Assembly: GCA_021740385.1 (NCBI GenBank)
Contig: JAIOZY010000002.1
Span: 62,001 to 126,000 of the forward strand
Reading direction: 5' to 3'
Source: Prolixibacteraceae bacterium
Lineage (GTDB): Bacteria > Bacteroidota > Bacteroidia > Bacteroidales > Prolixibacteraceae
Length of the DNA: 64,000 nt
Positions within the stretch are counted from its first letter, which is position 1, and each line of letters starts with the position of its first letter. Under the pieces are notes generated by a model. The model saw only the letters and a program-made list of their open reading frames with translations. It ran no database searches and had not been told where the DNA came from. Below are positions 1-64,000 of the stretch, in pieces. Made by a program: the position numbers and the translations under genes.

Positions 1-596
1 GCACCAACGAAGGGGCAAACTGGTCCAACCTGTCGAACGGAACGGATTATTCAAATGTAACCTCCGCTACGTTAACCGTAAACAGCGGTGGCTTAACCAA
101 TGGGGATCAGTTTCGTTGCGTGCTGAGGGCGCTATGTGACGAAACCACTTCGGATGCTGCCACCCTCTACTTAGTTGACCCCGAATTGCTTGTAACACCC
201 TTAACGATCATCAAGTGCCCCGACACCGATCCTGCACTTGATTTCAACTCACTGAACAACGATTATGACATGGGCATGTCGGCCATTTCTTTCACCATTG
301 AACGGGAGACCGAAGGCCCCTTCCCATGGAGTTTTAATTACGAAATAACGGCCGACCCAGCCCTATTGGCAGCCCTGCAGCCCCAGGGCACATCGGGCAA
401 CATCAGCAACCCGGCCGGAACAGTTTCGGTTGAATTGACCTTCTATTTAGAAAACCAGACGGAAGAGACGGTTGAAGCCACTTTTTCAATTACAGATGTT
501 AGCGTTGCCGGGTGCACCGAAGCCACCAATGCAAACCACAGCGCTACCGTTTATGTAAGGCGGATGCCGGTTTCGGGAATTTTTGCCACTGAATAA
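1..596 (+). CDS. C-terminal end of a large secreted Ig-like-repeat protein (5' end outside window)
   Basis: The reading frame is open from base 3 and runs to a TAA at 594-596, so only about the last 197 residues are visible. The first 50 residues (NWSNLSNGTDYSNVT... ending in FRCVLRALCDETTSDAATLY) read like an Ig/PKD-type beta-sandwich repeat of giant Bacteroidota surface adhesins. The last 130 residues form a different domain, starting near IIKCPDTDP and ending in VYVRRMPVSGIFATE, with FTIERETEGPFPWSFNYEIT in the middle; the two following genes and the gene at 36256 end in related sequence. No T9SS sorting domain of type A or B is visible. With the downstream T9SS type B gene and PorP/SprF it probably forms an exported cell-surface structure. 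Function is inferred from context only. Confidence 0.7.
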   Translation, partial: TNEGANWSNLSNGTDYSNVTSATLTVNSGGLTNGDQFRCVLRALCDETTSDAATLYLVDPELLVTPLTIIKCPDTDPALDFNSLNNDYDMGMSAISFTIERETEGPFPWSFNYEITADPALLAALQPQGTSGNISNPAGTVSVELTFYLENQTEETVEATFSITDVSVAGCTEATNANHSATVYVRRMPVSGIFATE

Positions 597-623
597 AAAT
601 GCAATTAATGAAACAACGACAAT

Positions 624-639
624 CCCGACGTACGTCGGG
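624..639. repeat. Perfect 16-bp palindrome CCCGACGTACGTCGGG
   Basis: CCCGACGTACGTCGGG is self-complementary and lies in the 104-base gap between the first gene (stop at 596) and the ATG at 701. It could form a short hairpin in RNA or be a protein-binding or dispersed repeat site. There is no T-run after it, so a factor-independent terminator is not supported. Confidence 0.5.
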
Positions 640-700
640 AACAACAACGATAACAATGACAACAACGAAAAAATAATTGTTTAACTTAATCTTTATCATT

Positions 701-1618
701 ATGAAAAAACAGGTTTTTACTTTTTTAATTATGCTTTCACTGGTAGCCATTACCGGTAAGGTATTCGGACAGGGCAGTACGCCCATGGCACCCTACAACG
801 GGGCAACACATACTTATGTGGTCAACGGTTTAACCGATAATGATTTGTATGTTTTTGCAATTAACACCAGCTCAACCGGTTTCAATCATGTTGCAAGTGG
901 TGACTATACCGTCGTATCAGGTACAGTTGACCCCGGTGCTCCCGGAACTGTTTCGGGAAGCGAAGCTTCGCTCGAAGTAACATGGAACGTTGGTACCGGA
1001 AGCGGCCCGTATTATGTGTGGATCAGGATAGAGGATTCGGAAGGCTGTTATACCTACAGGGCTTTGCCCGTTAATCCGGTTGATGCCCCACCGGCATATA
1101 CAGTCGATTTTACCGTAATAGCATTTGACGGAACTGGCGATGAAACCACCACGGCCGGCGTACTAACCGGAGGTTCATACGAAGTTGCGGTTAGCGATGT
1201 TTGTCCTTCGTTTATTGGTGAAGACTGGGTGCTTGATGCACTCGACGATGCTACAACTACCGATGGCAGCACCTATGTTTACTTCAGGGTAAACCGCGCA
1301 AGCACACAAGCATCGGGTTGGAATATTACACCTGCAACATCGGGTGCTTCAACATGGGAAGTATCAACCGATGCCTCTTCATGGAACACAATAAATGCCA
1401 CCCAATCGGTAGCATCAGGCAACGTATTGTATGTAAGGGCCACTGTTGACAATTCAACCTCACAACAAGTGGTTAGTTTCGATATCCAGAATACCGGCCA
1501 GGATGCCGGCGGTATTGCAACCGATGCTGACACACCAGGTGTTGGCAGTGATTCAAACAGCGCTTCGGTTACTCTCGATCCGCTGCCGGAAGTTGGAACC
1601 TTTGGCGACAGCTATTAA
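701..1618 (+). CDS. Secreted protein of the T9SS type B module, first of two paralogues
   Basis: A 305-residue protein. I chose the ATG at 701 over an in-frame TTG at 677 because it gives a clean signal peptide (MKKQVFTFLIMLSLVAITGKVFG, cleavage near GQG). The mature protein begins STPMAPYNGATHTYVVNGL, and the next gene begins almost the same way (SSPALPYEGAVHTYVVNGL), so the two are paralogues. Residues about 170-305 match the C-terminal domain of the preceding and following genes: a CP start, YFRVNRAS...GWNIT in the middle and LDPLPEVGTFGDSY at the end. No known T9SS sorting domain is present. It stands 12 bases before the next ATG, so co-transcription is very likely. Family not recognised; a structural or adhesive subunit is an inference. 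Confidence 0.75.
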   Translation: MKKQVFTFLIMLSLVAITGKVFGQGSTPMAPYNGATHTYVVNGLTDNDLYVFAINTSSTGFNHVASGDYTVVSGTVDPGAPGTVSGSEASLEVTWNVGTGSGPYYVWIRIEDSEGCYTYRALPVNPVDAPPAYTVDFTVIAFDGTGDETTTAGVLTGGSYEVAVSDVCPSFIGEDWVLDALDDATTTDGSTYVYFRVNRASTQASGWNITPATSGASTWEVSTDASSWNTINATQSVASGNVLYVRATVDNSTSQQVVSFDIQNTGQDAGGIATDADTPGVGSDSNSASVTLDPLPEVGTFGDSY

Positions 1619-1630
1619 TAACATTACAGC

Positions 1631-2482
1631 ATGACCCGTATAATTAGATTAACATTTTTAATAACGGCACTTTGCGCCTTTGCTGTAATGGCAAAGGCAC
1701 AAAGCTCGCCGGCTTTGCCCTACGAAGGGGCTGTTCACACCTACGTGGTAAACGGGCTGGCACCGGGCACACAGTATGCCTTTTACATGGCATCTGCCCC
1801 CCACGGAAGCAGTGTGCTGAATGATGGGTCTGTTGTTGAATTCGACTTCCTGGGCGAAACCACGGGAACCGTATCGCCGGGCGAAAGTACGGCCGCATTA
1901 TCGGTGTTGTGGAATGAAGGCGCTGCTGCCCACTTATTTTACCTGGGCATTGACGTAACCCACCCCGATGGATGCTCCGTAAGTCGTTACCTGCGTATTG
2001 TACCGCAGGTTAACCGGTTCGACCTGCTGAGCGAAAACCTCCCGGTTGATAACACTGAAAGTTGCCCGGCTATTGGTGCCACCGACGGGTTTAACCCGCT
2101 GGCAACTGAGTACAGTGCCGGGACTACCACGTTGCAATTTAAAGTAAGGCGTGAAGGCAGCAACCGCGGCTGGTCGTTTGAACCGGTTATATCCATCGAT
2201 CCTTCGTGGAACCTCGACGTGGACGTTGTATCGGTAGTTGCTCCTGTTACAGGGACACTTATAGCTGATGCTTCGAACATTTACAACGTACCGGCAACCG
2301 ACAGTGAAGTAATTGTAAATGTGGCCGTACGGAATTACGAGGGCACCGAACAGGTTGTTACGCTTACCATACGTAACCAGGAAGAAGAACATACAAGGCT
2401 GAACGACAGCAACGCTGAAAATGACCGGGTAGAACACCGGATTATGGTGATGCCGGTCATTATGGAATTGGAGGAAATTTAG
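1631..2482 (+). CDS. Secreted protein of the T9SS type B module, second paralogue
   Basis: A 283-residue protein with signal peptide MTRIIRLTFLITALCAFAVMAKAQ. The mature N terminus repeats the PYxGAxHTYVVNGL motif of the upstream gene; the body (about 25-130) resembles it in layout, including a VLWNEG / VTWNVG strand and a DGCSVSRYLR / EGCYTYRALP strand. From about residue 148 (ESCPAIG) to the end is the shared C-terminal domain, with LQFKVRREG..RGWSFEPVIS and a final HRIMVMPVIMELEEI. It lies between its paralogue and the T9SS type B gene, with a 221-base gap to the latter that contains inverted repeats. Likely an exported surface subunit; exact role unknown. Confidence 0.75.
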   Translation: MTRIIRLTFLITALCAFAVMAKAQSSPALPYEGAVHTYVVNGLAPGTQYAFYMASAPHGSSVLNDGSVVEFDFLGETTGTVSPGESTAALSVLWNEGAAAHLFYLGIDVTHPDGCSVSRYLRIVPQVNRFDLLSENLPVDNTESCPAIGATDGFNPLATEYSAGTTTLQFKVRREGSNRGWSFEPVISIDPSWNLDVDVVSVVAPVTGTLIADASNIYNVPATDSEVIVNVAVRNYEGTEQVVTLTIRNQEEEHTRLNDSNAENDRVEHRIMVMPVIMELEEI

Positions 2483-2492
2483 GGAAAGAGAC

Positions 2493-2622
2493 GTGTTTCC
2501 TGCAATGATTGTAATTCATTACTGATCAGGCTTTCCCCGGGAAACACAGGTTTTGATTAAAGCGCTTCATTTGCCCTGCCCCGGTCGCTAAGACTTGTCG
2601 AAGCGGGGGCAGGGAGATGAAG
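2493..2622. repeat. Two successive inverted repeats in the gap before the T9SS type B gene
   Basis: An 8-bp repeat GTGTTTCC (2493-2500) pairs with GGAAACAC (2540-2547). A longer imperfect one follows: CTTCAT plus CCCTGCCCC (2565-2582) pairs with GGGGCAGGG plus ATGAAG (2606-2622), with CGCTAAGACTTGTCGAAGCG-like sequence in the loop. No T-run follows, so these look more like dispersed palindromic repeats or an RNA processing site than a simple terminator. Confidence 0.45.
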
Positions 2623-2703
2623 CTTATATGTTTATTGTGCTTGTTTCACCGAATTCAAAATCACGCAAAGGCTTGTTTTGGGGGTGAAGTAAAGCGTTTG
2701 TGA

Positions 2704-4383
2704 ATGAAAAAAAGAAACCGATATATACTCATAGCTTTGCTGCTATTGCTTCTTCCTGCACCTTTTGTTGCCGGGCAGGGGCATTACGTAGTTGCCAAAG
2801 GTTATGAAAAAACGTATCGGATCAACAAACCTTCGAACGTAACCGAAATTATCTGGGAAGTTTTTACCAGCCCCGATTACACAATAAACGCAACACCTGA
2901 GCAGGTTGACCTGACTGTTTCGGAAACCGGAAATGAAGTTACTGTGCGGTGGGTTTCCGAAGGAGAATATTACCTGATGGTTACCATGATGGGCGAAACC
3001 GGTTGCCTAAACAAAAAAGCCTGGCCCTTTAAGGTTGAACCCCCGGCCCAACTGCTCGCATCAACGTTTTGTAAAGATGGCATCCCCTGGATAAAATGGG
3101 ACGCCTCTGCAACAGGCTTTGAAGTTGAATCGATCGGGTTAAAACTATATGACCTTAGCGGGCAGTTGGTCGAAAAAATCGAAAATGCAGCCCCATCGGG
3201 AACCATGCCCTGGCCCGGCGCATCGAACAAATCGGGCACTTCGGTGCCTGAAGAATGGGCCACAATTGATTTAAATGCCGAGTTCAGGGGCATTCCCGGT
3301 GCCGATTCAATTACCGTGCGGCTTGTTGCACCAAACTGTGAATCGGAAGCCGTTGTAGCAATAAACGATACCATTGTCGCCTGGCACGGCGTTACAACGC
3401 CTATAGAAATTTTGTACAACGATTATGACACCGAAGGGAAACTCGATTCGTCGAGTGTGATTATCACAGCTTCAACAGGCAATGCTGCGTTCACCCTTGA
3501 TCCGGTTTCCGGTAGGGTTGACTACATGCCCAACAGGTGCTTTTTCGGGCTCGACTCATTGGTATACGTTGTTTCAAACGCATCGGGCATAACTTCAAAT
3601 GAAGCTACCGTGTATGTGAATGTTGAAATACATCCTTACCTCGACAGTGATAACGACAGCATTCCCGATATTGATGAGCTAATTGTTGAAACAGATAACC
3701 TTTGCGATACCGATACCGATATGGATGGCTTACCAAATTTTATGGATCCGGATGACGATAACGATGGTATTCCCACGGTGGCAGAAAGGGGCGACCTGAA
3801 CAACAACGGCATACCCGACTATTTGGAAGACTGGAAATCGAAAGCTGTTGATGATTATACCATTACCGGTATCGATATTCCGGTTTGGATTGCCGTACTT
3901 GAAAACGACTCAAGCACCATGGTGCCGGCCACACTGAGCATTATTACAAACCCGGAAAAAGGTTTTGTTTCGGTCGACCCCGGAAATTACGAACTGAATT
4001 ACGCCCCCGATTATGAATTCAAGGGTTCCGATTCGTTCCTTTATGTTGTTTGTGACCATTACAACATTTGCGACACAGCCCTTGTGGTGGTTACCATTGA
4101 AGACTTGCTTGAGCTTCCCGAAGTATTTACACCGAATAACGACGGGTATAACGACCGCTACATGATTCGTAACATTGAGCGATACCCCGATAATCATTTT
4201 GTGGTTTTCAACCGTTGGGGCAACAAGGTTTATGAAAAAACAAATTATGCAAACGAATGGGACGGCCATTCAAACTCGAAATACAAACTGGGGGGACAGC
4301 CCCTTCCGGTAGGGGTGTATTTTTATATACTTAAATATGCAAACAACAAGGTTAAACAAGGAGGCGTATTCCTGCAACGTTAA
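2704..4383 (+). CDS. T9SS type B sorting-domain protein (gliding motility-associated C-terminal domain)
   Basis: A 559-residue protein with signal peptide MKKRNRYILIALLLLLLPAPFVAG. Residues about 25-115 form a beta domain. Two cadherin-like beta domains follow (around residues 225-305 and 382-460, each with an ILYNDYD / VLENDSS type strand), separated by an acidic, probably calcium-binding stretch at about 315-375 (SDNDSIPDIDE, DTDMDGLPNFMDPDDDNDGI) like thrombospondin type 3 repeats. The C terminus (about 470-559: LPEVFTPNNDGYNDRY, VVFNRWGNKVYE, VGVYFYILKY) is the type B sorting domain (TIGR04131-type). Such proteins are exported by T9SS and usually depend on a PorP/SprF partner, encoded 6 bases downstream. 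Likely the anchor or tip of the surface assembly made by this cluster. Confidence 0.85.
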   Translation: MKKRNRYILIALLLLLLPAPFVAGQGHYVVAKGYEKTYRINKPSNVTEIIWEVFTSPDYTINATPEQVDLTVSETGNEVTVRWVSEGEYYLMVTMMGETGCLNKKAWPFKVEPPAQLLASTFCKDGIPWIKWDASATGFEVESIGLKLYDLSGQLVEKIENAAPSGTMPWPGASNKSGTSVPEEWATIDLNAEFRGIPGADSITVRLVAPNCESEAVVAINDTIVAWHGVTTPIEILYNDYDTEGKLDSSSVIITASTGNAAFTLDPVSGRVDYMPNRCFFGLDSLVYVVSNASGITSNEATVYVNVEIHPYLDSDNDSIPDIDELIVETDNLCDTDTDMDGLPNFMDPDDDNDGIPTVAERGDLNNNGIPDYLEDWKSKAVDDYTITGIDIPVWIAVLENDSSTMVPATLSIITNPEKGFVSVDPGNYELNYAPDYEFKGSDSFLYVVCDHYNICDTALVVVTIEDLLELPEVFTPNNDGYNDRYMIRNIERYPDNHFVVFNRWGNKVYEKTNYANEWDGHSNSKYKLGGQPLPVGVYFYILKYANNKVKQGGVFLQR

Positions 4384-4389
4384 AAAGAA

Positions 4390-5325
4390 ATGAGAAGACG
4401 ACTGTATAAATATGGTTTGGCTGTTTTGCTGGGTTTTTCTGCAATGTGCGGTTTTGCCCAACAAGATCCCCTGTTTACACAGTATATGAACAACCCCGGG
4501 TTGATAAATCCGGCTTATGCAGGCAGTAATAATGTAATGAACATTAATGGAATATTCCGCAAACAATGGGTCGGACAGGCATGGAGCCCAACCACCACAA
4601 CACTTTCGTTAAACACCCCGATGCAAAAATTCAAGGTTGGGCTGGGACTGACCTTTGTCGATGATCAAATTGGGCCATGGCACCAAACCGGCCTTTATAT
4701 CGACTATGCAAGGCATTTTTCCATTAACAACAAACACAACATTTCCCTCGGGCTTAAAGCCGGTTTCAACTATCTTGATATTAACCTGATGAACCTGATC
4801 ATGTACGAATACGATCCGTATATTGCTGCTGACCCGCATAGCACAACATTTTTGCCCAACTTCGGCCTGGGCGTTTTTTATTTTACCGATAAGTATTTCA
4901 TGGGTTTTTCGGTACCAAAGCTTATACGGAACGGCATAAAAGAAAACGAGAATACCCTTGAAGCCATTGGCCGGGAAGAAAGGCACTATTTCCTAACAGC
5001 AGGCTACCTGTTTACAATTCACGAACCGGTTTGGAAACTAAAAGCAAGTGCCATGGCACGTTTTGTGAATGGCGCACCCTCGTCATTCGAAGTGAGTGCA
5101 ACCACCATTTTCTACGACCGGATATGGTTTGGGCTAACCTACAGGCTGGGCGATGCCATTGCCGCTCATGTAAGAGGACAGGTAAGCAACCGGCTTCAAA
5201 TTGGGTATTCGTACGATTTGAACAACTCACGCCTGAAGAAATTCAACAGCGGTTCGCACGAAGTTTTTATCAATTACAACTTTTCGTTTAGCGATCAACC
5301 CATCCGGTCACCCCGGTATTTTTAA
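4390..5325 (+). CDS. PorP/SprF family type IX secretion outer-membrane protein
   Basis: A 311-residue protein with signal peptide ending in SAMCGFAQQ. The mature start QDPLFTQYMNNPGLINPAYAG is the family hallmark of PorP/SprF (TIGR03519), followed by alternating strands of a predicted 14-strand beta-barrel and a typical end NYNFSFSD. Family members sit in the outer membrane with the T9SS machinery and help export or attach type B sorting-domain partners such as SprB. It is 6 bases after the type B gene, so the two are almost surely translated from one message. Family assignment is firm; its specific partner is inferred from adjacency. Confidence 0.92.
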   Translation: MRRRLYKYGLAVLLGFSAMCGFAQQDPLFTQYMNNPGLINPAYAGSNNVMNINGIFRKQWVGQAWSPTTTTLSLNTPMQKFKVGLGLTFVDDQIGPWHQTGLYIDYARHFSINNKHNISLGLKAGFNYLDINLMNLIMYEYDPYIAADPHSTTFLPNFGLGVFYFTDKYFMGFSVPKLIRNGIKENENTLEAIGREERHYFLTAGYLFTIHEPVWKLKASAMARFVNGAPSSFEVSATTIFYDRIWFGLTYRLGDAIAAHVRGQVSNRLQIGYSYDLNNSRLKKFNSGSHEVFINYNFSFSDQPIRSPRYF

Positions 5326-5380
5326 AACACTTTTTTGTTTTTGCTGTGCTATCTTGAAAAGGTTTCGATTTTGAAAATAA

Positions 5381-6154
5381 TCACGAACTTTTACGGCCAC
5401 CATTTAGGCAATCCGCTGCTAAAATCCCGGACAATTCGGGCCATTTATCTGCAAATTCCTTCGCACCAGAGAAAACCACATCGGCACCGGCGTCTTTCAA
5501 AATCTGAGGATCAAGCGGGCCGGTATTCAGTGCAATGGTAAATAACCCGGCAGCCTTTGCCGACTGTACTCCCAGTGGCGCATTTTCAACCACCATGCTT
5601 TCCGAAGCCTTGTAACCCGACTTTTGCAGTGCTTTAAGGTAGGGCTCGGGGTGTGGTTTCCCATGATGAACATCGAGTCCCGAAACAGTTTTTTCACGCT
5701 CAAGAATTTTACCATATTCCTTTTCAATTCGTTGCAGTAAAACTTCCTGGGCCGATCCGGTTACCACCCAACAATCGATACCCGATTTCTTTATTTCAGC
5801 CAATAAAGCCGGCATGGGTTCCATTACTTCCGGCTCGGGCAACAATGCCATTTCGCTATGTTTTTGTTCCCGTATTTTTTCGGTCAACTCCACAGTCACT
5901 TCCTGACCCAAATACTTCCGGTACATTTTCTTAACCGTATAAAGCGCAGTGCTGCCCTCGTTCAAATAAGGTTCAAATTCGGGCAAATCGAGCCCGTTTT
6001 CGCGAAAAACTTTTATCCATGCTTCGGCATGTTGCGGCATCGAATTAAACAATACCCCGTCCATATCAAAAAAAACAGCCTTTAACCGAAAAGGCTTACC
6101 CAGCATTTGCAAAAATCGGTTGAAAGCCGGTTTAAAATCGTCCATCATTTTCAT
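5381..6154 (-). CDS. HAD-superfamily hydrolase, beta-phosphoglucomutase-like
   Basis: A 257-residue cytosolic protein of HAD subfamily IA. Motif I is FFDMDGVLFNS (about residues 28-38, nucleophile and acid/base Asp), motif II is VVTGSA (about 130), motif III includes GKPHPEPYLKAL (Lys near 166), and motif IV is VVENAPLGVQSAKAAG (about 185-200). A helical cap lies between motif I and II. Family members remove or shift phosphate on small sugar phosphates. Two closely spaced starts (6154, 6148) are possible. It converges with the PorP/SprF gene. The substrate cannot be read from sequence. Confidence 0.85.
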   Translation of the reverse strand: MKMMDDFKPAFNRFLQMLGKPFRLKAVFFDMDGVLFNSMPQHAEAWIKVFRENGLDLPEFEPYLNEGSTALYTVKKMYRKYLGQEVTVELTEKIREQKHSEMALLPEPEVMEPMPALLAEIKKSGIDCWVVTGSAQEVLLQRIEKEYGKILEREKTVSGLDVHHGKPHPEPYLKALQKSGYKASESMVVENAPLGVQSAKAAGLFTIALNTGPLDPQILKDAGADVVFSGAKEFADKWPELSGILAADCLNGGRKSS

Positions 6155-6248
6155 TTATACCCGTTTGACTGCAAATATAAGGGGTCGTTCCCCGAAAAGT
6201 GTAGGCAAGGTTACCACACGATAGAATGATAATTTAAACTTAACCCCA

Positions 6249-7415
6249 TTACTCTTTCGATTCGAGTACGACGTATTCTCCCTGAAGTTTTCCGGAACAA
6301 TTTCGCGGATCGGTTGTAAGTTGAATGGACTTTATATTTTTGGGTTCAATCTCCATAATTTCAGAAATGGGTTTTTCGTTACAGTCAATCAACAGGTTTG
6401 GGCCACAATCGTCATCAATGCTAACCGATTGAATGTACCCGTTCTGGCCAAAGTAAAGTATCCCATCACAAACGGTGTAAATATCTTCAGCATCTCCGTT
6501 CAGGTCAACCTGTATAACATCATCGGAACCGGGCTCGCCGGTCTTTTTAATAACATGAATGCTTTCGATGCAGTTGGGGTTTAAACGCATCAACGATGTT
6601 GCATAACCATTTTGTGTTGCATACCCGTTGATAAAAAGTGCCGGATGATCGTGTGTATTAATTAACTCGATACCCGACTTTTCGTATATGCGTATCCCAC
6701 CATCTGCTTCGGTGTTATACAAAAAGCTGTTGCCGGGCAATTTTACTGTTTGCCTTTTTTCTTTTTCGTTTTTTGCCGTTAACCAAAACCGGAACCCGTC
6801 TCGGGGAGCTTTTTTGCTTTTGGGTTTTATTTCAATGTCGGGGGCGATATGATGCGAAGGCCCGTTGCCCCTTTTCAGTTCATCCTGCTTCGTTTGTTCA
6901 TCAATTGACGACAAGGCATCCAAAGCATCAATTTGCAGCACGTCTTTGAGCATCGATATTTTTTCAAGGTCAATATCCCCCTGTATTTCAACCAACGTAA
7001 CATCTTTCATTAAAGAGCTTACAACCAAAAGGTCGCTGAATGTATTGCCCGATTCTTTTAAAAACACCAGGCGGTTTTCAAAGGTACTGCGATCAACTTT
7101 AAACGGAATATAATCGGAAAGCCCATAACTAACGTAAACATCGTTAATAAAAACAGGTACCCGGTTTACATCATTCATCGAAAACGACATTACCTGTAAC
7201 TGCTCGATGTTTTCCAATACGTCACGGATATCTTTTGCAGGCTCTTTTTCTTTAAGATATAGCTTTATGGTGCGTTTACCTAGTTCCGAAACAAAATAAC
7301 CCGATTGGTTCCGGTAGTTTTCAGCCAGTTTTCTAAAGGGCTTTTGGGCGGAAACATTCATTGCCACACCAAACATTACTGCCACTACAAATACTTTGTA
7401 CATTAAAAGCCTCAT
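6249..7415 (-). CDS. Secreted protein with repeated TonB plug-like segments but no beta-barrel
   Basis: A 388-residue protein with signal peptide MRLLMYKVFVVAVMFGVAMNVSA. I do not recognise a named family. Three segments look like the core of a TonB receptor plug, usually PLxxIDG followed by LNPNDIESIEVLKD: PVFINDVYVS near residue 85; HPALFINGYATQNG with LNPNCIESIHVIKK at about 255-290; and PNLLIDCNEKPISEIMEI with EPKNIKSIQLTTDP at about 340-370. The length leaves no room for a barrel. It is the last gene of a three-gene operon (6-base gap) behind an ECF sigma factor and a one-TM protein, so it may be the periplasmic sensor or partner in that regulatory system. That role is inference. Confidence 0.6.
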   Translation of the reverse strand: MRLLMYKVFVVAVMFGVAMNVSAQKPFRKLAENYRNQSGYFVSELGKRTIKLYLKEKEPAKDIRDVLENIEQLQVMSFSMNDVNRVPVFINDVYVSYGLSDYIPFKVDRSTFENRLVFLKESGNTFSDLLVVSSLMKDVTLVEIQGDIDLEKISMLKDVLQIDALDALSSIDEQTKQDELKRGNGPSHHIAPDIEIKPKSKKAPRDGFRFWLTAKNEKEKRQTVKLPGNSFLYNTEADGGIRIYEKSGIELINTHDHPALFINGYATQNGYATSLMRLNPNCIESIHVIKKTGEPGSDDVIQVDLNGDAEDIYTVCDGILYFGQNGYIQSVSIDDDCGPNLLIDCNEKPISEIMEIEPKNIKSIQLTTDPRNCSGKLQGEYVVLESKE

Positions 7416-7421
7416 TGTTTA

Positions 7422-7862
7422 TTAATTAGAGTTTTCAGAAACAATTACAATCGTTTCGTCTTCATAGATAATATCGACTTCGGATTTACCCGTGGGGTCG
7501 ACCCCTTCCGAAACATGTTTCAGGGTTTGTTCAAGCAGCGCGAATTCAGCTTCGCGGTTATCCTCGCCAACCGAAGAGTAAACAAAAGCAACCGAGGCAA
7601 CAAGAAGCAGGAACGATGCAGCCATTGAAACCAGGTATAACCGTCTCTTTCGAAGCCTGTGCCTTTTCGAAATATGTTCCCATATTTGTCCTGCTGAAGG
7701 GGCATTATCCTGCCGGGCATAACGAATGAATTTTGCATACAGTTCATCGGCCGGCAAAACGGCATCGCCTTTTCCCCGGTTAAAAAAATCCGCTTCTTCG
7801 GAAATTGATGTTTCCCCTTTCCAGAACTTTTCAGAAAGCCTATATTTTTTGTTTTGCTTCAT
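7422..7862 (-). CDS. Single-pass membrane protein, probable anti-sigma factor
   Basis: About 146 residues from the ATG at 7862 (an upstream in-frame start at 7880 would add MRKFTS). The first 80 residues are polar, a basic stretch RHRLRKRRLYL precedes one hydrophobic segment VSMAASFLLLVASVAFVYS, and a short acidic periplasmic tail follows. It overlaps the end of the upstream sigma gene by about 23 bases, a layout typical of sigma/anti-sigma pairs. There is no FecR or classic zinc-binding HxxxCxxC motif. The anti-sigma role rests on topology and position, not on a recognised domain. Confidence 0.6.
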   Translation of the reverse strand: MKQNKKYRLSEKFWKGETSISEEADFFNRGKGDAVLPADELYAKFIRYARQDNAPSAGQIWEHISKRHRLRKRRLYLVSMAASFLLLVASVAFVYSSVGEDNREAEFALLEQTLKHVSEGVDPTGKSEVDIIYEDETIVIVSENSN

Positions 7863-8355
7863 ACTTGTAAATTTTCTCAAGTTTTTCGCGTACCGTTTTT
7901 CTTGCCCGCGATAATAAAACCCTTATATACGCTACATCTGTATCCAATACATCAGCAATTTCATCAAACTCCAGCCCGTCAATGTCACGCATTTGTATCA
8001 CTTCTGCCTGGTTTGCAGGTAGTTTTTCAACAATAAGTTTTACGATAGAAACAGCTTCGCTATTTTCAAAATCGCTATTATGTTCGGCAGTCTTTTCGTT
8101 GAACGCTACATAATCGTCAAACCCTGCGGCCTTTTTCCGTTTCAGCTCATCGAGGCAAACATTTTTAACAACCCTGAACACGAAAGCTTTGATATTGGTG
8201 CACCGGCTCAACTGCCTCCGTTTGTCCCAAAGCTTCATCATGCTTTGCTGCACGGCATCACGCGCCATTTCTTCCGAAACCAGCATCCGTTTTGCCATAG
8301 GGAAAACGTTTTTTGCGTATGGAAGCACCATTAACTTGAATTCCTGCTCGGTCAT
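7840..8355 (-). CDS. ECF-type RNA polymerase sigma factor
   Basis: A 171-residue sigma-70 family protein. Region 2 spans about residues 5-80 (VFPMAKRMLVSEEMARDAVQ, MMKLWDKRRQL, KAFVFRVVKNVCLDELKRKK), region 4 about 112-165 (QAEVIQMRDIDGLEFDEIA, YIRVLLSRARKTVREKLEK). These directs RNA polymerase to a limited regulon in answer to an envelope signal. It is the first gene of a minus-strand operon followed by an overlapping membrane protein and a secreted plug-like protein. Different from the second ECF factor at 17359, which has a FecR partner. Confidence 0.9.
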   Translation of the reverse strand: MTEQEFKLMVLPYAKNVFPMAKRMLVSEEMARDAVQQSMMKLWDKRRQLSRCTNIKAFVFRVVKNVCLDELKRKKAAGFDDYVAFNEKTAEHNSDFENSEAVSIVKLIVEKLPANQAEVIQMRDIDGLEFDEIADVLDTDVAYIRVLLSRARKTVREKLEKIYKYEAKQKI

Positions 8356-8505
8356 CCGTATTTATTAAACGATTTATGTTCTGAAATATATCACCGAAAA
8401 TACAATAATATTACCTTTATTTTTTACAGAACAAAAAAAGCACCAATACATGATATTTTATGCGCAATAACTAAAAGATTATTCTTTTTTTTGAAGAAAA
8501 AACCA

Positions 8506-9975
8506 ATGAGTAAGCTGGAGACTTATTTTTCAACATTCAGGAAAAACATTGTCGGCATCAATGCCACGTTTTTTTCATCTTTTGGACGTAAAAACATCAT
8601 TTATGCCGACTGGATTGCAAGTGGCAGACTATACAAGCCCATCGAAGATAAAATACAGAATGTATTTGGCCCCTTTGCAGGTAACACGCATACCGAAACG
8701 ACCGAAACAGGCACACGCATGACAAAAGCGTATCAGTGGTCGCACCAATTTATCAAGGAACAGGTAAATGCCGGGCCAAACGATGTGATCATTACCTCGG
8801 GCTCGGGCATGACCGGCGTGATCAATAAATTCCAACGCATACTTGGCCTGAAATACTGCGGCGAGGTGGATCACAAAAAGTGTCAGAAAAAACGCAACAA
8901 ACCGGTTGTTTTCATCACACACATGGAACACCATTCCAACCACACATCGTGGTACGAGACCCATGCCGACGTGGTTGTTTTGCCCCCCGGTGAAGGACTG
9001 TTGGTTGACCCGGAAATTTTACGCAAAGAACTAAAAAAATACAACGACCGTGAATTCAAGATAGGTTCATTTACAGCCTGTTCAAACGTAACCGGCATCA
9101 GGGCACCCGTTCACGAACTGGCAAAAATAATGCACGAACACGGTGGCGTTGCATTTATCGATTATGCTGCCTCTGCCCCTTACGACGAAATAAATATGCA
9201 CCCCGATGACCCCATGGAAAAGCTTGATGCCATCATGTTTTCACCCCACAAGTTTTTAGGAGGCCCCGGTACCTCGGGCGTGTTGGTTTTCGATGCCTCA
9301 ATGTATAAAAGCGATGCCCCCGACAACCCCGGCGGTGGCACGGTTGACTGGACAAACCCCTGGGGAAAATACAAATATGTCGATAACATTGAAGCGCGCG
9401 AAGATGGTGGAACTCCCGGTTTTTTGCAAAGCATAAAAACCGCTTTATGTCTCGAACTGAAAAACCAGATGGGGGTAACGAACATTCAGGAAAGGGAAAA
9501 TGAATTGCTCGATTTCGCATTCAACGGGTTTGATAAAATTCCCGGTCTGAAGATTCTGGCAAACCAGCACAGGGAAAGGCTGGGCATCATTTCATTCTAC
9601 ATTGAAAAAATTCACTACAACCTCATTGTAAAACTTTTAAACGATCTTTACGGAATCCAAACCCGCGGAGGTTGTGCATGTGCCGGGACATACGGCCACT
9701 ACCTGTTAGAAATGAGCTACGAAAAATCGCTCGAAATAACCGACCTCATCAGCCACGGCGACCTTTCGGTTAAACCCGGCTGGGTGCGGTGGTCGATACA
9801 CCCCACAACAACCAACCACGAAGTTGAAATGATGATTGAGGCCCTGAACCACATTGTTCAAAACATTGACAACTATTCCGGCGATTACATTTACGATCCA
9901 CACCATAACCATTTCAAACATAAAAATGAATCACCCGGTGACTATCCGCTCGAAAAATGGTTCTCGCTGGAATAA
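8506..9975 (+). CDS. Class V aminotransferase / cysteine desulfurase-like PLP enzyme
   Basis: 489 residues from the ATG at 8506; an in-frame TTG at 8491 is possible. The fold-type I PLP core is clear: YADWIASGRLY near the N terminus, GSGMTGVINKF, HMEHHSNHTSW, the cofactor Asp in FIDYAASAPYDE, and the PLP lysine in MFSPHKFLGGPGTSGVLVF (about residue 248). A cysteine-containing loop RGGCACAGTYGHYL near residue 394 sits where SufS/CsdA enzymes carry the sulfur-accepting Cys. It is longer than the usual 400 residues, with an insert including CGEVDHKKCQKKRNK and an extended C terminus. It stands alone, with no suf or isc genes beside it, so desulfurase activity is possible but unproven. Confidence 0.8.
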   Translation: MSKLETYFSTFRKNIVGINATFFSSFGRKNIIYADWIASGRLYKPIEDKIQNVFGPFAGNTHTETTETGTRMTKAYQWSHQFIKEQVNAGPNDVIITSGSGMTGVINKFQRILGLKYCGEVDHKKCQKKRNKPVVFITHMEHHSNHTSWYETHADVVVLPPGEGLLVDPEILRKELKKYNDREFKIGSFTACSNVTGIRAPVHELAKIMHEHGGVAFIDYAASAPYDEINMHPDDPMEKLDAIMFSPHKFLGGPGTSGVLVFDASMYKSDAPDNPGGGTVDWTNPWGKYKYVDNIEAREDGGTPGFLQSIKTALCLELKNQMGVTNIQERENELLDFAFNGFDKIPGLKILANQHRERLGIISFYIEKIHYNLIVKLLNDLYGIQTRGGCACAGTYGHYLLEMSYEKSLEITDLISHGDLSVKPGWVRWSIHPTTTNHEVEMMIEALNHIVQNIDNYSGDYIYDPHHNHFKHKNESPGDYPLEKWFSLE

Positions 9976-10044
9976 ACAGTTTTGAAAAAGGGAATCAGAT
10001 TGCTATTTTTAAGCTTCGTTTTACCATACTAACAAAACCCGATT

Positions 10045-10707
10045 ATGGATGTAAAAATTGAACCTTCGTGGAAAGAAATATTGAACGAAGAGTTTAAAAA
10101 ACCCTATTTTTCAACGCTAACATCTTTTGTTCGTGAAGAATACAAAAAGAACCGTATTTTCCCTGAAGGGAAAAACATTTTCAATGCCTTTAACCTTTGC
10201 CCGTTCAACAAAGTAAAAGTGGTAATTATCGGGCAGGATCCCTATCACGGCCCCGGGCAGGCCCATGGTTTGTGTTTTTCGGTAAGGGATGGCATTGATT
10301 TTCCGCCATCGTTAAGAAACATTTTTAAAGAAATAAATAACGACATTGGGACACCCGTGCCTAAAAGCGGCGACCTAACCCGTTGGGCTGTTCAGGGGGT
10401 GTTACTGCTTAACGCAACCCTTACGGTAAGGGCACACAATGCCGGTTCGCACCAGGGAAAAGGCTGGGAAACTTTTACCGATGCGGCAATACGAGAACTC
10501 TCTGAAAAACGCGAGAACATTGTATTCTTGCTTTGGGGTGCTTATGCCCAGCGCAAAGGGGCAATCATTGATAAAACAAAGCATTACGTGCTCGAATCGG
10601 TGCACCCGTCGCCCCTTTCAGCATCGCGCGGTTTTTTTGGCAACCATCACTTCAGCAAAGCAAATCAATTCCTGCAATCAAATGGGATTGAACCTGTAAA
10701 CTGGTAG
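10045..10707 (+). CDS. ung: Uracil-DNA glycosylase, family 1
   Basis: A 220-residue protein, the usual length. The water-activating motif VVIIGQDPYHGPGQAHGLCF (about residues 57-76, catalytic Asp in QDPYH), the uracil-binding VLLLNATLTV (about 120) and the DNA-intercalating loop HPSPLSASRGFFGNHHF (about 188-204, catalytic His first) are all intact. It removes uracil from DNA at the start of base excision repair. Monocistronic by layout, 69 bases after the aminotransferase gene. Confidence 0.97.
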   Translation: MDVKIEPSWKEILNEEFKKPYFSTLTSFVREEYKKNRIFPEGKNIFNAFNLCPFNKVKVVIIGQDPYHGPGQAHGLCFSVRDGIDFPPSLRNIFKEINNDIGTPVPKSGDLTRWAVQGVLLLNATLTVRAHNAGSHQGKGWETFTDAAIRELSEKRENIVFLLWGAYAQRKGAIIDKTKHYVLESVHPSPLSASRGFFGNHHFSKANQFLQSNGIEPVNW

Positions 10708-10767
10708 TGTGTTTGTAGGAATATTTCAATTATATTTGAGCAAAATCATTAAAACACTTACCACCTT

Positions 10768-12153
10768 ATGAAGCAGGTATTTTTTTTTGCAGCAGTCTTC
10801 TTTTTTTGTACCCAGGCTTTCTCCCGCGGAAAGAACAACGATAAATTTAACGAAACATACCGCCCGCAATTCCATTTTTCAACCGAAGCAAATAAACTGG
10901 GGGCTCCCGTGGGATTGCTTAAAACCGACACCTGTTACCACCTGTTTTACCAACACAACCCCCATAATTTTCAGAATGGTTTTTACAACTGGGGACATGC
11001 GACCAGCAAAAATCTGCTGCAATGGGATTTTCACGAAAGTATACTGCAACAAGCAGCCAATGTGAGCGATTCGATGCAGCAAAGCCCCTGGTGGGGAACC
11101 GTAATTCAGCAAAATCAAACCACGTACTGCTGGTACAACAGTTGGGGCGAAGGGATTTTTAAAACACAGACCACCAATGACTTTATATGGCAGGAAAAAA
11201 TAAAAACAACCGGTACCGATTCGCTAATGAAATGTGAACCATACGTGTTTTGGCATAAGGCTTCTGAAAAATGGATCATGATCGTTTATGACCGTAACGG
11301 TTCAAAAATGTACATCCTTCGGTCACCCGATGGGAAAACATGGGAAGAAGTTAACAGTTTTTCGTTCAACTACGGTTTCCCGGGAATGACAGAACTGCCC
11401 GTCGACCGAAAAAAAGACGAGACACGCTGGCTCTTTTTTACCGAAAAAGGAAACTACCTGCTGGCCGGTTTCGATGGTGAAAAAATGGAACTGCTGTCGC
11501 CTTTGAAAAAATTCGACTACGGGAAAAATGTTGGAACTACGATTTGTTATTACGACCAACAGGAGCAGCGTCATTTGATGATTTCCCAGCTAAACAGCAA
11601 ACAACAACCCGACCTCCCCGCAAACGGACAGTTCACCTTTCCTTCCGAAGCAACCCTTTATGAATTGCCAACGGGCATTGAGCTTTTTCGCTCACCGGCA
11701 AAAGAGATAAAATTGCTTCATGAAAAAACATATACCTGGGAAGATAAAAAGATATACCCCGGCCTCGACAACAACCTTTTATCCCGGCTCAGGCTTGATG
11801 CTTACCACATAAAGGGAACAATAGAGTTAATCAATTGCGACCAGTTTGGGTTCATTGTTCGTTGCGGCCGCGACAAGGTTGGCACCGAAATCAACTACCA
11901 TGTTGACCGAAAACTGCTTTCAATCCTCAACAACCGGGTTGACCTTACACTAAAAAACAACCTTTTTGAATTTGAACTGCTGATCGACCGTTCATCTATC
12001 GAGCTTTTTATCGAAGGAGGCAGGTATGTAATCAGTACCACTTTTACCCCCGACCCCGACAAAAACCGCTACATGCTGTATACCATTGGCGGCGAAATTT
12101 TGGTTAAAAACCTCGAAGTACATGAATTAAAATCGAAATGGAATAATAAATAA
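10768..12153 (+). CDS. Secreted GH32-fold protein lacking the catalytic acids (probable pseudoenzyme)
   Basis: 461 residues with signal peptide MKQVFFFAAVFFFCTQAFSRG. The GH32 five-blade propeller is recognisable: RPQFHFSTEANKLGAPVGL, YHLFYQHNPHNFQNGFYNWG, HATSKNLLQWDFHE, then EPYVFWHKASEKWIMIVYD and FPGMTELPVD; the C-terminal GH32C sandwich is there too (LLIDRSSIELFIEGGRYVIS). The three acids of active GH32 enzymes are not: WMNDPNG reads KLGAPVG (nucleophile Asp to Ala), RDP reads CEP (Asp to Glu), and the acid/base ECP motif reads GFP (Glu to Gly). So fructan or sucrose hydrolysis by the usual mechanism is not expected; sugar binding or another role is. Followed 26 bases later by a metallo-beta-lactamase. 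Confidence 0.8.
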   Translation: MKQVFFFAAVFFFCTQAFSRGKNNDKFNETYRPQFHFSTEANKLGAPVGLLKTDTCYHLFYQHNPHNFQNGFYNWGHATSKNLLQWDFHESILQQAANVSDSMQQSPWWGTVIQQNQTTYCWYNSWGEGIFKTQTTNDFIWQEKIKTTGTDSLMKCEPYVFWHKASEKWIMIVYDRNGSKMYILRSPDGKTWEEVNSFSFNYGFPGMTELPVDRKKDETRWLFFTEKGNYLLAGFDGEKMELLSPLKKFDYGKNVGTTICYYDQQEQRHLMISQLNSKQQPDLPANGQFTFPSEATLYELPTGIELFRSPAKEIKLLHEKTYTWEDKKIYPGLDNNLLSRLRLDAYHIKGTIELINCDQFGFIVRCGRDKVGTEINYHVDRKLLSILNNRVDLTLKNNLFEFELLIDRSSIELFIEGGRYVISTTFTPDPDKNRYMLYTIGGEILVKNLEVHELKSKWNNK

Positions 12154-12178
12154 CTTCTGCGAATCAAAGAAAAAACCG

Positions 12179-12925
12179 ATGAAAAAATTATTTCTCTTTC
12201 TGTTTGCAATTACAGCAACCATTTCGATGGCCTTTGCACAGCCCGGTAAAATAACAATCAATCCTGATGTTGAGCTAATTTCGATTAAACCCGGTTTTTA
12301 CATGCACATTTCGTACACCAATTCCGAACAATTTGGCCGGTATTCGTCAAACGGTATGGTTGTAATACAAAACGGTAAGGCACTTATGATCGATACCCCC
12401 GACAACAACCAGAAAACCGAAGCGCTTTATAATTTTCTGGCCGATTCGATGGGCGTTGAAACCACCCTTTTTATTGGCGGCCATTTTCACGATGATAACA
12501 TTGGCGGTTTAAGTTTCTTAAAAACCAAAGGCATTAAATCGATACTGAACAAACTTACAAAGGAAAAATGCATTGAATTATCGCTGCCCCTGCCCGACAC
12601 CACCTTTGATAAAACAATGGATTTTACCTTTGGTACGATACCCGTACAAATACGTTACTTTGGCGGTGGACATTCCTTTGATAATATTGTTGTTTATTTC
12701 CCCGATGAAAAAATCCTGTTTGGCGGCTGCCTGATAAAAAGCCTGGGTTCGCGCGGGCTGGGCAATCTGGCCGATGCGGTTGTTCCAGAATGGGAACCAA
12801 CCGTGAAAAAAGTCATTAAAGCATTCCCCGATGTTGAAGTGGTAGTACCCGGGCACGGCCCAATGGGAGATGCTGCATTATTGCATCATACTGTTGAACT
12901 TGTGAAACAACAAACCGTCCGCTAA
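12179..12925 (+). CDS. Subclass B1 metallo-beta-lactamase
   Basis: 248 residues with signal peptide ending in TISMAFA. All B1 zinc ligands are present: HFHDD (His102, His104, Asp106), His165 in GGGHSFDN, Cys184 in GGCLIKS and His226 in PGHGP. The GGCLIKS motif also carries Lys187, the residue that binds the antibiotic carboxylate in B1 enzymes, and LGNLADA matches the loop with the substrate-contacting Asn. This sets it apart from generic MBL-fold hydrolases. Family members are periplasmic and hydrolyse penicillins, cephalosporins and carbapenems; actual spectrum here is unknown. No mobile element or integron features flank it, so it looks like an intrinsic chromosomal gene. Confidence 0.9.
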   Translation: MKKLFLFLFAITATISMAFAQPGKITINPDVELISIKPGFYMHISYTNSEQFGRYSSNGMVVIQNGKALMIDTPDNNQKTEALYNFLADSMGVETTLFIGGHFHDDNIGGLSFLKTKGIKSILNKLTKEKCIELSLPLPDTTFDKTMDFTFGTIPVQIRYFGGGHSFDNIVVYFPDEKILFGGCLIKSLGSRGLGNLADAVVPEWEPTVKKVIKAFPDVEVVVPGHGPMGDAALLHHTVELVKQQTVR

Positions 12926-12943
12926 TTTCATTCATCCTGGAAA

Positions 12944-12969
12944 CAATTGCTTTCTACTGTTTTCCATTG
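12944..12969. repeat. Short dispersed repeat, copy A
   Basis: The 26 bases here match 22 of 26 with 14705-14730 (core CAATTG-TTTC-ACTGTTTTC-AT-G). It lies between the converging beta-lactamase and DgkA genes. Nothing suggests coding capacity. Confidence 0.4.
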
Positions 12970-13002
12970 CATTCAATTGCTTCCAGATTTATTTCTGTTT
13001 CA

Positions 13003-13392
13003 TCAAAACATCAACTTCCACTTGTCGATCAAATGCGGGATAAAAACAATCAATCCCACTGTTGCAGCACCTATTGCAGCTATCAAAACCGCACCTGCCG
13101 AAAGGTCTTTAACAATTTTGATTTTTTCGTTGGGCTTTTCATCAACAGCATCGGCCAGTTTTTCGATAGCCGAATTAAACATCTCGGCCGTAAAAACGAA
13201 GCCGATGGCCAGTATAATAACAATCCATTCCGTTGCCGAAAGGGGCAGCCATATTCCAAATGCGACAACAGCAATTGTAAAAAACAGGTGTATCCTTGCA
13301 TTGTGTTCGTTTTTGAATAGCAAACGAATACCGTTGAAAGCATGCCTGAAGCTCAACATTCTTCTCCGAAATGAAAACTTCTTATTGTTCAT
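13003..13392 (-). CDS. dgkA: Diacylglycerol/undecaprenol kinase family protein
   Basis: 129 residues from the ATG at 13392 (an upstream in-frame start at 13443 is less likely). It has the DgkA layout: an N-terminal amphipathic part (FSFRRRMLSFRHAFNGIRLL), three transmembrane helices, and the catalytic signature FVFTAEMFNSAIEKLADAVD at about residues 63-82, with the conserved Glu, Asn and Glu. In Gram-positives and Bacteroidota this family phosphorylates undecaprenol or diacylglycerol at the inner membrane, recycling lipid carriers for cell-wall synthesis. Which lipid is used cannot be told from sequence. Confidence 0.88.
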   Translation of the reverse strand: MNNKKFSFRRRMLSFRHAFNGIRLLFKNEHNARIHLFFTIAVVAFGIWLPLSATEWIVIILAIGFVFTAEMFNSAIEKLADAVDEKPNEKIKIVKDLSAGAVLIAAIGAATVGLIVFIPHLIDKWKLMF

Positions 13393-13598
13393 CTGTGTTT
13401 TTTTATCAAGATATAAAAACTCTGTTTCAGGAAAAAAATTCAAAACATATAAATCACGGGTTTATGATTAAAACATGTATCTTTTTGCAAAAATATTGAT
13501 TAACTTTTACTCATGCTTTTTTCGGGTATGAACATTATAACTTTTGCCGGGTTAAATTAGTGGTTAGAAGCATTATTAAAAACCTAAAAAAGAACACA

Positions 13599-14021
13599 AT
13601 GGCAAAGTTTGTAATTTTTCTCATCATGTTACTTCCTTTAACCGGTTTTTCGCAGGACGAGACCTACACCATAACCGGGAGGGTGAATGTATTTGCCCGA
13701 GAGGGGGATGTACACGTTTTTCTCGCAACCAACGAGACCTTTAATACCAACCGCTTTTCCGGGGTCGACACGCTTGTTTTCCCGGTTAACATGAATAAAA
13801 CAAGTATTGAATACACGTTCGAAAAAGTACCACCCGGCAAATATGCGCTCAGTTGCTACCAGGATGTAAACGGGAACAATAAATTCGATAAATTTTTATT
13901 TTTGCCTTTCGAACCGTGGGCATTTACGTTTTCAAACGAGGTTACATTTCCACCAAAATTTGAAGACATTTCGTTCGATATCATGTTCGACTACCGCATT
14001 AACATGCAAATGGGAAAATAA
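13599..14021 (+). CDS. DUF2141-type periplasmic protein
   Basis: 140 residues from the ATG at 13599; the frame is open back to a GTG at 13560. Signal peptide MAKFVIFLIMLLPLTGFSQ, then a beta-rich domain TYTITGRVNVFAREGDVHVFL... with VPPGKYALSCYQDVNGNNKFD and the downstream EPWAFTFSNEV, matching the G-YA---DxNxNxKxD...E-(Y/W)-FSN pattern of DUF2141. Probably periplasmic; biochemical function of the family is unknown. It ends 6 bases before the next gene, so the two are probably co-transcribed. Confidence 0.8.
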   Translation: MAKFVIFLIMLLPLTGFSQDETYTITGRVNVFAREGDVHVFLATNETFNTNRFSGVDTLVFPVNMNKTSIEYTFEKVPPGKYALSCYQDVNGNNKFDKFLFLPFEPWAFTFSNEVTFPPKFEDISFDIMFDYRINMQMGK

Positions 14022-14027
14022 CACTGT

Positions 14028-14651
14028 ATGAGGTTGACTTTTTTTTGGCTTTTTATTTTGTTTAGCATGCCTGCCTTCCCGGATCAAAAAGGCTGGGAAA
14101 AAGTGCTCGACAAGGAAGGGATTACCGCCTATACCCGCCATATTGAAGGCTCACAGTTTAAAGAGTTCAGGGGCGAAATGGTTGTTGATGCCCCTGTTGA
14201 ATCGCTAATAAAAGTAATTAACGATGTTGAAAGCGCACCCCGCTGGCAGTACAAAACCGAGGAAACACGCCTGATCAGTAAAAATGGCAATACGGTTATT
14301 TATTATTATGTAGCCCAAACGCCTGTTTTTTTAAAAAAACGCGTATCGTACCAAAAGTCAGAGTTGTTTGTCGATTCCGTTTCGGGAGAAGCAACCATTG
14401 TAATTGAAAACATACCACCACCGGAACCCATACCCGATAAGTTTGTTGAAATTCCGCTTACAAAAGGATTTTGGAAATTAACCCCGCTCGAAAAAGGGAA
14501 AGTAAAAGTGGTACTGCAAATGCTGGCCGAACCGGGGGGCATGATCCCTGCCTGGCTGGCAAACCTGGTTGTAGTCGAAACACCTTATGTTACCTTGTCG
14601 GGTTTACGGAAAATTGTAAATAAACCAATGTATAGAAATGTATCTCCCTGA
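14028..14651 (+). CDS. START-domain-like secreted protein
   Basis: 207 residues with signal peptide MRLTFFWLFILFSMPAFPD. The rest reads as one START/polyketide-cyclase fold: WEKVLDKEGITAYTRHIEGSQFKEFRG, DAPVESLIKVINDVESAPRW, VYYYVAQTP-like strand with KKRVSYQK, GFWKLTPLEKGKVKVVLQ and a C-terminal helix AWLANLVVVETPYVTLSGLRK. START domains bind a hydrophobic ligand in a deep cavity; a lipid-binding role in the periplasm is an inference. Directly behind the DUF2141 gene. Confidence 0.8.
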   Translation: MRLTFFWLFILFSMPAFPDQKGWEKVLDKEGITAYTRHIEGSQFKEFRGEMVVDAPVESLIKVINDVESAPRWQYKTEETRLISKNGNTVIYYYVAQTPVFLKKRVSYQKSELFVDSVSGEATIVIENIPPPEPIPDKFVEIPLTKGFWKLTPLEKGKVKVVLQMLAEPGGMIPAWLANLVVVETPYVTLSGLRKIVNKPMYRNVSP

Positions 14652-14666
14652 CAGAACGCTGATAAC

Positions 14667-14685
14667 ACAGAATTCAAAATTCTGT
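14667..14685. repeat. Stem-loop ACAGAATT-CAA-AATTCTGT
   Basis: A perfect 8-bp stem with a 3-base loop, 16 bases after the START-like gene. No T-run follows. It could be the 3' end or a processing site of the upstream transcript. Confidence 0.4.
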
Positions 14686-14704
14686 CGTAAGCTGCAATAT
14701 AAAG

Positions 14705-14730
14705 CAATTGTTTTCAACTGTTTTCTATCG
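14705..14730. repeat. Short dispersed repeat, copy B
   Basis: Matches 22 of 26 bases with 12944-12969. It lies in the 221-base non-coding gap between the START-like gene and the four-helix membrane protein. I see nothing else in that gap beyond the stem-loop just upstream. Confidence 0.4.
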
Positions 14731-14872
14731 CGTCCCATTGCATACTGATTAAACCAAAATCTTTAAACGATTAAAGTTTTGTGAATGGGGCTACATTTTA
14801 AACTATAGGTATTAGCCCGGAAATTTTTCCAAAAAAACGTACCTTGCAATTTCAAATTCCTTATCAATTTTA

Positions 14873-15277
14873 ATGATGAAGAAAATACTCGGATACTTAC
14901 AGGTTTTTATTGGCATGAGCGCTGTTGCCGGCGGAATGCCCATGATTCTGAACCCCGGTGGAACCGACCAGGGGCTAACCACCGAAGTACTGGCCAATTC
15001 GCCTTTTAACGATTACCTGATTCCCGGAATATTGCTTTTTACAATTAATGGGTTGGGGAGCCTGGCCGGGGCCTATTTCAGCCTGAAAGAAAGGCCATTT
15101 GCCGGGTTTGCCGGAATAATTTTAGGCGTTGCCTTAATAATCTGGATCATCGTTCAGGTATACTACCTGGGGCTTTCAAGCTGGCTGCAACCACTGTTCT
15201 TCTTTGTAGGTGTTGCCGAACTGGTGCTTGGAATACTTATCTTCAAAAAAGAAAAACCATCGTTTATGATGAAGTGA
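14873..15277 (+). CDS. Small four-helix integral membrane protein
   Basis: 134 residues with four hydrophobic segments (about 5-25, 44-68, 75-98, 104-126) joined by short loops and ending in KKEKPSFMMK. The sequence has the general look of DoxX-like or other small four-helix membrane proteins, but no diagnostic motif. Two adjacent ATG codons at 14873 and 14876 may start it. Isolated transcription unit; function unknown. Confidence 0.7.
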   Translation: MMKKILGYLQVFIGMSAVAGGMPMILNPGGTDQGLTTEVLANSPFNDYLIPGILLFTINGLGSLAGAYFSLKERPFAGFAGIILGVALIIWIIVQVYYLGLSSWLQPLFFFVGVAELVLGILIFKKEKPSFMMK

Positions 15278-15393
15278 TGGAACGCGGATGACAAGGGTTG
15301 GGGGAATATTAGAAATGCTTAAAACAGCATGTTAAACAGGCTCCTTTCTACAATATTTCTACTAATTGGTGTTTCATTATTCTTAAATTGAAA

Positions 15394-16179
15394 TCAAAAC
15401 AGCAAATTAAAACCCTTGTCTTTCCCCCGGAACTTTTCTATTTCACTTTTAAAAAACTTTATTTGTTGCATACAGATAAAATCCCTGAAAATTGAGATGT
15501 CCCCTTTGGCTTCTGTGTCGTTTAATGCATCGATGTAATCGGCCCTGTCTTCGGTAAAAATCTTCACCAATGGTTCATTGTGGAAGAGTTGAATGTAATT
15601 CATCAGCAGCCTTGCTGTACGGCCATTCCCATCGCCAAACGGATGTATGTTCACCAGGTTGTAATGAACATCGGCCGATAATTTTAAAACATCAACTCCG
15701 TCAACTTTATCAATTCGATCATTTACTTCTTTTATAAGCTTTAGTAAGAGTTTCTTAATTTTTTTAAAATCAGGAAAGTATTTTTTATCAACATAAACCT
15801 GCGCCAACCTAAAATCCCCCTCAGATGTATTAAAAGAACCTGAAACGGTATTTACTTCCGAGCCTGTATTATTCATTACCAGCGCTGCAATCTCTTGAAT
15901 AAATTCAAGCGATAATTTTCTCTTTTTTTCAGACTCGGCTTTAATAAATTTAAATGCCTCGAAATGATCTTTTACCATTAAATGATCAGATAAAGGTTTG
16001 CCCTTTGCTGTAATATCATTTTCAAGCAAAACTTTTGTGTCATTTTCGGTAAGTGAGCAACCTTCAATTTTTGTTGAGTTATACACAATGGAAATCATGG
16101 CAAATTTCTCGTAATTGAGAACCTCGCTCAAATTTAAATTAAGGTATTCCCGCCTCAATATTTCCAATTCTTTCCACAT
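15394..16179 (-). CDS. Class II Fic-domain protein (probable AMP transferase)
   Basis: 261 residues. The Fic active-site loop is intact, IHPFGDGNGRTARLLMNY with catalytic His179 and phosphate-binding GNGR at 184-187. An inhibitory motif STKIEG at residues 35-40 fits (S/T)xxxE(G/N) N-terminal to the Fic core, which defines class II: Glu39 should block ATP gamma-phosphate placement and keep the enzyme off. A beta-hairpin flap lies near GDFRLAQVYVD. Such proteins transfer AMP to hydroxyl groups of target proteins. No antitoxin or partner gene sits next to it. Cytosolic; target unknown. Confidence 0.9.
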   Translation of the reverse strand: MWKELEILRREYLNLNLSEVLNYEKFAMISIVYNSTKIEGCSLTENDTKVLLENDITAKGKPLSDHLMVKDHFEAFKFIKAESEKKRKLSLEFIQEIAALVMNNTGSEVNTVSGSFNTSEGDFRLAQVYVDKKYFPDFKKIKKLLLKLIKEVNDRIDKVDGVDVLKLSADVHYNLVNIHPFGDGNGRTARLLMNYIQLFHNEPLVKIFTEDRADYIDALNDTEAKGDISIFRDFICMQQIKFFKSEIEKFRGKDKGFNLLF

Positions 16180-16288
16180 GATGCAAAGGTAAAGTAATTT
16201 TTTTCAAAAAATCGTTGCAAAAAAAGTAGGGTCTGCTTCAAAATTTACGGATTGTAGGTAAAAGCAATCATTTTAAAATTTATAAAAT

Positions 16289-17206
16289 ATGAAAACAACA
16301 ATTATCAGCACCCTGGCAATTATCCTCTTAGCATTCACATCGTGTCAAAACGACAACGGCCTTTTCGATAAAAAGACCGATGACGACCTTACCCTTAAAT
16401 CGGCCGAAATTGCCGAAACCGACATTTACATCGAAACCCTGAGTGAAGAGGCAGGCGAAGAAGTTGAATATTTTACCAGCAACGAAAAGCAACTCAGGCA
16501 GATGGCCCAGGCTAAAGGCCGGCAACAACGTTTACTTGAATGGCGTGCCGGACTCCCTTACCGCATTGGCCAGTGCCCCGATGTGTCGATCGACACCAGT
16601 GAAAACCGCTACCCAATTACCATTACCCTAAACTATGGCGATGGTACCGAACTTAAAAGTGGCAGAATAATCAGCGGCATAATGGTTATTGAAATATCGG
16701 GGCCGCGGCTTACCGATGGAACAACCCGCATGGTAACGTACAACGGTTATCAAATCGACTCGCTCGGTATTGAAGGAATACTTACCCACACCTTTACCGG
16801 CGATAACGAAACCTCCCGCGTTGCTACGGTTACCGGTAACCTGCAATTTACCATGCCCGACGGGACAACCATTGACCGGACTTCCGAAAAAACACGCGAA
16901 TGGATTGCCGGGCTCGACACACCAGAAGATTTTACCGATGACACGATTGAAGTTACAGGCTTTGTCGATGCCGAAAATTCAGACGGAACAACCTGGTCGA
17001 AAACAATTCTTGAACCTTTGGTCAGGATTGGCTCGTGCAGGCATTTTGTTCAGGGGAAAGTGCAGTATTCGAGAGACGGTGAAATTGTTTCTGAACTCGA
17101 CTTTGGCGAAGGCGAATGCGATAATCTGGCTACCATAACAATTAACGGTTTCTCCTTCGAAATTGACCTTTCGGGAAGAAGGCCACATGCCAGATTAAAT
17201 TCATAG
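16289..17206 (+). CDS. Hypothetical lipoprotein
   Basis: 305 residues. Signal sequence MKTTIISTLAIILLAFTSC ends in a lipobox with Cys19, followed by QNDNGLFDKKTDDDLTLKS, so it is probably lipid-anchored. The rest is beta-rich and hydrophilic with repeated strand patterns (YPITITLNYGDGTELKSGRI, RVATVTGNLQFTMPDGTTID, FVQGKVQYSRDGEIVSELDF). I do not recognise the family. It lies 152 bases upstream of an ECF sigma - FecR - TonB receptor operon with a strong hairpin between, so it is probably a separate unit, although it might belong to the sigma factor's regulon. Confidence 0.7.
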   Translation: MKTTIISTLAIILLAFTSCQNDNGLFDKKTDDDLTLKSAEIAETDIYIETLSEEAGEEVEYFTSNEKQLRQMAQAKGRQQRLLEWRAGLPYRIGQCPDVSIDTSENRYPITITLNYGDGTELKSGRIISGIMVIEISGPRLTDGTTRMVTYNGYQIDSLGIEGILTHTFTGDNETSRVATVTGNLQFTMPDGTTIDRTSEKTREWIAGLDTPEDFTDDTIEVTGFVDAENSDGTTWSKTILEPLVRIGSCRHFVQGKVQYSRDGEIVSELDFGEGECDNLATITINGFSFEIDLSGRRPHARLNS

Positions 17207-17249
17207 AAAACAATTTAAGTTCATTGATTACTGTTTTGACCTGTTTACA

Positions 17250-17279
17250 AAAGCGGATTGTTAAGCTGCAATCCGCTTT
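17250..17279 (+). terminator. Strong hairpin after the lipoprotein gene
   Basis: AAAGCGGATTG (17250-17260) pairs perfectly over 11 bp with CAATCCGCTTT (17269-17279) around an 8-base loop TTAAGCTG. Only a short T stretch follows, so it is a plausible but not ideal factor-independent terminator, separating the lipoprotein gene from the sigma operon. Confidence 0.6.
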
Positions 17280-17358
17280 CGGGCTGAAAAAACGTTTGGT
17301 TTCCACGTCCTGTTTTTTCATTTTCTTCTATCTTTGAATAAGACGAAAATGGATCATC

Positions 17359-17898
17359 TTGACTAAAGAGGAATTTAAAACATTTTTTAACCGGTATTTC
17401 GACGATGTTAGAAGGTACCTGCTATACAGGTCGGGAAACGAAGAACTGGCAACCGACATAGCCCAGGATACTTTTTTGCGTTTATGGGAAAAGCAAATGA
17501 CCATTGACCCAAAAACGGTTAAAAGCCTGCTGTTCAAAATTGCCAACGACTTTTTTATTTCCCGTTACCGGAAAGAGAAATCGGCATTTCGCTTTTTCGA
17601 AACCTTCAAGCCTAATGAACAATCGGCTTCTCCCGACGAAAATGTTTGTTACGAAGAACTGACCCGGGCTTATGAAAAAGCCCTGGAATCGATGCCCGAA
17701 AAACAACGTGTTGTTTTCCTGATGAACCGCATTGACGAAAAGAAATATAAAGAAATTGCGGTTGAGCTGGGGCTAAGTGTTAAAGCCATTGAAAAAAGGA
17801 TGAAGCTTGCCCTCGAACATTTACGCGCCAATCTTAAAGAACATATAACCGGTTTTATCCTTTTCCTGCTTGGAATATGGAAAAACCGGATACAGTAA
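17359..17898 (+). CDS. ECF-type RNA polymerase sigma factor with FecR partner
   Basis: 179 residues if started at the TTG at 17359; no usable in-frame ATG exists, and the ATG at 17349 is out of frame and meets a stop within five codons. Region 2 (FDDVRRYLLYRSGNEELATDIAQ, DTFLRLWEKQ, LLFKIANDFFISRYRKEK) and region 4 (ALESMPEKQRVVFLMNRID, YKEIAVELGLSVKAIEKRM) are typical. The C terminus has an extra hydrophobic tail TGFILFLLGIWK. It is followed after 8 bases by fecR and then an STN-type TonB receptor, the standard surface-signalling layout in Bacteroidota. Confidence 0.9.
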   Translation: MTKEEFKTFFNRYFDDVRRYLLYRSGNEELATDIAQDTFLRLWEKQMTIDPKTVKSLLFKIANDFFISRYRKEKSAFRFFETFKPNEQSASPDENVCYEELTRAYEKALESMPEKQRVVFLMNRIDEKKYKEIAVELGLSVKAIEKRMKLALEHLRANLKEHITGFILFLLGIWKNRIQ

Positions 17899-17906
17899 AA
17901 ATATAA

Positions 17907-18779
17907 ATGAGAAAACCTGAAAAACATACCGGCCTATCATCGATCGATTCGAAAAGCAAAGCCTTTTTCAAAAACGGCCGTTTCGATTGGGATAAAAGCG
18001 AAGCGGATGTTTGGGCCGAAATGGAAGAAAAAATTGGAGCCACAGCACCTGGCCGTCATGTGAAAATTAACATGAGGGCTATAAGCTATTCGCTGGCAGC
18101 AATTTTTCTTTTACTTATCGGGACAGGGTTCTTTTTCAGGTACTATTCAAAAACCGTTTCAACACCAAGTGGTGAACATTTTGAGGTGGTTTTACCCTGT
18201 GGCTCTGCCGTAAACCTGAATGCCGAATCGGAATTAACCTACTACCCGTTATGGTGGAAAATTGAACGAAAAATGAAATTTGAAGGGGAAGGATTGTTTA
18301 ATGTCGAAACCGGAAAATCTTTCACTGTTAGCTCAAAGCTGGGAACAACCAACGTGCTGGGAACAAGCTTCAATATTTATGCCCGCAAAGACGTTTATGA
18401 AGTAACATGCATTGCAGGCAAAGTAAAAGTATCGACTCCGGCTAAGAAAGAATCCGTTCTCTTGCCAAACAGCAAAGCAATAGTGACCTATAAAGGCGAG
18501 ATAAAAACCATTCAGCAGGTTGAAACCATGAACGAAATTTCATGGAAAGACCATTTATTCCTGTTTACGGCAACACCGGCCCACGTTGTTTTTGAAGAGA
18601 TTGAACGTCAGTACGGTGTAAACATTGACCTACAGGCCAATCCGAACCTTTCGTATACAGGAAATTTTTCGAAAGATCAAAACGTTGAAGAAATTCTGAC
18701 TTATATTTGTCCTGCACTGGGTTTAGAATTCAGCAGGAAAACCCCGGGCACCTATGTCATAATAAGCGGTTCGGAATGA
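17907..18779 (+). CDS. FecR-family anti-sigma factor / transmembrane signal relay
   Basis: 290 residues: a cytoplasmic N-terminal part (about 1-55), one transmembrane helix ISYSLAAIFLLLIGTGFFF (about 57-75), a FecR domain (about 85-195; EHFEVVLPCGSAVNLNAES, MKFEGEGLFNVETGKSFTV, GTSFNIYARKDVYEVTCIAG) and a C-terminal DUF4974-type domain (VFEEIERQYGVNIDLQ, EEILTYICPALGLEF, GTYVIISG). It holds the sigma factor at the membrane until the receptor signals. Its TGA overlaps the receptor ATG (ATGA at 18776-18779), so the two are translationally coupled. Confidence 0.92.
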   Translation: MRKPEKHTGLSSIDSKSKAFFKNGRFDWDKSEADVWAEMEEKIGATAPGRHVKINMRAISYSLAAIFLLLIGTGFFFRYYSKTVSTPSGEHFEVVLPCGSAVNLNAESELTYYPLWWKIERKMKFEGEGLFNVETGKSFTVSSKLGTTNVLGTSFNIYARKDVYEVTCIAGKVKVSTPAKKESVLLPNSKAIVTYKGEIKTIQQVETMNEISWKDHLFLFTATPAHVVFEEIERQYGVNIDLQANPNLSYTGNFSKDQNVEEILTYICPALGLEFSRKTPGTYVIISGSE

Positions 18780-21382
18780 TCAGAAAAATAATTGTTTATA
18801 CAATATTCCTTCTCATTTCATTTAACGGGTTTGCTCAACAGGATAAATTTGTTGTCGAGGCCGATAACCTGCCTTTGAACAAGGTGCTTGTTTCACTTCG
18901 CGACCAGTATGGTTTTCATTTATCGTTCAACGACAAAAAATTATCGGAATATACCATTACTGCATCCAGGAGCTTTTCCTCAGAAGAAAATCTTTTACGT
19001 TTCTTACTTGAAGGGCTGCCCTTCGATTTAAAAAAAACGGGGCAGGTTTACATCATCGTTCCAAAAAAAGAAAAAAAGAAAACAGCAAAACCTGTTAAAA
19101 CCACGAAAATTTCAGGAAAGGTTATAGAAGCCGGCTCACGTGAAGCTTTGCCCTTCTCGCACATTCTTATCAACAACAAATCAATGGTATCGGATGTTGC
19201 CGGAAATTTCAGCTTCACTTCAACTGCCGACTCTGTTTTTCATCTTCGGATATCCCACCTGGGTTACTACATTTACGATACCCTGCTGTTTCAGGGAACC
19301 GACCAGCAATTTCAATTACTCCCCATGACGGAAGAATTGCCGGAAATTATAGTGCAGAACAACATCATTGAAAAAGCAACCCAGATGGGGGAAACCCCCG
19401 GAAAAATCAAAATAAACCACAACATTTCGAGGTTTCTGGCCGGGCAGGGCGACAATTCGGTTTTTAATCTTTTAAGGTTAATGCCGGGCATACTGGCCTC
19501 GGGCGAACAATCGACTGACCTGCTGATATGGGGCAGTTACGAAGGCCAGAGCCAGGTTCTTTTTGACGGGTTCACCCTTTTCGGCCTGAAAAACTACAAC
19601 GATAACATTAGCGTGATTAACCCCTTCGTGGTAAAAAATATCGAACTTTTTAAAGGCGGCTTCGATGCAAAATACGGGAACCGTGTTGGCGGACTTGTAA
19701 ACATAACCGGCAAAAACGGCAGCAGGCAAAAACCGGTTTTGAGCTTCAACCTAAACCCTACAACCCTGAGTTCCATGCTCGAAATACCAATGTTCAAAAA
19801 CTCCTCGCTTTTACTGGCCTACCGGCAAACGTATTACAATTTATATTCTGAAAGCGACTTCAATATATTTGCCCCCACAAAATCAAAAACATCAAGTAGA
19901 AATAATCGCTTTGCATTCGATTTTGACGTTTACCCTGATAATTATTCTTTCCGGGATGCAAACCTGAAATACACCACAACATTTAAAAACAACGATCAGT
20001 TAAGTGTCAGCCTTTACGGTGGCGGTGATGAATTTGAAATTGCTGCCGAAACTGAAATTGAACGAATGGGCCGGGGCCAGGGAGGCAGATGGCAAATGGT
20101 TCCATACAATGTTACCTTCCTGAACAAAGAATTGAACCGCCAGTATGGAGGAAGCCTGTTTTATAACCATATATGGGCAAACGGCAATAATTCAATACTG
20201 ACTGTAACCCAGTCAGATTATTCAAAACAAGTATCGGACGAAGTTGAAACTGAAAATCCTGCTACCGCTGAAGAATTCACTACTGAAAGGGCAACAACCG
20301 TAAATGAAGCCGGTGAAAACACACTCCGTAATGAAAACACATTAAACTTTTTAAACGGTCATAAGCTTGAATTTGGTGTAGGTTTGTTTTTTAACACGGC
20401 TTCGATATCAAATAACTTTAACTCAAACCTGATAAATCAAAGCGACACTACATTTCGTTTTGCTAACAGGCGTTTCGTGCTTTTTGCACAGGACCACCTG
20501 CCAATAAACGAAAAAGTAACACTAAAAACGGGCATGAGGCTAAGCTACCAGTTAAGCGTTAGAAGGTTCTTTTTGGAACCCCGGTTTTCGGTTACCTACA
20601 AGCCCGATGACCGCTTTACAATAAATGCTTCAGCCGGGCTTTATAACCAGTACATGTACAAAATGACCAACGTTGACCGTGACCTGAATTATTCGTGGCT
20701 TTGGGTTACGGCCAACAACCGCATTCCGGTTTTAAGGGCAACCCACTTTGTTGCAGGGGCAAATTATTTTAAAAACGGCCTTACTATTAATGTTGAAACT
20801 TTTTACAAACGGACAAGGAATTTAACGCGCCGGTATTACGGTACAAGAATGATTAACAAACGGCTTACCGAAGGTTACTTTTTTAGCTATGGCGATGCCC
20901 GTGCTTATGGTATTGATGCGTTTATTAAAAAAGATTTTGGGAAACATTCGGTATGGACTTCGTACAGTTTAAGCAAAGCTGAAGAACGACTGGCCTCGTT
21001 GGGAGAAACCATGCCCGAATTCTCACCTGCCCCGCACGATCAAAGGCATGAATTCAAAATTGCCGGAATTTACAACATCGGGAATTTTTACATCTCGGGC
21101 AACTACGTTTATGGTTCGGGTATGCAACTTATAAAAGAGGTATTTGCCAACGAAGTTGACCATGTTTTTTACAGCCGTTTCGATGCAGCCGTGACATATA
21201 AATTCAAACCCTGGGGCAAAAATTTTGAAACGGGTTTATCGGTACTCAACCTTTTCGACACCCAAAATCTGAAATATGCCAACATGAAGCAAATTGTAAT
21301 TACACGTGATATTGGTTCGGTTTCGGTTTATACCAATGCCGTACCCTTTACACCCATGCTCTTTTTGAAGGTGGTGCTTTAA
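18776..21382 (+). CDS. TonB-dependent outer-membrane receptor with STN signalling domain
   Basis: 868 residues from the ATG at 18776, overlapping the fecR stop. Signal peptide MIRKIIVYTIFLLISFNGFAQ, an STN (secretin/TonB short) domain at about 27-92, a carboxypeptidase-regulatory-like beta domain at about 108-185 (TKISGKVIEAGSREALPFSH), a plug at about 220-310 (LLRLMPGILASGEQSTDLL, QVLFDGFTLFGLKNY, GGFDAKYGNRVGGLVNIT), then a beta-barrel to the end. The STN domain should contact FecR and report ligand capture. No SusD-like lipoprotein follows, so it is not a standard glycan SusCD pair; ligand unknown. Confidence 0.92.
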   Translation: MIRKIIVYTIFLLISFNGFAQQDKFVVEADNLPLNKVLVSLRDQYGFHLSFNDKKLSEYTITASRSFSSEENLLRFLLEGLPFDLKKTGQVYIIVPKKEKKKTAKPVKTTKISGKVIEAGSREALPFSHILINNKSMVSDVAGNFSFTSTADSVFHLRISHLGYYIYDTLLFQGTDQQFQLLPMTEELPEIIVQNNIIEKATQMGETPGKIKINHNISRFLAGQGDNSVFNLLRLMPGILASGEQSTDLLIWGSYEGQSQVLFDGFTLFGLKNYNDNISVINPFVVKNIELFKGGFDAKYGNRVGGLVNITGKNGSRQKPVLSFNLNPTTLSSMLEIPMFKNSSLLLAYRQTYYNLYSESDFNIFAPTKSKTSSRNNRFAFDFDVYPDNYSFRDANLKYTTTFKNNDQLSVSLYGGGDEFEIAAETEIERMGRGQGGRWQMVPYNVTFLNKELNRQYGGSLFYNHIWANGNNSILTVTQSDYSKQVSDEVETENPATAEEFTTERATTVNEAGENTLRNENTLNFLNGHKLEFGVGLFFNTASISNNFNSNLINQSDTTFRFANRRFVLFAQDHLPINEKVTLKTGMRLSYQLSVRRFFLEPRFSVTYKPDDRFTINASAGLYNQYMYKMTNVDRDLNYSWLWVTANNRIPVLRATHFVAGANYFKNGLTINVETFYKRTRNLTRRYYGTRMINKRLTEGYFFSYGDARAYGIDAFIKKDFGKHSVWTSYSLSKAEERLASLGETMPEFSPAPHDQRHEFKIAGIYNIGNFYISGNYVYGSGMQLIKEVFANEVDHVFYSRFDAAVTYKFKPWGKNFETGLSVLNLFDTQNLKYANMKQIVITRDIGSVSVYTNAVPFTPMLFLKVVL

Positions 21383-22041
21383 TCCAGATCGGAAACAAAT
21401 TTCAGCAGTATTGCCAGGTCTTCCTCGTTATCCTTTTTCAGCTTGTTTTTCCTGACAAATGATTTAATCTGCTTTTTGCTTTCGGGGTAATATTTCGTTA
21501 ACGAATTGAAATTAAATATATACATCAACCCCTTTCCGGGAATGTAAAAATAATACCCGGGTTCCTCCTTTTCGAAATGGGCATACACATTGTCTTTAAA
21601 CGGAACACCCACCTGGGCCGGAATGAACTCAACTACCTGATTCTTTAACAATAAATTATCGCCAAGTGGTTTAATGATTTCAAGCACACGTCGTTCCCCA
21701 TCGAACTTTTTCACAACAAACGTTGTATTGTTGTAATGAACCGTATCGATCACATCGCTTTTAATGTACATGGGTTTCCCTTTGTACTTAATTTGAAAAA
21801 CGTTGTCGAGTACGTTATAGCGCATGGGAATGTCGTATGAAATTCCCTGAATGACCATTGTCCCCATCGTGTAAGTCGTATCGAGAAAAGGACTGCCATC
21901 AATCGAAGTGGCGTAAGTATTGTGATCGCTCACAATCATCAGGTGTTCTTTCGGAATAACAATAAGGTCGTAATCGGATATTTGGGCAAACCCACAATTT
22001 GATATTAACATCAACAAAGCGAAGAAAAACTTTCTATTCAT
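21379..22041 (-). CDS. Hypothetical secreted protein
   Basis: 220 residues with signal peptide MNRKFFFALLMLISNCGFAQ. The mature part is beta-rich (LIVIPKEHLMIVSDHNTYATS, MRYNVLDNVFQIKYKGKPMY, RRVLEIIKPLGDNLLLKNQ) and ends in a lysine-rich helical stretch (YPESKKQIKSFVRKNKLKK). I do not recognise the family. It converges with the TonB receptor gene and overlaps it by 4 bases, which argues against a shared operon. Confidence 0.7.
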   Translation of the reverse strand: MNRKFFFALLMLISNCGFAQISDYDLIVIPKEHLMIVSDHNTYATSIDGSPFLDTTYTMGTMVIQGISYDIPMRYNVLDNVFQIKYKGKPMYIKSDVIDTVHYNNTTFVVKKFDGERRVLEIIKPLGDNLLLKNQVVEFIPAQVGVPFKDNVYAHFEKEEPGYYFYIPGKGLMYIFNFNSLTKYYPESKKQIKSFVRKNKLKKDNEEDLAILLKFVSDLD

Positions 22042-22112
22042 GGCTTTTATATTAAGTTATTAAGGCTCTATGAAACGAGCATGTAAAATATTCACGCCCA
22101 AGAAACTGACTA

Positions 22113-22128
22113 TCTGCCAGCTGGCGGA
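22113..22128. repeat. Imperfect palindrome TCTGCCAGCTGGCGGA
   Basis: Two 8-base arms with one mismatch, in the non-coding 212-base gap (22042-22253) between two minus-strand genes. It resembles short dispersed palindromes common between Bacteroidota genes; no further feature is visible in that gap. Confidence 0.35.
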
Positions 22129-22253
22129 CCAATTGAAATTAAAAATTTAATCGTATGAAATTACATCTTTTTCCGAATATTTTCAAACCGTTTTTTTGCA
22201 GACAAAAATTCTATAAGGGAAAAACAATTGCTTACAATAGTTTTTATTGATAA

Positions 22254-22655
22254 TCATTTGTTTTCTAACATTTTCACAAACCTGCACAAACCTTTTACCA
22301 TTCCCTTTTCTATCTGTTGAAATGTAAGGGCTTTGTTGTCGGAATAAATGATGAGCATTACAATATACTTCCCGGCAACTTCGGCTTTGTGATACAAAAC
22401 ATACTTGTTTAGTCGGTATGCCTCTTTCATGCGGCGGCGTAAAAGATTACGGTCAACGGCTTTTTTAAAGCGCTTTTTGGGTACCGAAAAGGCAACTTTG
22501 GCCGGGTATTCAAGCGGGTTTTCCGATTCGAGGTACACAAATTTCATTGGATAGGTAAAAAAGGATTTCCCATTTTTAAAAAGGTCATCAAGCAAAATTT
22601 TGCTACAAAGCCTTTCCTTTTTTTTCAATGTAAACCTATCAGCCATTTGCTCCAT
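22254..22655 (-). CDS. rnpA: Ribonuclease P protein component
   Basis: 133 residues. The conserved RNA-binding signature VDRNLLRRRMKEAYRL (RNxxKRxxR-type) is at about residues 64-79, with FSVPKKRFKKA before it and the N-terminal FTLKKKERLCSK. It is the basic protein that binds the catalytic RNase P RNA and helps mature tRNA 5' ends. A second start at 22646 is possible. Here it follows tsf rather than rpmH, with a terminator in between; no yidD or rpmH is adjacent. Confidence 0.92.
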   Translation of the reverse strand: MEQMADRFTLKKKERLCSKILLDDLFKNGKSFFTYPMKFVYLESENPLEYPAKVAFSVPKKRFKKAVDRNLLRRRMKEAYRLNKYVLYHKAEVAGKYIVMLIIYSDNKALTFQQIEKGMVKGLCRFVKMLENK

Positions 22656-22670
22656 TTTTAGCCGAAAGTA

Positions 22671-22703
22671 ATAAAAAAACCGCCTTCCCGTAAAAAAGCG
22701 GTT
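22671..22703 (-). terminator. Factor-independent terminator of tsf
   Basis: On the minus strand AACCGC (22703-22698) pairs with GCGGTT (22683-22678) and is followed by a run TTTTTTATTA. It lies 24 bases after the tsf stop codon and directly before the rnpA start, so rnpA may need its own promoter or read-through. Confidence 0.8.
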
Positions 22704-22726
22704 TCCATATCATGAAAAGAATTAAG

Positions 22727-23548
22727 TTAATCGGTTAAGGCATAACGCAAAAATGTGGTAACAACAAGGTCTTTATCGTTGCTGGCCAAAAATTGTTTAA
22801 CGGTCATTTTTCCGTCTTTCACGTAAGCCTGGTTCAACAATGTGTTATCTTTAAAGAACTTGTTAAGCGCGCCCTGTGCAATTTTATCGAGCATGTTTTC
22901 GGGTTTACCTTCCTGACGGAATTTTTCTTTTGCTATCTCGAGTTCTTTTTCAACCACCTCTTCGGGCACATCGTCTTTGTCGATGGCTACAGGGCTCATA
23001 GCTGCCACCTGCATGGCCACGTCTTTAGCTACCTGCTGGTCAACACCGGGTTTGTTAAAACCTACAACGGTTGCAAGTTTATTCCCGGGATGAATATAGG
23101 CAACAACGGATTCAGCCTCGATGGCTTCGTAGTACGACAGTTCGAGTTTTTCGCCAATAATACCGGTTTGTTCAATCACCTGTTCGGCAAGCGTACGTCC
23201 GTCCATTTTCAGTTCTTTTGCCTCGTCAACATTTTTTGCATCGCTGGCAAGTGCAATATCAAGCATTTGGCCGGTTAGGTCGATAAAACCCTGGTTTTTT
23301 GCCACAAAGTCGGTTTCGCAGTTTAAAACAATAATCCCGGCTTTTTTACCGGCAGTTTTGCCCAGCACACAACCTTCCGAAGCTTCGCGGTCGGCACGTT
23401 TGCTTGCAATGGCTTTTCCTTTTTCACGGATAATTTTCACGGCATTGTCGAAATCACCGTTGGCTTCGGCAAGGGCTTTTTTACAGTCCATCATACCAGC
23501 GCCTGTTGCTTTTCGCAACTTCATTACATCTGCTGCTTTAATCTCCAT
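22727..23548 (-). CDS. tsf: Translation elongation factor Ts
   Basis: 273 residues, normal for the compact Bacteroidota form. The N-terminal UBA-like part MEIKAADVMKLRKATGAGMM with DCKKALAEANGDFDNAVKI is diagnostic, followed by the core with the VLNCETDFVAKNQGF motif that contacts EF-Tu, and the dimer part ending KQFLASNDKDLVVTTFLRYA. It exchanges GDP for GTP on EF-Tu. Located 36 bases after rpsB, so part of the ribosomal operon that starts at rplM. Confidence 0.97.
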   Translation of the reverse strand: MEIKAADVMKLRKATGAGMMDCKKALAEANGDFDNAVKIIREKGKAIASKRADREASEGCVLGKTAGKKAGIIVLNCETDFVAKNQGFIDLTGQMLDIALASDAKNVDEAKELKMDGRTLAEQVIEQTGIIGEKLELSYYEAIEAESVVAYIHPGNKLATVVGFNKPGVDQQVAKDVAMQVAAMSPVAIDKDDVPEEVVEKELEIAKEKFRQEGKPENMLDKIAQGALNKFFKDNTLLNQAYVKDGKMTVKQFLASNDKDLVVTTFLRYALTD

Positions 23549-23584
23549 CGTATATTTTGTATTATGGATGAATACTAATCTGTA

Positions 23585-24472
23585 TTATTTACTCTCTTTG
23601 TCGTCCTTCTCAACAACCTTTGCTTTGTTGTTGCTTTTTTTGTCAACAACGGGCGTTTCATCATCGTCTGCTTCCGGTTCATTTTCGGGCTTTTCCGAAG
23701 CAGATGTTTCTTTTTTAGCAGCGCTTTTCTTCGATTTTGTTTTTTGATCTTTTTTATCGGCCATCTCTTTTTCGCGTTCTGCCTTCCTTTCGCCCAGGCC
23801 TTCACGAACAGCTTCGCACATTTCGCCTATAATGAGCTTAATCGAATCGGAAGCATCGTCGTTAGCCGGTATAACAAAGTCGATGTTTTCGGGATCGGAG
23901 TTGGTATCAACCATTGCAAAAACGGGAATGCCAAGGCGTTGTGCTTCGCGGACTGCAATTTTTTCTTTCATTACATCAACCACGAATAAGGCAGCAGGCA
24001 AACGGGTAAGATCGGCAATTGAACCGAGCATTTTTTCAAGTTTAGCCCGTTGACGTGTAATTTGCAGTTTTTCGCGTTTCGATAAATTATTCCAGTTCGA
24101 CTGGTCTTTCACCAATTTATCGATCGATGACATTTTTTTAACGGCCTTACGTATGGTCGGGAAATTGGTGAGCATCCCACCGGGCCAGCGTTCGGTTACA
24201 TAAGGCATGTTTACTGCGCTAACCAGATCCGAAACAATTTGTTTGGCCTGTTTTTTTGTTGCAACAAACAGTACTTTACGCCCCGACTTTGCTATTTGTT
24301 TCAGTGCACCGGCAGCTTTATCCATTTTTACCAGTGTTTTCTGAAGGTCGATAATGTGGATGCCGTTTTTCTCCATAAAAATATACGGGGCCATGTTCGG
24401 GTTCCACTTGCGTTTAAGGTGGCCAAAATGGACACCGGCTTTCAATAAATCTTCAAATTGAGCTTTTGCCAT
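23585..24472 (-). CDS. rpsB: 30S ribosomal protein S2 with a long charged C-terminal tail
   Basis: 295 residues. The S2 core is clear: FEDLLKAGVHFGHLKRKWNP at the start, GKVLFVATKKQAKQIV-like segment, YVTERWPGGMLTNFPTIRK, and DTNSDPENIDFVIPANDDA. After about residue 228 comes a lysine/glutamate-rich low-complexity tail of some 65 residues (EKEMADKKDQKTKSKKSAAK...VEKDDKESK), longer than in E. coli S2 (about 241 residues in all). The tail is probably disordered and may be cytoplasm-facing on the ribosome. tsf follows. Confidence 0.96.
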   Translation of the reverse strand: MAKAQFEDLLKAGVHFGHLKRKWNPNMAPYIFMEKNGIHIIDLQKTLVKMDKAAGALKQIAKSGRKVLFVATKKQAKQIVSDLVSAVNMPYVTERWPGGMLTNFPTIRKAVKKMSSIDKLVKDQSNWNNLSKREKLQITRQRAKLEKMLGSIADLTRLPAALFVVDVMKEKIAVREAQRLGIPVFAMVDTNSDPENIDFVIPANDDASDSIKLIIGEMCEAVREGLGERKAEREKEMADKKDQKTKSKKSAAKKETSASEKPENEPEADDDETPVVDKKSNNKAKVVEKDDKESK

Positions 24473-24520
24473 AATAATAATTGTTTACATTCTGTAATAT
24501 CAATCCACAGGTAGTTCCCC

Positions 24521-24537
24521 CACCGCTTTTCGCGGTG
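24521..24537. promoter_or_regulatory. GC-rich stem-loop between rpsI and rpsB
   Basis: CACCGC (24521-24526) pairs with GCGGTG (24532-24537) around TTTTC. It is in the 119-base leader upstream of rpsB on the minus strand. No T-run follows in that direction, so a leader structure or processing site is more likely than a terminator. Confidence 0.4.
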
Positions 24538-24591
24538 TGGAAGTCGTGCGGATTTAGATACTAAACAAAATTGGTTTATAAATAAAATACA

Positions 24592-24978
24592 TTAACGTTT
24601 CGAGAACTGGAAGCGCTTACGTGCTTTTGGTTGTCCCGGTTTTTTCCGTTCCACTTCGCGCGGGTCGCGGGTCATGAATCCGGCTTTCCTTAATGCAGGT
24701 TTCGACTCGGGATCGATTTTAACCATGGCGCGCGAAATGGCCATCCTTAAAGCTTCGGCCTGGCCATTAATACCGCCTCCGTCGAGGTTTACAGTGATGT
24801 CGTATTTTTCGGCCACATCAAGAAGGTTAAGCGGCTGTTTAACAACATACTGAAGTGTAACCTGTGGGAAAAAATCCTTTAAATCACGGTCGTTAATGGT
24901 GATGCTTCCTTTGCCATCTTTTACATATATACGGGCAATGGCTGCTTTCCTTCTTCCTATTGCGTTTACTACTTCCAT
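24592..24978 (-). CDS. rpsI: 30S ribosomal protein S9
   Basis: 128 residues. Typical start [20 protein letters not shown], the central GGGINGQAEALRMAISRAMV and the invariant basic C-terminal tail QPKARKRFQFSKR, whose last residues reach the tRNA in the P site. The start overlaps the rplM stop by one base, so the two are coupled as in most bacteria. Confidence 0.98.
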   Translation of the reverse strand: MEVVNAIGRRKAAIARIYVKDGKGSITINDRDLKDFFPQVTLQYVVKQPLNLLDVAEKYDITVNLDGGGINGQAEALRMAISRAMVKIDPESKPALRKAGFMTRDPREVERKKPGQPKARKRFQFSKR

Positions 24979-25433
24979 TATTTAATGTTGTTTAAATCAA
25001 TAACTTCGGGTTTTTGTGCTTCGTATTTGTGATCGGGGCCAACTACAACTTTCAGGTTTCTGAAAAGTTCCCTGCCCAAACGGTTCTTAGGCAACATGCC
25101 TTTAACGGCTTTTTCAATCAACCGTTCAGGGTACTTTTTCAACATTTCCTCTGGCGTTTGAAACGATTGACCGCCGGGATAACCCGAGTGGCGGAAATGT
25201 TTCCTGTCGGTCCACTTTTTGCCGGTAAGTTCTACTTTCTCGGCATTAATCACAATTACATTGTCGCCACAATCGACATGCGGGGTAAAATCGGGTTTAT
25301 GCTTTCCCCGTAACAATTTGGCAACTTTGCTGGCCAAACGGCCAAGTATTTGGCCTTCGGCATCTACTACAACCCACTGTTTGGTAACGGTGGCCTTGTT
25401 GGCCGATACGGTTTTATAACTTAATGAATCCAC
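24978..25433 (-). CDS. rplM: 50S ribosomal protein L13
   Basis: 151 residues. Typical motifs are [39 protein letters not shown], the [12 protein letters not shown] loop and [19 protein letters not shown]. It binds 23S rRNA early in 50S assembly. First gene of the rplM-rpsI-rpsB-tsf cluster, with a promoter and about 170-base leader upstream. Confidence 0.98.
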
Positions 25434-25604
25434 TTGATTTTCAAGTTTAAATATTAATACCTAATTACTTTCTCTTCCTGCACTAACGTGTGTCGCCTGT
25501 AACTTGAGGCTCAAACAGCACCGGTTCACCAGCTTCACAGTGCCATTATTTTGCACGGTTAATCCTCATCAAATTACCACACTACAGAAACGCTTGATAA
25601 TCGG
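25434..25604 (-). promoter_or_regulatory. Long 5' leader of rplM, candidate autoregulatory RNA
   Basis: Between the promoter (boxes at 25610-25640) and the rplM ATG at 25433 lie about 170 transcribed bases without a gene. The middle (about 25510-25570) is GC-richer and can fold locally (for example around AGCACCGG...CCAGCT). Leaders of this size ahead of ribosomal protein operons often bind the encoded protein. Whether this one does is inference. The other 130 bases, up to the small gene at 25774, show only the promoter. Confidence 0.4.
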
Positions 25605-25609
25605 GACTG

Positions 25610-25640
25610 CAAAAGTATTTTCTTTTTTTTGAAAAACAAA
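25610..25640 (-). promoter_or_regulatory. Bacteroidota-type promoter for the rplM operon
   Basis: On the minus strand TTTG (25640-25637) is followed after 19 bases by TACTTTTG (25617-25610), matching the Bacteroidota consensus TTTG-N19-TAnnTTTG. Transcription should start near 25604. Confidence 0.65.
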
Positions 25641-25773
25641 CGCTTTTGACAAAAAGAATGCCGTATAAGATAGGAAATTAAAGCATTTGCATTAAACCCA
25701 TGTTGTAGAATTGAATTAAATAATTGTAAAATTCCTTACTTTGGTGAAAAATTTAACCATAAATTGTTTCAAA

Positions 25774-25911
25774 ATGAAAATGGAGCGGGAAAGAGCCCAC
25801 GTTGAAGCCACAGCAAACGAGCGTCGAAAAAAGGAAAAAGCATTTGGAAAATACATAAAGAATTTCAAGAAAGATATCCGCAAAGTAAACGATAAATACA
25901 AAACACATTAA
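25774..25911 (+). CDS. Small basic protein of 45 residues
   Basis: An ATG at 25774 opens a 46-codon frame ending in TAA at 25911. The product begins MKMERERAHVEATANERRKK and continues as a strongly basic, probably all-helical chain (KYIKNFKKDIRKVNDKYKTH). It faces away from rplM. The lack of rare codons and the uniform charge pattern favour a real gene, but no family is recognised and the size makes chance possible. Confidence 0.45.
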   Translation: MKMERERAHVEATANERRKKEKAFGKYIKNFKKDIRKVNDKYKTH

Positions 25912-26036
25912 ACACAACCTGCCATAAAACAAAATACGGCAAAAAAAATCACATCCAACGGGTAACCTTTTCGGTGTTTTTGGAATAAATCATTGAAAGA
26001 GAAAATTTGAAACACGTCTGTTAAGCACAAAAAACC

Positions 26037-29000
26037 ATGGAAAAAAGCAAAGAAAAAAACGCATGCTTCTACATAAAACCTTGTAATACACTAAAAGCCT
26101 TTTTGACTTTTTCCCTCCTGATTTTTGTTTTGAACGGGATTCAGGCAACAAAACTTGTCGAGGTTAAAGTTGTTGACAAAGATTACCTGCAGGTATTTTT
26201 CAAAGACGGCGATGTTGTTTTTGTAGATGACGGGCTCGGACCGGATGCGTATACAGCCACCCACCAAACCGACAACAATTATGTGGTAAGTTACGGCCCG
26301 GCAATTAACACCGGGAATGCAACAACTACCGGCAGCTGGCTGCTAAAATCATCCGACGACCCTGAATATGGCGAAACAGGCCTCAATCCCGATAACTGTT
26401 ACCGGAAATCGAAACTTAACGGGCTGGCCGAAATGGACTGGGCAGGTAGCGACTGGAGTTACGAATACACCATGGAACATACCATCATTTTGGAATTGCC
26501 AAAATCGATGACAAACGGGAAAACCTATACCCTCGAAATAAACAGCAACACAAATTCCGATTCAACGACTTGCACATTTACCTATGATATTTTTCAAAGC
26601 CGAACGGAAGCAATACACATAAACCTAATTGGTTATTCAACAGAAGAAAGCATCAAACCGGCCGACTTGTACATGTGGATGGGCAATGGCGCTGCCCGTG
26701 ATTATTCAGGCTTCGAGGGGAACACCGTATACATTTACGATGTAAACTCCGGGCTGTCGTATCCGGTGGGTACGGTTAATTTATATACAAACAAGGCCAG
26801 CGAGGCTTATGGCCGCTACATGATCCAGTCAGATGTTTGGAAGGCCGACTTTTCGGGCTTCAATACCCCGGGGACATACCGTCTGGCCATTGAAGGCATT
26901 GGGTGCAGCAACGATTTTGAAATAAAAAGCGATATCTATTTTGAACCCTTTAAAGTATCGACACTTGGTTTTTACTATATGCGCATTGGCGAAGACCGTT
27001 TAGACATGTACCCGGTTCCGAGAAGGCCTTTATATTTGCCGGGTGTCAGCCCTTCAACAACCAAAGTTGTGATTACCGATGTTGACCCTTACGATTCGGA
27101 ATGGGGTTCATACAGTGGCGACAACTGGGACAGTCCCTCGTGGTTTTCGAACTATATAAAACCGGGCAGCCCCGAAAATCCCAATGCCTGGGGCGGTCAC
27201 AGCGATGCATTGGACTGGGACCGGCACCTGGGGCATGTGCCCATTATTTACGATATGCTTTTACCCTACTTTTTAACCGGGGGCGCCCTTTTTTCCGACG
27301 AACTGGGTATTGGCGAAAGCGGCAACGGTATTCCCGATATCATTGACGAAGCCCGAAACGAAGTCGACTTTTGGCTACGGCTGCGTTACCAGGGTGGTTA
27401 CAGCCATGGATTAAGCAACCCGAACAGCAGCAACGTATTGTACCAGGCCGACAATACCCCGGTAGCCGCCTGGGCAAATGCGGCAAATGCAGCCATGCTG
27501 GCCGAAGCGTTCCGGCTTGCGTCAATGCCCGGCTTAATGGAAGAATACCGCGATTCGGCCATCAACGCATACAATTATGCGAGCAGCTTGTCGAACCAAA
27601 TGCTCGACCAACACTGCTCGGCAGGACTGCGTGGGCGTGACCTGAAAATGACCGCTGCTGCTTTTTTATACAACATTACAGGAAACACCGATTATGAAGA
27701 TGTTGTTAACAATGAAAGCCTGGTTAGCAACTCTACTTCCGACTTTTTCAAAGCCGACCAGTACAACCAGCTATACGCAATGGCTGCCTACCTGAAAACA
27801 CCTCAAACCGTTCATTATCCAACATTGCAAAGCAACATGAAAGAAGCTGCCGTATACCAGGCCATGCTGCGTGAAGCAAACAATTCGGAAACACGGCCTT
27901 CCCGCAGGTCGTCCGATGCCGATTACGGTTGGTTCCATACCGAAATACACGTACACCGCAGCATCCTTGCCCACGCCGTTACCTCCGATGCTGCCGACAA
28001 AGCCTTTCTCGAAAATGCCCTGGTACTTGAAGCCGGTTGGAGCCTTGGACGAAATTCGGCCAACGTGATACAAATGACAACGGCCACCACAAGTCTTGAA
28101 AATAAGAAAAGCGCCATGCAAGCCTATACATCGGGATGGGACGACGGGGCTCCCGGCGTTCACCCCGGCCATACTCCCTACTGGAACCTTCACGACTGGG
28201 GATCGGGTATGATCATGGGCCGTCCTACCTGGCTGTCGGACAAAGGCTACCCCGATATTGACGACTGGCCGGTATCCGAAGCCTATTACGATGTGAGGTA
28301 CGTGTACGCTCATACCGAGTTTACCCCACAACAAACCATGCGGGGCAAACAAGCATTGTATGGCTATTTGGCAGCCATTGGCGAACCACCGGCACCTCCC
28401 GTTTCAGTTACAGGGATAACACTTAGCCCGACAGCTTTAATTCTGAATGGAACAGAAACACAACAAATCACGGCTACTGTTGAACCCGAAAATGCCACAA
28501 ACAAGTTCCTGATCTGGCAAAACAACGATGATGATGTTGCGACAATAAGCATCGACGGAAAAGTAACCGGGGTTGGTGTTGGTTCGACAATAATTGTTGC
28601 CACTACTGCCGATGGAGGTTTTAAGGATACCTGCGAAATTACCGTTAACAATGTAGCGGTTACCGGAGTTTCGGTTTCGCCAACAGCGGCAACAATAAAA
28701 GAAAGCGAAGTTGAAACCTTAACGGCAACAATTATCCCTGAAAACGCCATTCAAAAAGGGGTAAGCTGGGAAACAAGCGACCCTCTGATTGCTACCGTAA
28801 ACACAAACGGTATGGTAACCGGCATTTCGCCAGGTACCGCCACCATTACAGCTACCAGTAACGAAGGAGATTTTAACGCTACCTGCACGATAACCGTGGA
28901 ACAATTGCCCGATCAGCTAATCGTTTACAGCGACATTGAAAATATTGTAAACGGGACCTGGACAGGAACCGGCACTTTAAGCGAGTTAAGCAGTGGCGGG

Positions 29001-31103
29001 TTCGAGGGTTCGGAACAGTACAGGTATGATTACAGCCTTTTGGAATGGTGGGATGGAATGGGCATGTATTTCGACCCGGTTGACGCATCGCAATACGAAA
29101 ACCTCAACATAGCCATTAATGGGCCTACAACATCAAACAATTACATCTATATCCAGTTGTTCGATGAAGATGAGAATTCAAGCGAGACATACAGCTTCGA
29201 GAGAACTACTGCATACGAGCAATTCTCTGTTCCTTTAGAAGATTTAATTGGGGACACATCGTTTGACCCGTCACAAACAACACAAATAATGATTGCGGTT
29301 TCGGGCACTTCATCCGGATCGGGTACTTTCTATTTCGATTACATCTATTTTGGCGATCCAGTTGAGGTTATTCCTGTAACAGGAGTTACCGTGAGCCCGC
29401 TTACCGGCACAATTGATGGCGGAACTCTGCAACTGACAGCAACCGTACTGCCCGAAGATGCCACAAACAAAGAAGTTAGCTGGAGCTCCGACAATCCCTC
29501 GATTGCAACAGTAAACCGCACAGGAATGGTTATGGGAAATGCTATTGGAACGGCAACAATAACAGCAACTACAAGCGATGGCGGTTTTACGGCAAGCTCA
29601 GAAATAACAGTAGTTACACCCACCGAAGGCAGGATTATTAAAGTTATGCCACTTGGAAATTCAATAACCCAGGGCGACGGAAGGGCCGCATTGTACCTCG
29701 TACCCGGAGGTTACCGCTTGCCCTTATGGGAAAACCTTGTCGATGCCGGCCTCGACTGTGGGGTCGACTTTGTGGGATCACTTACCACCAACCCGGCCAC
29801 CGGCCTTCCCGACCCTGACCACGAAGGGCACTCGGGCTGGACTACCGGGATGATACTGGATAACATTGATGCCTACATGGCCAGTGCTAACCCCGATATT
29901 GTAATGATGCATCTTGGCACAAACGATGTTGCCCAGGATGTTGTTGACGATGCACCGGCAAACCTGCGCGCCCTCATGGACCATATATGTGCGGCTTTGC
30001 CCCCCGATGGAAAACTCTATGTGGCAAAAATAATCCCCATGGGCGGGGTTGGCAATGCCTCATCGATAGCCTACAACAGCCTGATTGTTGACGCGGTAAC
30101 AGAGAAACAGGGCGAAGGGTTACCCGTGCACCTTGTTGATGCTTACGGAATGTGGCAAAACGAGTATTACGATGCCTGGGGACAAAGCAACTGCGATTGG
30201 ACCCACCCCGGACAACTGGGCTACAATGCCCTTGGCGATTTCTGGTTCGATGTAATAAAAGACGACGTTCAATTGCCATGCACCACCGATATTCCTGTAA
30301 CCGGGGTAACGGTCAATCCGGAAAGTACAAGAATAAAAGTCGACTCAACGCACCAATTATCAGCCATAATCAGTCCCGAAAACGCCACAAACCAGGAAGT
30401 AAATTGGAACAGCAGTAACACATTGGTTGCAACTGTTAGCCCGGGCGGATTTGTTACCGGCCTTTCTGCCGGAACAGCAACCATAACGGCTACAACAGTT
30501 GACGGAAACTTTACCGGCACTTCTGTCATTACCGTATCGGAAGTTGCAACCAACCTGAATGTAACAGACATAACACTGTACCACGGCGACATTGAATGCT
30601 TCGATGCCGAACAGGTAATTACCGTAGCCGGAAACGAAACCACAGTAACGATTGAAAACGGTGCTACCGCAGCATTCATCGCGGGTCAATCGATACTTTT
30701 TTTGCCCGGCACACACATACAGGAAGGGGCCACGGCTAGCGCAACCATCACAACCGACCAAACGTTTTGTTCCGAAAACGAAGCAGAATATATTGTGGAA
30801 TACCTTCCATCTGAAAAAAACAATACGGTTGATAAAAACCAAAATGAAGAAACAGGAGATTTGCAAAAAGACGTGAAAGTATATCCGAACCCGTGTACCG
30901 GAAGGTTCACTGTTGAGTTGATTAACATTGAAAAAAACGCTTCCGCCGTAATCTACAATACTGTTGGTAATGCTGTGCTCAGAAAAACATTAAATTCCGC
31001 TGTTTCAAACACAATAAACTTAAATCACTCGCCTAAAGGCATATACTTCATTAAAACGCTCAGCGGCAAAAAACAAATTGTCAATAAAATTATTGTCATT
31101 TGA
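26037..31103 (+). CDS. Multidomain GH9 glycoside hydrolase / SGNH esterase exported by T9SS
   Basis: 1688 residues. Order: signal region (to about 38), N-terminal beta domain, CelD-type Ig domain (about 190-300), GH9 (alpha/alpha)6 catalytic domain (about 310-780; catalytic Asp pair in GGHSDALDWDRHLGH, IPDIIDEARNEVDFWLRLR, SEAYYDVRYVYAHTEF near its end), two Big_2 Ig domains (782-955), a beta-sandwich probably carbohydrate-binding (956-1110), a third Big_2, an SGNH esterase resembling CE3 (about 1198-1414: LGNSITQGDG, HLGTNDVAQ, DWTHPGQLGYN), a fourth Big_2, and a type A T9SS sorting domain (about 1615-1688: VYPNPCTGRFTVE to IVNKIIVI). It probably cuts an acetylated beta-glucan or xylan-like polymer at the cell surface; exact substrate unknown. 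Monocistronic. Confidence 0.9.
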   Translation: MEKSKEKNACFYIKPCNTLKAFLTFSLLIFVLNGIQATKLVEVKVVDKDYLQVFFKDGDVVFVDDGLGPDAYTATHQTDNNYVVSYGPAINTGNATTTGSWLLKSSDDPEYGETGLNPDNCYRKSKLNGLAEMDWAGSDWSYEYTMEHTIILELPKSMTNGKTYTLEINSNTNSDSTTCTFTYDIFQSRTEAIHINLIGYSTEESIKPADLYMWMGNGAARDYSGFEGNTVYIYDVNSGLSYPVGTVNLYTNKASEAYGRYMIQSDVWKADFSGFNTPGTYRLAIEGIGCSNDFEIKSDIYFEPFKVSTLGFYYMRIGEDRLDMYPVPRRPLYLPGVSPSTTKVVITDVDPYDSEWGSYSGDNWDSPSWFSNYIKPGSPENPNAWGGHSDALDWDRHLGHVPIIYDMLLPYFLTGGALFSDELGIGESGNGIPDIIDEARNEVDFWLRLRYQGGYSHGLSNPNSSNVLYQADNTPVAAWANAANAAMLAEAFRLASMPGLMEEYRDSAINAYNYASSLSNQMLDQHCSAGLRGRDLKMTAAAFLYNITGNTDYEDVVNNESLVSNSTSDFFKADQYNQLYAMAAYLKTPQTVHYPTLQSNMKEAAVYQAMLREANNSETRPSRRSSDADYGWFHTEIHVHRSILAHAVTSDAADKAFLENALVLEAGWSLGRNSANVIQMTTATTSLENKKSAMQAYTSGWDDGAPGVHPGHTPYWNLHDWGSGMIMGRPTWLSDKGYPDIDDWPVSEAYYDVRYVYAHTEFTPQQTMRGKQALYGYLAAIGEPPAPPVSVTGITLSPTALILNGTETQQITATVEPENATNKFLIWQNNDDDVATISIDGKVTGVGVGSTIIVATTADGGFKDTCEITVNNVAVTGVSVSPTAATIKESEVETLTATIIPENAIQKGVSWETSDPLIATVNTNGMVTGISPGTATITATSNEGDFNATCTITVEQLPDQLIVYSDIENIVNGTWTGTGTLSELSSGGFEGSEQYRYDYSLLEWWDGMGMYFDPVDASQYENLNIAINGPTTSNNYIYIQLFDEDENSSETYSFERTTAYEQFSVPLEDLIGDTSFDPSQTTQIMIAVSGTSSGSGTFYFDYIYFGDPVEVIPVTGVTVSPLTGTIDGGTLQLTATVLPEDATNKEVSWSSDNPSIATVNRTGMVMGNAIGTATITATTSDGGFTASSEITVVTPTEGRIIKVMPLGNSITQGDGRAALYLVPGGYRLPLWENLVDAGLDCGVDFVGSLTTNPATGLPDPDHEGHSGWTTGMILDNIDAYMASANPDIVMMHLGTNDVAQDVVDDAPANLRALMDHICAALPPDGKLYVAKIIPMGGVGNASSIAYNSLIVDAVTEKQGEGLPVHLVDAYGMWQNEYYDAWGQSNCDWTHPGQLGYNALGDFWFDVIKDDVQLPCTTDIPVTGVTVNPESTRIKVDSTHQLSAIISPENATNQEVNWNSSNTLVATVSPGGFVTGLSAGTATITATTVDGNFTGTSVITVSEVATNLNVTDITLYHGDIECFDAEQVITVAGNETTVTIENGATAAFIAGQSILFLPGTHIQEGATASATITTDQTFCSENEAEYIVEYLPSEKNNTVDKNQNEETGDLQKDVKVYPNPCTGRFTVELINIEKNASAVIYNTVGNAVLRKTLNSAVSNTINLNHSPKGIYFIKTLSGKKQIVNKIIVI

Positions 31104-31225
31104 ACCACACAGGGCTTCCATTATTTAAATAGCAGAGATAAACACCAGTAAATATTTTGAAGCTTTATTCCTGAACTTATCACAATATGCTTTGTTTATT
31201 GTTTAAACAAAATTGTTAAACAAAT

Positions 31226-31564
31226 ATGATTTACAGAAGCTATAAAACGGAAGGGCTGAAAGAAAACCCGCACAAAGTAGATGTACGGCAGTTATACAAC
31301 CACGAATCGGCACAGGTCATGCACATATTGTTGCAACCAGGCGAAACATTAAAACCGCACAAAACACCTGTCGATGTATTTTTTTATGTTTTGGAAGGTT
31401 CACCTACAGTATATATCGGAAAAGAATCGCAGGCTTTTGAAGTAGACACGTTAATCGAAAGCCCTGCCAACATTGTCCACTACCTAAGCAACGAAGGCAA
31501 TACGCCGGCACGCATATTGGTTACAAAAGCCCCGAGGCCTGTCAATCCAACCAAAATCCTGTAA
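31226..31564 (+). CDS. Small cupin-domain protein
   Basis: 112 residues, a single cupin barrel: QPGETLKPHKTPVDVFFYVLEGSPTVYIG covers motif 1 (His-x-Thr, then Glu in VLEG) and SPANIVHYLSNEG motif 2 (His). Probably a metal-binding cytosolic protein. In other Bacteroidota such cupins precede DUF438/hemerythrin-like genes; here only a stub of that gene follows at 31583. Reaction unknown. Confidence 0.85.
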   Translation: MIYRSYKTEGLKENPHKVDVRQLYNHESAQVMHILLQPGETLKPHKTPVDVFFYVLEGSPTVYIGKESQAFEVDTLIESPANIVHYLSNEGNTPARILVTKAPRPVNPTKIL

Positions 31565-31582
31565 CCCTTAAGTCTTTTAGTT

Positions 31583-31663
31583 ATGAGCGAATTAATTAAC
31601 AACTCCCGCTTTAGAAAAGAACGCCTTAAAGAACTGATTCTGAATGTAATTGTCCAATATTAA
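31583..31663 (+). pseudogene. Truncated stub of a DUF438-type gene
   Basis: ATG at 31583 encodes MSELINNSRFRKERLKELIL, which matches my recollection of the start of DUF438 domain proteins (MSELINN....LKELI), then turns into NVIVQY and a TAA at 31661-31663. The position right behind a cupin gene is where intact DUF438 genes sit in relatives. The remaining 130 bases before nrfA on the opposite strand show nothing else. Identification rests on the N terminus and context only. Confidence 0.5.
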
Positions 31664-31796
31664 AATAAAGGTGCTTGGTAAATCTTCGAGCCCTGGTAAC
31701 TTAGTGGCAATTAATATTTTGCACCAAAAACCAAAAGCTCAAACAGACAACAAAATCAAACATTTAGCAATTTAAACCACACAAAGCGTTAACAAG

Positions 31797-33311
31797 CTAC
31801 AGTTTTTCATATACGTAGGCTTCTTCCCTTTCTTTTGCTTCCTCGTTCCATTCGGGTATAACTTCATTAATGAAGCGCTTTTTATCGGCATTCAGCTGCT
31901 CCATATCGAGCCCTATAAAGGCCTGGGCTTTTGCTTTTGTCGAAACATCGGGGTAAGGCACAGGTTGGTTGTGCCCAAGGGTTGCAAGCACACGTGCCAG
32001 CTTTATGCGGGCTTCCTGTGCTATTGTTATGCCCGAGGCAATTACCCGGCTTACCTCAACCGGCGAATGAAACGAAGCGCCATGGCTTGCCGCGGCATAA
32101 TCCCAGCGCCACTGTGCATGGCGGATGTCGGTCAGGGCCTCTTTCATCATTGCATCGGTGGCCCCGTTATCCCAGGCTGTTTTTGCCTCAACGTGAGCAC
32201 GAACAAGTTGCTTTTCAAGTTCGTCGCGGTTTTCTATCACTTTCCGGTGACGTTCGTTCACATCTTTCACAAGTTGTGCAGTCTCGTCGCGGTGGCAAAC
32301 CTGGCACGAGTTAGCTACGTTATTTAACGGGCTCTGAATGTGGTGGTCGGTAAATTTTTGCCCGCCTTCGCTCATGTACGGCATGTGGCAATCGGCACAC
32401 GATACGCCACGGCTTGCATGAACCCCGGTACTGAAAATTTCGTAACCGGGATGCTGTGCTTTCAGCATGGGTGCTTTGCTGAGCTGGTGTGTCCAGTCGG
32501 CAAATTCCATATTATCGTAATACTGCTCCATGGCCTCAACGCTCATGCCGTTGTCCCACGGGTAAACCAGGTATTGCACCCCTTCAGCAATGTTCTTGTT
32601 AAAATAGTACTCGACATGGCACTGGGCACAAACCAGCGACCGCATTTCCTGGTGCGAGGCCCGTGTAATGTCCCTGCCCACCCGTTCGAATGCTTCAACA
32701 AGTGCGGGCCGTGAAATGTGCAGGTTCATGGTTTTTGCATCGTGGCAATCGCCACAACCAATGGGGTTAACAATTTCGGCACCCTTCTCTTCCCAGGTTC
32801 CCTTGTAAAAACCGGCCGGGCCCATTTCGTTCATCAAACGTGGCACATCGGGGCTTTTGCAGGTCCAGCAGGTATTGGGCATGGGGCTGGTTTTCCCGTC
32901 AAAGGGTGCACCTGTCCGCAATATGTTCCGCATATCGGTTATCGCGTGCCTGTGCCCCCGGGCCTGGTTGTACTCTTTTGAAAAGCTGTAGCCAGCCCAC
33001 AACACCACAAGGCGCGGGTCAACTTCAAGCATGTCAATCCATGCCGAACCCATGTATTCGCTCCTGAAAGTGGTGTCTTCGGTTTCGAGCCACGACTGGT
33101 ATTCCCGTGGGAAATTTTGCCCCCACACTTCCGAGCGGGGTTCAAACTGCCCGTGTTCAACCTGTGGTGTGTACACGAAAGCCGATTCGGCTCTGCGCTC
33201 AACAATGGTTGAAGCAAAAAGGCCAAGAACAAAAACAACAACCACGGTTGCCAGAAAAAGCAACCAGCCAATAATGGGCTTTTCCTTTACAATGCTGACT
33301 AATGACTTCAT
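31797..33311 (-). CDS. nrfA: Ammonia-forming cytochrome c nitrite reductase catalytic subunit
   Basis: 504 residues with an uncleaved-type N-terminal hydrophobic segment (IIGWLLFLATVVVVFVLGLFA). It carries the diagnostic lysine-ligated haem motif CWTCK plus four CxxCH motifs (CGDCH, CAQCH, CADCH, CQVCH), so five haems in all. KAQHPGYEIFSTGVHASRGV and the following histidines match the calcium/active-site region. It reduces nitrite to ammonium with six electrons in the periplasm. nrfH lies 17 bases upstream and supplies electrons from menaquinol. Confidence 0.97.
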   Translation of the reverse strand: MKSLVSIVKEKPIIGWLLFLATVVVVFVLGLFASTIVERRAESAFVYTPQVEHGQFEPRSEVWGQNFPREYQSWLETEDTTFRSEYMGSAWIDMLEVDPRLVVLWAGYSFSKEYNQARGHRHAITDMRNILRTGAPFDGKTSPMPNTCWTCKSPDVPRLMNEMGPAGFYKGTWEEKGAEIVNPIGCGDCHDAKTMNLHISRPALVEAFERVGRDITRASHQEMRSLVCAQCHVEYYFNKNIAEGVQYLVYPWDNGMSVEAMEQYYDNMEFADWTHQLSKAPMLKAQHPGYEIFSTGVHASRGVSCADCHMPYMSEGGQKFTDHHIQSPLNNVANSCQVCHRDETAQLVKDVNERHRKVIENRDELEKQLVRAHVEAKTAWDNGATDAMMKEALTDIRHAQWRWDYAAASHGASFHSPVEVSRVIASGITIAQEARIKLARVLATLGHNQPVPYPDVSTKAKAQAFIGLDMEQLNADKKRFINEVIPEWNEEAKEREEAYVYEKL

Positions 33312-33328
33312 ATAATGCGGTTTTTGTA

Positions 33329-33910
33329 TTACTGATTATTCAATTTTTTTATCCATTCGGGCACCGGGCTGCCGGCTACCGGCACGCGGGCATTGGGTAC
33401 GCTCGAAAGACTGTTCACCCGTCCGTGAGGCGTTTCACGGTGGCAGGTCCAGCACTGTTTATCTTTCAGCTCCTCGTCGAAAGTTTGGGTGTAACGCAAC
33501 ATTTTGTCGTTGGTAAGCAACTCTTCGTGGCAACGTATGCAGTTTTGCTGCACCACGTTTTGCCCGGCTTCATGAATAAAAATCACCTGCGGCTCGAGCC
33601 GTAACGTGAACATGGTTGCATGGCGCAGCCCGTCTTTTGCCTTAAAATAGTATTTGTTCACCACGTTATTGTGGGGTACGTGGCAATCGTTACAATGGGT
33701 CTGGTTACGGTGGCTACTGTGCGCCCAGGTAGCATATTGCGGGGCCATAATGTGACAGTTCATGCAGGTTTCGGGCTTATCGCCCAGGTACGATGGCGCT
33801 TTCGACCAGTGCAGCACAAGTAATCCAATGCCCGTAAAAATCCCCAGCATTAAAATTACCGGGATTTTCCATTGATCGGGGGGCATAAACCATTTGACAA
33901 ATCGGTTCAT
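33329..33910 (-). CDS. nrfH: NrfH-type tetrahaem membrane cytochrome c
   Basis: 193 residues: one N-terminal transmembrane helix (WKIPVILMLGIFTGIGLLVLH), then four CxxCH haem motifs (CMNCH, CNDCH, CIRCH, CWTCH), as in the NapC/NirT family subgroup NrfH. It oxidises menaquinol and passes electrons to NrfA. Transcribed first, so the operon is nrfHA. The 270-base AT-rich gap upstream (33911-34180) should hold its promoter; I found no clear consensus box there. Confidence 0.95.
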   Translation of the reverse strand: MNRFVKWFMPPDQWKIPVILMLGIFTGIGLLVLHWSKAPSYLGDKPETCMNCHIMAPQYATWAHSSHRNQTHCNDCHVPHNNVVNKYYFKAKDGLRHATMFTLRLEPQVIFIHEAGQNVVQQNCIRCHEELLTNDKMLRYTQTFDEELKDKQCWTCHRETPHGRVNSLSSVPNARVPVAGSPVPEWIKKLNNQ

Positions 33911-34180
33911 AACAATGATTTCTGTTCGAACAAGTTAAATATTTCCAGACATGCCTTTTGTAGCAATTGTTACAATTTACAAAAACATACCTATTGACGC
34001 AACTTTTTAAACACCACAACTGCTATATTGAAAATAAAGTTAATATTCAGCATATGAAAAAAGCCAAACTACTGTATTTCAAATTAATTAAACAATAAAA
34101 CCGGCAAGACAATTTGCCATAATCATAAATTACACTAATTTGGCCTAAAAAAATCATGACCGAGATTACTAACTAAAACA

Positions 34181-34849
34181 GTGACAAAATTCCGTAGCAA
34201 ATACCGCATTGAACCTAACCGATTCAAATATTGGGATTATTCTGCACCGGGAAGATATTTCCTAACCATTTGTATTAATAAAAGGGAATGTATTCTGGGT
34301 AACGTGGTGAACAAAAAAATGGAATTATCCCAATATGGTAAATTTGTTGAAACCGAAATCAGAAAAATACCCCAATATAACCCGCGTATTATTTTAGATG
34401 AATGGCAGATAATGCCAAACCATATTCATTTAATAATTGAATTAGGGAAATACAATTTTAACAATGGCATTGCTAACACCGATGATCAAAACGGGGACGG
34501 TGATGGCAACGTAGAGAAAATTCATGAATTTTCTCTACAAACGCCACAACAAACGCCACAACAAACCCCCAATCAACAATGGTGGCACAAACACGATTAT
34601 AAACCAACCCTTGACGAAATAAAACAATACAGGAAACAACGGCGGAAAATGATCATCCCCCAAATATTAGGCAAATTGAAAATGAAAACATCGAAACAAA
34701 TGAATGATACACGAAAAACACCTGGTCAAAAAAATTGGCAATCCGATTACCACGACCATATCATTCGTGACGATCAATCATATCGACGAATAAAAAATTA
34801 TATTCGTAATAATCCTGAAAATTGGGATAAAGACACGCTTAATGAATAA
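34181..34849 (+). CDS. REP-associated tyrosine transposase (RAYT, IS200/IS605-like Y1 fold)
   Basis: 222 residues from a GTG at 34181 (no earlier ATG). Core motifs of the Y1 HUH transposases: N-terminal FKYWDYSAPGRYFLTICINK, the metal-binding HxH in MPNHIHLII (about residue 86), and a catalytic-Tyr helix SYRRIKNYIRNNPENW near the end. The middle contains a glutamine-rich linker (TPQQTPQQTPNQQ) and, in DNA, a perfect 28-bp palindrome. RAYTs cut and join short REP hairpins rather than moving as insertion sequences. It lies between nrfH and a NapH-like gene, with REP-like hairpins 1.2 kb downstream. Confidence 0.85.
   Translation: MTKFRSKYRIEPNRFKYWDYSAPGRYFLTICINKRECILGNVVNKKMELSQYGKFVETEIRKIPQYNPRIILDEWQIMPNHIHLIIELGKYNFNNGIANTDDQNGDGDGNVEKIHEFSLQTPQQTPQQTPNQQWWHKHDYKPTLDEIKQYRKQRRKMIIPQILGKLKMKTSKQMNDTRKTPGQKNWQSDYHDHIIRDDQSYRRIKNYIRNNPENWDKDTLNE
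34511..34538. repeat. Perfect 28-bp palindrome inside the RAYT gene
   Basis: GTAGAGAAAATTCA joined to its exact reverse complement TGAATTTTCTCTAC. It begins with GTAG and ends with CTAC, the tetranucleotide used by RAYT enzymes next to REP hairpins. In frame it codes within VEKIHEFSLQ, in the variable linker between the two conserved blocks. Confidence 0.8.
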
Positions 34850-34879
34850 TTCGTTGCCATTAATTGTGACCGCTTTGAA

Positions 34880-35863
34880 ATGACAAAAAACAAATTCAGT
34901 TCATATTATCTGCCGGCAGGTGTGTTCATTTTTGTAGCCTTCATCCTGTCAATGATCCAGCTAAAAGTTGATTTCCCCATGTTGCTTTTCGAACGTTTTT
35001 TACCCGGCGGGGGCTGGGTTGAAATTTTCATCATTGCCTGTTTTGGCGCTGTGGTAGCGTACAAAATGCAGAATGTGAACCAATCGGCCAAATGGCGAAA
35101 AATTAGCTGGACGGTTTTCGCGGTATGGTTTTTCACGCAACTGCTTTTGGGCATTTTGGCCGATGAACGCTTTTTGTTAACGGGCGAATTGCACCTGCCT
35201 GTCCCGGCCATGATGATTAGCGGCCCCCTTTACCGGGGCGAAAAATCGATCATGACACTGTTATTCCTGAGTACTATTGTGCTTACCGGGCCGGCATGGT
35301 GCAGCCAGCTTTGCTACTTTGGGGCCATTGACAACCTTGCTGCAAAAGGAAAAACGTCGAAAAAACCCATCGGCAATAAGTTCCGATACAAGCACATCAT
35401 ACTGGTTGCAATTGTGGCTTTTACTTTGGTTTTTCGCTGGTTGAATGTTTCGCCGCTATGGGCTGCAATTGGCGGTGGGTTGTTTGGCATTGGCGGTTTT
35501 CTTGCAATATTCCTGCTAACAAAAAGACAAAAGCGCATGGTGCACTGCACGGTTTATTGTCCCATTGGAACGGTGGTAAATTACCTGAAATACATCAATC
35601 CTTTCAGGATGACGATCAGCTCATCGTGTGATATGTGCATGGCCTGCACAAGCAAATGTAAATACGATGCACTGAACTACACCGACATCGAAAAAAAGAA
35701 ACCCGGTATAACCTGCACACTCTGTGGCGACTGTCTTTCGGCTTGCAACAAAAGCGCCATTCAGTATAAATTTTTGGGGTTGAAACCTGAAACAGCCCGT
35801 AGGCTTTGGCTGTTCCTGACCATATCTATTTACTCGGTTTTCCTGGCCATGGGAAGGATATAA
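34880..35863 (+). CDS. NapH-like membrane iron-sulfur protein (polyferredoxin)
   Basis: 327 residues. Several transmembrane helices, two cytoplasmic Cys pairs typical of NapH/CcoG-type proteins (AWCSQLCYFGAID, HCTVYCPIGTV) and two [4Fe-4S] motifs near the C terminus (CDMCMACTSKCKYDAL, CTLCGDCLSACNKSAI). Such proteins move electrons between quinol and periplasmic acceptors or help assemble redox enzymes. It sits divergent from nrfHA, with the RAYT gene between, so a role in respiratory nitrite reduction is plausible but inferred. Confidence 0.85.
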   Translation: MTKNKFSSYYLPAGVFIFVAFILSMIQLKVDFPMLLFERFLPGGGWVEIFIIACFGAVVAYKMQNVNQSAKWRKISWTVFAVWFFTQLLLGILADERFLLTGELHLPVPAMMISGPLYRGEKSIMTLLFLSTIVLTGPAWCSQLCYFGAIDNLAAKGKTSKKPIGNKFRYKHIILVAIVAFTLVFRWLNVSPLWAAIGGGLFGIGGFLAIFLLTKRQKRMVHCTVYCPIGTVVNYLKYINPFRMTISSSCDMCMACTSKCKYDALNYTDIEKKKPGITCTLCGDCLSACNKSAIQYKFLGLKPETARRLWLFLTISIYSVFLAMGRI

Positions 35864-35877
35864 CATGAAATAACGAT

Positions 35878-35989
35878 GGGCTGAAGCCCGGGCAGTGCAA
35901 ATACCTACTTTGAAAATGTGCATAACCCATATAAAACAGCTGTTACTAATTATAATAAAACAGGAACGAAAAACTAACAACTTCAGCCC
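35878..35989. repeat. Distant inverted repeat GGGCTGAAG / CTTCAGCCC
   Basis: Two 9-base arms at 35878-35886 and 35981-35989 flank an AT-rich spacer. The left arm is itself followed by CCC to form a small hairpin GGGCT-GA-AGCCC. It lies in a 392-base gene-free gap (35864-36255) that also holds the REP-like doublet; nothing else was seen there. Confidence 0.4.
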
Positions 35990-36010
35990 TTCATTCAAGA
36001 AACAATTTCT

Positions 36011-36076
36011 TTGAACAGTCGGGCAGGAATGCCCGACCTACTATTGAACAGCCGGGCAGGAATGCCCGACTTACCT
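36011..36076 (-). repeat. Tandem doublet of REP-like hairpins
   Basis: Two 33-base units, starting at 36011 and 36044, are nearly identical. Read on the minus strand, unit 1 is GTAG followed by GTCGGGCA-TTCC-TGCCCGAC (perfect 8-bp stem); unit 2 has GTAA and one mismatch in the stem. A GTAG-like tetranucleotide plus hairpin is the form recognised by RAYT transposases. The RAYT gene ends about 1.2 kb upstream. Confidence 0.7.
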
Positions 36077-36255
36077 TGCGACTTTGCGAGAATCTTTAGC
36101 TTGTTGATTCTTTAGTGTTTGCGAGAGTCTTTATTGCCCGGAACTGCTTTAACATAATTGTTCATGTTGTTTGTTTTCCGTTACCCGGATGTTTAAAAAA
36201 CATTGTATATTTGTTTTATGCAGCATTGTTATCAACCAAGCGAAGGGTAATTTAC

Positions 36256-38931
36256 ATGTTAGGAAAGCAAAAAACCATAAATAGGGTCTTGGATGAAAAA
36301 GAGGGGGTTGCAGGTTTTGCACGAAGGAACCCTTTTGCTTTAGCCCTGGGTGTTTTTTTCCGTTACCTCACGGTATTGCTGTTAACTTTCCTGCTTTTAT
36401 CAGTAGCTGAGGCTCAGGCACAAAGCGGAAGCCAGACTTTTACTTCAAGCGGTACGTTTACCGTGCCCAGCGGGATAACAAAAATAACTGTTCAGGCTTG
36501 GGGCGGAGGAGGCCGGGGAGGCAGTGCTACCAGAAATAATAGTGAAAACGGTGGTGGTGGTGGTGGTGCTTACGCATCTTCAATTATTGATGTTACACCT
36601 GGTTCAACCTACACTGTAACTGTAGGGGGTGGAAGCAATTCAACTTCTCCGGGAGGTGATTCATGGTTTGGGACAACAAGTACCCTGTTGGCTAAGGGAG
36701 GGAACAGTGCAGGGAACGATGATTCAAACGGAGCTACAGGAGGTGCTGCCTCGTCATGTATTGGTTCAATTTGCTTGTCGGGGGGAAACGGAGCTAATGG
36801 ATCGGGTTCAGGTGGATCTGTTGTTGGTGGTGGAGGCGGTTCATCGGCAGGCTATTCAAGCAACGGCGATAACGGATATGGTACTGCTGGCGGGACTGCT
36901 CCTTCTGGTGGAGGAGATGGAGGAGACGGTGCAACAACCAATAATAATGGTACCCCTGGGTCTTCACCCGGTGGAGGGGGCGGTGGTGGTGCACGACAAA
37001 ATTCTAATGGCTTAGGAGGGGCTGGAGCCAGCGGACAAGTTATTGTCAGTTGGTCTACTCTTCCATATGTTAATTTTGCCAACGCATTCACGAACGTTGC
37101 AGAAAGCGGAGGTACTTTCACTGTTCTTCTTTCCATGTCTTCAACATCCTCTTCAAACGTTACTGTCAATTATTCGGTTTCGGGATCTGCAATAGAAAAT
37201 ACGGATTACACAATTGAATCATCCCCGGTAACCATTCCGGCGGGTAGTTCTTCTGCCGCCATAGAAATTTCAGTTACTGACGATACTTCGACTGAAAATG
37301 ATGAAACAATAATAATTACCATCAATAGTGTTACGAATGCAGCAATTGGAATTCCCGCCCAACATACGGTTACCATCATCGACAATGATTTTGTTGACCC
37401 GTCACTCGATGTATCCCCTTCTACCGTTTGTCAGGGGAATTCTGTAACATTTACGGCTGACCCCCCTTCCGGGAGTTGTGCCGATATTCAACGGTATGAA
37501 TCTTCACCCGATTTAACAAATTGGACAGACATTACAAGCAGTATGACGATTACTGGTTGTGATGCAACGTATACTCCTCCTTCAACAGGAACGCTTTTTT
37601 ATAGATATTATTATTATAGAAATCCACCAAACAGCGGTTATTCTAATACAGCAGCCGTTACTGTTAATACAACGCCCGATACTCCGGGCGAAATTTCGGG
37701 ATCAGCTAGTGTTGTAGCCGGACAAACAGATGTAAGTTACAGTGTTGCTGCAGTATCTGGAGCCACGAGCTATACCTGGAGTTATACAGGTAGCGGTGCA
37801 ACCATCAACGGTTCCGGGAATAATATAACAATCGATTTTTCAGGCAGTGCAACTTCAGGAGACCTTACCGTATATGCAACAAATAGTTGTGGAAATAGTG
37901 GGACTTCCAATGCTTTTTCAATATCCGTTAGTTTACCATCGCCCACCATCTCCGGCTTCGACCCTACTTCGGCCTGTTACGGCTCCGGTTCAACCGTGAC
38001 CATTACCGGAACCAACTTTACAGGGGTTACCGATGTGAGTTTTAATAGTGTTTCGGCCAGTTATACCGTGAACAGCTCAACCGAAATTGACGCAACCCTG
38101 CCGGCTACGGCCACAACCGGTACAATAAGTGTTACAACAAGTAGCGGTACTGCTACCAGTAGCTCATCGTTTACAGTGAACCCCCTGCCAACCAATACCT
38201 ACACCATGGATGATGTTGCCCTTTGCCACAATAGTTCAACTTCGCTAACCCTTTCGGGAAGCGAGAGCGGGGTAGATTACCAGTTGCGCGACAACAGCGA
38301 TGATTCGAACGTGGGCAGCGCCGTGTCCGGTACAGGCAGTTCAATCTCATTCACCAACCTTGCGCCCGATGATACAACCACTTACAACGTGCTGGCAACC
38401 AATGCCACTACCGGCTGCGAGGCCGAGATGACCGATCTGGCTACCATCAATGTCCTTTTTTTCAACGCGGCAGCCTGGAACATCACGGGGCTTACCGGAA
38501 GCGATTCAACTGATCTGGAACCGGCTTCGAGGCCAGATATTTGCCCCGAACTGAACCCGCCCGACTTTAACCCCGATGATGACAATTACGATTGCGGGGC
38601 CAGTTTTGTCGATTTCCGTATCGACCGGGATTCATCGCTTGCCAACTGGCAGTTCGATTTTACCATTACCGGTGCTACCGTGCTCGATACCATTGCCACG
38701 GGCGATGTGAGCACACCCTCCCTTGCCGGGGGGACTGTCGATGCCGGTAATAACAACAAGGTTTACCTGCGCTTTAAAATTGACAACGTAACCGAAACAA
38801 CTTTGTCCATTTCATTTAATGCCGACAATGTTCAGGATACCGATAACAGTTGCAACGAAACGGGCAATTTCGATGATAATGATGCGTATCAAACCATTAA
38901 CCCCATGCCCGAAGTGGGGCCGTTTGAGTAA
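36256..38931 (+). CDS. Large surface protein: glycine-rich, Calx-beta, Ig-like and IPT domains
   Basis: 891 residues from the ATG at 36256; the frame is open further upstream but only this start puts the membrane segment (FRYLTVLLLTFLLLSVAEAQAQ) in signal-peptide position, with an unusually long n-region. Order: glycine-rich repeat domain (about 55-270, TFTVPSGITKITVQAWGGGG), Calx-beta-like domain (about 275-375), Ig-like repeats (375-565), an IPT/TIG domain (about 570-650, TISGFDPTSACYGSGSTVTI), another Ig-like domain, and from about residue 760 the same C-terminal domain as the proteins at 1-2482, ending INPMPEVGPFE. No T9SS sorting domain. The 5' part is AT-rich, the 3' part is not. Likely an exported adhesin-like protein. 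Confidence 0.75.
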   Translation: MLGKQKTINRVLDEKEGVAGFARRNPFALALGVFFRYLTVLLLTFLLLSVAEAQAQSGSQTFTSSGTFTVPSGITKITVQAWGGGGRGGSATRNNSENGGGGGGAYASSIIDVTPGSTYTVTVGGGSNSTSPGGDSWFGTTSTLLAKGGNSAGNDDSNGATGGAASSCIGSICLSGGNGANGSGSGGSVVGGGGGSSAGYSSNGDNGYGTAGGTAPSGGGDGGDGATTNNNGTPGSSPGGGGGGGARQNSNGLGGAGASGQVIVSWSTLPYVNFANAFTNVAESGGTFTVLLSMSSTSSSNVTVNYSVSGSAIENTDYTIESSPVTIPAGSSSAAIEISVTDDTSTENDETIIITINSVTNAAIGIPAQHTVTIIDNDFVDPSLDVSPSTVCQGNSVTFTADPPSGSCADIQRYESSPDLTNWTDITSSMTITGCDATYTPPSTGTLFYRYYYYRNPPNSGYSNTAAVTVNTTPDTPGEISGSASVVAGQTDVSYSVAAVSGATSYTWSYTGSGATINGSGNNITIDFSGSATSGDLTVYATNSCGNSGTSNAFSISVSLPSPTISGFDPTSACYGSGSTVTITGTNFTGVTDVSFNSVSASYTVNSSTEIDATLPATATTGTISVTTSSGTATSSSSFTVNPLPTNTYTMDDVALCHNSSTSLTLSGSESGVDYQLRDNSDDSNVGSAVSGTGSSISFTNLAPDDTTTYNVLATNATTGCEAEMTDLATINVLFFNAAAWNITGLTGSDSTDLEPASRPDICPELNPPDFNPDDDNYDCGASFVDFRIDRDSSLANWQFDFTITGATVLDTIATGDVSTPSLAGGTVDAGNNNKVYLRFKIDNVTETTLSISFNADNVQDTDNSCNETGNFDDNDAYQTINPMPEVGPFE

Positions 38932-39089
38932 TGGTAGATTTGAAGGTGAAGAGATTTTTTTCACCGCAGAGCCGCAAAGAGGCGTATTCTTGGCGTCGAG
39001 ATTTTTTTCTTAGCGTCCTGGTTAGCGTCTTTTTTCTGTGTATTTTTTTCTGATGCTTTTACAAATGCTATTTTTGAAAGAAAAAAAGG

Positions 39090-40160
39090 ATGATTCTACT
39101 GTTTGTCTATTTATTCGTTGCCATTTTTATTTCATTCCTTTGCTCAATCATGGAAGCCGTTTTGCTCTCGGTGCCCCAGCCTTTCCTGATGGTTCAAAAA
39201 GAAAAGGGCTACCTCTGGGCCAAACGGTTCATCTATTTAAAAAATAACATCGACAAACCGTTATCAGCCATTTTGTCGTTAAACACTGTGGCCCATACTA
39301 TTGGCGCTGCCGGCGTGGGTGCACAGGCAACAAAGGTTTTTGGCGAAGCCTCGTTCGGGCTTGTTTCGGCCGTGCTTACCATTCTTATCCTTGTGTTTAG
39401 CGAGATCATCCCCAAAACCATTGGTGCCCGTTATTGGCGAAGGCTGGCCAGGTTTGCATCGTATACCATTAACGTGATGATCATTGTTACTTATCCGTTG
39501 GTGTTATTGTCGGCCGTTATAACCCGTTTTTTCTCAAAAGACAAAAACAGGCGGACAACCAGTCGCGAGGAGGTTGCAGCGCTCGCAAACATTGGGGCCC
39601 ACGAGGGGGTTTTTTCCGAAAAAGAGCACAAGATCATTCAAAACATCATCAGGCTGAAAAATGTAAAGGTTACCGATATTATGACCCCGCGGGTGGTTGT
39701 TGCCGTTGCTGATGAGAACCTTACCCTGAATGAATTTTTGCAAAAAAAGGAGTACCTGAATTTTTCGCGCATCCCCGTATATGCCGGAAATGAGGAAAAC
39801 ATAACGGGATACGTGTTCAGGCAAACGGTGTTTGAAAAGCTGGCCGAAGACCAACACACGTTAAAATTGAAAAACATAGCCCGCAAAATTGTGATTGTCT
39901 CAAACTCGATGGTTCTTTTTTCATTGTGGGAGATACTTCTCGAAAAGCGTGAGCATATCGCGCTTATTGTTGATGAATACGGTGGCGTGGATGGCATTGT
40001 AACCATGGAAGACATTATTGAAACCCTGCTTGGCCTCGAAATACTCGATGAAAAAGACATGGTAACCGACATGCAAAAGTACGCCCGCGAAAGGTGGAAA
40101 GCCCGGCAGGCGAAATACAATTTGCTGAGTAGTTTAGGTGAGAAGGATGAGCGTAATTGA
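39090..40160 (+). CDS. CNNM/CorC-family membrane protein with CBS domains
   Basis: 356 residues. An N-terminal CNNM (DUF21) membrane domain with about four helices (IMEAVLLSVPQPFLMVQKEK, SLNTVAHTIGAAGVGAQATK, SEIIPKTIGARYWRRLA) is followed by a CBS pair (KVTDIMTPRVVVAVADENLT, IALIVDEYGGVDGIVTMEDIIETLLG). The C-terminal CorC/HlyC domain found in longer relatives is absent. The family is linked to magnesium or other divalent cation export. Flanked by surface and signalling genes with no operon partner. Confidence 0.88.
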   Translation: MILLFVYLFVAIFISFLCSIMEAVLLSVPQPFLMVQKEKGYLWAKRFIYLKNNIDKPLSAILSLNTVAHTIGAAGVGAQATKVFGEASFGLVSAVLTILILVFSEIIPKTIGARYWRRLARFASYTINVMIIVTYPLVLLSAVITRFFSKDKNRRTTSREEVAALANIGAHEGVFSEKEHKIIQNIIRLKNVKVTDIMTPRVVVAVADENLTLNEFLQKKEYLNFSRIPVYAGNEENITGYVFRQTVFEKLAEDQHTLKLKNIARKIVIVSNSMVLFSLWEILLEKREHIALIVDEYGGVDGIVTMEDIIETLLGLEILDEKDMVTDMQKYARERWKARQAKYNLLSSLGEKDERN

Positions 40161-40288
40161 ATAATATTGGAAACAATTTGCTTACAGGAAATTTTTAAAA
40201 GCGAAATTTATGTTAAATAAATTAATTCCCATGCTTTCGCAAAATTTTCTTATATTTGATACTTAACCTATTCAATTTCAAACTTTTC

Positions 40289-43144
40289 ATGAAGCAGATC
40301 ATTTGTGGAATTTTGCTTTTATGTTTGTCAGGCCTGGCCTTGGCTCAGTTCCCTTTCAGTATCCATTACACGGTTGAAGACGGGTTGCCGGGATCAACCG
40401 TTCTTGATATTGCCCAGGATACATCAGGTTTTATTTGGACCGCAGGAACTTACGGGATTTCCAGGTTTGACGGGTATTCTTTTGAAAACTATTATGTTGA
40501 CGGAATACAGGATCAGTCGTTTATTTTAATATTCAATGGTAAGAATGGTAAATTATGGTTCCTTTCCTACATGGGGTACCTTTGCTATTCACAGGGGGAT
40601 AATATTATTCCCTATTCGTTGAACGATACCATCAGGCATTTAGCCTGTGATGGTTTTTACAAAACCCTTGTAGTCGATACAACTGATCAGATATGGTTCA
40701 GGTCGGCAGTTGAAAACCAGATTATTTGCATGAAAGATAGTCTGGTTATCCGTATAGACACGGTACAGGATGTGGATGTTTTCCACCCTCCGCTTTTTAA
40801 GGACTTTTATCCGGAACGGAATAGTTCTCCTTTAACCGGTCGTTTCTGGATTTCTTCAGACAAGGAAGAATTATATTTTTTTGACAAAAAAGTGTATGTT
40901 TTATCCAAGGGAAATACACTTGAATATAGGGGCAATTATGATCCTGCCAGACATTCCGATGTAAATGGGTTTGATATCTGCCGGGAATCAAATGGCAACG
41001 TGTGGCTCAGGAAAAATCTTATTGGCAGTATTTTATATAAAAACGGAAATCTTGAAAATCCACAGGTGTACCTTGAAAAACAACGGGTCACAAGGATTTT
41101 TAAGGACAGGGAAAGAAACTACTGGTTTTCAACCGAAGATAACGGGATCTTTCTTGTGCCTTCGAACCAGTTCAATACCTATTCTTTTTGCTGCAATACG
41201 CTTCCAAATGACAACATTATGGATTTTGATATCCGGGGTAATACAATAGTGTTCTCAACCAGCGACGGAAACCTGTATTCAGCAAATATTCAGGGAGAAA
41301 GGATTTTCTACATTCACGAATTTATTAAAGATGATAAAAAGTTATATGGCAGGGATATTTTATTCGACTCAGGGAATTTTATCTGGATCGCGCAATCGGA
41401 TTACCTGAGATATTCGCTTGAAGGTTTCCCTGCCCAGCCTGATTTTACTGATATAGAAAAACCTTACGAGATTGTTCAATGCGGAGACGGCTCTGTAGCT
41501 ATTGCCTCATACAAGGGCTTTTATATTTTCAAAAACGGGAAGCTGGTCTACGATTCACGAAACGACCGGTTCGATTTGCATTTACTGTCAATTACTGAAG
41601 ATGAGGCCGGAGTGCTTTGGTTAGGGGCTGTCGATGGCTTGTATTGTTACGATGGAAAAGAATTTCGTAACATGGCCGATCGCTTTCCTTTCTTATCTGA
41701 ATGGATTACTTCTGTTCAGGCGTCAGAAGGTAAAGTTTGGGCAGGGACAAGGGAACAGGGGATCGGGCTTCTTACAAATGATTCATTAATTGTTATTGAT
41801 GAAAGTTCAGGACTGGGTAGCAATAACATCAGATGCCTTTATTATCAACCCGGCAAGGCGATTTGGGCCGGAACAAACCGGGGAATTAGTAAAATTAAAA
41901 CATATGATGGGCAAGGTCAAACTTATGCCATTGATAATTATACTATATGGAACGGATTGCCGTCCAACGAAGTTAACCAGATCAAACACCACAGGGGGAG
42001 TCTTTGGGTGGCAACGAACAGTGGCTTTGCCTGTTTCCCCGACTCCGGGTTAACTAAGTCAGGCGTTCCGCCTTCGTTGTTTATTGACAAGATCAGGATT
42101 AATGGCAGGGACACAACATTAAACTCAGATTTTCGATTAAATTACAATCAGAACAACATTTTTATAAGTTATACGGGTATCAGTTTTAAAAATCCGGGAA
42201 ACATTCTTTACAGCACAAAACTTGAAGGATTAAGCAACGACTGGACCGAAACCCAAAATCGTTCGGTTGAGTACTTTAATCTTTTACCGGGCAGATACAG
42301 CTTCTATCTGAAAGCAACAAATATTGAGGTCGAATCAACCCTGATAGAAAAGGAAATAACATTTTACATAAAGGAACATTTCACTAAAACTACCTGGTTC
42401 TTAATACTTTTATTAACAACAATTACAGCAATTGTTGCAGCCATATTCTTATCGGTATTTAAAATTGAAAAAAACAGGTCGGAACTGAACAGAGCGATAC
42501 TCGAGGCTGAGCAAAAGGCTCTGCGTACCCAGATGAATCCTCATTTCATTTTTAATTCACTTAATTCCATTCAATATTTTATTCTTGATAAAGATGATGA
42601 AAATGCAGATCTGTACCTTGCCGATTTTTCTTCGTTAATGAGAAAGATACTGGAAAACTCGAAGCAGAATTTTATTACTCTTCAGAACGAACTGGAAACC
42701 ATCCGGCTTTATCTTTCACTCGAGAACCTGCGCTTTGAAAATAAATTTGAGTATGCCGTAAGCCTTGATGAAGAGATTGACCCTGAAGCAATCCGCATAC
42801 CGCCCATGCTTTTACAGCCTTACCTTGAAAATGCTATCTGGCATGGTTTGATGCAGAAAGAGGGCAAGGGTAAAATCGATATAGGTATTCGTATACAAGA
42901 CGGAAAATATTTGGTGATCATTCTCAAGGATAACGGCATTGGCAGGGAAAAGGCTGCAGAACTGACAGCCCGGCGCGAAGGACACAGGTCAACAGGCATC
43001 AAAAACATTGAGGAGCGCATAGCGCTGATCAACCGGATATACAAAACCGACATGTCGGTACAGATCACCGACCTTTACAGCCCCGGAAATATTCCGGCAG
43101 GAACCCTTGTCGAGCTGACCATTCCCTACATCTCTTTCCTGTAA
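40289..43144 (+). CDS. Propeller-sensor histidine kinase of the LytS/YpdA type
   Basis: 951 residues from the ATG at 40289. Signal peptide MKQIICGILLLCLSGLALAQ, two seven-bladed beta-propellers built of Reg_prop repeats (about 25-615, for example IAQDTSGFIWTAGTYGISRF), a Y_Y_Y domain (about 620-695), one transmembrane helix (about 703-723), a coiled-coil linker, a His_kinase domain with the phosphoacceptor in LRTQMNPHFIFNSLNSIQYF (His near 751), and an HATPase_c domain (PPMLLQPYLENAIWHGL, ILKDNGIGREKA). The periplasmic propeller senses an external cue; the kinase should phosphorylate the LytTR regulator at 46493. The sensor part is AT-rich compared with the kinase part. Confidence 0.9.
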   Translation: MKQIICGILLLCLSGLALAQFPFSIHYTVEDGLPGSTVLDIAQDTSGFIWTAGTYGISRFDGYSFENYYVDGIQDQSFILIFNGKNGKLWFLSYMGYLCYSQGDNIIPYSLNDTIRHLACDGFYKTLVVDTTDQIWFRSAVENQIICMKDSLVIRIDTVQDVDVFHPPLFKDFYPERNSSPLTGRFWISSDKEELYFFDKKVYVLSKGNTLEYRGNYDPARHSDVNGFDICRESNGNVWLRKNLIGSILYKNGNLENPQVYLEKQRVTRIFKDRERNYWFSTEDNGIFLVPSNQFNTYSFCCNTLPNDNIMDFDIRGNTIVFSTSDGNLYSANIQGERIFYIHEFIKDDKKLYGRDILFDSGNFIWIAQSDYLRYSLEGFPAQPDFTDIEKPYEIVQCGDGSVAIASYKGFYIFKNGKLVYDSRNDRFDLHLLSITEDEAGVLWLGAVDGLYCYDGKEFRNMADRFPFLSEWITSVQASEGKVWAGTREQGIGLLTNDSLIVIDESSGLGSNNIRCLYYQPGKAIWAGTNRGISKIKTYDGQGQTYAIDNYTIWNGLPSNEVNQIKHHRGSLWVATNSGFACFPDSGLTKSGVPPSLFIDKIRINGRDTTLNSDFRLNYNQNNIFISYTGISFKNPGNILYSTKLEGLSNDWTETQNRSVEYFNLLPGRYSFYLKATNIEVESTLIEKEITFYIKEHFTKTTWFLILLLTTITAIVAAIFLSVFKIEKNRSELNRAILEAEQKALRTQMNPHFIFNSLNSIQYFILDKDDENADLYLADFSSLMRKILENSKQNFITLQNELETIRLYLSLENLRFENKFEYAVSLDEEIDPEAIRIPPMLLQPYLENAIWHGLMQKEGKGKIDIGIRIQDGKYLVIILKDNGIGREKAAELTARREGHRSTGIKNIEERIALINRIYKTDMSVQITDLYSPGNIPAGTLVELTIPYISFL

Positions 43145-43152
43145 TTTTCACA

Positions 43153-43194
43153 AAATACCCTGTTCGCTCATTCAAATACCCTGTCTGCTCATTT
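43153..43194 (+). promoter_or_regulatory. Tandem 21-bp direct repeats, candidate LytTR operator
   Basis: AAATACCCTGTTCGCTCATT (43153 on) is followed without a gap by AAATACCCTGTCTGCTCATT (43174 on); apart from a two-base swap the units are the same, and the period of 21 bases is two helical turns. LytTR-type regulators bind paired direct repeats with this spacing. The site is 9 bases after the kinase stop codon and 69 bases before the ATG of the secreted protein at 43263. Confidence 0.6.
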
Positions 43195-43262
43195 CACATT
43201 GACTCAGAGCTTTTTCCTAATTAACTTGACTTTTTAAGACGAAAATTAATCAAGAAATACTC

Positions 43263-46200
43263 ATGAAAAAACTATTAATCGTATTAAGCATGATGTGCTT
43301 TGTTTTTATGGAAACAACAGCACAATCAACCGGGTGGGCTAATAATCCGGAAAGTGGTGAAACAAATGAATCTGGTAATGAAGTTGCCATAGATGAAGAG
43401 GGAAATGTATACGTTATTGGCACATATGCTCACAATCTTCGTTTTAGAACTTCTCATGGCACAATTAATATTGATGTTTTGAGTGACACCGATGCTTTTG
43501 TTGTTAAATATGATGCTGCAACAGGAGAAGCATTGTGGGTTATTGCAATAAAAGCCAATAGCGATGTTTCAGGAAATGGAATATTCTATTATGACGGGCA
43601 TATCTATGTTTGTGGAGATTTTGGTGAAGGATATTTATACTTTTATCAATATTTTCCGGGAACAGCCACAACTACTTTCACAACCAGACTATCTCATTTC
43701 CGCACAACAAAGGATTATTATATTGCTAAAATAGCTTTAGATGGTGAAATTGGCGGAGAGGATGTTGTATGCAGCAATTTTACACACAGTGTATCAGCGG
43801 CAGATATAACAGCCAATTCACATTATGGAATTTTTATTTCGGGAATGAGCAATGCATCTTCCGAAGGAGATATATACGTAAGCAGGCATTCTATGTTAGA
43901 TTTAAGTTTTAGTGAAGATTTTACCTTGTTTGGTGATGATCTGGACTATGCGACAGGGATAGCTCTAAGTGGACTAGGATATCTTTATGTATCGGGTAAT
44001 TGTAACAGTTCTTCAATTACTGAGGGAGCTTTATCCACGTCAATTATAATGGATAGATCCTCAACAATACCCAATGCTTTTCTTATGAAAATATTAGTAT
44101 ATCGGGAACGTACTGGATTTACTATTGGTTGGATCCAACCTTTTGAAAGCGAAGATGAAAATACAGGCAATGCAGTTGCAGTTGATGGTTTTGGAAATGC
44201 TTATGTAACCGGGGCTTTTTCAGGTGAATCAATAAAATTTAATTCGAGCCTCTCTGATTCTTATGATCTTACATTGGAAAACAGTTGTACTATTTGCAGC
44301 GATGATTATAGAACCAGTGATTTATTTGTTGTGAAATACAACCATTATGGTTCGCCGGTATGGTGTATGAACGCCTACGGTGAAACAGATGATACAAACG
44401 ACTCCTGGAATTTTGATGATGAAGGTATGGATATCGCGGTTCAAAGCAATGGAAAATGTTTTGTTACAGGGTATTTTAAAAGCTTCTATTTAGATTTTGG
44501 TTTTCATGATGAAAGCCTTGTAAATACTACCAATAACAATTTTGCTGATGTTTTTGTTGTTGAATTTGATGCTTATAGAACTCCTGTTTGGTATTATTGC
44601 CCTACAAAGTATAGAACAACAGGTGGAGGATTAGAAGTAGTTCATGAAAGTTATAATGATGATTATGGATACGGAATTGCTACGATGGATGGTACAGATT
44701 GTTTTGCAGTAACCGGGAAATTCTCCAGCATCTCATTGTATCTGGGTGAACACGAGGTTGAAAATTCAGGTTCTTCTTATTGGCCAGATGAAACATACGA
44801 TGCCTTTATCTATTCAAACTGTGAGGAATGCGAGCCTTCTGTTGATGAATGTCCTTGCAGGGAAACAAAAGTAACAACCTGGTACTTCGGGGATGAAGCC
44901 GGTTTAGATTTCACTCCGGGCGCATTATCGCCGGTCGCTTTATCGGGTAGCCAGATTAAAGAGCCATCAGAAGGTTGTTCAGTAATACACGATGAACTGG
45001 GAAATTTACTATTCTATACCGATGGTGATACAGTTTGGGATCAAACGCATTCGATTATATCAAATGGTACCGGATTATTGGGACATGAATCTTCAACCCA
45101 GTCAGCTCTGATTGTTCCGCAGCCATGCCACGATTCACGTTACTACATTTTTACAACCGATTGCTGGAATACCCCGGGCAACGGTTTAAATTATTCAGTT
45201 GTTGAAGGTGATTTAATAAGTGGTTTTGAGGTAATTTCAAGTGAAAAAAATATTAATCTTATACCAGGAAGTTTTGCAACTGAAAAAGTGACTTATGTAC
45301 CGAATTCCGATCCTGACTTGATATGGATTGTATCACACGAGTTTGGTTCCAATAAGTTCATTTCTTATCCCTTAACGGAAGATGGATTAGGGACTTCTCC
45401 ACCTGGAATTATAGAATCAGAAGCAGGCTTTGAACATGGTTCATCTTCTATCTTTAATAAACGAAAAGCCGGTTGCCTGAAAGCATCTCCAGACGGGCTG
45501 TATTTGGCTTTAGCAATTTTTGAAGTTGAAGAAGATGTTATTGGATATGAAATATTCAAATTTGACAATGCTGCCGGAGAAGTAACATGGTATGATAATA
45601 TTGACGAATCTCTTTCAAGTGACAGATGTTATAGCGTAGAATTCTCATCTAATAGCGAATATCTTTATTTTTCAGATTTTTACAATATATGGCAATATCA
45701 AATTTACTCACCTGATTCCGATCCGGAAATAATTTTTACTCGAACAGGATCAGATCCTATTGGGGCAATGCAACTGGCCCCTGATGGAAAAATATATGTT
45801 GCACGGGATGGAAGCGATATAATTGATGTTATTCAAAATCCGGATATGCCTGCAGAATTTATTGTTTACGATGAAGGAATTGATGTTAGCGGCACGTGTT
45901 CACTCGGCCTGCCGGCAGCTTATTCCAAAAAATGTACCGATGCCCGGTTCAGGGTCAGCCGCCATACCGTTAGCGAGGGTGAATACGTAGAATTCTTCGA
46001 TGTATCGTCCGGTGAAGTGCTCGAGCGCGAGTGGAGCTTCCCTGGTGGCATCCCCGAAACATCGAATGAGGCCGAACCGGTTGTTCAATATCCGCAGGCC
46101 GGAGTTTACCCTGTTTCGTTAACCATTACCAATGCTTACGGGACCGACGAGGCATACCGGGAAAACTATATTTACGTGGAAGAAACCGGTTCATCAGAAT

Positions 46201-46448
46201 TTATTTTTGTCGGGGGGGAGATCAACATTTTTCCGAATTCAGGCGAAGGGGTGTTTACAATCACTACACCTTACAATAGCATGACACTTGAGATATACGA
46301 CTTACTTGGCAAAAAGCTTGTCAAACTTGATAATATCGGAAGGCAGCAGCAGGTTGACCTGTCCTCACTTGCAAAAGGCGTTTATTTCGTTTATCCGATT
46401 AAAGACGATGGCGTTGCATTAAAAGCAAAAAAGCTGATTATACGGTGA
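43263..46448 (+). CDS. Large T9SS-exported propeller/PKD protein
   Basis: 1061 residues. Signal peptide MKKLLIVLSMMCFVFMETTAQ, a first SBBP-like beta-propeller (about 25-530; repeated DEEGNVYVIGTY, DGFGNAYVTGAF, GIATMDGTDCFAVTG strands), a second propeller-like region (about 535-885; WYFGDEAGLDFTPG, GNLLFYTDGDTVWD), a PKD domain (about 890-975, REWSFPGGIPET) and a type A T9SS sorting domain (about 985-1061, INIFPNSGEGVFTI to KKLIIR). It lies between the kinase and its regulator, with candidate operator repeats upstream, so it is the likely regulated output. Base composition changes sharply near 45900: the propeller part is AT-rich, the PKD and sorting parts are not. Confidence 0.8.
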   Translation: MKKLLIVLSMMCFVFMETTAQSTGWANNPESGETNESGNEVAIDEEGNVYVIGTYAHNLRFRTSHGTINIDVLSDTDAFVVKYDAATGEALWVIAIKANSDVSGNGIFYYDGHIYVCGDFGEGYLYFYQYFPGTATTTFTTRLSHFRTTKDYYIAKIALDGEIGGEDVVCSNFTHSVSAADITANSHYGIFISGMSNASSEGDIYVSRHSMLDLSFSEDFTLFGDDLDYATGIALSGLGYLYVSGNCNSSSITEGALSTSIIMDRSSTIPNAFLMKILVYRERTGFTIGWIQPFESEDENTGNAVAVDGFGNAYVTGAFSGESIKFNSSLSDSYDLTLENSCTICSDDYRTSDLFVVKYNHYGSPVWCMNAYGETDDTNDSWNFDDEGMDIAVQSNGKCFVTGYFKSFYLDFGFHDESLVNTTNNNFADVFVVEFDAYRTPVWYYCPTKYRTTGGGLEVVHESYNDDYGYGIATMDGTDCFAVTGKFSSISLYLGEHEVENSGSSYWPDETYDAFIYSNCEECEPSVDECPCRETKVTTWYFGDEAGLDFTPGALSPVALSGSQIKEPSEGCSVIHDELGNLLFYTDGDTVWDQTHSIISNGTGLLGHESSTQSALIVPQPCHDSRYYIFTTDCWNTPGNGLNYSVVEGDLISGFEVISSEKNINLIPGSFATEKVTYVPNSDPDLIWIVSHEFGSNKFISYPLTEDGLGTSPPGIIESEAGFEHGSSSIFNKRKAGCLKASPDGLYLALAIFEVEEDVIGYEIFKFDNAAGEVTWYDNIDESLSSDRCYSVEFSSNSEYLYFSDFYNIWQYQIYSPDSDPEIIFTRTGSDPIGAMQLAPDGKIYVARDGSDIIDVIQNPDMPAEFIVYDEGIDVSGTCSLGLPAAYSKKCTDARFRVSRHTVSEGEYVEFFDVSSGEVLEREWSFPGGIPETSNEAEPVVQYPQAGVYPVSLTITNAYGTDEAYRENYIYVEETGSSEFIFVGGEINIFPNSGEGVFTITTPYNSMTLEIYDLLGKKLVKLDNIGRQQQVDLSSLAKGVYFVYPIKDDGVALKAKKLIIR

Positions 46449-46492
46449 TTATGGCAGTTATATAAACAGGAAATTGTACTTTTAAATAAAAA

Positions 46493-47275
46493 ATGCAGAT
46501 TATGGCAAAGGACAAGATCAGGGCGGTTATTGTTGATGACGAAAAAAAGAGTATCCTCACACTGGAAAAACTTCTGGAAAAGTATTGCCCGCAGGTCGAG
46601 ATATCGGGTACGGCCATGAATGTTGACCAGGCTGTGAAACTGATTGATGATTTGGAACCGGAGCTGCTTTTCCTCGACATTACCATGCCCGACGGCGACG
46701 GTTTTGATGTAATACAGCGGGTCGATCACCGCTCGTTCGAAGTGATCTTTATCACGGCTTCAAACCAGTATGCCATCGAGGCTTTTGAATTTTCGGCGCT
46801 GCATTATTTGCTAAAACCTATCAACTACAAAGAACTGATTGCTGCCGTTGAACGTTTTGAAAAATTACGTAAAGGCGGAATGCTGCACGAACAGGTGGAT
46901 GTGCTTCGGCAAAGCTTGAATAACAAGCATGAAAAAATCATTTTACCTACTGCCGAGGGATTGAATATTATTGAACTGGACCGGATCATCCGCTGCGAAG
47001 CTGATGGAAATTATACACACTTTTTTCTGAAAGACAAAAAGCGGATGATCGTTTCCAAAACACTGAATAATTTTGACAAATTCCTTTCCGGCCTTCATTT
47101 TTTTCGTGTGCATAACAAACACCTCATCAACATGAAATACATCAGGCGCTATGTGCGGGGGAAGGCAGGCATTGTAATCATGGAAGATGGATCGCAGGTT
47201 GATGTGTCGGAAAGCCGTAAAAAGGATTTTTTAAAAAAATTAAAAGAATACGCGAGCGAGATAAGCAATATGTAA
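46493..47275 (+). CDS. LytTR-family response regulator
   Basis: 260 residues from 46493, or 257 from the second ATG at 46502. Receiver domain about 6-125 with acidic pair DDE, phosphoacceptor Asp in LLFLDITMPDGDGF (about 62), and the Thr/Lys switch residues in FITAS and LLKPI. The C-terminal LytTR DNA-binding domain (about 155-255) contains IIRCEADGNYTHFFLKD, FRVHNKHLINMKYI and VDVSESRKKDFLK. It should be phosphorylated by the kinase at 40289 and bind repeats such as those at 43153. Confidence 0.92.
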   Translation: MQIMAKDKIRAVIVDDEKKSILTLEKLLEKYCPQVEISGTAMNVDQAVKLIDDLEPELLFLDITMPDGDGFDVIQRVDHRSFEVIFITASNQYAIEAFEFSALHYLLKPINYKELIAAVERFEKLRKGGMLHEQVDVLRQSLNNKHEKIILPTAEGLNIIELDRIIRCEADGNYTHFFLKDKKRMIVSKTLNNFDKFLSGLHFFRVHNKHLINMKYIRRYVRGKAGIVIMEDGSQVDVSESRKKDFLKKLKEYASEISNM

Positions 47276-47339
47276 CTAATTAATAAGGGTTAATTTTTGG
47301 TGGTTTTGATTTTGCATAATTGCTATACCTGAATTTCTG

Positions 47340-47442
47340 AATTGGTGCCGGTAAAAATGGATGAGATGGACTAAGCATTCTATCACCTCATTCATTGCCT
47401 CCCTAAAGATTATTATCTTTCAAACCGGCACCAATTTTTTTA
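47340..47442 (+). ncRNA. Candidate structured RNA element closed by 13-bp inverted repeats
   Basis: AATTGGTGCCGGT (47340-47352) pairs perfectly with ACCGGCACCAATT (47424-47436), enclosing 71 bases in which GATGAGATGG and CACCTCATT can also partly pair. A T-run follows the right arm at once. It starts 65 bases after the response regulator gene. It could be a long terminator, a small RNA ending in its own terminator, or a miniature repeat element. The rest of the 266-base gap looks plain. Confidence 0.45.
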
Positions 47443-47541
47443 CTATCGGTGATTTCATTAAGAAAGTATAATCAGATTTCAGCAACTTGATATAAATACA
47501 TTAAAAGGTATTGTTATAGAATCAGATCACGAATTTATTTT

Positions 47542-48762
47542 TTACTTCTTCACCATTTTTTGCATGTCAGCTTCACCATTAATAAAATGTAACCTAATGA
47601 TGTAAACCCCTTTTTTTAACGCCGATATATCCACTTCATTAATATTGTTATTTAACTCCATAACCGTTTGACCCTGCAAATTGATAATTTCTACCGATCT
47701 GACCCAGGGAGAATTGACATATATCATTTCGCTGGCAGGATTTGGAAACAGAAACAGTGGGTCTTTTAAAGCATGTCTGTCAATACTTAACGGGTATTCC
47801 ATTAAACTTTTACGAAAGATATGTTTATCAACAATAGCATACATATATTTTTTATTAATGGCAAACTTTGATGTACCGGAGTAGTTCAGGCCTTTTTCAT
47901 ATTTCAGCCAGGTTTCCCCTGAATCGTCTGAAATAAAAATACCTGATTCGCTTATCCCAATGATGTTCTTTTGTAAAACTGTAAAAGACAAAAATTTTTC
48001 GGGGTTTTTCAATTCCCAGTTATTTCCGTAATCGTCTGAGCGGTAGATTCCGTTGTTTGTAGACACAAAAATTACAGGTCAGGCGAACCTAATATCATTC
48101 ACATCTTTAATATCCAGGGCTACCCAGTTTTGCCCGTTGTTCCACGATTTATGCAATCCTTTGTCGATGGTCGAAACGGCTGTGCCCTCACGGTATTCCA
48201 CACGATTCAGGTTATAAAAAACATTGTTCCCGTCAATGCCCATAAAATCCCCTGAAGTATGGATACTTGTACAGTGCGGGCTTCCGCTTTGCCAGCATTC
48301 ACGGTCATAATTTTCGTCGGTATATTTTGTTATGGTTTGCCATGTTTTGCCCCTGTCATTGCTACTCATCAAAGAATAAAAAGGAGTACTTACAACTATA
48401 AAATCATCGAGCAGTGAAAACTCTGTTACAACAAATTCCGGAAGTTTGATCTTTTCATAACTGTTTCCCAAATCACGTGTTATGTATAAAGTATCCCATT
48501 TGCTAAAAGCAATTCCGTTGGGCAAAAACCGCAGGTCAGTATACCCGTTGTCATCGCTGTTTAAAAGGTTCCAGGTTGTTCCGTAATCAGTAGAAATGAG
48601 AATTGAATCCCAAAGGATTAAAGCACTTAGTGAATCGACATATTCTGATGTAACAGTTTTTGAAGGTACTTCACTAAGCCGAACATCTGTAAGTTCTTCC
48701 CATTGTGAAAAGAGGGTTAAGGGCATTAAAAGCACCAGGAAGAAGTATAAAGGTTTCAACAT
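47542..48762 (-). pseudogene. Secreted BNR-repeat protein with T9SS domain, interrupted by an in-frame TGA
   Basis: One continuous minus-strand frame of about 406 codons with a single stop, TGA at 48081-48079. Before it: signal peptide MLKPLYFFLVLLMPLTLFSQ and Asp-box (BNR) repeats ISTDYGTTWNLL, SSNDRGKTWQTI, KSWNNGQNWVAL. After it the same frame carries on with PVIFVSTNNGIYRSDDYGNNW, SDDSGETWLKY and a type A T9SS sorting domain (LFPNPASEMIYVNS to MQKMVKK). So this is a Vps10/sortilin-like propeller gene broken by a point mutation; a GTG at 48066 might restart translation but without a signal peptide. A sequencing error is the main alternative. Confidence 0.75.
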
Positions 48763-48771
48763 AAGATTTTC

Positions 48772-49434
48772 TTATTCATCATCCATTTTCTCGCCATAGG
48801 CCAAATCGCCGGCATCGCCCAATCCGGGTACAATGTAGGCTTTCGCGTCGAGGTTGTTATCAATGGCGCCAACCCACAGGGTGCAGTTGTCGGCCGGCAG
48901 GTTTTTAACAACATAATCTACCCCGGGTCGGCTGGCTATTACTGCAACAAGGTGCACGTGCCGTGGTTTGCCCTTTTGGAGCAATGCCTGGTAGCTGATT
49001 TCGAGCGAGGCGCCTGTGGCCAGCATCGGGTCGGAAAGGATGACCACTTTATCGTCGAGCGAAGGAGATGCAATGTATTCAAATTCGATTATAAATTCCT
49101 TTTTATCGACGTACTTCCTGTAGGCCGAGATAAAAGCATTCCCGCTCCGGTCGTAATAGTTGAGCAGTCCCTGGTGCAGGGGCAGTCCGGCACGCAGTAT
49201 GGTTGCCAGTATGGGAAAGTTTTCGGGTACGTTTACGTTTGCTGTTCCAAGTGGTGTAGTAACATCTTTCATTTTAAACGGTAACCGTTTGCTTATTTCA
49301 TACGCGAAAATTTCGCCAATGCGTTCAATGTTTTTTCTGAAACGCAGGGGGTCGTTTTGTATGCTTACATCCCTTATTTCGGCAATAAATTGGTTGAATA
49401 TCGAATTCTGTTTGCCCAGGTTAATAACTTCCAT
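48772..49434 (-). CDS. upp: Uracil phosphoribosyltransferase
   Basis: 220 residues. PRPP-binding loop VVILSDPMLATGAS at about 131-144, the uracil-binding C-terminal motif IVPGLGDAGDLAYG at about 200-213, and RAGLPLHQGLL near residue 82. It makes UMP from uracil and PRPP in pyrimidine salvage. It lies just upstream, on the minus strand, of the broken BNR gene, with 9 bases between them. Confidence 0.96.
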   Translation of the reverse strand: MEVINLGKQNSIFNQFIAEIRDVSIQNDPLRFRKNIERIGEIFAYEISKRLPFKMKDVTTPLGTANVNVPENFPILATILRAGLPLHQGLLNYYDRSGNAFISAYRKYVDKKEFIIEFEYIASPSLDDKVVILSDPMLATGASLEISYQALLQKGKPRHVHLVAVIASRPGVDYVVKNLPADNCTLWVGAIDNNLDAKAYIVPGLGDAGDLAYGEKMDDE

Positions 49435-49436
49435 GT

Positions 49437-50207
49437 TTATTTATTTATGTTTTTTTTGCAAATAAAAATCAGTTCGCGTTCGCTGCGCCCTACCTGGTAA
49501 TACCGGCGGGCGTGCGGGCCAAGTTGTCCGGCATAATCAACTACTTCCACATCGAAACCTGCTTTAGTAAGGTGTTTGCTGAAATTGGCCCCGTAAATGC
49601 GCAGGTAGCCGGGTTCATAATGTTCTTTCAGCCGGTCGATGTCTTCAGAGGTTTTAATGTTTTCGTAAGTCCGGTCCATTTCAGGGTTGGTCGCGGTTTG
49701 GATTAACGCGATGCCCCCGGGGCGTAAAAGCCGTTTCAGTTCGCTGTACACCAGTTGGTCATCATCGACAAACTGGAGTACATGGGATAAAATAATCACA
49801 TCGTAAATATTTCCGGTAAGGATTTTGGTTTTTTTATTGCCGAAGGGGGTAATGTAATCAGTGCCAACAATTTTGGGGGTGATGCCAAAGTCCTTCAGTT
49901 TTTTTACGAGCAGCTTGTTTTTACCAAAAACCAGGAATATTTTTTTGTTTTTCTTCCCGATTATTTCATTCGAAAGATAAAACCATAACGAGCGCAGCGA
50001 TTCGTCAGAGCGGCACCGTGGGCAACGGTAGTGGATGTGGCTTTGGGCTTTTTTCTTTTTGAAATGGTTAAATGTACTGCCACAAACATTGCACCTGAAC
50101 TTATTGCCCGATAGCTTATTTACAAGCGATTGAAAAAAATTCAACTCCTGTTTGCCGTGGTCATTATGTTCTTTTTTTCTTTTCAAATGTAGCCGATGTT
50201 CGAACAC
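49437..50207 (-). CDS. SAM-dependent methyltransferase with N-terminal zinc ribbon
   Basis: 256 residues. A zinc ribbon (CNVCGSTF ... CPRCRSDESLRS, about 38-68) precedes a class I methyltransferase core: VIILSHVLQFVDDDQLVYSE and LKRLLRPGGIALIQT are the motif post-I and II/III strands of the Methyltransf_11 group; the motif I glycine loop is degenerate (FLVFGKNKLL). It begins 70 bases after the sulfotransferase gene in a run of minus-strand genes that probably modify surface glycans. Substrate unknown. Confidence 0.8.
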   Translation of the reverse strand: MFEHRLHLKRKKEHNDHGKQELNFFQSLVNKLSGNKFRCNVCGSTFNHFKKKKAQSHIHYRCPRCRSDESLRSLWFYLSNEIIGKKNKKIFLVFGKNKLLVKKLKDFGITPKIVGTDYITPFGNKKTKILTGNIYDVIILSHVLQFVDDDQLVYSELKRLLRPGGIALIQTATNPEMDRTYENIKTSEDIDRLKEHYEPGYLRIYGANFSKHLTKAGFDVEVVDYAGQLGPHARRYYQVGRSERELIFICKKNINK

Positions 50208-50277
50208 TCGAAAGGTATAAAAAAAGGAGAAAAGATTGTTTGAAAAATATCCATAAGATAATTTCAGTTTGGGAGAA

Positions 50278-51186
50278 TCAGCTTTGTAGCCAATGAGACA
50301 AGTCTTTATTGATCAGGTTTTGCAATTGAAGAATGTCGTCTTTGAAAAAATCAACCAGTGCTTTTCGGGTTTCAGGGTTCATTTCGGGTTTCACCATCTG
50401 TTTTTCGCCCGTTAAATTTTTCTTCATTTTTTCAACAAGCTTTGCCGGAATAAATTTCTTAATGAAATTCACAAATCCCCTCGATGTTTCAAATTTGTAT
50501 AAAACCCTGCTTTTGGGTTCGCCCGATACATTGTATTTATAGCTGGTGTCGAATTTAAAGCCGGGTGAGACTTCCAAAAATTCACATATTTCTGCAAGCA
50601 CGTTTTGGGGTTCTTTTTTAAAATCTTCAAAAATGATTACACGTACATTTGGGAAATTATCGGTATATGCTTTTACCTGCTGGAAGTATAACCCCGAGTT
50701 TTTATACTGCCAGGCCCACACCCATTTTTTTGTTTTACGTTCGTCTTCTTTTTCGAGGGCTTCTTCAAACGAAAGTGTTTCGCGTTTATCGCGTTTAAAA
50801 TGGGTATAGGCTGAAAAGGCCCTTTCAACCGGCGACCTCAGTATAACGATAATTTTTACCTGTTTGCCGAGTGTTTTTTTTATAAGCGGTATTGCTTTTT
50901 CGTGAAAGTAAATGTATTCCGGTGAAATATCCCCAACGACTTTTTCATTTTTATACCCGTTAAAAAGGGCTTTATACGCGTTGATGTCCCTTGTTATGGA
51001 AGCATCGATGATTTTGTCGCCCGGGCCCTTATAATTCCCCGTCATTTGTGAAAAATAGCGCCCCTCTTTTTGGATATCGGACAAAAAAATTTGGGGATGT
51101 TGCTTTAAATAGTGGTGCAAGGAAGTTGTTCCGCTTTTTGAAGCGCCCACGACTAAAAAATCAGGTAGTACATCCATCGTTATCAA
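50278..51186 (-). CDS. Sulfotransferase (PAPS-dependent)
   Basis: 302 residues. The 5'-phosphosulfate loop is LVVGASKSGTTSLHHYLKQH at about 10-29 and the 3'-phosphate motif is VILRSPVERAFSAYTHFKRD at about 122-141, as in Sulfotransfer_1 / heparan-type enzymes. It moves a sulfo group from PAPS to a hydroxyl or amine of an acceptor, here probably a polysaccharide or glycolipid given the deacetylase and methyltransferase neighbours. No PAPS synthesis genes are in the window. Confidence 0.9.
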   Translation of the reverse strand: MITMDVLPDFLVVGASKSGTTSLHHYLKQHPQIFLSDIQKEGRYFSQMTGNYKGPGDKIIDASITRDINAYKALFNGYKNEKVVGDISPEYIYFHEKAIPLIKKTLGKQVKIIVILRSPVERAFSAYTHFKRDKRETLSFEEALEKEDERKTKKWVWAWQYKNSGLYFQQVKAYTDNFPNVRVIIFEDFKKEPQNVLAEICEFLEVSPGFKFDTSYKYNVSGEPKSRVLYKFETSRGFVNFIKKFIPAKLVEKMKKNLTGEKQMVKPEMNPETRKALVDFFKDDILQLQNLINKDLSHWLQS

Positions 51187-51212
51187 TGATTGAATTTTTC
51201 TTTTTTTTTCAA

Positions 51213-51956
51213 TTATTTCCCAATTTTCAGGAAGGTGCTCATTTCTCCTGCCGGTTCAAACCCCAGGTTGATATAAATGAATTTGCCAGCGTCGGATGCA
51301 TGCAAAATTACCTCTTTTGCCCCATTTTCAAAACAATCGGCCGTTAATTTGGATACCAGTGCCGAAGCATATCCTTTTCCCCGGAATTCGGGCAGTGTTG
51401 CAATAAAATAAATTCCCGATATACGGTTGTGGGTAAAGGCCATGCCTGCTGTAACTGGTTGGTTGCCAAAATATCCGGTCAGCAATATAACCGACGGATG
51501 TGAAATGAAACCATCGAGCAGTTTTTCCGAAAGCGATTTATCGGGCAGCATAACCGGCTTTACCACGCTTAACCAATCGGTAAGCTCCTGTTTGTTCGAA
51601 ACTTGTTGGATAAGGTAGTTTACAGGCATTCCCCTGTGTGGAATAAAATTCTGTTTATAGAGGAACATGCCTTCCCACTTGAAAATTTCCCTGAAACGAT
51701 GTTGCCTGAAGAGCGACAAGTGTTTTTTTGCCACATCGGCAGGGAAGATGAGAAAAGGGGGCAGCAAACCGTTTTCTGATTTTTGAATAATTGCCGGATA
51801 ATCAGAGTCAGGAGGGTTGCCGGCAAATGAACCGGGCCAGTAGCCCGGCTTGTTCAATACCCACCCCGACCGTTCGTCAATGCCGGTTTTTAGCCCATCG
51901 ATTTTTCCGGCAAGCTGGTATAGTTCAATAATGTTTTCAAAAATACTCCAACGCAT
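51213..51956 (-). CDS. GNAT-family N-acetyltransferase
   Basis: 247 residues. The acetyl-CoA site is in the C-terminal half: GIYFIATLPEFRGKGYASALVSK (motif A with RGKGYA) followed by VILHASDAGKFIYINLGFEPAG (motif B). The N-terminal half is a degenerate second GNAT-like fold. Ends 26 bases before the sulfotransferase start. Acceptor unknown. The 189-base gap upstream (51957-52145) shows no feature. Confidence 0.85.
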   Translation of the reverse strand: MRWSIFENIIELYQLAGKIDGLKTGIDERSGWVLNKPGYWPGSFAGNPPDSDYPAIIQKSENGLLPPFLIFPADVAKKHLSLFRQHRFREIFKWEGMFLYKQNFIPHRGMPVNYLIQQVSNKQELTDWLSVVKPVMLPDKSLSEKLLDGFISHPSVILLTGYFGNQPVTAGMAFTHNRISGIYFIATLPEFRGKGYASALVSKLTADCFENGAKEVILHASDAGKFIYINLGFEPAGEMSTFLKIGK

Positions 51957-52145
51957 GTTACAACGGGTTAATAATAAAAAGGCTTATAGTAAAAATGAAT
52001 CTGTGAAAAACTTTTAAGAAAATCAAAAATACATGCACTTTTTGAAGCCTGAGGGCTGCCTTGTTTATATGTGTTGTTTAATGGTTTTTTCAATTATAAT
52101 CAATTCAGTGATTTATTTTGGCAATAGAATGCTGTAAATGTTGGG

Positions 52146-53066
52146 TTAACGCACAACAATATTTTTCCCAAACAACGAACGTACAAAGAAATAGAAATAT
52201 TCGAAATGAACCACTTTTCGGATACTCCATTTTTGGAAACTTTCAACGGGTACTCGCTGGTAATTAAATGGGATATGGTCGTTTTTTAGGCCTGCTGTTC
52301 CGAAGGTATAGTCAACTATGTTTTCTTTTTTGAGTTTGTCGAAAAGCGATGATTTAACACCTTGGTCGGTAAAGGGAAAAGAAAAAACACGTAAGCCCTG
52401 ATTGAAATGTTTTTCGATATAAGCCATGCTTTCAGCAATTTGCCTGAACTGTTCTTCTTCAGTTATTTCCCAAAACTCGGGGTGGTCAATGCTGTGTGAG
52501 CCAATGAGAAAACCATCGTTTTTTAACGAAAGAATTTCATCGTGGGTCATATAGGGCGTAGCATCTTTTAAAAATTCAGCAAAAGATATTTTGTTTTCCG
52601 AAGCCAGTTTGTCAAGGTCGTTTTGCTGTGTGAATAATTTCTTGTCAGAATCGATACCTTGTTTTGCCAGCAACGTTTTTTTAAAGCGATGAAATAGCTG
52701 CTTATTATCGACAAACCCGGTGTTGATAAAAAAGGTAGCCGGAATGCCCTTTCTTTTCAGGATTGGTGCAATAACCGTGTGGCAGGTTTTCAGTCCGTCG
52801 TCGAACGAAAGGTGAAATTGGTTTTTTCGTGGGTGCTCAATAACGGTTTTTAAATCAACGGGTTCGAAATGTTTTAGCAGGTAGTCGAGCTCTTTTTCAA
52901 ACTGCACGGTTGTTTTCACGGTGTAGCTGTCAATGTATTCGGGCTTTATATCATCAACGGTATGGTAGAACGGCAGGAAAGGGGGGAGATGTTTCCCCAG
53001 CCTCAGCAATGAAAAAGGAAGCAAGTTGCCTGTTAAAGCGATGATATTTTTGAGTGGCCCGGTCAT
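52146..53066 (-). CDS. Polysaccharide deacetylase (NodB-like)
   Basis: 306 residues. NodB motif 1 FHLSFDDGLKTCHTVIAPIL (about 106-125, catalytic Asp and metal Asp) and motif 2 IGSHSIDHPEFWEI (about 194-207, metal-binding His pair) are intact. The preceding FLPFYHTVDDIKPEY is common in membrane-polysaccharide deacetylases. It removes N- or O-acetyl groups from a glycan. The start overlaps the stop of the FemAB-like gene by one base, so the three genes 52146-55277 form one operon. Confidence 0.9.
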   Translation of the reverse strand: MTGPLKNIIALTGNLLPFSLLRLGKHLPPFLPFYHTVDDIKPEYIDSYTVKTTVQFEKELDYLLKHFEPVDLKTVIEHPRKNQFHLSFDDGLKTCHTVIAPILKRKGIPATFFINTGFVDNKQLFHRFKKTLLAKQGIDSDKKLFTQQNDLDKLASENKISFAEFLKDATPYMTHDEILSLKNDGFLIGSHSIDHPEFWEITEEEQFRQIAESMAYIEKHFNQGLRVFSFPFTDQGVKSSLFDKLKKENIVDYTFGTAGLKNDHIPFNYQRVPVESFQKWSIRKVVHFEYFYFFVRSLFGKNIVVR

Positions 53067-53971
53067 TATTTTTTGAACAGTTTTAGTACGGGTGGCAGGT
53101 TGTTGTATTTTACATGCAGGTACGTTTCGGGTTGTGCCCCAAAGCCGGCAAAGAAGCGGGCAATGCTTTCAATGTTCGAGCCTTCAAAATCGAGGTACAG
53201 GTGTTTGCCGGCATGTTCTTCAATAACCGAATTGATGATGACATACATCGATCGGTATTCCCTTCCGGTTTCCGATGATACGGCATTCAGGTAAATGATC
53301 CGTTCTTTGTGTTTCAGGAAAACAGCCGCGGCAATCAGTTCATTGTTTTTTGTAAATGCCCCACGTATAAAACAGGCGCCCCTGTCGAGAGCATGTGAAA
53401 TAATCAGTTGCAGTTTCCCGATTGCCTGCGTTGAAACAGGCCCTTTACCGGCTTCTTTTTTCAATTTCAGGAAATCGGCGAGTCCAATATCAGTCGGGAG
53501 GTTTTCGTATTTCGCGGCTTTTTTCAGGTTTCGTTTGCAATGGGTTGAAAAAGAGCCCCTGATCTCGCCGTAGTTATGGTTAAGCGAGAGCAGGTAATTA
53601 TTTCTTTTTTCGCAATCAAGGTGTTCGCAGTCGATAAGGTTAAACGAATTCACCGAAATGTCGAAATAGCGGAGTTGCTTTTTCAGGGTGAAAAAGAACA
53701 GGGTTGAAATTTCGGGAATTGCCGGGGGGAATATGCCGTGTTGCTGGGCAAACAGAGGCTGGTAGGCATAATCGATGCCCATTTTTTTTGCCAAAATAAC
53801 GGGCATTACGTATTCGTAGTTTCCAAAAACAATGGCGTGCCAGTCGGGGTTCAGTATGTCGAGGTACCAGCTTAGGGCATAAATGCGCGAATTGGGGGCG
53901 CTGTTTATCGCGTTGTCCCATTTTATCAGGTCTACTTCGTCATTGTGTATGAATCTAATTTTTTTGTCCAT
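53066..53971 (-). CDS. FemAB/GNAT-like acyltransferase
   Basis: 301 residues of the peptidoglycan-bridge/GNAT-like type: N-terminal half with IYALSWYLDILNPDWHAIVFG and an ILAKKMGIDYAYQPLFAQQHG loop, C-terminal half with RGAFTKNNELIAAAVFLKHKERIIYL and YLDFEGSNIESIARFFAGFGA. Proteins of this pattern are regularly encoded between polysaccharide deacetylases in Bacteroidota. It probably transfers an amino-acyl or acyl group to a surface sugar; not established. Overlaps the upstream deacetylase gene by 17 bases. Confidence 0.75.
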   Translation of the reverse strand: MDKKIRFIHNDEVDLIKWDNAINSAPNSRIYALSWYLDILNPDWHAIVFGNYEYVMPVILAKKMGIDYAYQPLFAQQHGIFPPAIPEISTLFFFTLKKQLRYFDISVNSFNLIDCEHLDCEKRNNYLLSLNHNYGEIRGSFSTHCKRNLKKAAKYENLPTDIGLADFLKLKKEAGKGPVSTQAIGKLQLIISHALDRGACFIRGAFTKNNELIAAAVFLKHKERIIYLNAVSSETGREYRSMYVIINSVIEEHAGKHLYLDFEGSNIESIARFFAGFGAQPETYLHVKYNNLPPVLKLFKK

Positions 53972-55277
53972 CTCTTAGTTCAACGGCCATATTGGTCATT
54001 TCAGTATACACTTCGCGCCATTCTTTCCAGTGTCCTTCCCCGCTCAGCGATTCGTTGTGCCAAAGGCTGATAAAAGTACCACCAACAGCAGCTGTGGCCT
54101 GCATCAATGTTTTAATTTTACGCACGGCATCGGTTGCCCTGAGGTTGCGGTAGTTATGCAGGGTAACATCCATTACCTCGAAGGGGTAAATTTTCAGTTT
54201 TGTGATTTCGTTTTCAAGCACATCGAAAAAGTAAAACGGGGTGCAAATGCTGGCCCTGAAACCGGGCCGTGTGGGGTAGCCCATGGAATAATCGGCTTTT
54301 ATGTCGCTTTCTATCAGCCGGCGGTATGTTTTAGGCATCGATAATACCAGGTAGTGCTGCCTGCTGCGTTTTACTTTGCGTTTAACAATGTCTTTCAGCC
54401 GGTTAATTTCTTTTTTCAGTTGTTTCGTGTTTTTATTCGAATTGTACGAGGGGTGTATGCCAATTTTTCCGGTTTTGCCGCATTGCCTGATGAGTGCACG
54501 GTAAAAAGGGTTTTTGTGCGACAGGCTGCGGTCGCGTTTTCCCTGGTTGTTGAGCAAAAAGAAAAACACCGGCCTGAAATTAGCTGCTTTCAGGGTTTCG
54601 CTAATGAAATCGTAATTGTCGTAGGGGTCTTTACCTTTCATGATAACCACGGCCATGCGTTTACGTAACAAATGCCACCTGCCGTGCAAAACGTCTTTAC
54701 CCGATGAGGCCAATACCCTGAAAAAGTTTTTGTTTTTAAAAGCCCAGGCGTTGTCAATGTCGATGGTGGGCAGGTATTTGAACTTCGGGCGTTTAAAGCG
54801 GTAGCCTTCGTTTTGGTTTTCAATAATACCGGCCAGTTTTAAGGCCCAAATATTTATTAGTGGTTTTTCGAGGAAATGGTGTTGTACAGCAGCACTTTTG
54901 CGTGCCATAAAACGCTTGTGGCGGTCGCGTTTGCCCGGCAGGTACTCTTCGTAACGGGTAACGAGAAAAAATGCCGCGGCAAACAGATCGAAGGGTAAAC
55001 CGGTTCCGTTGGTTTGGAAAAAGGCTTTTTCGCCTTCCCATTCAAATATGTCAATACCAAAGTACTGAACATGGTTTTCGGAGAGCAAGCCCTTTGGTTC
55101 AACCATTAAGCCTTCAAGCCCGGGTTCAGCCGAATAGTTGATTTTTGGCCCGGCCGAATCGAGGTAGTTTTGCTTTTCTGTATAAAATTCAACAACATCG
55201 CCCATTATGGTTTCAAATATCAGGCGACAGGCATACTCAATGCGCGGAGTAAGTTCGGTGGAATAAACATTTATCAT
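53955..55277 (-). CDS. Polysaccharide deacetylase family protein, DUF7033 type
   Basis: 440 residues. An N-terminal domain of about 130 residues (INVYSTELTPRIEYACRLIFE, PFDLFAAAFFLVTRYEEYLP) is followed by a deacetylase-like barrel: KYLPTIDIDNAWAFKNK replaces the usual DDG motif, IGIHPSYNSNKN replaces the H-x3-H motif, and a C-terminal LWHNESL carries a His. The metal-site residues are therefore altered but present in the pattern of this Bacteroidota subgroup. First gene of a three-gene operon with overlapping starts. The 188-base gap upstream (55278-55465) shows nothing further. Confidence 0.8.
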   Translation of the reverse strand: MINVYSTELTPRIEYACRLIFETIMGDVVEFYTEKQNYLDSAGPKINYSAEPGLEGLMVEPKGLLSENHVQYFGIDIFEWEGEKAFFQTNGTGLPFDLFAAAFFLVTRYEEYLPGKRDRHKRFMARKSAAVQHHFLEKPLINIWALKLAGIIENQNEGYRFKRPKFKYLPTIDIDNAWAFKNKNFFRVLASSGKDVLHGRWHLLRKRMAVVIMKGKDPYDNYDFISETLKAANFRPVFFFLLNNQGKRDRSLSHKNPFYRALIRQCGKTGKIGIHPSYNSNKNTKQLKKEINRLKDIVKRKVKRSRQHYLVLSMPKTYRRLIESDIKADYSMGYPTRPGFRASICTPFYFFDVLENEITKLKIYPFEVMDVTLHNYRNLRATDAVRKIKTLMQATAAVGGTFISLWHNESLSGEGHWKEWREVYTEMTNMAVELRDGQKN

Positions 55278-55465
55278 AACCAGTAATTCTGGGCGTAAAT
55301 GTACAATTATTTTGGGATAGTCCGCCTATTACTCAAATCAAGATACCTGGGATTGTTAATAAAAAGAGTTATGCGTAACGATTTTATAAAAGTTATCCAA
55401 TAACATTTATATGCTTTATTCCCTTTTTACCACAAATTTTACCGAAGCGTCGGTTTGTCCGTTGG

Positions 55466-56002
55466 TTATTTTAATTTTGTGAAATAGGTTTCAAGTGTGC
55501 CGTTTTCGGCCATCTGGTTTATTTCCCCAAGGGTAAAATCCCTGCCTAATCCTTCACTAATATGATAATATTCTACAAAGGGGTTTTTATCAATGATCCT
55601 TGGTTTGTAATATAAATCAGCATTAAAATTGTCGCTATTATCTTTAATATATTCAATTTGTTCCTGAAATGTAACGTCAGTAAAGCTATTTATAAAAATC
55701 ATTTCTCTATCAACAATGTATCCCGACTTCAATTTCCATCGTTCGGTATACTGTATTTTGTTGTCCTTATCCTTAATAATATGAATAGAATTCTCATTAT
55801 ATACAGGGCATATTGCAATGTTTTCGTTGCTGTCAAGGTATACAGCAATGTAGTTGAAATAATCCCCTTTTGTTTTGTAAACCGCAAAGCCGGGCATTGA
55901 GCTGCTAATTGTGATGTCCTCATCGGCAAAAGGCGGTGTGTCTTTTTCGCAAGCTGTTATCAACAGGAAAATGATGCAGGTGAAAATTACAATTGGTTTC
56001 AT
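55466..56002 (-). CDS. Hypothetical small lipoprotein
   Basis: 178 residues. Signal MKPIVIFTCIIFLLITAC with lipobox Cys18, then CEKDTPPFADEDITISSS. The mature part is hydrophilic and mixed alpha/beta (GFAVYKTKGDYFNYIAVYLD, SGYIVDREMIFINSFTDVTF, GRDFTLGEINQMAENGTLE). The gene is AT-rich compared with its neighbours. Family not recognised; probably lipid-anchored. Confidence 0.65.
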   Translation of the reverse strand: MKPIVIFTCIIFLLITACEKDTPPFADEDITISSSMPGFAVYKTKGDYFNYIAVYLDSNENIAICPVYNENSIHIIKDKDNKIQYTERWKLKSGYIVDREMIFINSFTDVTFQEQIEYIKDNSDNFNADLYYKPRIIDKNPFVEYYHISEGLGRDFTLGEINQMAENGTLETYFTKLK

Positions 56003-56044
56003 ACGATTAAATTATTTATTTCAATTGGCATCGTATGGAACTCG

Positions 56045-56060
56045 CCCCGACAATTCGGGG
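56045..56060. repeat. Hairpin CCCCGA-CAAT-TCGGGG
   Basis: A perfect 6-bp GC stem with a 4-base loop in the 259-base AT-rich gap between the small lipoprotein gene and radC, 43 bases upstream of the lipoprotein start. Otherwise nothing is visible in the gap. Confidence 0.4.
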
Positions 56061-56261
56061 CTCGTTTCATAGCGGATTTTTTATTTTAGTATTTGTAAAT
56101 ATTATTTTCTAATGAAGAAAACTTATCTTTTTTTCAATATTGAATACGCTGTGGATTTTTATGTATTTTAGTTATGTGGTTTGTTGATTTAGATATGCAA
56201 TTTAAATAATAAAAGTCTAAGTACAAAATATATATTTATTTACAGTACATATTTTTACTTT

Positions 56262-56957
56262 TCATATCAGCCCCTCATCCGCCAAACTTGTATAATTGTT
56301 CCCGGCAACAATAATATGGTCGAGCACGGCCATATCGACCAGTTTCGCGGCTTCGGAAGTTTTCCGGGTAATTTCGAGGTCGCTTTGGCTGGCCCTTAGG
56401 TTCCCGCTGGGGTGGTTGTGGGCAAGTATGATGGATGATGCCGATTTTTCGATGGCTTTTTTAAGTATAACCCTTACATCGATAACCGTCCCGCTAATTC
56501 CGCCCAGACTGATCCTGGCCTTATCGATTACCTTGTTGGCACGGTCGAGGTAGAGTACCCAGAATTCTTCGTGGTCAAGGTGTGAGAGATCAACTTTTAG
56601 CACGTCGAAGGCATCGCGGCTGCTTTCGATGCGTGCAGCTTTGTTGGGCGAGCCCAGTTGCCGGCGGCGTGCCAGTTCAAGCGCTGCCAGTATGTTAATG
56701 GCTTTTGCATCGCCAATGCCCTTATATTTGGTTAATATATCAACCGAACATTTTCCCAGCAGGTCAAGGTCGTTTTTATAATCGGAAAGGATGCGCCGCG
56801 AAAGTTCCACGGCCGATTCGGTCAGGTTGCCCGACCCGATAAGGATGGCCATGAGCTCGGCATCGCTGAGTGCTGCAAATCCGTGTTTCAGCATTTTTTC
56901 ACGCGGGCGGTCTTCCACTGCCCACTGTTTGATCGACAGTTTTTTATAGTTTGCCAT
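56262..56957 (-). CDS. radC: RadC-family JAB/MPN-domain protein
   Basis: 231 residues. N-terminal helix-hairpin-helix part (KMLKHGFAALSDAELMAILIG, VDILTKYKGIGDAKAINILAA) and a C-terminal MPN domain with the JAMM metal site in ILAHNHPSGNLRASQSDLEI (about 175-194). Named after an old DNA-repair locus, although a repair role is not established. Stands alone, divergent from the DUF3108 gene. Confidence 0.93.
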   Translation of the reverse strand: MANYKKLSIKQWAVEDRPREKMLKHGFAALSDAELMAILIGSGNLTESAVELSRRILSDYKNDLDLLGKCSVDILTKYKGIGDAKAINILAALELARRRQLGSPNKAARIESSRDAFDVLKVDLSHLDHEEFWVLYLDRANKVIDKARISLGGISGTVIDVRVILKKAIEKSASSIILAHNHPSGNLRASQSDLEITRKTSEAAKLVDMAVLDHIIVAGNNYTSLADEGLI

Positions 56958-57125
56958 AAGCGCAAATTAAGCGATGGGATGAAAAAAAACAAGTTTCGCG
57001 ATTATTATGTGTTTTTTTTGAAAGCGTTTTTTAATTTTATACGAACATAAGCATTCTTGTCGTTTAATAATTAAATTTATGGAATAGGGGGCCAATGCTC
57101 ATCCTGTATTTAAAAAGTAACAATT

Positions 57126-57842
57126 ATGCGGTGGTTTGTATTCCATGTTTTTTTGCTTAGCGGGCTTTCCATTTTTGCCCAGCCCCGTTATGAAAAGTTG
57201 CTGTTCGATCTGCATTTTGGGTTTGTAAAAGGGGGCGAGGCTGTTTTTCTTATAAAAGACACGGTGGTAGGCAATAACGGGGAGATTCATGCCGTTTTGC
57301 ACGGCTATACCACAGGCCTGGCCGATTGGTTCTACTCGGTGAACGACCGTTTCGAAAGCATCATTTGCGAAGAAAACGACCTGCCAAAAAAATCGTTAAA
57401 ACAGTTGAAGGAGCAAAAGTACCGGTTTTACAACGAAGTAACTTTCGACCACGAGGCCGAAAAAGCCTACAGTAAGGTGTCGGGCTGGCATGATGTGGAA
57501 AGCGGCATTTGCGATTTGTCATCGTTATTGTACCATTTGCGTTTCTCGGGCAAACTTGAGGGGTTGTTGTTGGGCCAGATTATTGAAATCCCCTTTTGGG
57601 ATACCGATGAATGGTACACGCTTGAATTGAAATACACGGGCCTGGATAAGGTGCAAACGCCCATGGGCCACGTTGAGTGCATCAGGCTGGAGCCACAGCA
57701 TGTATCGGGGCGTTTTTTTAACCGCCGCAACCCCATGAATGTCTGGATTACAAACGATCATCAAAAGGTGCCGGTTTTAATGGAATTGAATTTCAGTATA
57801 GGAACCGTACGGTGCATTTTGCGCGAAGTCCCTTCTTCGTAA
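57126..57842 (+). CDS. DUF3108-type secreted protein
   Basis: 238 residues with signal peptide MRWFVFHVFLLSGLSIFAQ. The pattern LLFDLHFGFVKGGEAVFLI near the N terminus, the middle LSSLLYHLRF and the C-terminal VECIRLEPQHVSGRFFN with MNVWITNDHQKVPVLME match DUF3108, a beta-rich periplasmic family of unknown function. It ends 8 bases before the converging tsaB gene. Confidence 0.85.
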   Translation: MRWFVFHVFLLSGLSIFAQPRYEKLLFDLHFGFVKGGEAVFLIKDTVVGNNGEIHAVLHGYTTGLADWFYSVNDRFESIICEENDLPKKSLKQLKEQKYRFYNEVTFDHEAEKAYSKVSGWHDVESGICDLSSLLYHLRFSGKLEGLLLGQIIEIPFWDTDEWYTLELKYTGLDKVQTPMGHVECIRLEPQHVSGRFFNRRNPMNVWITNDHQKVPVLMELNFSIGTVRCILREVPSS

Positions 57843-57850
57843 AAAACGGG

Positions 57851-58564
57851 TTATTTTTTGCCCAACACGCTGTTTTTAGGGGTGGTGGCAATAAAATATT
57901 TCAAATAAAACGGTTCGAAATAGGCCAGGTCGGCAAATTGTTTTTTCAAAAAGGCAGTGTTTGCCAACGGCGCCATGTTTTTTGCCGAGGCATACACCCC
58001 GTCGATAAAACGGATGTTTTCCTTTTTTAATTCTTCCCTGCATTTTGCCGATCCATTGCCAAACAGCCACAGGGTTCCTTTTTCAGTAAACTCACTGAAA
58101 GAATTTTCATCGACAACCGTAGCTGAAACATTTTGCAATTTTCTCATGTTTTGATTGAAAACGGCCGAGTAAACTTCCATCCTGCGGGCATCAATCATGG
58201 GAATAAAAAAGTTTTCACCCGAAAGGCTTTTAGGGTCAATTTGTTGCTGCACAACGTGATTGGCCATGGCCTCGAGCGGGCAAACGGTAATTAATGGCAA
58301 CGCGGCCCCGTAACAAATGCCTTTTGCAACCGATACGCCAATGCGCAGTCCGGTATACGAGCCCGGTCCCTTGCTAACGGCAACGGCATCGAGGTTTGAT
58401 GTTTTCAGGTTGTTGCTTTTCAGCAGTTCGTCAATAAAAACCGTGAGCAGCCTGGAATGGTTCAGCCCGCTGAGGTCTTCACGTAAATCGGCAACAGTGT
58501 CCTTTTTTACAAGGGCTACCGAACATACTTCGGTGGTTGTTTCGATGCATAAAATTGTGGCCAT
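57851..58564 (-). CDS. tsaB: tRNA threonylcarbamoyladenosine biosynthesis protein TsaB
   Basis: 237 residues from the ATG at 58564, which begins MATILCIETTTEVCSVALVK as expected; an upstream in-frame ATG at 58615 would add an odd extension. Other motifs are LDAVAVSKGPGSYTGLRIGVSVAKGICY at about 68-95 (ASKHA fold) and PMIDARRMEVYSAVF. With TsaD and TsaE it makes the t6A modification at tRNA position 37. Essential in most bacteria. Confidence 0.95.
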   Translation of the reverse strand: MATILCIETTTEVCSVALVKKDTVADLREDLSGLNHSRLLTVFIDELLKSNNLKTSNLDAVAVSKGPGSYTGLRIGVSVAKGICYGAALPLITVCPLEAMANHVVQQQIDPKSLSGENFFIPMIDARRMEVYSAVFNQNMRKLQNVSATVVDENSFSEFTEKGTLWLFGNGSAKCREELKKENIRFIDGVYASAKNMAPLANTAFLKKQFADLAYFEPFYLKYFIATTPKNSVLGKK

Positions 58565-58617
58565 AACAAATCGGTTTCGGGGCAAAAATAGTGAAACTAA
58601 TGAAACGGGGTTCAAAT

Positions 58618-59925
58618 TTAATCAAGGGTATCGTCGATAATTTTCACGTTTTCGGAAAGGAAAATATCAACCGGGTAAACCGAAGGGCCCCATCCATCAT
58701 CAATAATTATTTCCGTTGCTTCTTTAACGGCGTACCAAACCAGGCTGCTGCAAATAAAACTTTCGGGAACCGTGTATTTCGAATAAAACGCTTCGGCAGC
58801 ATTGCAATACGGCACGCCAATGTACTTTGATGTTTCCGTTAGAATAGCTTCGTTATCGGCATCGGTCATGATTTTTTTCCAGGCTGTCAGCCCGTTGTTT
58901 TCATCATATACCGGTTCCCATTTTACATCGCAAACCTGGCAAACAAAAGCCAGCCCGTGTTTGTACAGCCATGCACGCCCAAGCTGTTCAAAGCTGGTAT
59001 CGTATTTAACGCCCGATCCGATCGAGAAAGAGGCATCGCTTGTAATCGTTTCCGGCAGCTCGTTGGCATTTTTTGTAAAAACGGCAACATGGCCTACATC
59101 GTACCAGTGTTTGTGGGGGTAGAAAACAATGGGCGAGCGGGTATTCCAGCCGCCTGGCAATGCCAGCATAAACCGGCCTTTTTTTATCGAAGGTCTTATC
59201 CGGTCGACAAAGCTTTGGGCCGAAAGTTGCGGTGGTGACCCCTGTATCATTGAAAAGGAGAGGTTGTAATTCGAAACAACCGTTTCCCAAAAACGATCAT
59301 CGGTATATTCTTCGTCATCTTCACCGCCCCCTTCTGACCGGAAGATGGTTCCCGCTGCGTTTTCAGGTTGCCGGGCTGAATGCAGGGCTTCCATGTCGGC
59401 CATCACTTTCAGAAAAGGGTCTTCGGCTACCCCGGCCGATTTCAGGTTTTCATACTTTCCCGACAAAGCACTGTTTCGTATTTCAAACAAAACCAACGAA
59501 TTCCCCGAGGGGTCTTTGCGGAATTTACGCGATAATCCGGCGGCTTCAATTTTTTTCCAGCTTTGCAGGAAAACGGTTAACGCTTTTTCATCCAAATCGA
59601 AAAGCGAACAGGTCTTCCCGTTTTTGTCGACTATTTTCAATGCATTCATTTTTTGAAGGATCGGGTTGTGGGTGAGGGGGGTTTTCAGCTTGTCGCCTTT
59701 TGTAAGGGCCGGGTGTTTGACATACCATTTGGCGGCTATCGAGAGGTTTTCGTAATATTCGGCAATTTCCGGAAAGGTATTTGAATCGTCAATTTCATCG
59801 GGGTGAATTATTACCGTATCGGCAAGCAGCGGGGTGTAGTCAACGGGCAATATGTCATCGTTGGTGCACGATGCTAAAAAAGAAACGGTTAATATGAAAA
59901 CAAGTGGCCTCAACCTTTTATTCAT
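58618..59925 (-). CDS. Lipoprotein with YiiX-like permuted NlpC/P60 (papain-like) domain
   Basis: 435 residues. Lipobox in LTVSFLASC (Cys20), a helical N-terminal half of about 230 residues, and a C-terminal half of the YiiX/permuted NlpC/P60 type: YDVGHVAVFTK carries the His that comes first in the permuted order, and ESFICSSLVWYAVKEAT carries the nucleophilic Cys near residue 393, with VPYCNAAEAFYSKYT between. Such enzymes cut amide bonds in peptides or lipid-linked substrates at the cell envelope. Substrate unknown. Divergent partner: none; it ends 54 bases before tsaB. Confidence 0.8.
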   Translation of the reverse strand: MNKRLRPLVFILTVSFLASCTNDDILPVDYTPLLADTVIIHPDEIDDSNTFPEIAEYYENLSIAAKWYVKHPALTKGDKLKTPLTHNPILQKMNALKIVDKNGKTCSLFDLDEKALTVFLQSWKKIEAAGLSRKFRKDPSGNSLVLFEIRNSALSGKYENLKSAGVAEDPFLKVMADMEALHSARQPENAAGTIFRSEGGGEDDEEYTDDRFWETVVSNYNLSFSMIQGSPPQLSAQSFVDRIRPSIKKGRFMLALPGGWNTRSPIVFYPHKHWYDVGHVAVFTKNANELPETITSDASFSIGSGVKYDTSFEQLGRAWLYKHGLAFVCQVCDVKWEPVYDENNGLTAWKKIMTDADNEAILTETSKYIGVPYCNAAEAFYSKYTVPESFICSSLVWYAVKEATEIIIDDGWGPSVYPVDIFLSENVKIIDDTLD

Positions 59926-59966
59926 GTGTTTTTTTTACGGGTGCCAAATATAAGAAAACAAAAAAA

Positions 59967-60482
59967 TTACAACGGTGCGTCAACCGCTTTTTTTCGGGGA
60001 ATTTCCATGATTTCAAGGTTTTGGATGTTTTTCCCGTCAATTTCGAAACGCAACAGGGTTTTTACCTGATGGAAGCCCGAGTTACCGGCAGCGCCCGGGT
60101 TCATGTGCAACAGGTTGAATTTTTTATCGTACATCACTTTCAAAATGTGCGAATGCCCCGAAATAAAGAGGTCGGGCGGATTGTCGGCCAATGTTGGTTT
60201 TACCGACTTGTCGTAGTGGCCCGGGTACCCACCAATGTGGGCAATCATTACCTTAACATCCTCGCAGCGGAATTTCAGAATTTTGGGAAAAGTTTTCCTG
60301 ATTTCAGTTCCGTCGATGTTACCAAAAACACCCCTGAGGGGCTTAAAACCACCCAGTTTTTCAACCACTTCCATGTTCCCGAAATCGCCGGCATGCCATA
60401 TTTCATCGCATTTTTCAAAAAAAGAAAAAACCCGATGGTCGATAAAACCATGTGTGTCCGAAAGCAGGCCAATTCGCTTCAT
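59967..60482 (-). CDS. YfcE/MJ0936-type metallophosphoesterase
   Basis: 171 residues. All motifs of the small calcineurin-like phosphoesterases are present: LLSDTHGFID (about 7-16), IWHAGDFGN (about 34-42), GVFGNIDG (about 53-60), IAHIGGYPGH and FISGHSHI (about 108-115). Probably a metal-dependent phosphodiesterase acting on small substrates. Cytosolic. Divergent from the SixA-like gene. Confidence 0.9.
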   Translation of the reverse strand: MKRIGLLSDTHGFIDHRVFSFFEKCDEIWHAGDFGNMEVVEKLGGFKPLRGVFGNIDGTEIRKTFPKILKFRCEDVKVMIAHIGGYPGHYDKSVKPTLADNPPDLFISGHSHILKVMYDKKFNLLHMNPGAAGNSGFHQVKTLLRFEIDGKNIQNLEIMEIPRKKAVDAPL

Positions 60483-60585
60483 AATGCATTCATGTTTGTT
60501 TGCAAGGCAAAGGGAGCAATATTTTTTTGTAATTTCATGGAAAATTTGAAAAAACCGGATTTTGCCGAATCATAAATAAATAACC

Positions 60586-61089
60586 ATGGAACAATTGAAA
60601 CGATTAATTATTGTGCGTCATGCCAAAGCCGAACGGGGCGGTTACGACAACGATTACTACCGTGAACTGACCGAAAGGGGCGTAAACGATGCCCACAATG
60701 TGGCAAAAGACCTGCTCGAATGGGACATCGTGCCCGGTAAAATGGTATCGAGCCCGGCCACCCGTGCATTGACAACAGCCCGCATATTTGCCGGGGAACT
60801 CAATTTTGATGAAAAAAATATTGTTGAGATAGAAGAACTCTATTTTGAATACACTTCGGGCGAGTTTGTTGAACTTGTGCAGGAAACCCCTGATGATGTT
60901 GCGAACCTTTTCATTTTCGGGCACAACCCGTTTATGTACTACATGGCAAAATACATGTGCAACAATTTTATGGGCGACATGCCAACCTGTTCAACGGTTG
61001 TGATCGATTACAAAATCGAAAGATGGAAACAGGCCCAACCCGGGGAAGGAAACTTCTTCTTACATTTGTACCCAAAATTGTACAAGTGA
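60586..61089 (+). CDS. SixA-like histidine phosphatase
   Basis: 167 residues. The phosphate site LIIVRHAKAERG (catalytic His about residue 10 in RHA), RELTERGVNDA, SSPATRALTTARIFA and the second His in FIFGHNPFM are those of SixA-type histidine phosphatases, which remove phosphate from phosphohistidine proteins. Its stop TGA overlaps the GTG start of rsmE (GTGA at 61086-61089), so the two are coupled. Confidence 0.92.
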   Translation: MEQLKRLIIVRHAKAERGGYDNDYYRELTERGVNDAHNVAKDLLEWDIVPGKMVSSPATRALTTARIFAGELNFDEKNIVEIEELYFEYTSGEFVELVQETPDDVANLFIFGHNPFMYYMAKYMCNNFMGDMPTCSTVVIDYKIERWKQAQPGEGNFFLHLYPKLYK

Positions 61090-61790
61090 ACATCTTTTTT
61101 GCACCAAATATTTCAGGAAAAAGTTGTGTGCTCGATGAACAGGAATCGAGGCATTGTATACGTGTACTCCGACTGACAAAAGCTGATAGCATTACTCTTG
61201 TCGATGGCAAGGGGGGCTTGTACACGGGCGTTATTACCGACCCAAACCCGAAAAAGTGCCGGGTTGAAATTACCCGCATCACAAAAGATTTTGAAAAGCG
61301 GGATTACCGCTTACATGTAGCCATAGCCCCACCCAAAAGCGCCGACCGCTTTGAATGGTTTCTCGAAAAAGCCGTTGAAATTGGCATCGATGAAATTACA
61401 CCCTTATTATGCGAACGTTCGGAGCGGCGAAAGCTCAATACCGGACGGCTTGAAAAAATCATTGTTTCGGCCATGAAACAGTCGTTGAAAACGTATATGC
61501 CCGTTTTAAATAATTTAACTAATTTTGAAGCGTTTTGTAAAAAAGCATTCAAGGGGGGAAAATACATTGCACATTGTGACGGGTACCATAAAATGTTCCT
61601 GGGAAATGAATTGAACATTGGTTCGGAGTATGTTGTTCTTATTGGCCCCGAGGGGGATTTTTCTCCGGGCGAAATTAACATAGCAAAAACGAACAGTTAC
61701 CGTGAAATTTCACTGGGCAACAGCAGGCTCCGCACCGAAACAGCAGGCGTGGTAGCCTGCACAATAGCTGCAATGGTAAACACAAAGTAA
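61086..61790 (+). CDS. rsmE: 16S rRNA (uracil(1498)-N3)-methyltransferase
   Basis: 234 residues from the GTG at 61086, which gives the usual N terminus (VNIFFAPNI) and overlaps the upstream stop. SPOUT fold: a PUA-like N-terminal part (SRHCIRVLRLTKADSITLVDG), then AIAPPKSADRFEWFLEKAVEIGI, the trefoil-knot motif YVVLIGPEGDFSPGEI and SLGNSRLRTETAGVVACTI. It methylates U1498 of 16S rRNA. One base separates its stop from the next gene. Confidence 0.95.
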   Translation: MNIFFAPNISGKSCVLDEQESRHCIRVLRLTKADSITLVDGKGGLYTGVITDPNPKKCRVEITRITKDFEKRDYRLHVAIAPPKSADRFEWFLEKAVEIGIDEITPLLCERSERRKLNTGRLEKIIVSAMKQSLKTYMPVLNNLTNFEAFCKKAFKGGKYIAHCDGYHKMFLGNELNIGSEYVVLIGPEGDFSPGEINIAKTNSYREISLGNSRLRTETAGVVACTIAAMVNTK

Positions 61791-61791
61791 G

Positions 61792-62472
61792 ATGATTAAG
61801 AGATTTTTGATATTGATTATGTTCGTTGCTGCCACATTTTTGGCATCGGGGCAGCAAAATACAACCGTAAAAATTGCATTGCTAAAATACAGCGGCGGGG
61901 GCGACTGGTATGCCAACCCCACTTCGCTGCCAAACCTCATTGAATTTTGTAACAACACCCTTAACACAAATATTTACCCCGAACCGGCTACCGTTGAGGT
62001 TGGCAGCCCCGAACTATTTAATTACCCGCTTGCACACATGACCGGCCATGGGAATGTGGTCTTTTCTAACCGCGATGTGGAAATGCTCAGGGCGTACCTT
62101 ATGGCGGGCGGGTTTCTGCACATCGACGATAATTACGGGCTCGACCCATACATCCGAAGGGAAATGAATAAGATTTTCCCCGATCAGGAATTTGTCGAGT
62201 TACCGGTTAGCCACCCCATTTACCATCAGGCTTTCGATTTTGACAAAGGCCTGCCAAAAATTCACGAGCACGACAACAAACCGGCCCAGGGTTTCGGCCT
62301 TTTTTTCGAAGAGCGACTGGTTGTGTTTTACTCGTACGAATGCGACCTTGGCGACGGCTGGGAATCGTATCCCGTGCATAAAGACCCGGAGCACATTCGC
62401 TTGCTGGCTTTAAAAATGGGAGCCAACATTATTTCGTATGTGTTTGACCGGGAAGATAATATAATCCCGTAA
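61792..62472 (+). CDS. DUF4159-domain secreted protein
   Basis: 226 residues with signal peptide MIKRFLILIMFVAATFLASG. The rest is one domain of the DUF4159 / glutamine-amidotransferase-like type: VKIALLKYSGGGDWYANPTS, the central HMTGHGNVVFSNRDVEMLR, GGFLHIDDNYGLDPYIRREM and FYSYECDLGDGWE. Function of the family is unknown. Starts 1 base after rsmE, so it belongs to that operon. Confidence 0.88.
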   Translation: MIKRFLILIMFVAATFLASGQQNTTVKIALLKYSGGGDWYANPTSLPNLIEFCNNTLNTNIYPEPATVEVGSPELFNYPLAHMTGHGNVVFSNRDVEMLRAYLMAGGFLHIDDNYGLDPYIRREMNKIFPDQEFVELPVSHPIYHQAFDFDKGLPKIHEHDNKPAQGFGLFFEERLVVFYSYECDLGDGWESYPVHKDPEHIRLLALKMGANIISYVFDREDNIIP

Positions 62473-62544
62473 CCCCTTGTGCCTTTTTGTCTCCTGATAT
62501 GATGCTATTGAACAGAATTCATTATTTTTGATAAAAATATTTAA

Positions 62545-63051
62545 ATGAAACCGGCCAAACCCATTTCCATAATTGGCCCCAATGCCAATAAATGCACCGA
62601 TGAAATGTACCGTTTCGGACTTGAGTTAGGAAAAGCAATGGCCGAAGCCGGGTACATTATTGTTTGCGGGGGCATGTATGGCATTATGGAAGCCGTTTGC
62701 AAAAGCGCACGAGAAGCAGGTACAGGCCGCGAAGTGAATTCAATAGGGATTATTCCCGGAAGCGATAAAACGGAAGCAAATTCATATTGTGATCTGGTTA
62801 TTCCAACCGGAATGGGCATTGCCCGTAATGTGCTGGTTGTAAACAGTGGCGATGCTGTTGTTGCAGTTGCCGGAGGGTCAGGTACTTTGTCGGAACTGGC
62901 CATGGCCTGGCAATTGGGCAAAAAAGTGATTTGTTATACCGGCTTTGAAGGCTGGGCAAGGGAACTTGCCGGGAAAGGCTTAGATTCAATAGAAAGGCCT
63001 TCATTTTTATATGCTTCAACAATTGAAGAAATCCTTTCGTTACTTAAATAA
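62545..63051 (+). CDS. TIGR00725/LOG-like nucleotide-binding protein
   Basis: 168 residues. A Rossmann-type domain with SIIGPNANKCTDEMYRFGLE, IIVCGGMYGIMEAVCKSAREA (the GGxxGxMxxV motif of LOG/lysine-decarboxylase-like proteins) and AVAGGSGTLSELAMAWQLGK. Relatives include phosphoribohydrolases that act on nucleotide 5'-monophosphates, but the TIGR00725 branch is uncharacterised. Starts 72 bases after the DUF4159 gene. Confidence 0.88.
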   Translation: MKPAKPISIIGPNANKCTDEMYRFGLELGKAMAEAGYIIVCGGMYGIMEAVCKSAREAGTGREVNSIGIIPGSDKTEANSYCDLVIPTGMGIARNVLVVNSGDAVVAVAGGSGTLSELAMAWQLGKKVICYTGFEGWARELAGKGLDSIERPSFLYASTIEEILSLLK

Positions 63052-63063
63052 TGCAAAGTAACA

Positions 63064-63398
63064 ATGAATAATGCAAAGCAAAATATCCGCTCCCGGCTTC
63101 AGGAAATAATTTTTGAAGCCGATACGAAAGCAGGAAAATTGTTCGATGTATTGCTTTTGTGGGCCATTGCAATAAGCGTGGTTGTTGTTGCTTTGGAAAG
63201 TGTCCCTTCATTAAATGCATTGTATGGCAATGTTTTTCATCCATACCGCGAAGTATTTATTGGGCCATTGTAACATTAACGACAGTTGGTTATGGCGATA
63301 TTACGCCCCAAACCGTAATGGGACAGGCGCTGGCTTCGGTGATCATGATCATTGGTTATGCCAACATGACAATCAGGATGTTAGCTCATTCATCTTAG
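63064..63398 (+). pseudogene. Collapsed voltage-gated potassium channel gene
   Basis: The frame from 63064 gives [31 protein letters not shown], the first helix and loop of Kv-type ion transporters. At about 63237 it loses frame, and the next frame continues [20 protein letters not shown] with [21 protein letters not shown]: the helix before the pore, and the selectivity filter TVGYGD. All helices between (S2 to S5, roughly 130 residues in relatives) are missing, and the end after IIGYA is also lost, finishing in [12 protein letters not shown]. So two deletions and a frameshift have destroyed the gene. Confidence 0.8.
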
Positions 63399-63490
63399 TC
63401 GATTACTATGTTTTAAAATTTTTACCGGACAACAGTGTTTCAAAATCCTATAAATGTTTGTAAATTTAGGACAAACCTAACTTTTCACTT

Positions 63491-64000
63491 ATGGAAAAAC
63501 TCAACAAAAAATTTTATGAAAGTGAGCTCAAACGCTTATACATTGAGTTAATAAAACTACAGGCCACCATAAAAAAGCAGGGGCTAAAGGTTGTTGTTTT
63601 GTTCGAGGGCAGGGATGCCGCCGGTAAAGGAGGCACAATAAAACGAATAGCCGAAGCCCTGAACCCCAGGGTTTGTCGGGTTGTGGCGCTTGGTGTTCCT
63701 ACCGAAAAAGAAAAATCGCAGTGGTATTTTCAGCGTTATGTGCAGCATTTGCCGGCAACCGGCGAAATTGTGCTGTTCGACCGTAGCTGGTACAACCGTG
63801 CAGGCGTTGAGCGTGTAATGGGTTTTTGTACCGATGATGAATACTGGGACTTTCTGCGCTCGTGCCCCGAGTTTGAACGGATGCTGATACGTGCCGGTGT
63901 TATCCTTGTAAAGTTCTGGTTTTCGGTGAGTGAGGAGGAACAGGAAAAACGCTTCCAGGACCGCATAAACGACCCGACGAAACGTTGGAAATTCAGCGAT
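63491..64000 (+). CDS. ppk2: Polyphosphate kinase 2 family protein (3' end outside window)
   Basis: 170 codons visible from the ATG at 63491, open to the window end. Walker A is VVLFEGRDAAGKGGTIKRIA at about 37-56, with VALGVPTEKEKSQWYFQRYV, and a Walker B/lid region IVLFDRSWYNRAGVERVMGF; LVKFWFSVSEEEQEKRFQDR is typical of the lid helix. PPK2 enzymes use polyphosphate to phosphorylate GDP, ADP or AMP; the class cannot be set from this part. Confidence 0.93.
   Translation, partial: MEKLNKKFYESELKRLYIELIKLQATIKKQGLKVVVLFEGRDAAGKGGTIKRIAEALNPRVCRVVALGVPTEKEKSQWYFQRYVQHLPATGEIVLFDRSWYNRAGVERVMGFCTDDEYWDFLRSCPEFERMLIRAGVILVKFWFSVSEEEQEKRFQDRINDPTKRWKFSD

Follow-up and report, generated by a model that had tools for sequence, protein, structure and literature searches.

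The operon at the start of the window

The window is a 64,000-nucleotide stretch of DNA from a Prolixibacteraceae bacterium, and it opens inside an operon with a conserved gene order. From first to last, the genes encode a large protein A, the small proteins B and C, protein D, which carries a type B sorting domain, and a PorP/SprF outer-membrane protein. We infer that the carriers of the conserved operon are Prolixibacteraceae. An initial annotation had singled out four proteins ending at 596, 1618, 2482, and 38931 as sharing a C-terminal domain (CTD). All four ORF ends are correct, and the first three belong to the opening genes of the operon. All features lie on the forward (+) strand, and proteins are called secreted on the basis of signal peptides judged by eye.

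Protein A is the first gene of the operon. Positions 1..596 hold the C-terminal part of its 837-residue ORF, which starts upstream of the window at about G000:C47:60083. The CTD of A (204..593), supported by alignment, profile, and an AlphaFold model, finishes in the tail MPVSGIFATE (564-593). Protein B (701..1618, 305 residues) and protein C (1631..2482, 283 residues) are each composed of a signal peptide, a second common domain termed ND, and a CTD, as assigned from the ORFs and profiles and, for C, an AlphaFold model. In B, the ND spans 776..1090 and the CTD spans 1190..1615, with the tail LPEVGTFGDSY (1583-1615). In C, the ND spans 1706..2023 and the CTD spans 2048..2479, with the tail MPVIMELEEI (2450-2479). 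Both NDs were located by the ND profile, and both CTDs by alignment and the CTD profile. By eye, the signals of B and C look like the signal peptidase I type.

Protein D (2704..4383, 559 residues) is without a CTD. It has an N-terminal ND (2788..3048; ND profile, hhalign) and a C-terminal CHU_C / TIGR04131 type B sorting domain (4111..4359) that scores 98.3 bits (cut-off 27) and 63.4 bits (cut-off 35). The PorP/SprF protein (4390..5325) matches both PF11751 and TIGR03519, at 263.3 (cut-off 22.3) and 261 bits, and its mature part contains no cysteine. The genome also encodes SprA.

The fourth protein, P4 (36115..38931), is a modular adhesin-like orphan in which profiles recognize Gly_rich_2, Calx-beta, PKD_6, and TIG modules. 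It ends in a CTD (38503..38928; alignment, profile) with the tail MPEVGPFE (38905-38928). No ND, D, or PorP adjoins P4. The neighboring genes are cytochrome, transposase-like, ferredoxin-like, and CNNM/CBS genes, so there is no hidden operon at this locus.

The C-terminal domain

The common domain is real. The last 145 residues of the four annotated proteins, P1-P4, were aligned pairwise with 300 shuffles per pair, and five of six pairs outscore every shuffle (Z of 17.4 for P1-P4, 15.5 for P2-P4, 9.6 for P3-P4, 7.7 for P1-P3, and 5.2 for P2-P3). The P1-P2 pair fails, as 87/300 shuffles match or exceed the real score, and these two are linked solely via the other pairs and the profile. The CP, F..R, W, P pattern that had been read from the sequences is present in aligned columns.

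No Pfam or NCBIfam family exceeds its cut-off over the CTD of the four proteins, and these profiles find neither a type A nor a type B sorting domain in any of them, as originally claimed. Among 25 CTD members, none matches the type A models TIGR04183 / PF18962 at E up to 0.1. The type B models TIGR04131 / PF13585 match neither these members nor the CTDs of A, B, C, and P4, and the CTD is thus ruled out by profile as a known type A or B domain. No type C (ChiA type) match was returned by NCBIfam, a library that may hold no type C model. When 53 members were compared with Pfam, no family touched more than 2/53 at E up to 0.1, which rules out an Ig family known by sequence. CARDB (PF07705) stays below its cut-off and touches 1/53 members at E 0.0042 and 0/25 of the first set; for Calx-beta (PF03160), no CTD member is among the matches listed for either set. 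Two weak signals were taken as chance: matches to designed beta-trefoil PDB sequences (best E 5.4e-4, 26 positions), and a CTD match at 29277-29516 (E 0.077) within a glycosidase-like protein whose end looks type A-like by eye.

AlphaFold models of C and of the CTD of A, both of lone subunits, have a common strand order and form an Ig-like sandwich. Since these two predicted structures agree in strand order, the unrelated folds that would have undone the initial proposal did not occur. The domain was called undescribed, which is true of its sequence in the libraries searched but not of its fold, a common Ig-like sandwich. The CTD model of A is Calx-beta/CARDB-like (3gin: Z 10.4, rmsd 2.6, 108 aligned; 3idu, a CARDB: Z 8.8, rmsd 3.4, 106 aligned). 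The CTD model of C fits 4b5z, a domain of FnBPA that we take to be N3 (Z 8.3, rmsd 3.2, 112 aligned). For the two-domain model, the best 50 Foldseek rows all score under TM 0.4, and we interpret them as no more than tandem Ig-like domains. The best 50 structure matches listed per search include no type A structure, and a listing of this depth is no argument against a type A likeness.

The last CTD strand is followed by a tail with the motif P-x-[VIT]-[GS]-x-[FI]. Across 53 members, the Pro is present in 52/53, the third residue after it is G/S in 46/53, and the fifth is F/I/L in 49/53. Despite this conservation, the tail is modeled at low confidence (mean pLDDT 57 and 50 in the two AlphaFold models). 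In the first 25 members collected, the profile match ends 0-5 residues short of the stop codon. The claim that the domain is always last therefore holds for 25/25 of these, and it has two exceptions, both fused to a second ND-CTD unit.

Distribution of the domains

A 25-row profile places the CTD at 75 sites in 40/140 genomes of the family, and ND is present in 87/140. Of the 75 CTD places, at least 51 are followed on the same strand by CHU_C and at least 47 by PorP, in each case no more than 8 kb downstream, so the suggested neighborhood with a type B gene and PorP/SprF is found at most places. Going by coordinates, we judge that among the 24 places without CHU_C, 21 are cut by contig ends, one opens a longer operon, and two are true orphans.

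Outside of the family, the CTD was found in 0/394 other genomes of the phylum. A scan of the order (393 genomes) found it in the genome of the window, in one member of the family, and, weakly, in one outsider, and not in three other family members listed. A scan of the class (395 genomes) with a wider profile returned the genome of the window and 4 weak matches to part of the profile only. These large scans scored about 9-10 candidates per genome, so distant relatives may be missed; within this scope, the CTD is all but restricted to one family. Both CTD and ND are missing from the only other genome of the window's genus, which is 86% complete. Viral spread was rejected, as none of 38 pattern matches encodes a relative.

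ND and the grammar of the operon

ND was overlooked in the initial annotation and lies directly after the signal peptide in the small proteins and D. The arrangement was examined in 206 ORFs from 27 loci, with A and D labeled by hand from gene place. The small proteins were defined by ND, hence its presence in 55/55 is by definition. The profile detects ND in 17/21 D proteins. The remaining 4, scored alone in a four-sequence file and three of them with in-frame sequence upstream of the chosen ATG, gave E values of 1.5e-18, 2.1e-9, 3.2e-5, and 0.0088. An N-terminal ND is present in 0/24 A proteins, 3 of which have it internally. The CTD is detected in 13/24 A, 45/55 small proteins, and 0/21 D; it is undetected in 11/24 A and 10/55 small proteins. 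The type B domain is present in 20/21 D, the other (L081_0) being cut before that region, and 0/106 other ORFs near the operons have ND or CTD. Genes at like positions in different operons are orthologous. Thus, the CTD closes A, ND and CTD together make up B and C, and D joins an ND to a type B anchor: the first secreted protein is without an N-terminal ND and the last is without a CTD. A regular expression for the tail, devised after inspection of the tails, follows this distribution, matching 21/24 A, 46/55 small proteins, 1/21 D, and 4/106 other ORFs, two of which are operon genes.

The iterated profiles were run over the same 206 ORFs, where drift is possible. An ND profile built without D sequences finds 12/21 D (best E 8e-7 to 0.018), and hhalign of the ND of D against that of the small proteins gives 98.1% (E 8.7e-14), compared to 6.7% over 26 columns for a control of ND against CTD. 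ND is a PKD-like module, with 8/50 members touching PKD_6 (best E 1.5e-4). Across five whole genomes, 25 of 27 ND matches are inside these operons, and the other two are found upstream of type B domains elsewhere, at distances of about 6 and 12 kb. Though the window's own genome has 13 CHU_C places, ND is nearly confined to the operons.

In the second operon of this genome, A ends in an ND-CTD unit. Natural ND-CTD-ND-CTD fusions occur in two genomes of one genus, and they keep a tail-like stretch between the first CTD and the second ND. All 40/40 two-domain subunits have at least one cysteine in ND and at least one in the CTD, and 29/40 have exactly one per domain. One conserved disulfide probably ties the two domains of a subunit together; in C, it would join the cysteines at residues 115 and 145.

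A proposed surface chain and its alternatives

The operon product may be a heteromeric surface chain. The conserved tail beyond the last CTD strand would bind the ND of the next protein, either as a donor strand or as a docking peptide. A, the adhesive end, would join B, C, and D in gene order, D would clamp the chain to PorP, and P4 would serve as an alternative end piece. We give a probability of about 0.5 to this A-B-C-D-PorP chain with CTD tails docked on NDs. In its favor are the domain grammar, the likeness of the ND of D to that of the small proteins, the concentration of ND in these operons, the fusions, the conserved tail modeled at low confidence, and the paired cysteines. Against it count the A and small proteins without a detected CTD, the PKD-like nature of ND, the possible drift of the profiles, and the tail expression devised after inspection. 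Polymerization, docking, and export had all been suggested for the domain; the partner domain ND favors docking or polymerization, with export as a rival. The CTD may also serve A, B, and C in crossing the outer membrane. A broader and more tentative proposal is a novel kind of surface filament in Bacteroidota, built of unlike subunits without repeats: each would have ND as its acceptor head and the CTD as its donor tail, and the chain would hang from a type B/PorP anchor. Gene order would then set subunit order, and the length of the chain would vary as subunit genes are gained, lost, or fused.

The main rival is that the CTD acts as a new sorting signal of the type IX system, by which A, B, C, and P4 would each cross SprA with this PorP or a different shuttle as carrier, ND being incidental. 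A, B, and C need some route over the outer membrane, SprA is encoded, the CTD genes adjoin type B and PorP genes, and the domain is C-terminal in the 25 first members, as an Ig-like sandwich that resembles type A signals (PMC12618676, in the portion available; models). Moreover, a CTD on all secreted proteins save D is equally expected of an export signal because D, the sole protein with a known signal, has its own. Against this, the CTD is kept in the two fusions where it is not terminal, matches no type A or B model, and is hardly seen outside one family. Unlike general sorting signals, it has just two judged orphans among 75 places, and a scan of ten A-type proteins, P4 plus nine more, recognized no enzyme, all ten being either adhesin-like or unassigned. 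ND is also left unexplained, and we regard a sorting signal as doubtful.

The proteins could instead be ordinary two-domain surface adhesins, duplicated in tandem beside a type B adhesin and acting singly. Tandem duplication of an ND-CTD gene, without a chain, could yield the same pattern; the proteins are divergent tandem paralogues, and the folds of both domains are common (Ig/PKD-like and Calx-beta/CARDB-like). This account is improbable given the recurrent order, the ND also on D, the conserved tail outside of the fold, and the absence of the domains from 106/106 other ORFs. Very improbable is a periplasmic role for A, B, and C, in which they would act as chaperones of D and PorP or help in their assembly: they have signal peptides (by eye) and no known outer-membrane signal, and the Flavobacterium johnsoniae operon of sprB and sprF also contains sprC and sprD (title of Rhodes 2011), but P4 and some A-type proteins contain adhesin-like modules (Calx-beta, PKD, CBM96, laminin G), and SprC travels on the gliding track (PMC12635249, available text).

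If the operon makes a chain, PorP-type anchors, which the accessible parts of the literature describe as holders of a type B protein, can bear appendages of several subunits, and proteins without a known sorting signal must be among those that type IX systems export or assemble. CTD and ND are two new domain families, and the presence or absence of each forms a simple code that predicts where each protein belongs and is directly testable.

Comparison with known systems

Judged by titles and the starts of abstracts, no paper returned by the literature searches describes such an operon. In F. johnsoniae and P. gingivalis, according to the accessible parts of the literature, the type IX system secretes a type B protein together with a cognate PorP/SprF-like protein, to which the type B protein stays bound. 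A track-bound shuttle of the SprF kind has Cys-Xaa-Cys in its C-terminal tail, as stated in the available text of PMC12635249. The count covers the 15 PorP ORFs of the 27 loci that carry a chosen N-terminal pattern, one of them truncated at a contig end, and 0/15 have a cysteine past residue 31. These PorPs lack mature cysteines and therefore a twin-Cys connection of the SprF kind to the gliding track.

The type V pili (FimA/Mfa1) of Bacteroidales are similar in working, with subunits of two beta-sheet domains, and the excerpted text of PMC5789003 reports that some propose the C-terminal strand as donor to the next subunit, a point left undecided there. Type V pilins are lipoproteins cleaved by gingipains (PMC5789003, same excerpt). 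Pilin families give no match to B and C at E up to 1, and D would anchor the present chain via PorP. The type A, B, and C type IX sorting domains share the C-terminal place of the CTD. From the portion of the source available, the solved type A domains are seven-strand Ig-like sandwiches, and the CTD models are Ig-like sandwiches; the CTD differs from types A and B in the lack of a profile match in 25 members and in its internal position in two fusions. CARDB and Calx-beta resemble the CTD of A in fold and differ in sequence. MSCRAMM adhesins and Gram-positive pilins also have Ig-like domains, as in the FnBPA fit, at Z values typical of common arrangements and with unrelated sequence.

In layout, the operon resembles SprB-SprF and PG1035-PorP-PorE. 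In these systems as here, a type B gene is followed by porP, and D and PorP satisfy the family models, whereas several secreted CTD/ND proteins that are not type B come first in the present operon. Compared by gene arrangement alone in the part of the source available, sprC-sprD-sprB-sprF of F. johnsoniae likewise has extra genes co-operonic with a type B adhesin and SprF. As in PG1035-PorP-PorE, a PorE-like OmpA/PD40 protein comes next in some of the operons (two checked).

The shared C-terminal domain

Open reading frames end at window positions 596, 1618, 2482 and 38931 (proteins A, B, C and P4), where the initial annotation had placed four related C-termini. The common C-terminal domain (CTD) that it proposed was supported for five of the six protein pairs by shuffle tests of the 145 C-terminal residues, and the sixth pair, A and B, is connected solely via the other proteins. 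Protein A is an 837-residue ORF that starts upstream of the window and has only its last part inside it. The window lies at C47:62001-126000 of a 4.9 Mb genome, where a four-sequence CTD profile recovers its four members and a fifth, weaker match at C47:176828-177250. The same profile hits 8 of 60 related genomes, and a 25-member profile finds 75 places in 40 of 140 genomes of the family, spread over 11 of 23 genera. A phylum sample (395 genomes) gave no match at 1e-4 outside the genome of origin. Matches in an order sample (393 genomes) were limited to this genome, a single family member and a weak hit outside the family, and a 53-member profile searched against a class sample (395 genomes) returned this genome and four weak partial matches. 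The domain had been called undescribed, and no family from Pfam, NCBIfam or PDB sequences was found for it.

AlphaFold2 predicted C as two beta-sandwich domains (19 sequences; pLDDT 82.6, pTM 0.60). The possibility that the C-termini have unrelated folds is not borne out, as the model of A's C-terminal end (19 sequences; pLDDT 74.9, pTM 0.67) has the same CTD strand order as that of C. Among the structure matches listed for the CTD of A, Calx-beta domains come closest (3gin, Z 10.4, rmsd 2.6, 108 aligned), and CARDB is also similar (3idu, Z 8.8); this common fold tells no function. Past the last CTD strand, mean pLDDT drops to 57 in the model of C and 50 in that of A. Despite this, the tail is among the best conserved stretches. 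Its proline is present in 52 of 53 members, followed by I/T/V at the second place (47/53), G/S at the third (46/53) and F/I/L at the fifth (49/53), with freer positions between. Three loci (L070, L071 and L073) have A proteins that retain the tail motif but give no CTD match, so the tail may outlast divergence or replacement of the CTD.

Operon organization

The operon opens with the large protein A, continues with at least one small protein of the B and C type, and then encodes D, which carries a type B (CHU_C) sorting domain, and PorP. D and PorP make up a typical pair of the known type B/PorP kind, and a PorE-like OmpA/PD40 protein follows PorP in some genomes. The expected type B and PorP/SprF neighbors were found within 8 kb downstream on the same strand, CHU_C at no fewer than 51 and PorP at no fewer than 47 of the 75 CTD places. 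Judged from coordinates, contig ends truncate 21 of the 24 places with no listed CHU_C. Of the other three, one opens a longer operon in the genome of origin, and the remaining two, at window 36115-38931 and G022:C28, are orphan genes. Apart from two fusions, the small proteins have 236-478 residues, and 49 of 55 fall within 240-360. Profile matches also revealed a second, more divergent operon copy in the same genome (C47 ~158600-180000; L079, L080), composed of A, five small genes with the N-terminal domain (ND), D (2105 residues), PorP and a PorE-like protein. In another genome, G094:C1:3365346-3378903 holds four PorP copies with identical scores within ~14 kb, on both strands and each beside a type B domain, which suggests a recent duplication or rearrangement.

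Distribution of the two domains

The ND profile was built from the N-terminal regions of B and C and iterated on a set of 206 ORFs drawn from 27 loci; it matches 75 of these ORFs. ORFs were sorted by place, A and D were labeled by hand, and the small proteins (n=55) were defined by their ND match. Two of the 24 A proteins lie in loci with no D seen (L083, where the sequence runs out, and L082, an orphan gene), and others lie on contigs cut ahead of D (L084, L085). The ND occurs in 17 of 21 D proteins, at the N-terminus of 0 of 24 A proteins (three have internal matches) and in 0 of 106 other ORFs. Searched with the iterated CTD profile over the same loci, the CTD is present in 13 of 24 A and 45 of 55 small proteins, and in 0 of 21 D and 0 of 106 other ORFs. 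The ND is on each kind of protein except the first, and the CTD with its tail is on each kind except D. The type B domain was seen in 20 of the 21 D proteins, the remaining one being truncated by a contig end.

When scored alone in a four-sequence file, the other four D proteins, three of them extended by in-frame sequence upstream of the chosen ATG, gave ND E-values of 1.5e-18, 2.1e-9, 3.2e-5 and 0.0088, the last being weak. Before iteration, a profile from the B and C types only found 12 of 21 D proteins (best E from 8e-7 to 0.018, with several marginal). Separate ND alignments, one of D and one of small proteins, match at 98.1% probability (E 8.7e-14), and the comparison of ND with CTD yields 6.7% across 26 columns (printed E 0.0055). 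Across five whole genomes, 25 of 27 ND matches are inside these operons, and the other two are ~6 and ~12 kb upstream of different type B domains. The ND is more widespread in the family than the CTD (87 versus 40 of 140 genomes; 18 of 23 genera for the ND), and 39 of the 40 CTD genomes also have it.

The CTD had been expected always to be last. It ends 0-5 residues ahead of the stop codon in all 25 members first collected, but two single ORFs from two genomes of one genus (L084:4361-6214 and L086:203-1939) are natural ND-CTD-ND-CTD fusions, which retain a tail-like stretch ahead of the second ND.

All 40 subunits that combine a single ND with a single CTD carry one or more cysteines in both domains (29 have just one per domain, nine two plus one, one three plus one, one two plus two). 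The conserved cysteines are near the ND end and at the CTD start, residues 115 and 145 in C (window 1631-2482), which suggests one interdomain disulfide per subunit.

Proposed assembly

The domain distribution, the fusions with their kept tail-like stretch and the ND-CTD end of A in the second operon lead us to propose a docking chain, to which we assign a probability of about 50%. The CTD tail would dock onto the ND of the next protein, and such contacts would assemble a chain A-B-C-D-PorP. Published work has shown that type B proteins bind a cognate PorP/SprF-like protein (PMC9143113) and require it for secretion (PMC12618676). SprA is encoded in the genome of origin. In SprF, a twin-cysteine motif provides the attachment to the gliding track (PMC12635249). 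No mature cysteine was found in 15 PorP ORFs picked by N-terminal pattern, so a static appendage appears likelier than a gliding one.

A doubtful alternative is that the CTD is a new sorting signal. Such a signal would explain why A, B, C and P4 carry a CTD and D does not, but it fits poorly with the internal CTDs of the fusions, the association with a single kind of operon, the absence of any recognised enzyme from the ten A-type proteins scanned and the presence of the ND. A type C sorting signal has been described (PMC10202324), and the CTD may conceivably be of that kind. Sorting and docking may both hold in part, as one domain may do both. Plain tandem duplication with no chain is improbable.

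The nearest published arrangement to the proposed chain operon, as judged by description, is sprC-sprD-sprB-sprF of F. johnsoniae. The likeness to type V pili is one of function alone, with no pilin family matched by profile. No description of such an operon was found in titles and abstract starts of mainly open-access literature.

Other features of the window

Positions 26037-31103 encode a 1688-residue protein that, by eye, has a glycosidase-like part, Ig-like repeats, an esterase-like part and a type A-like end. Positions 31797-33910 and 34181-35863 hold an nrfAH-like pair, cytochrome c552 and a NapC/NirT-like cytochrome, and after it two ORFs that resemble an IS200-type transposase and a ferredoxin.
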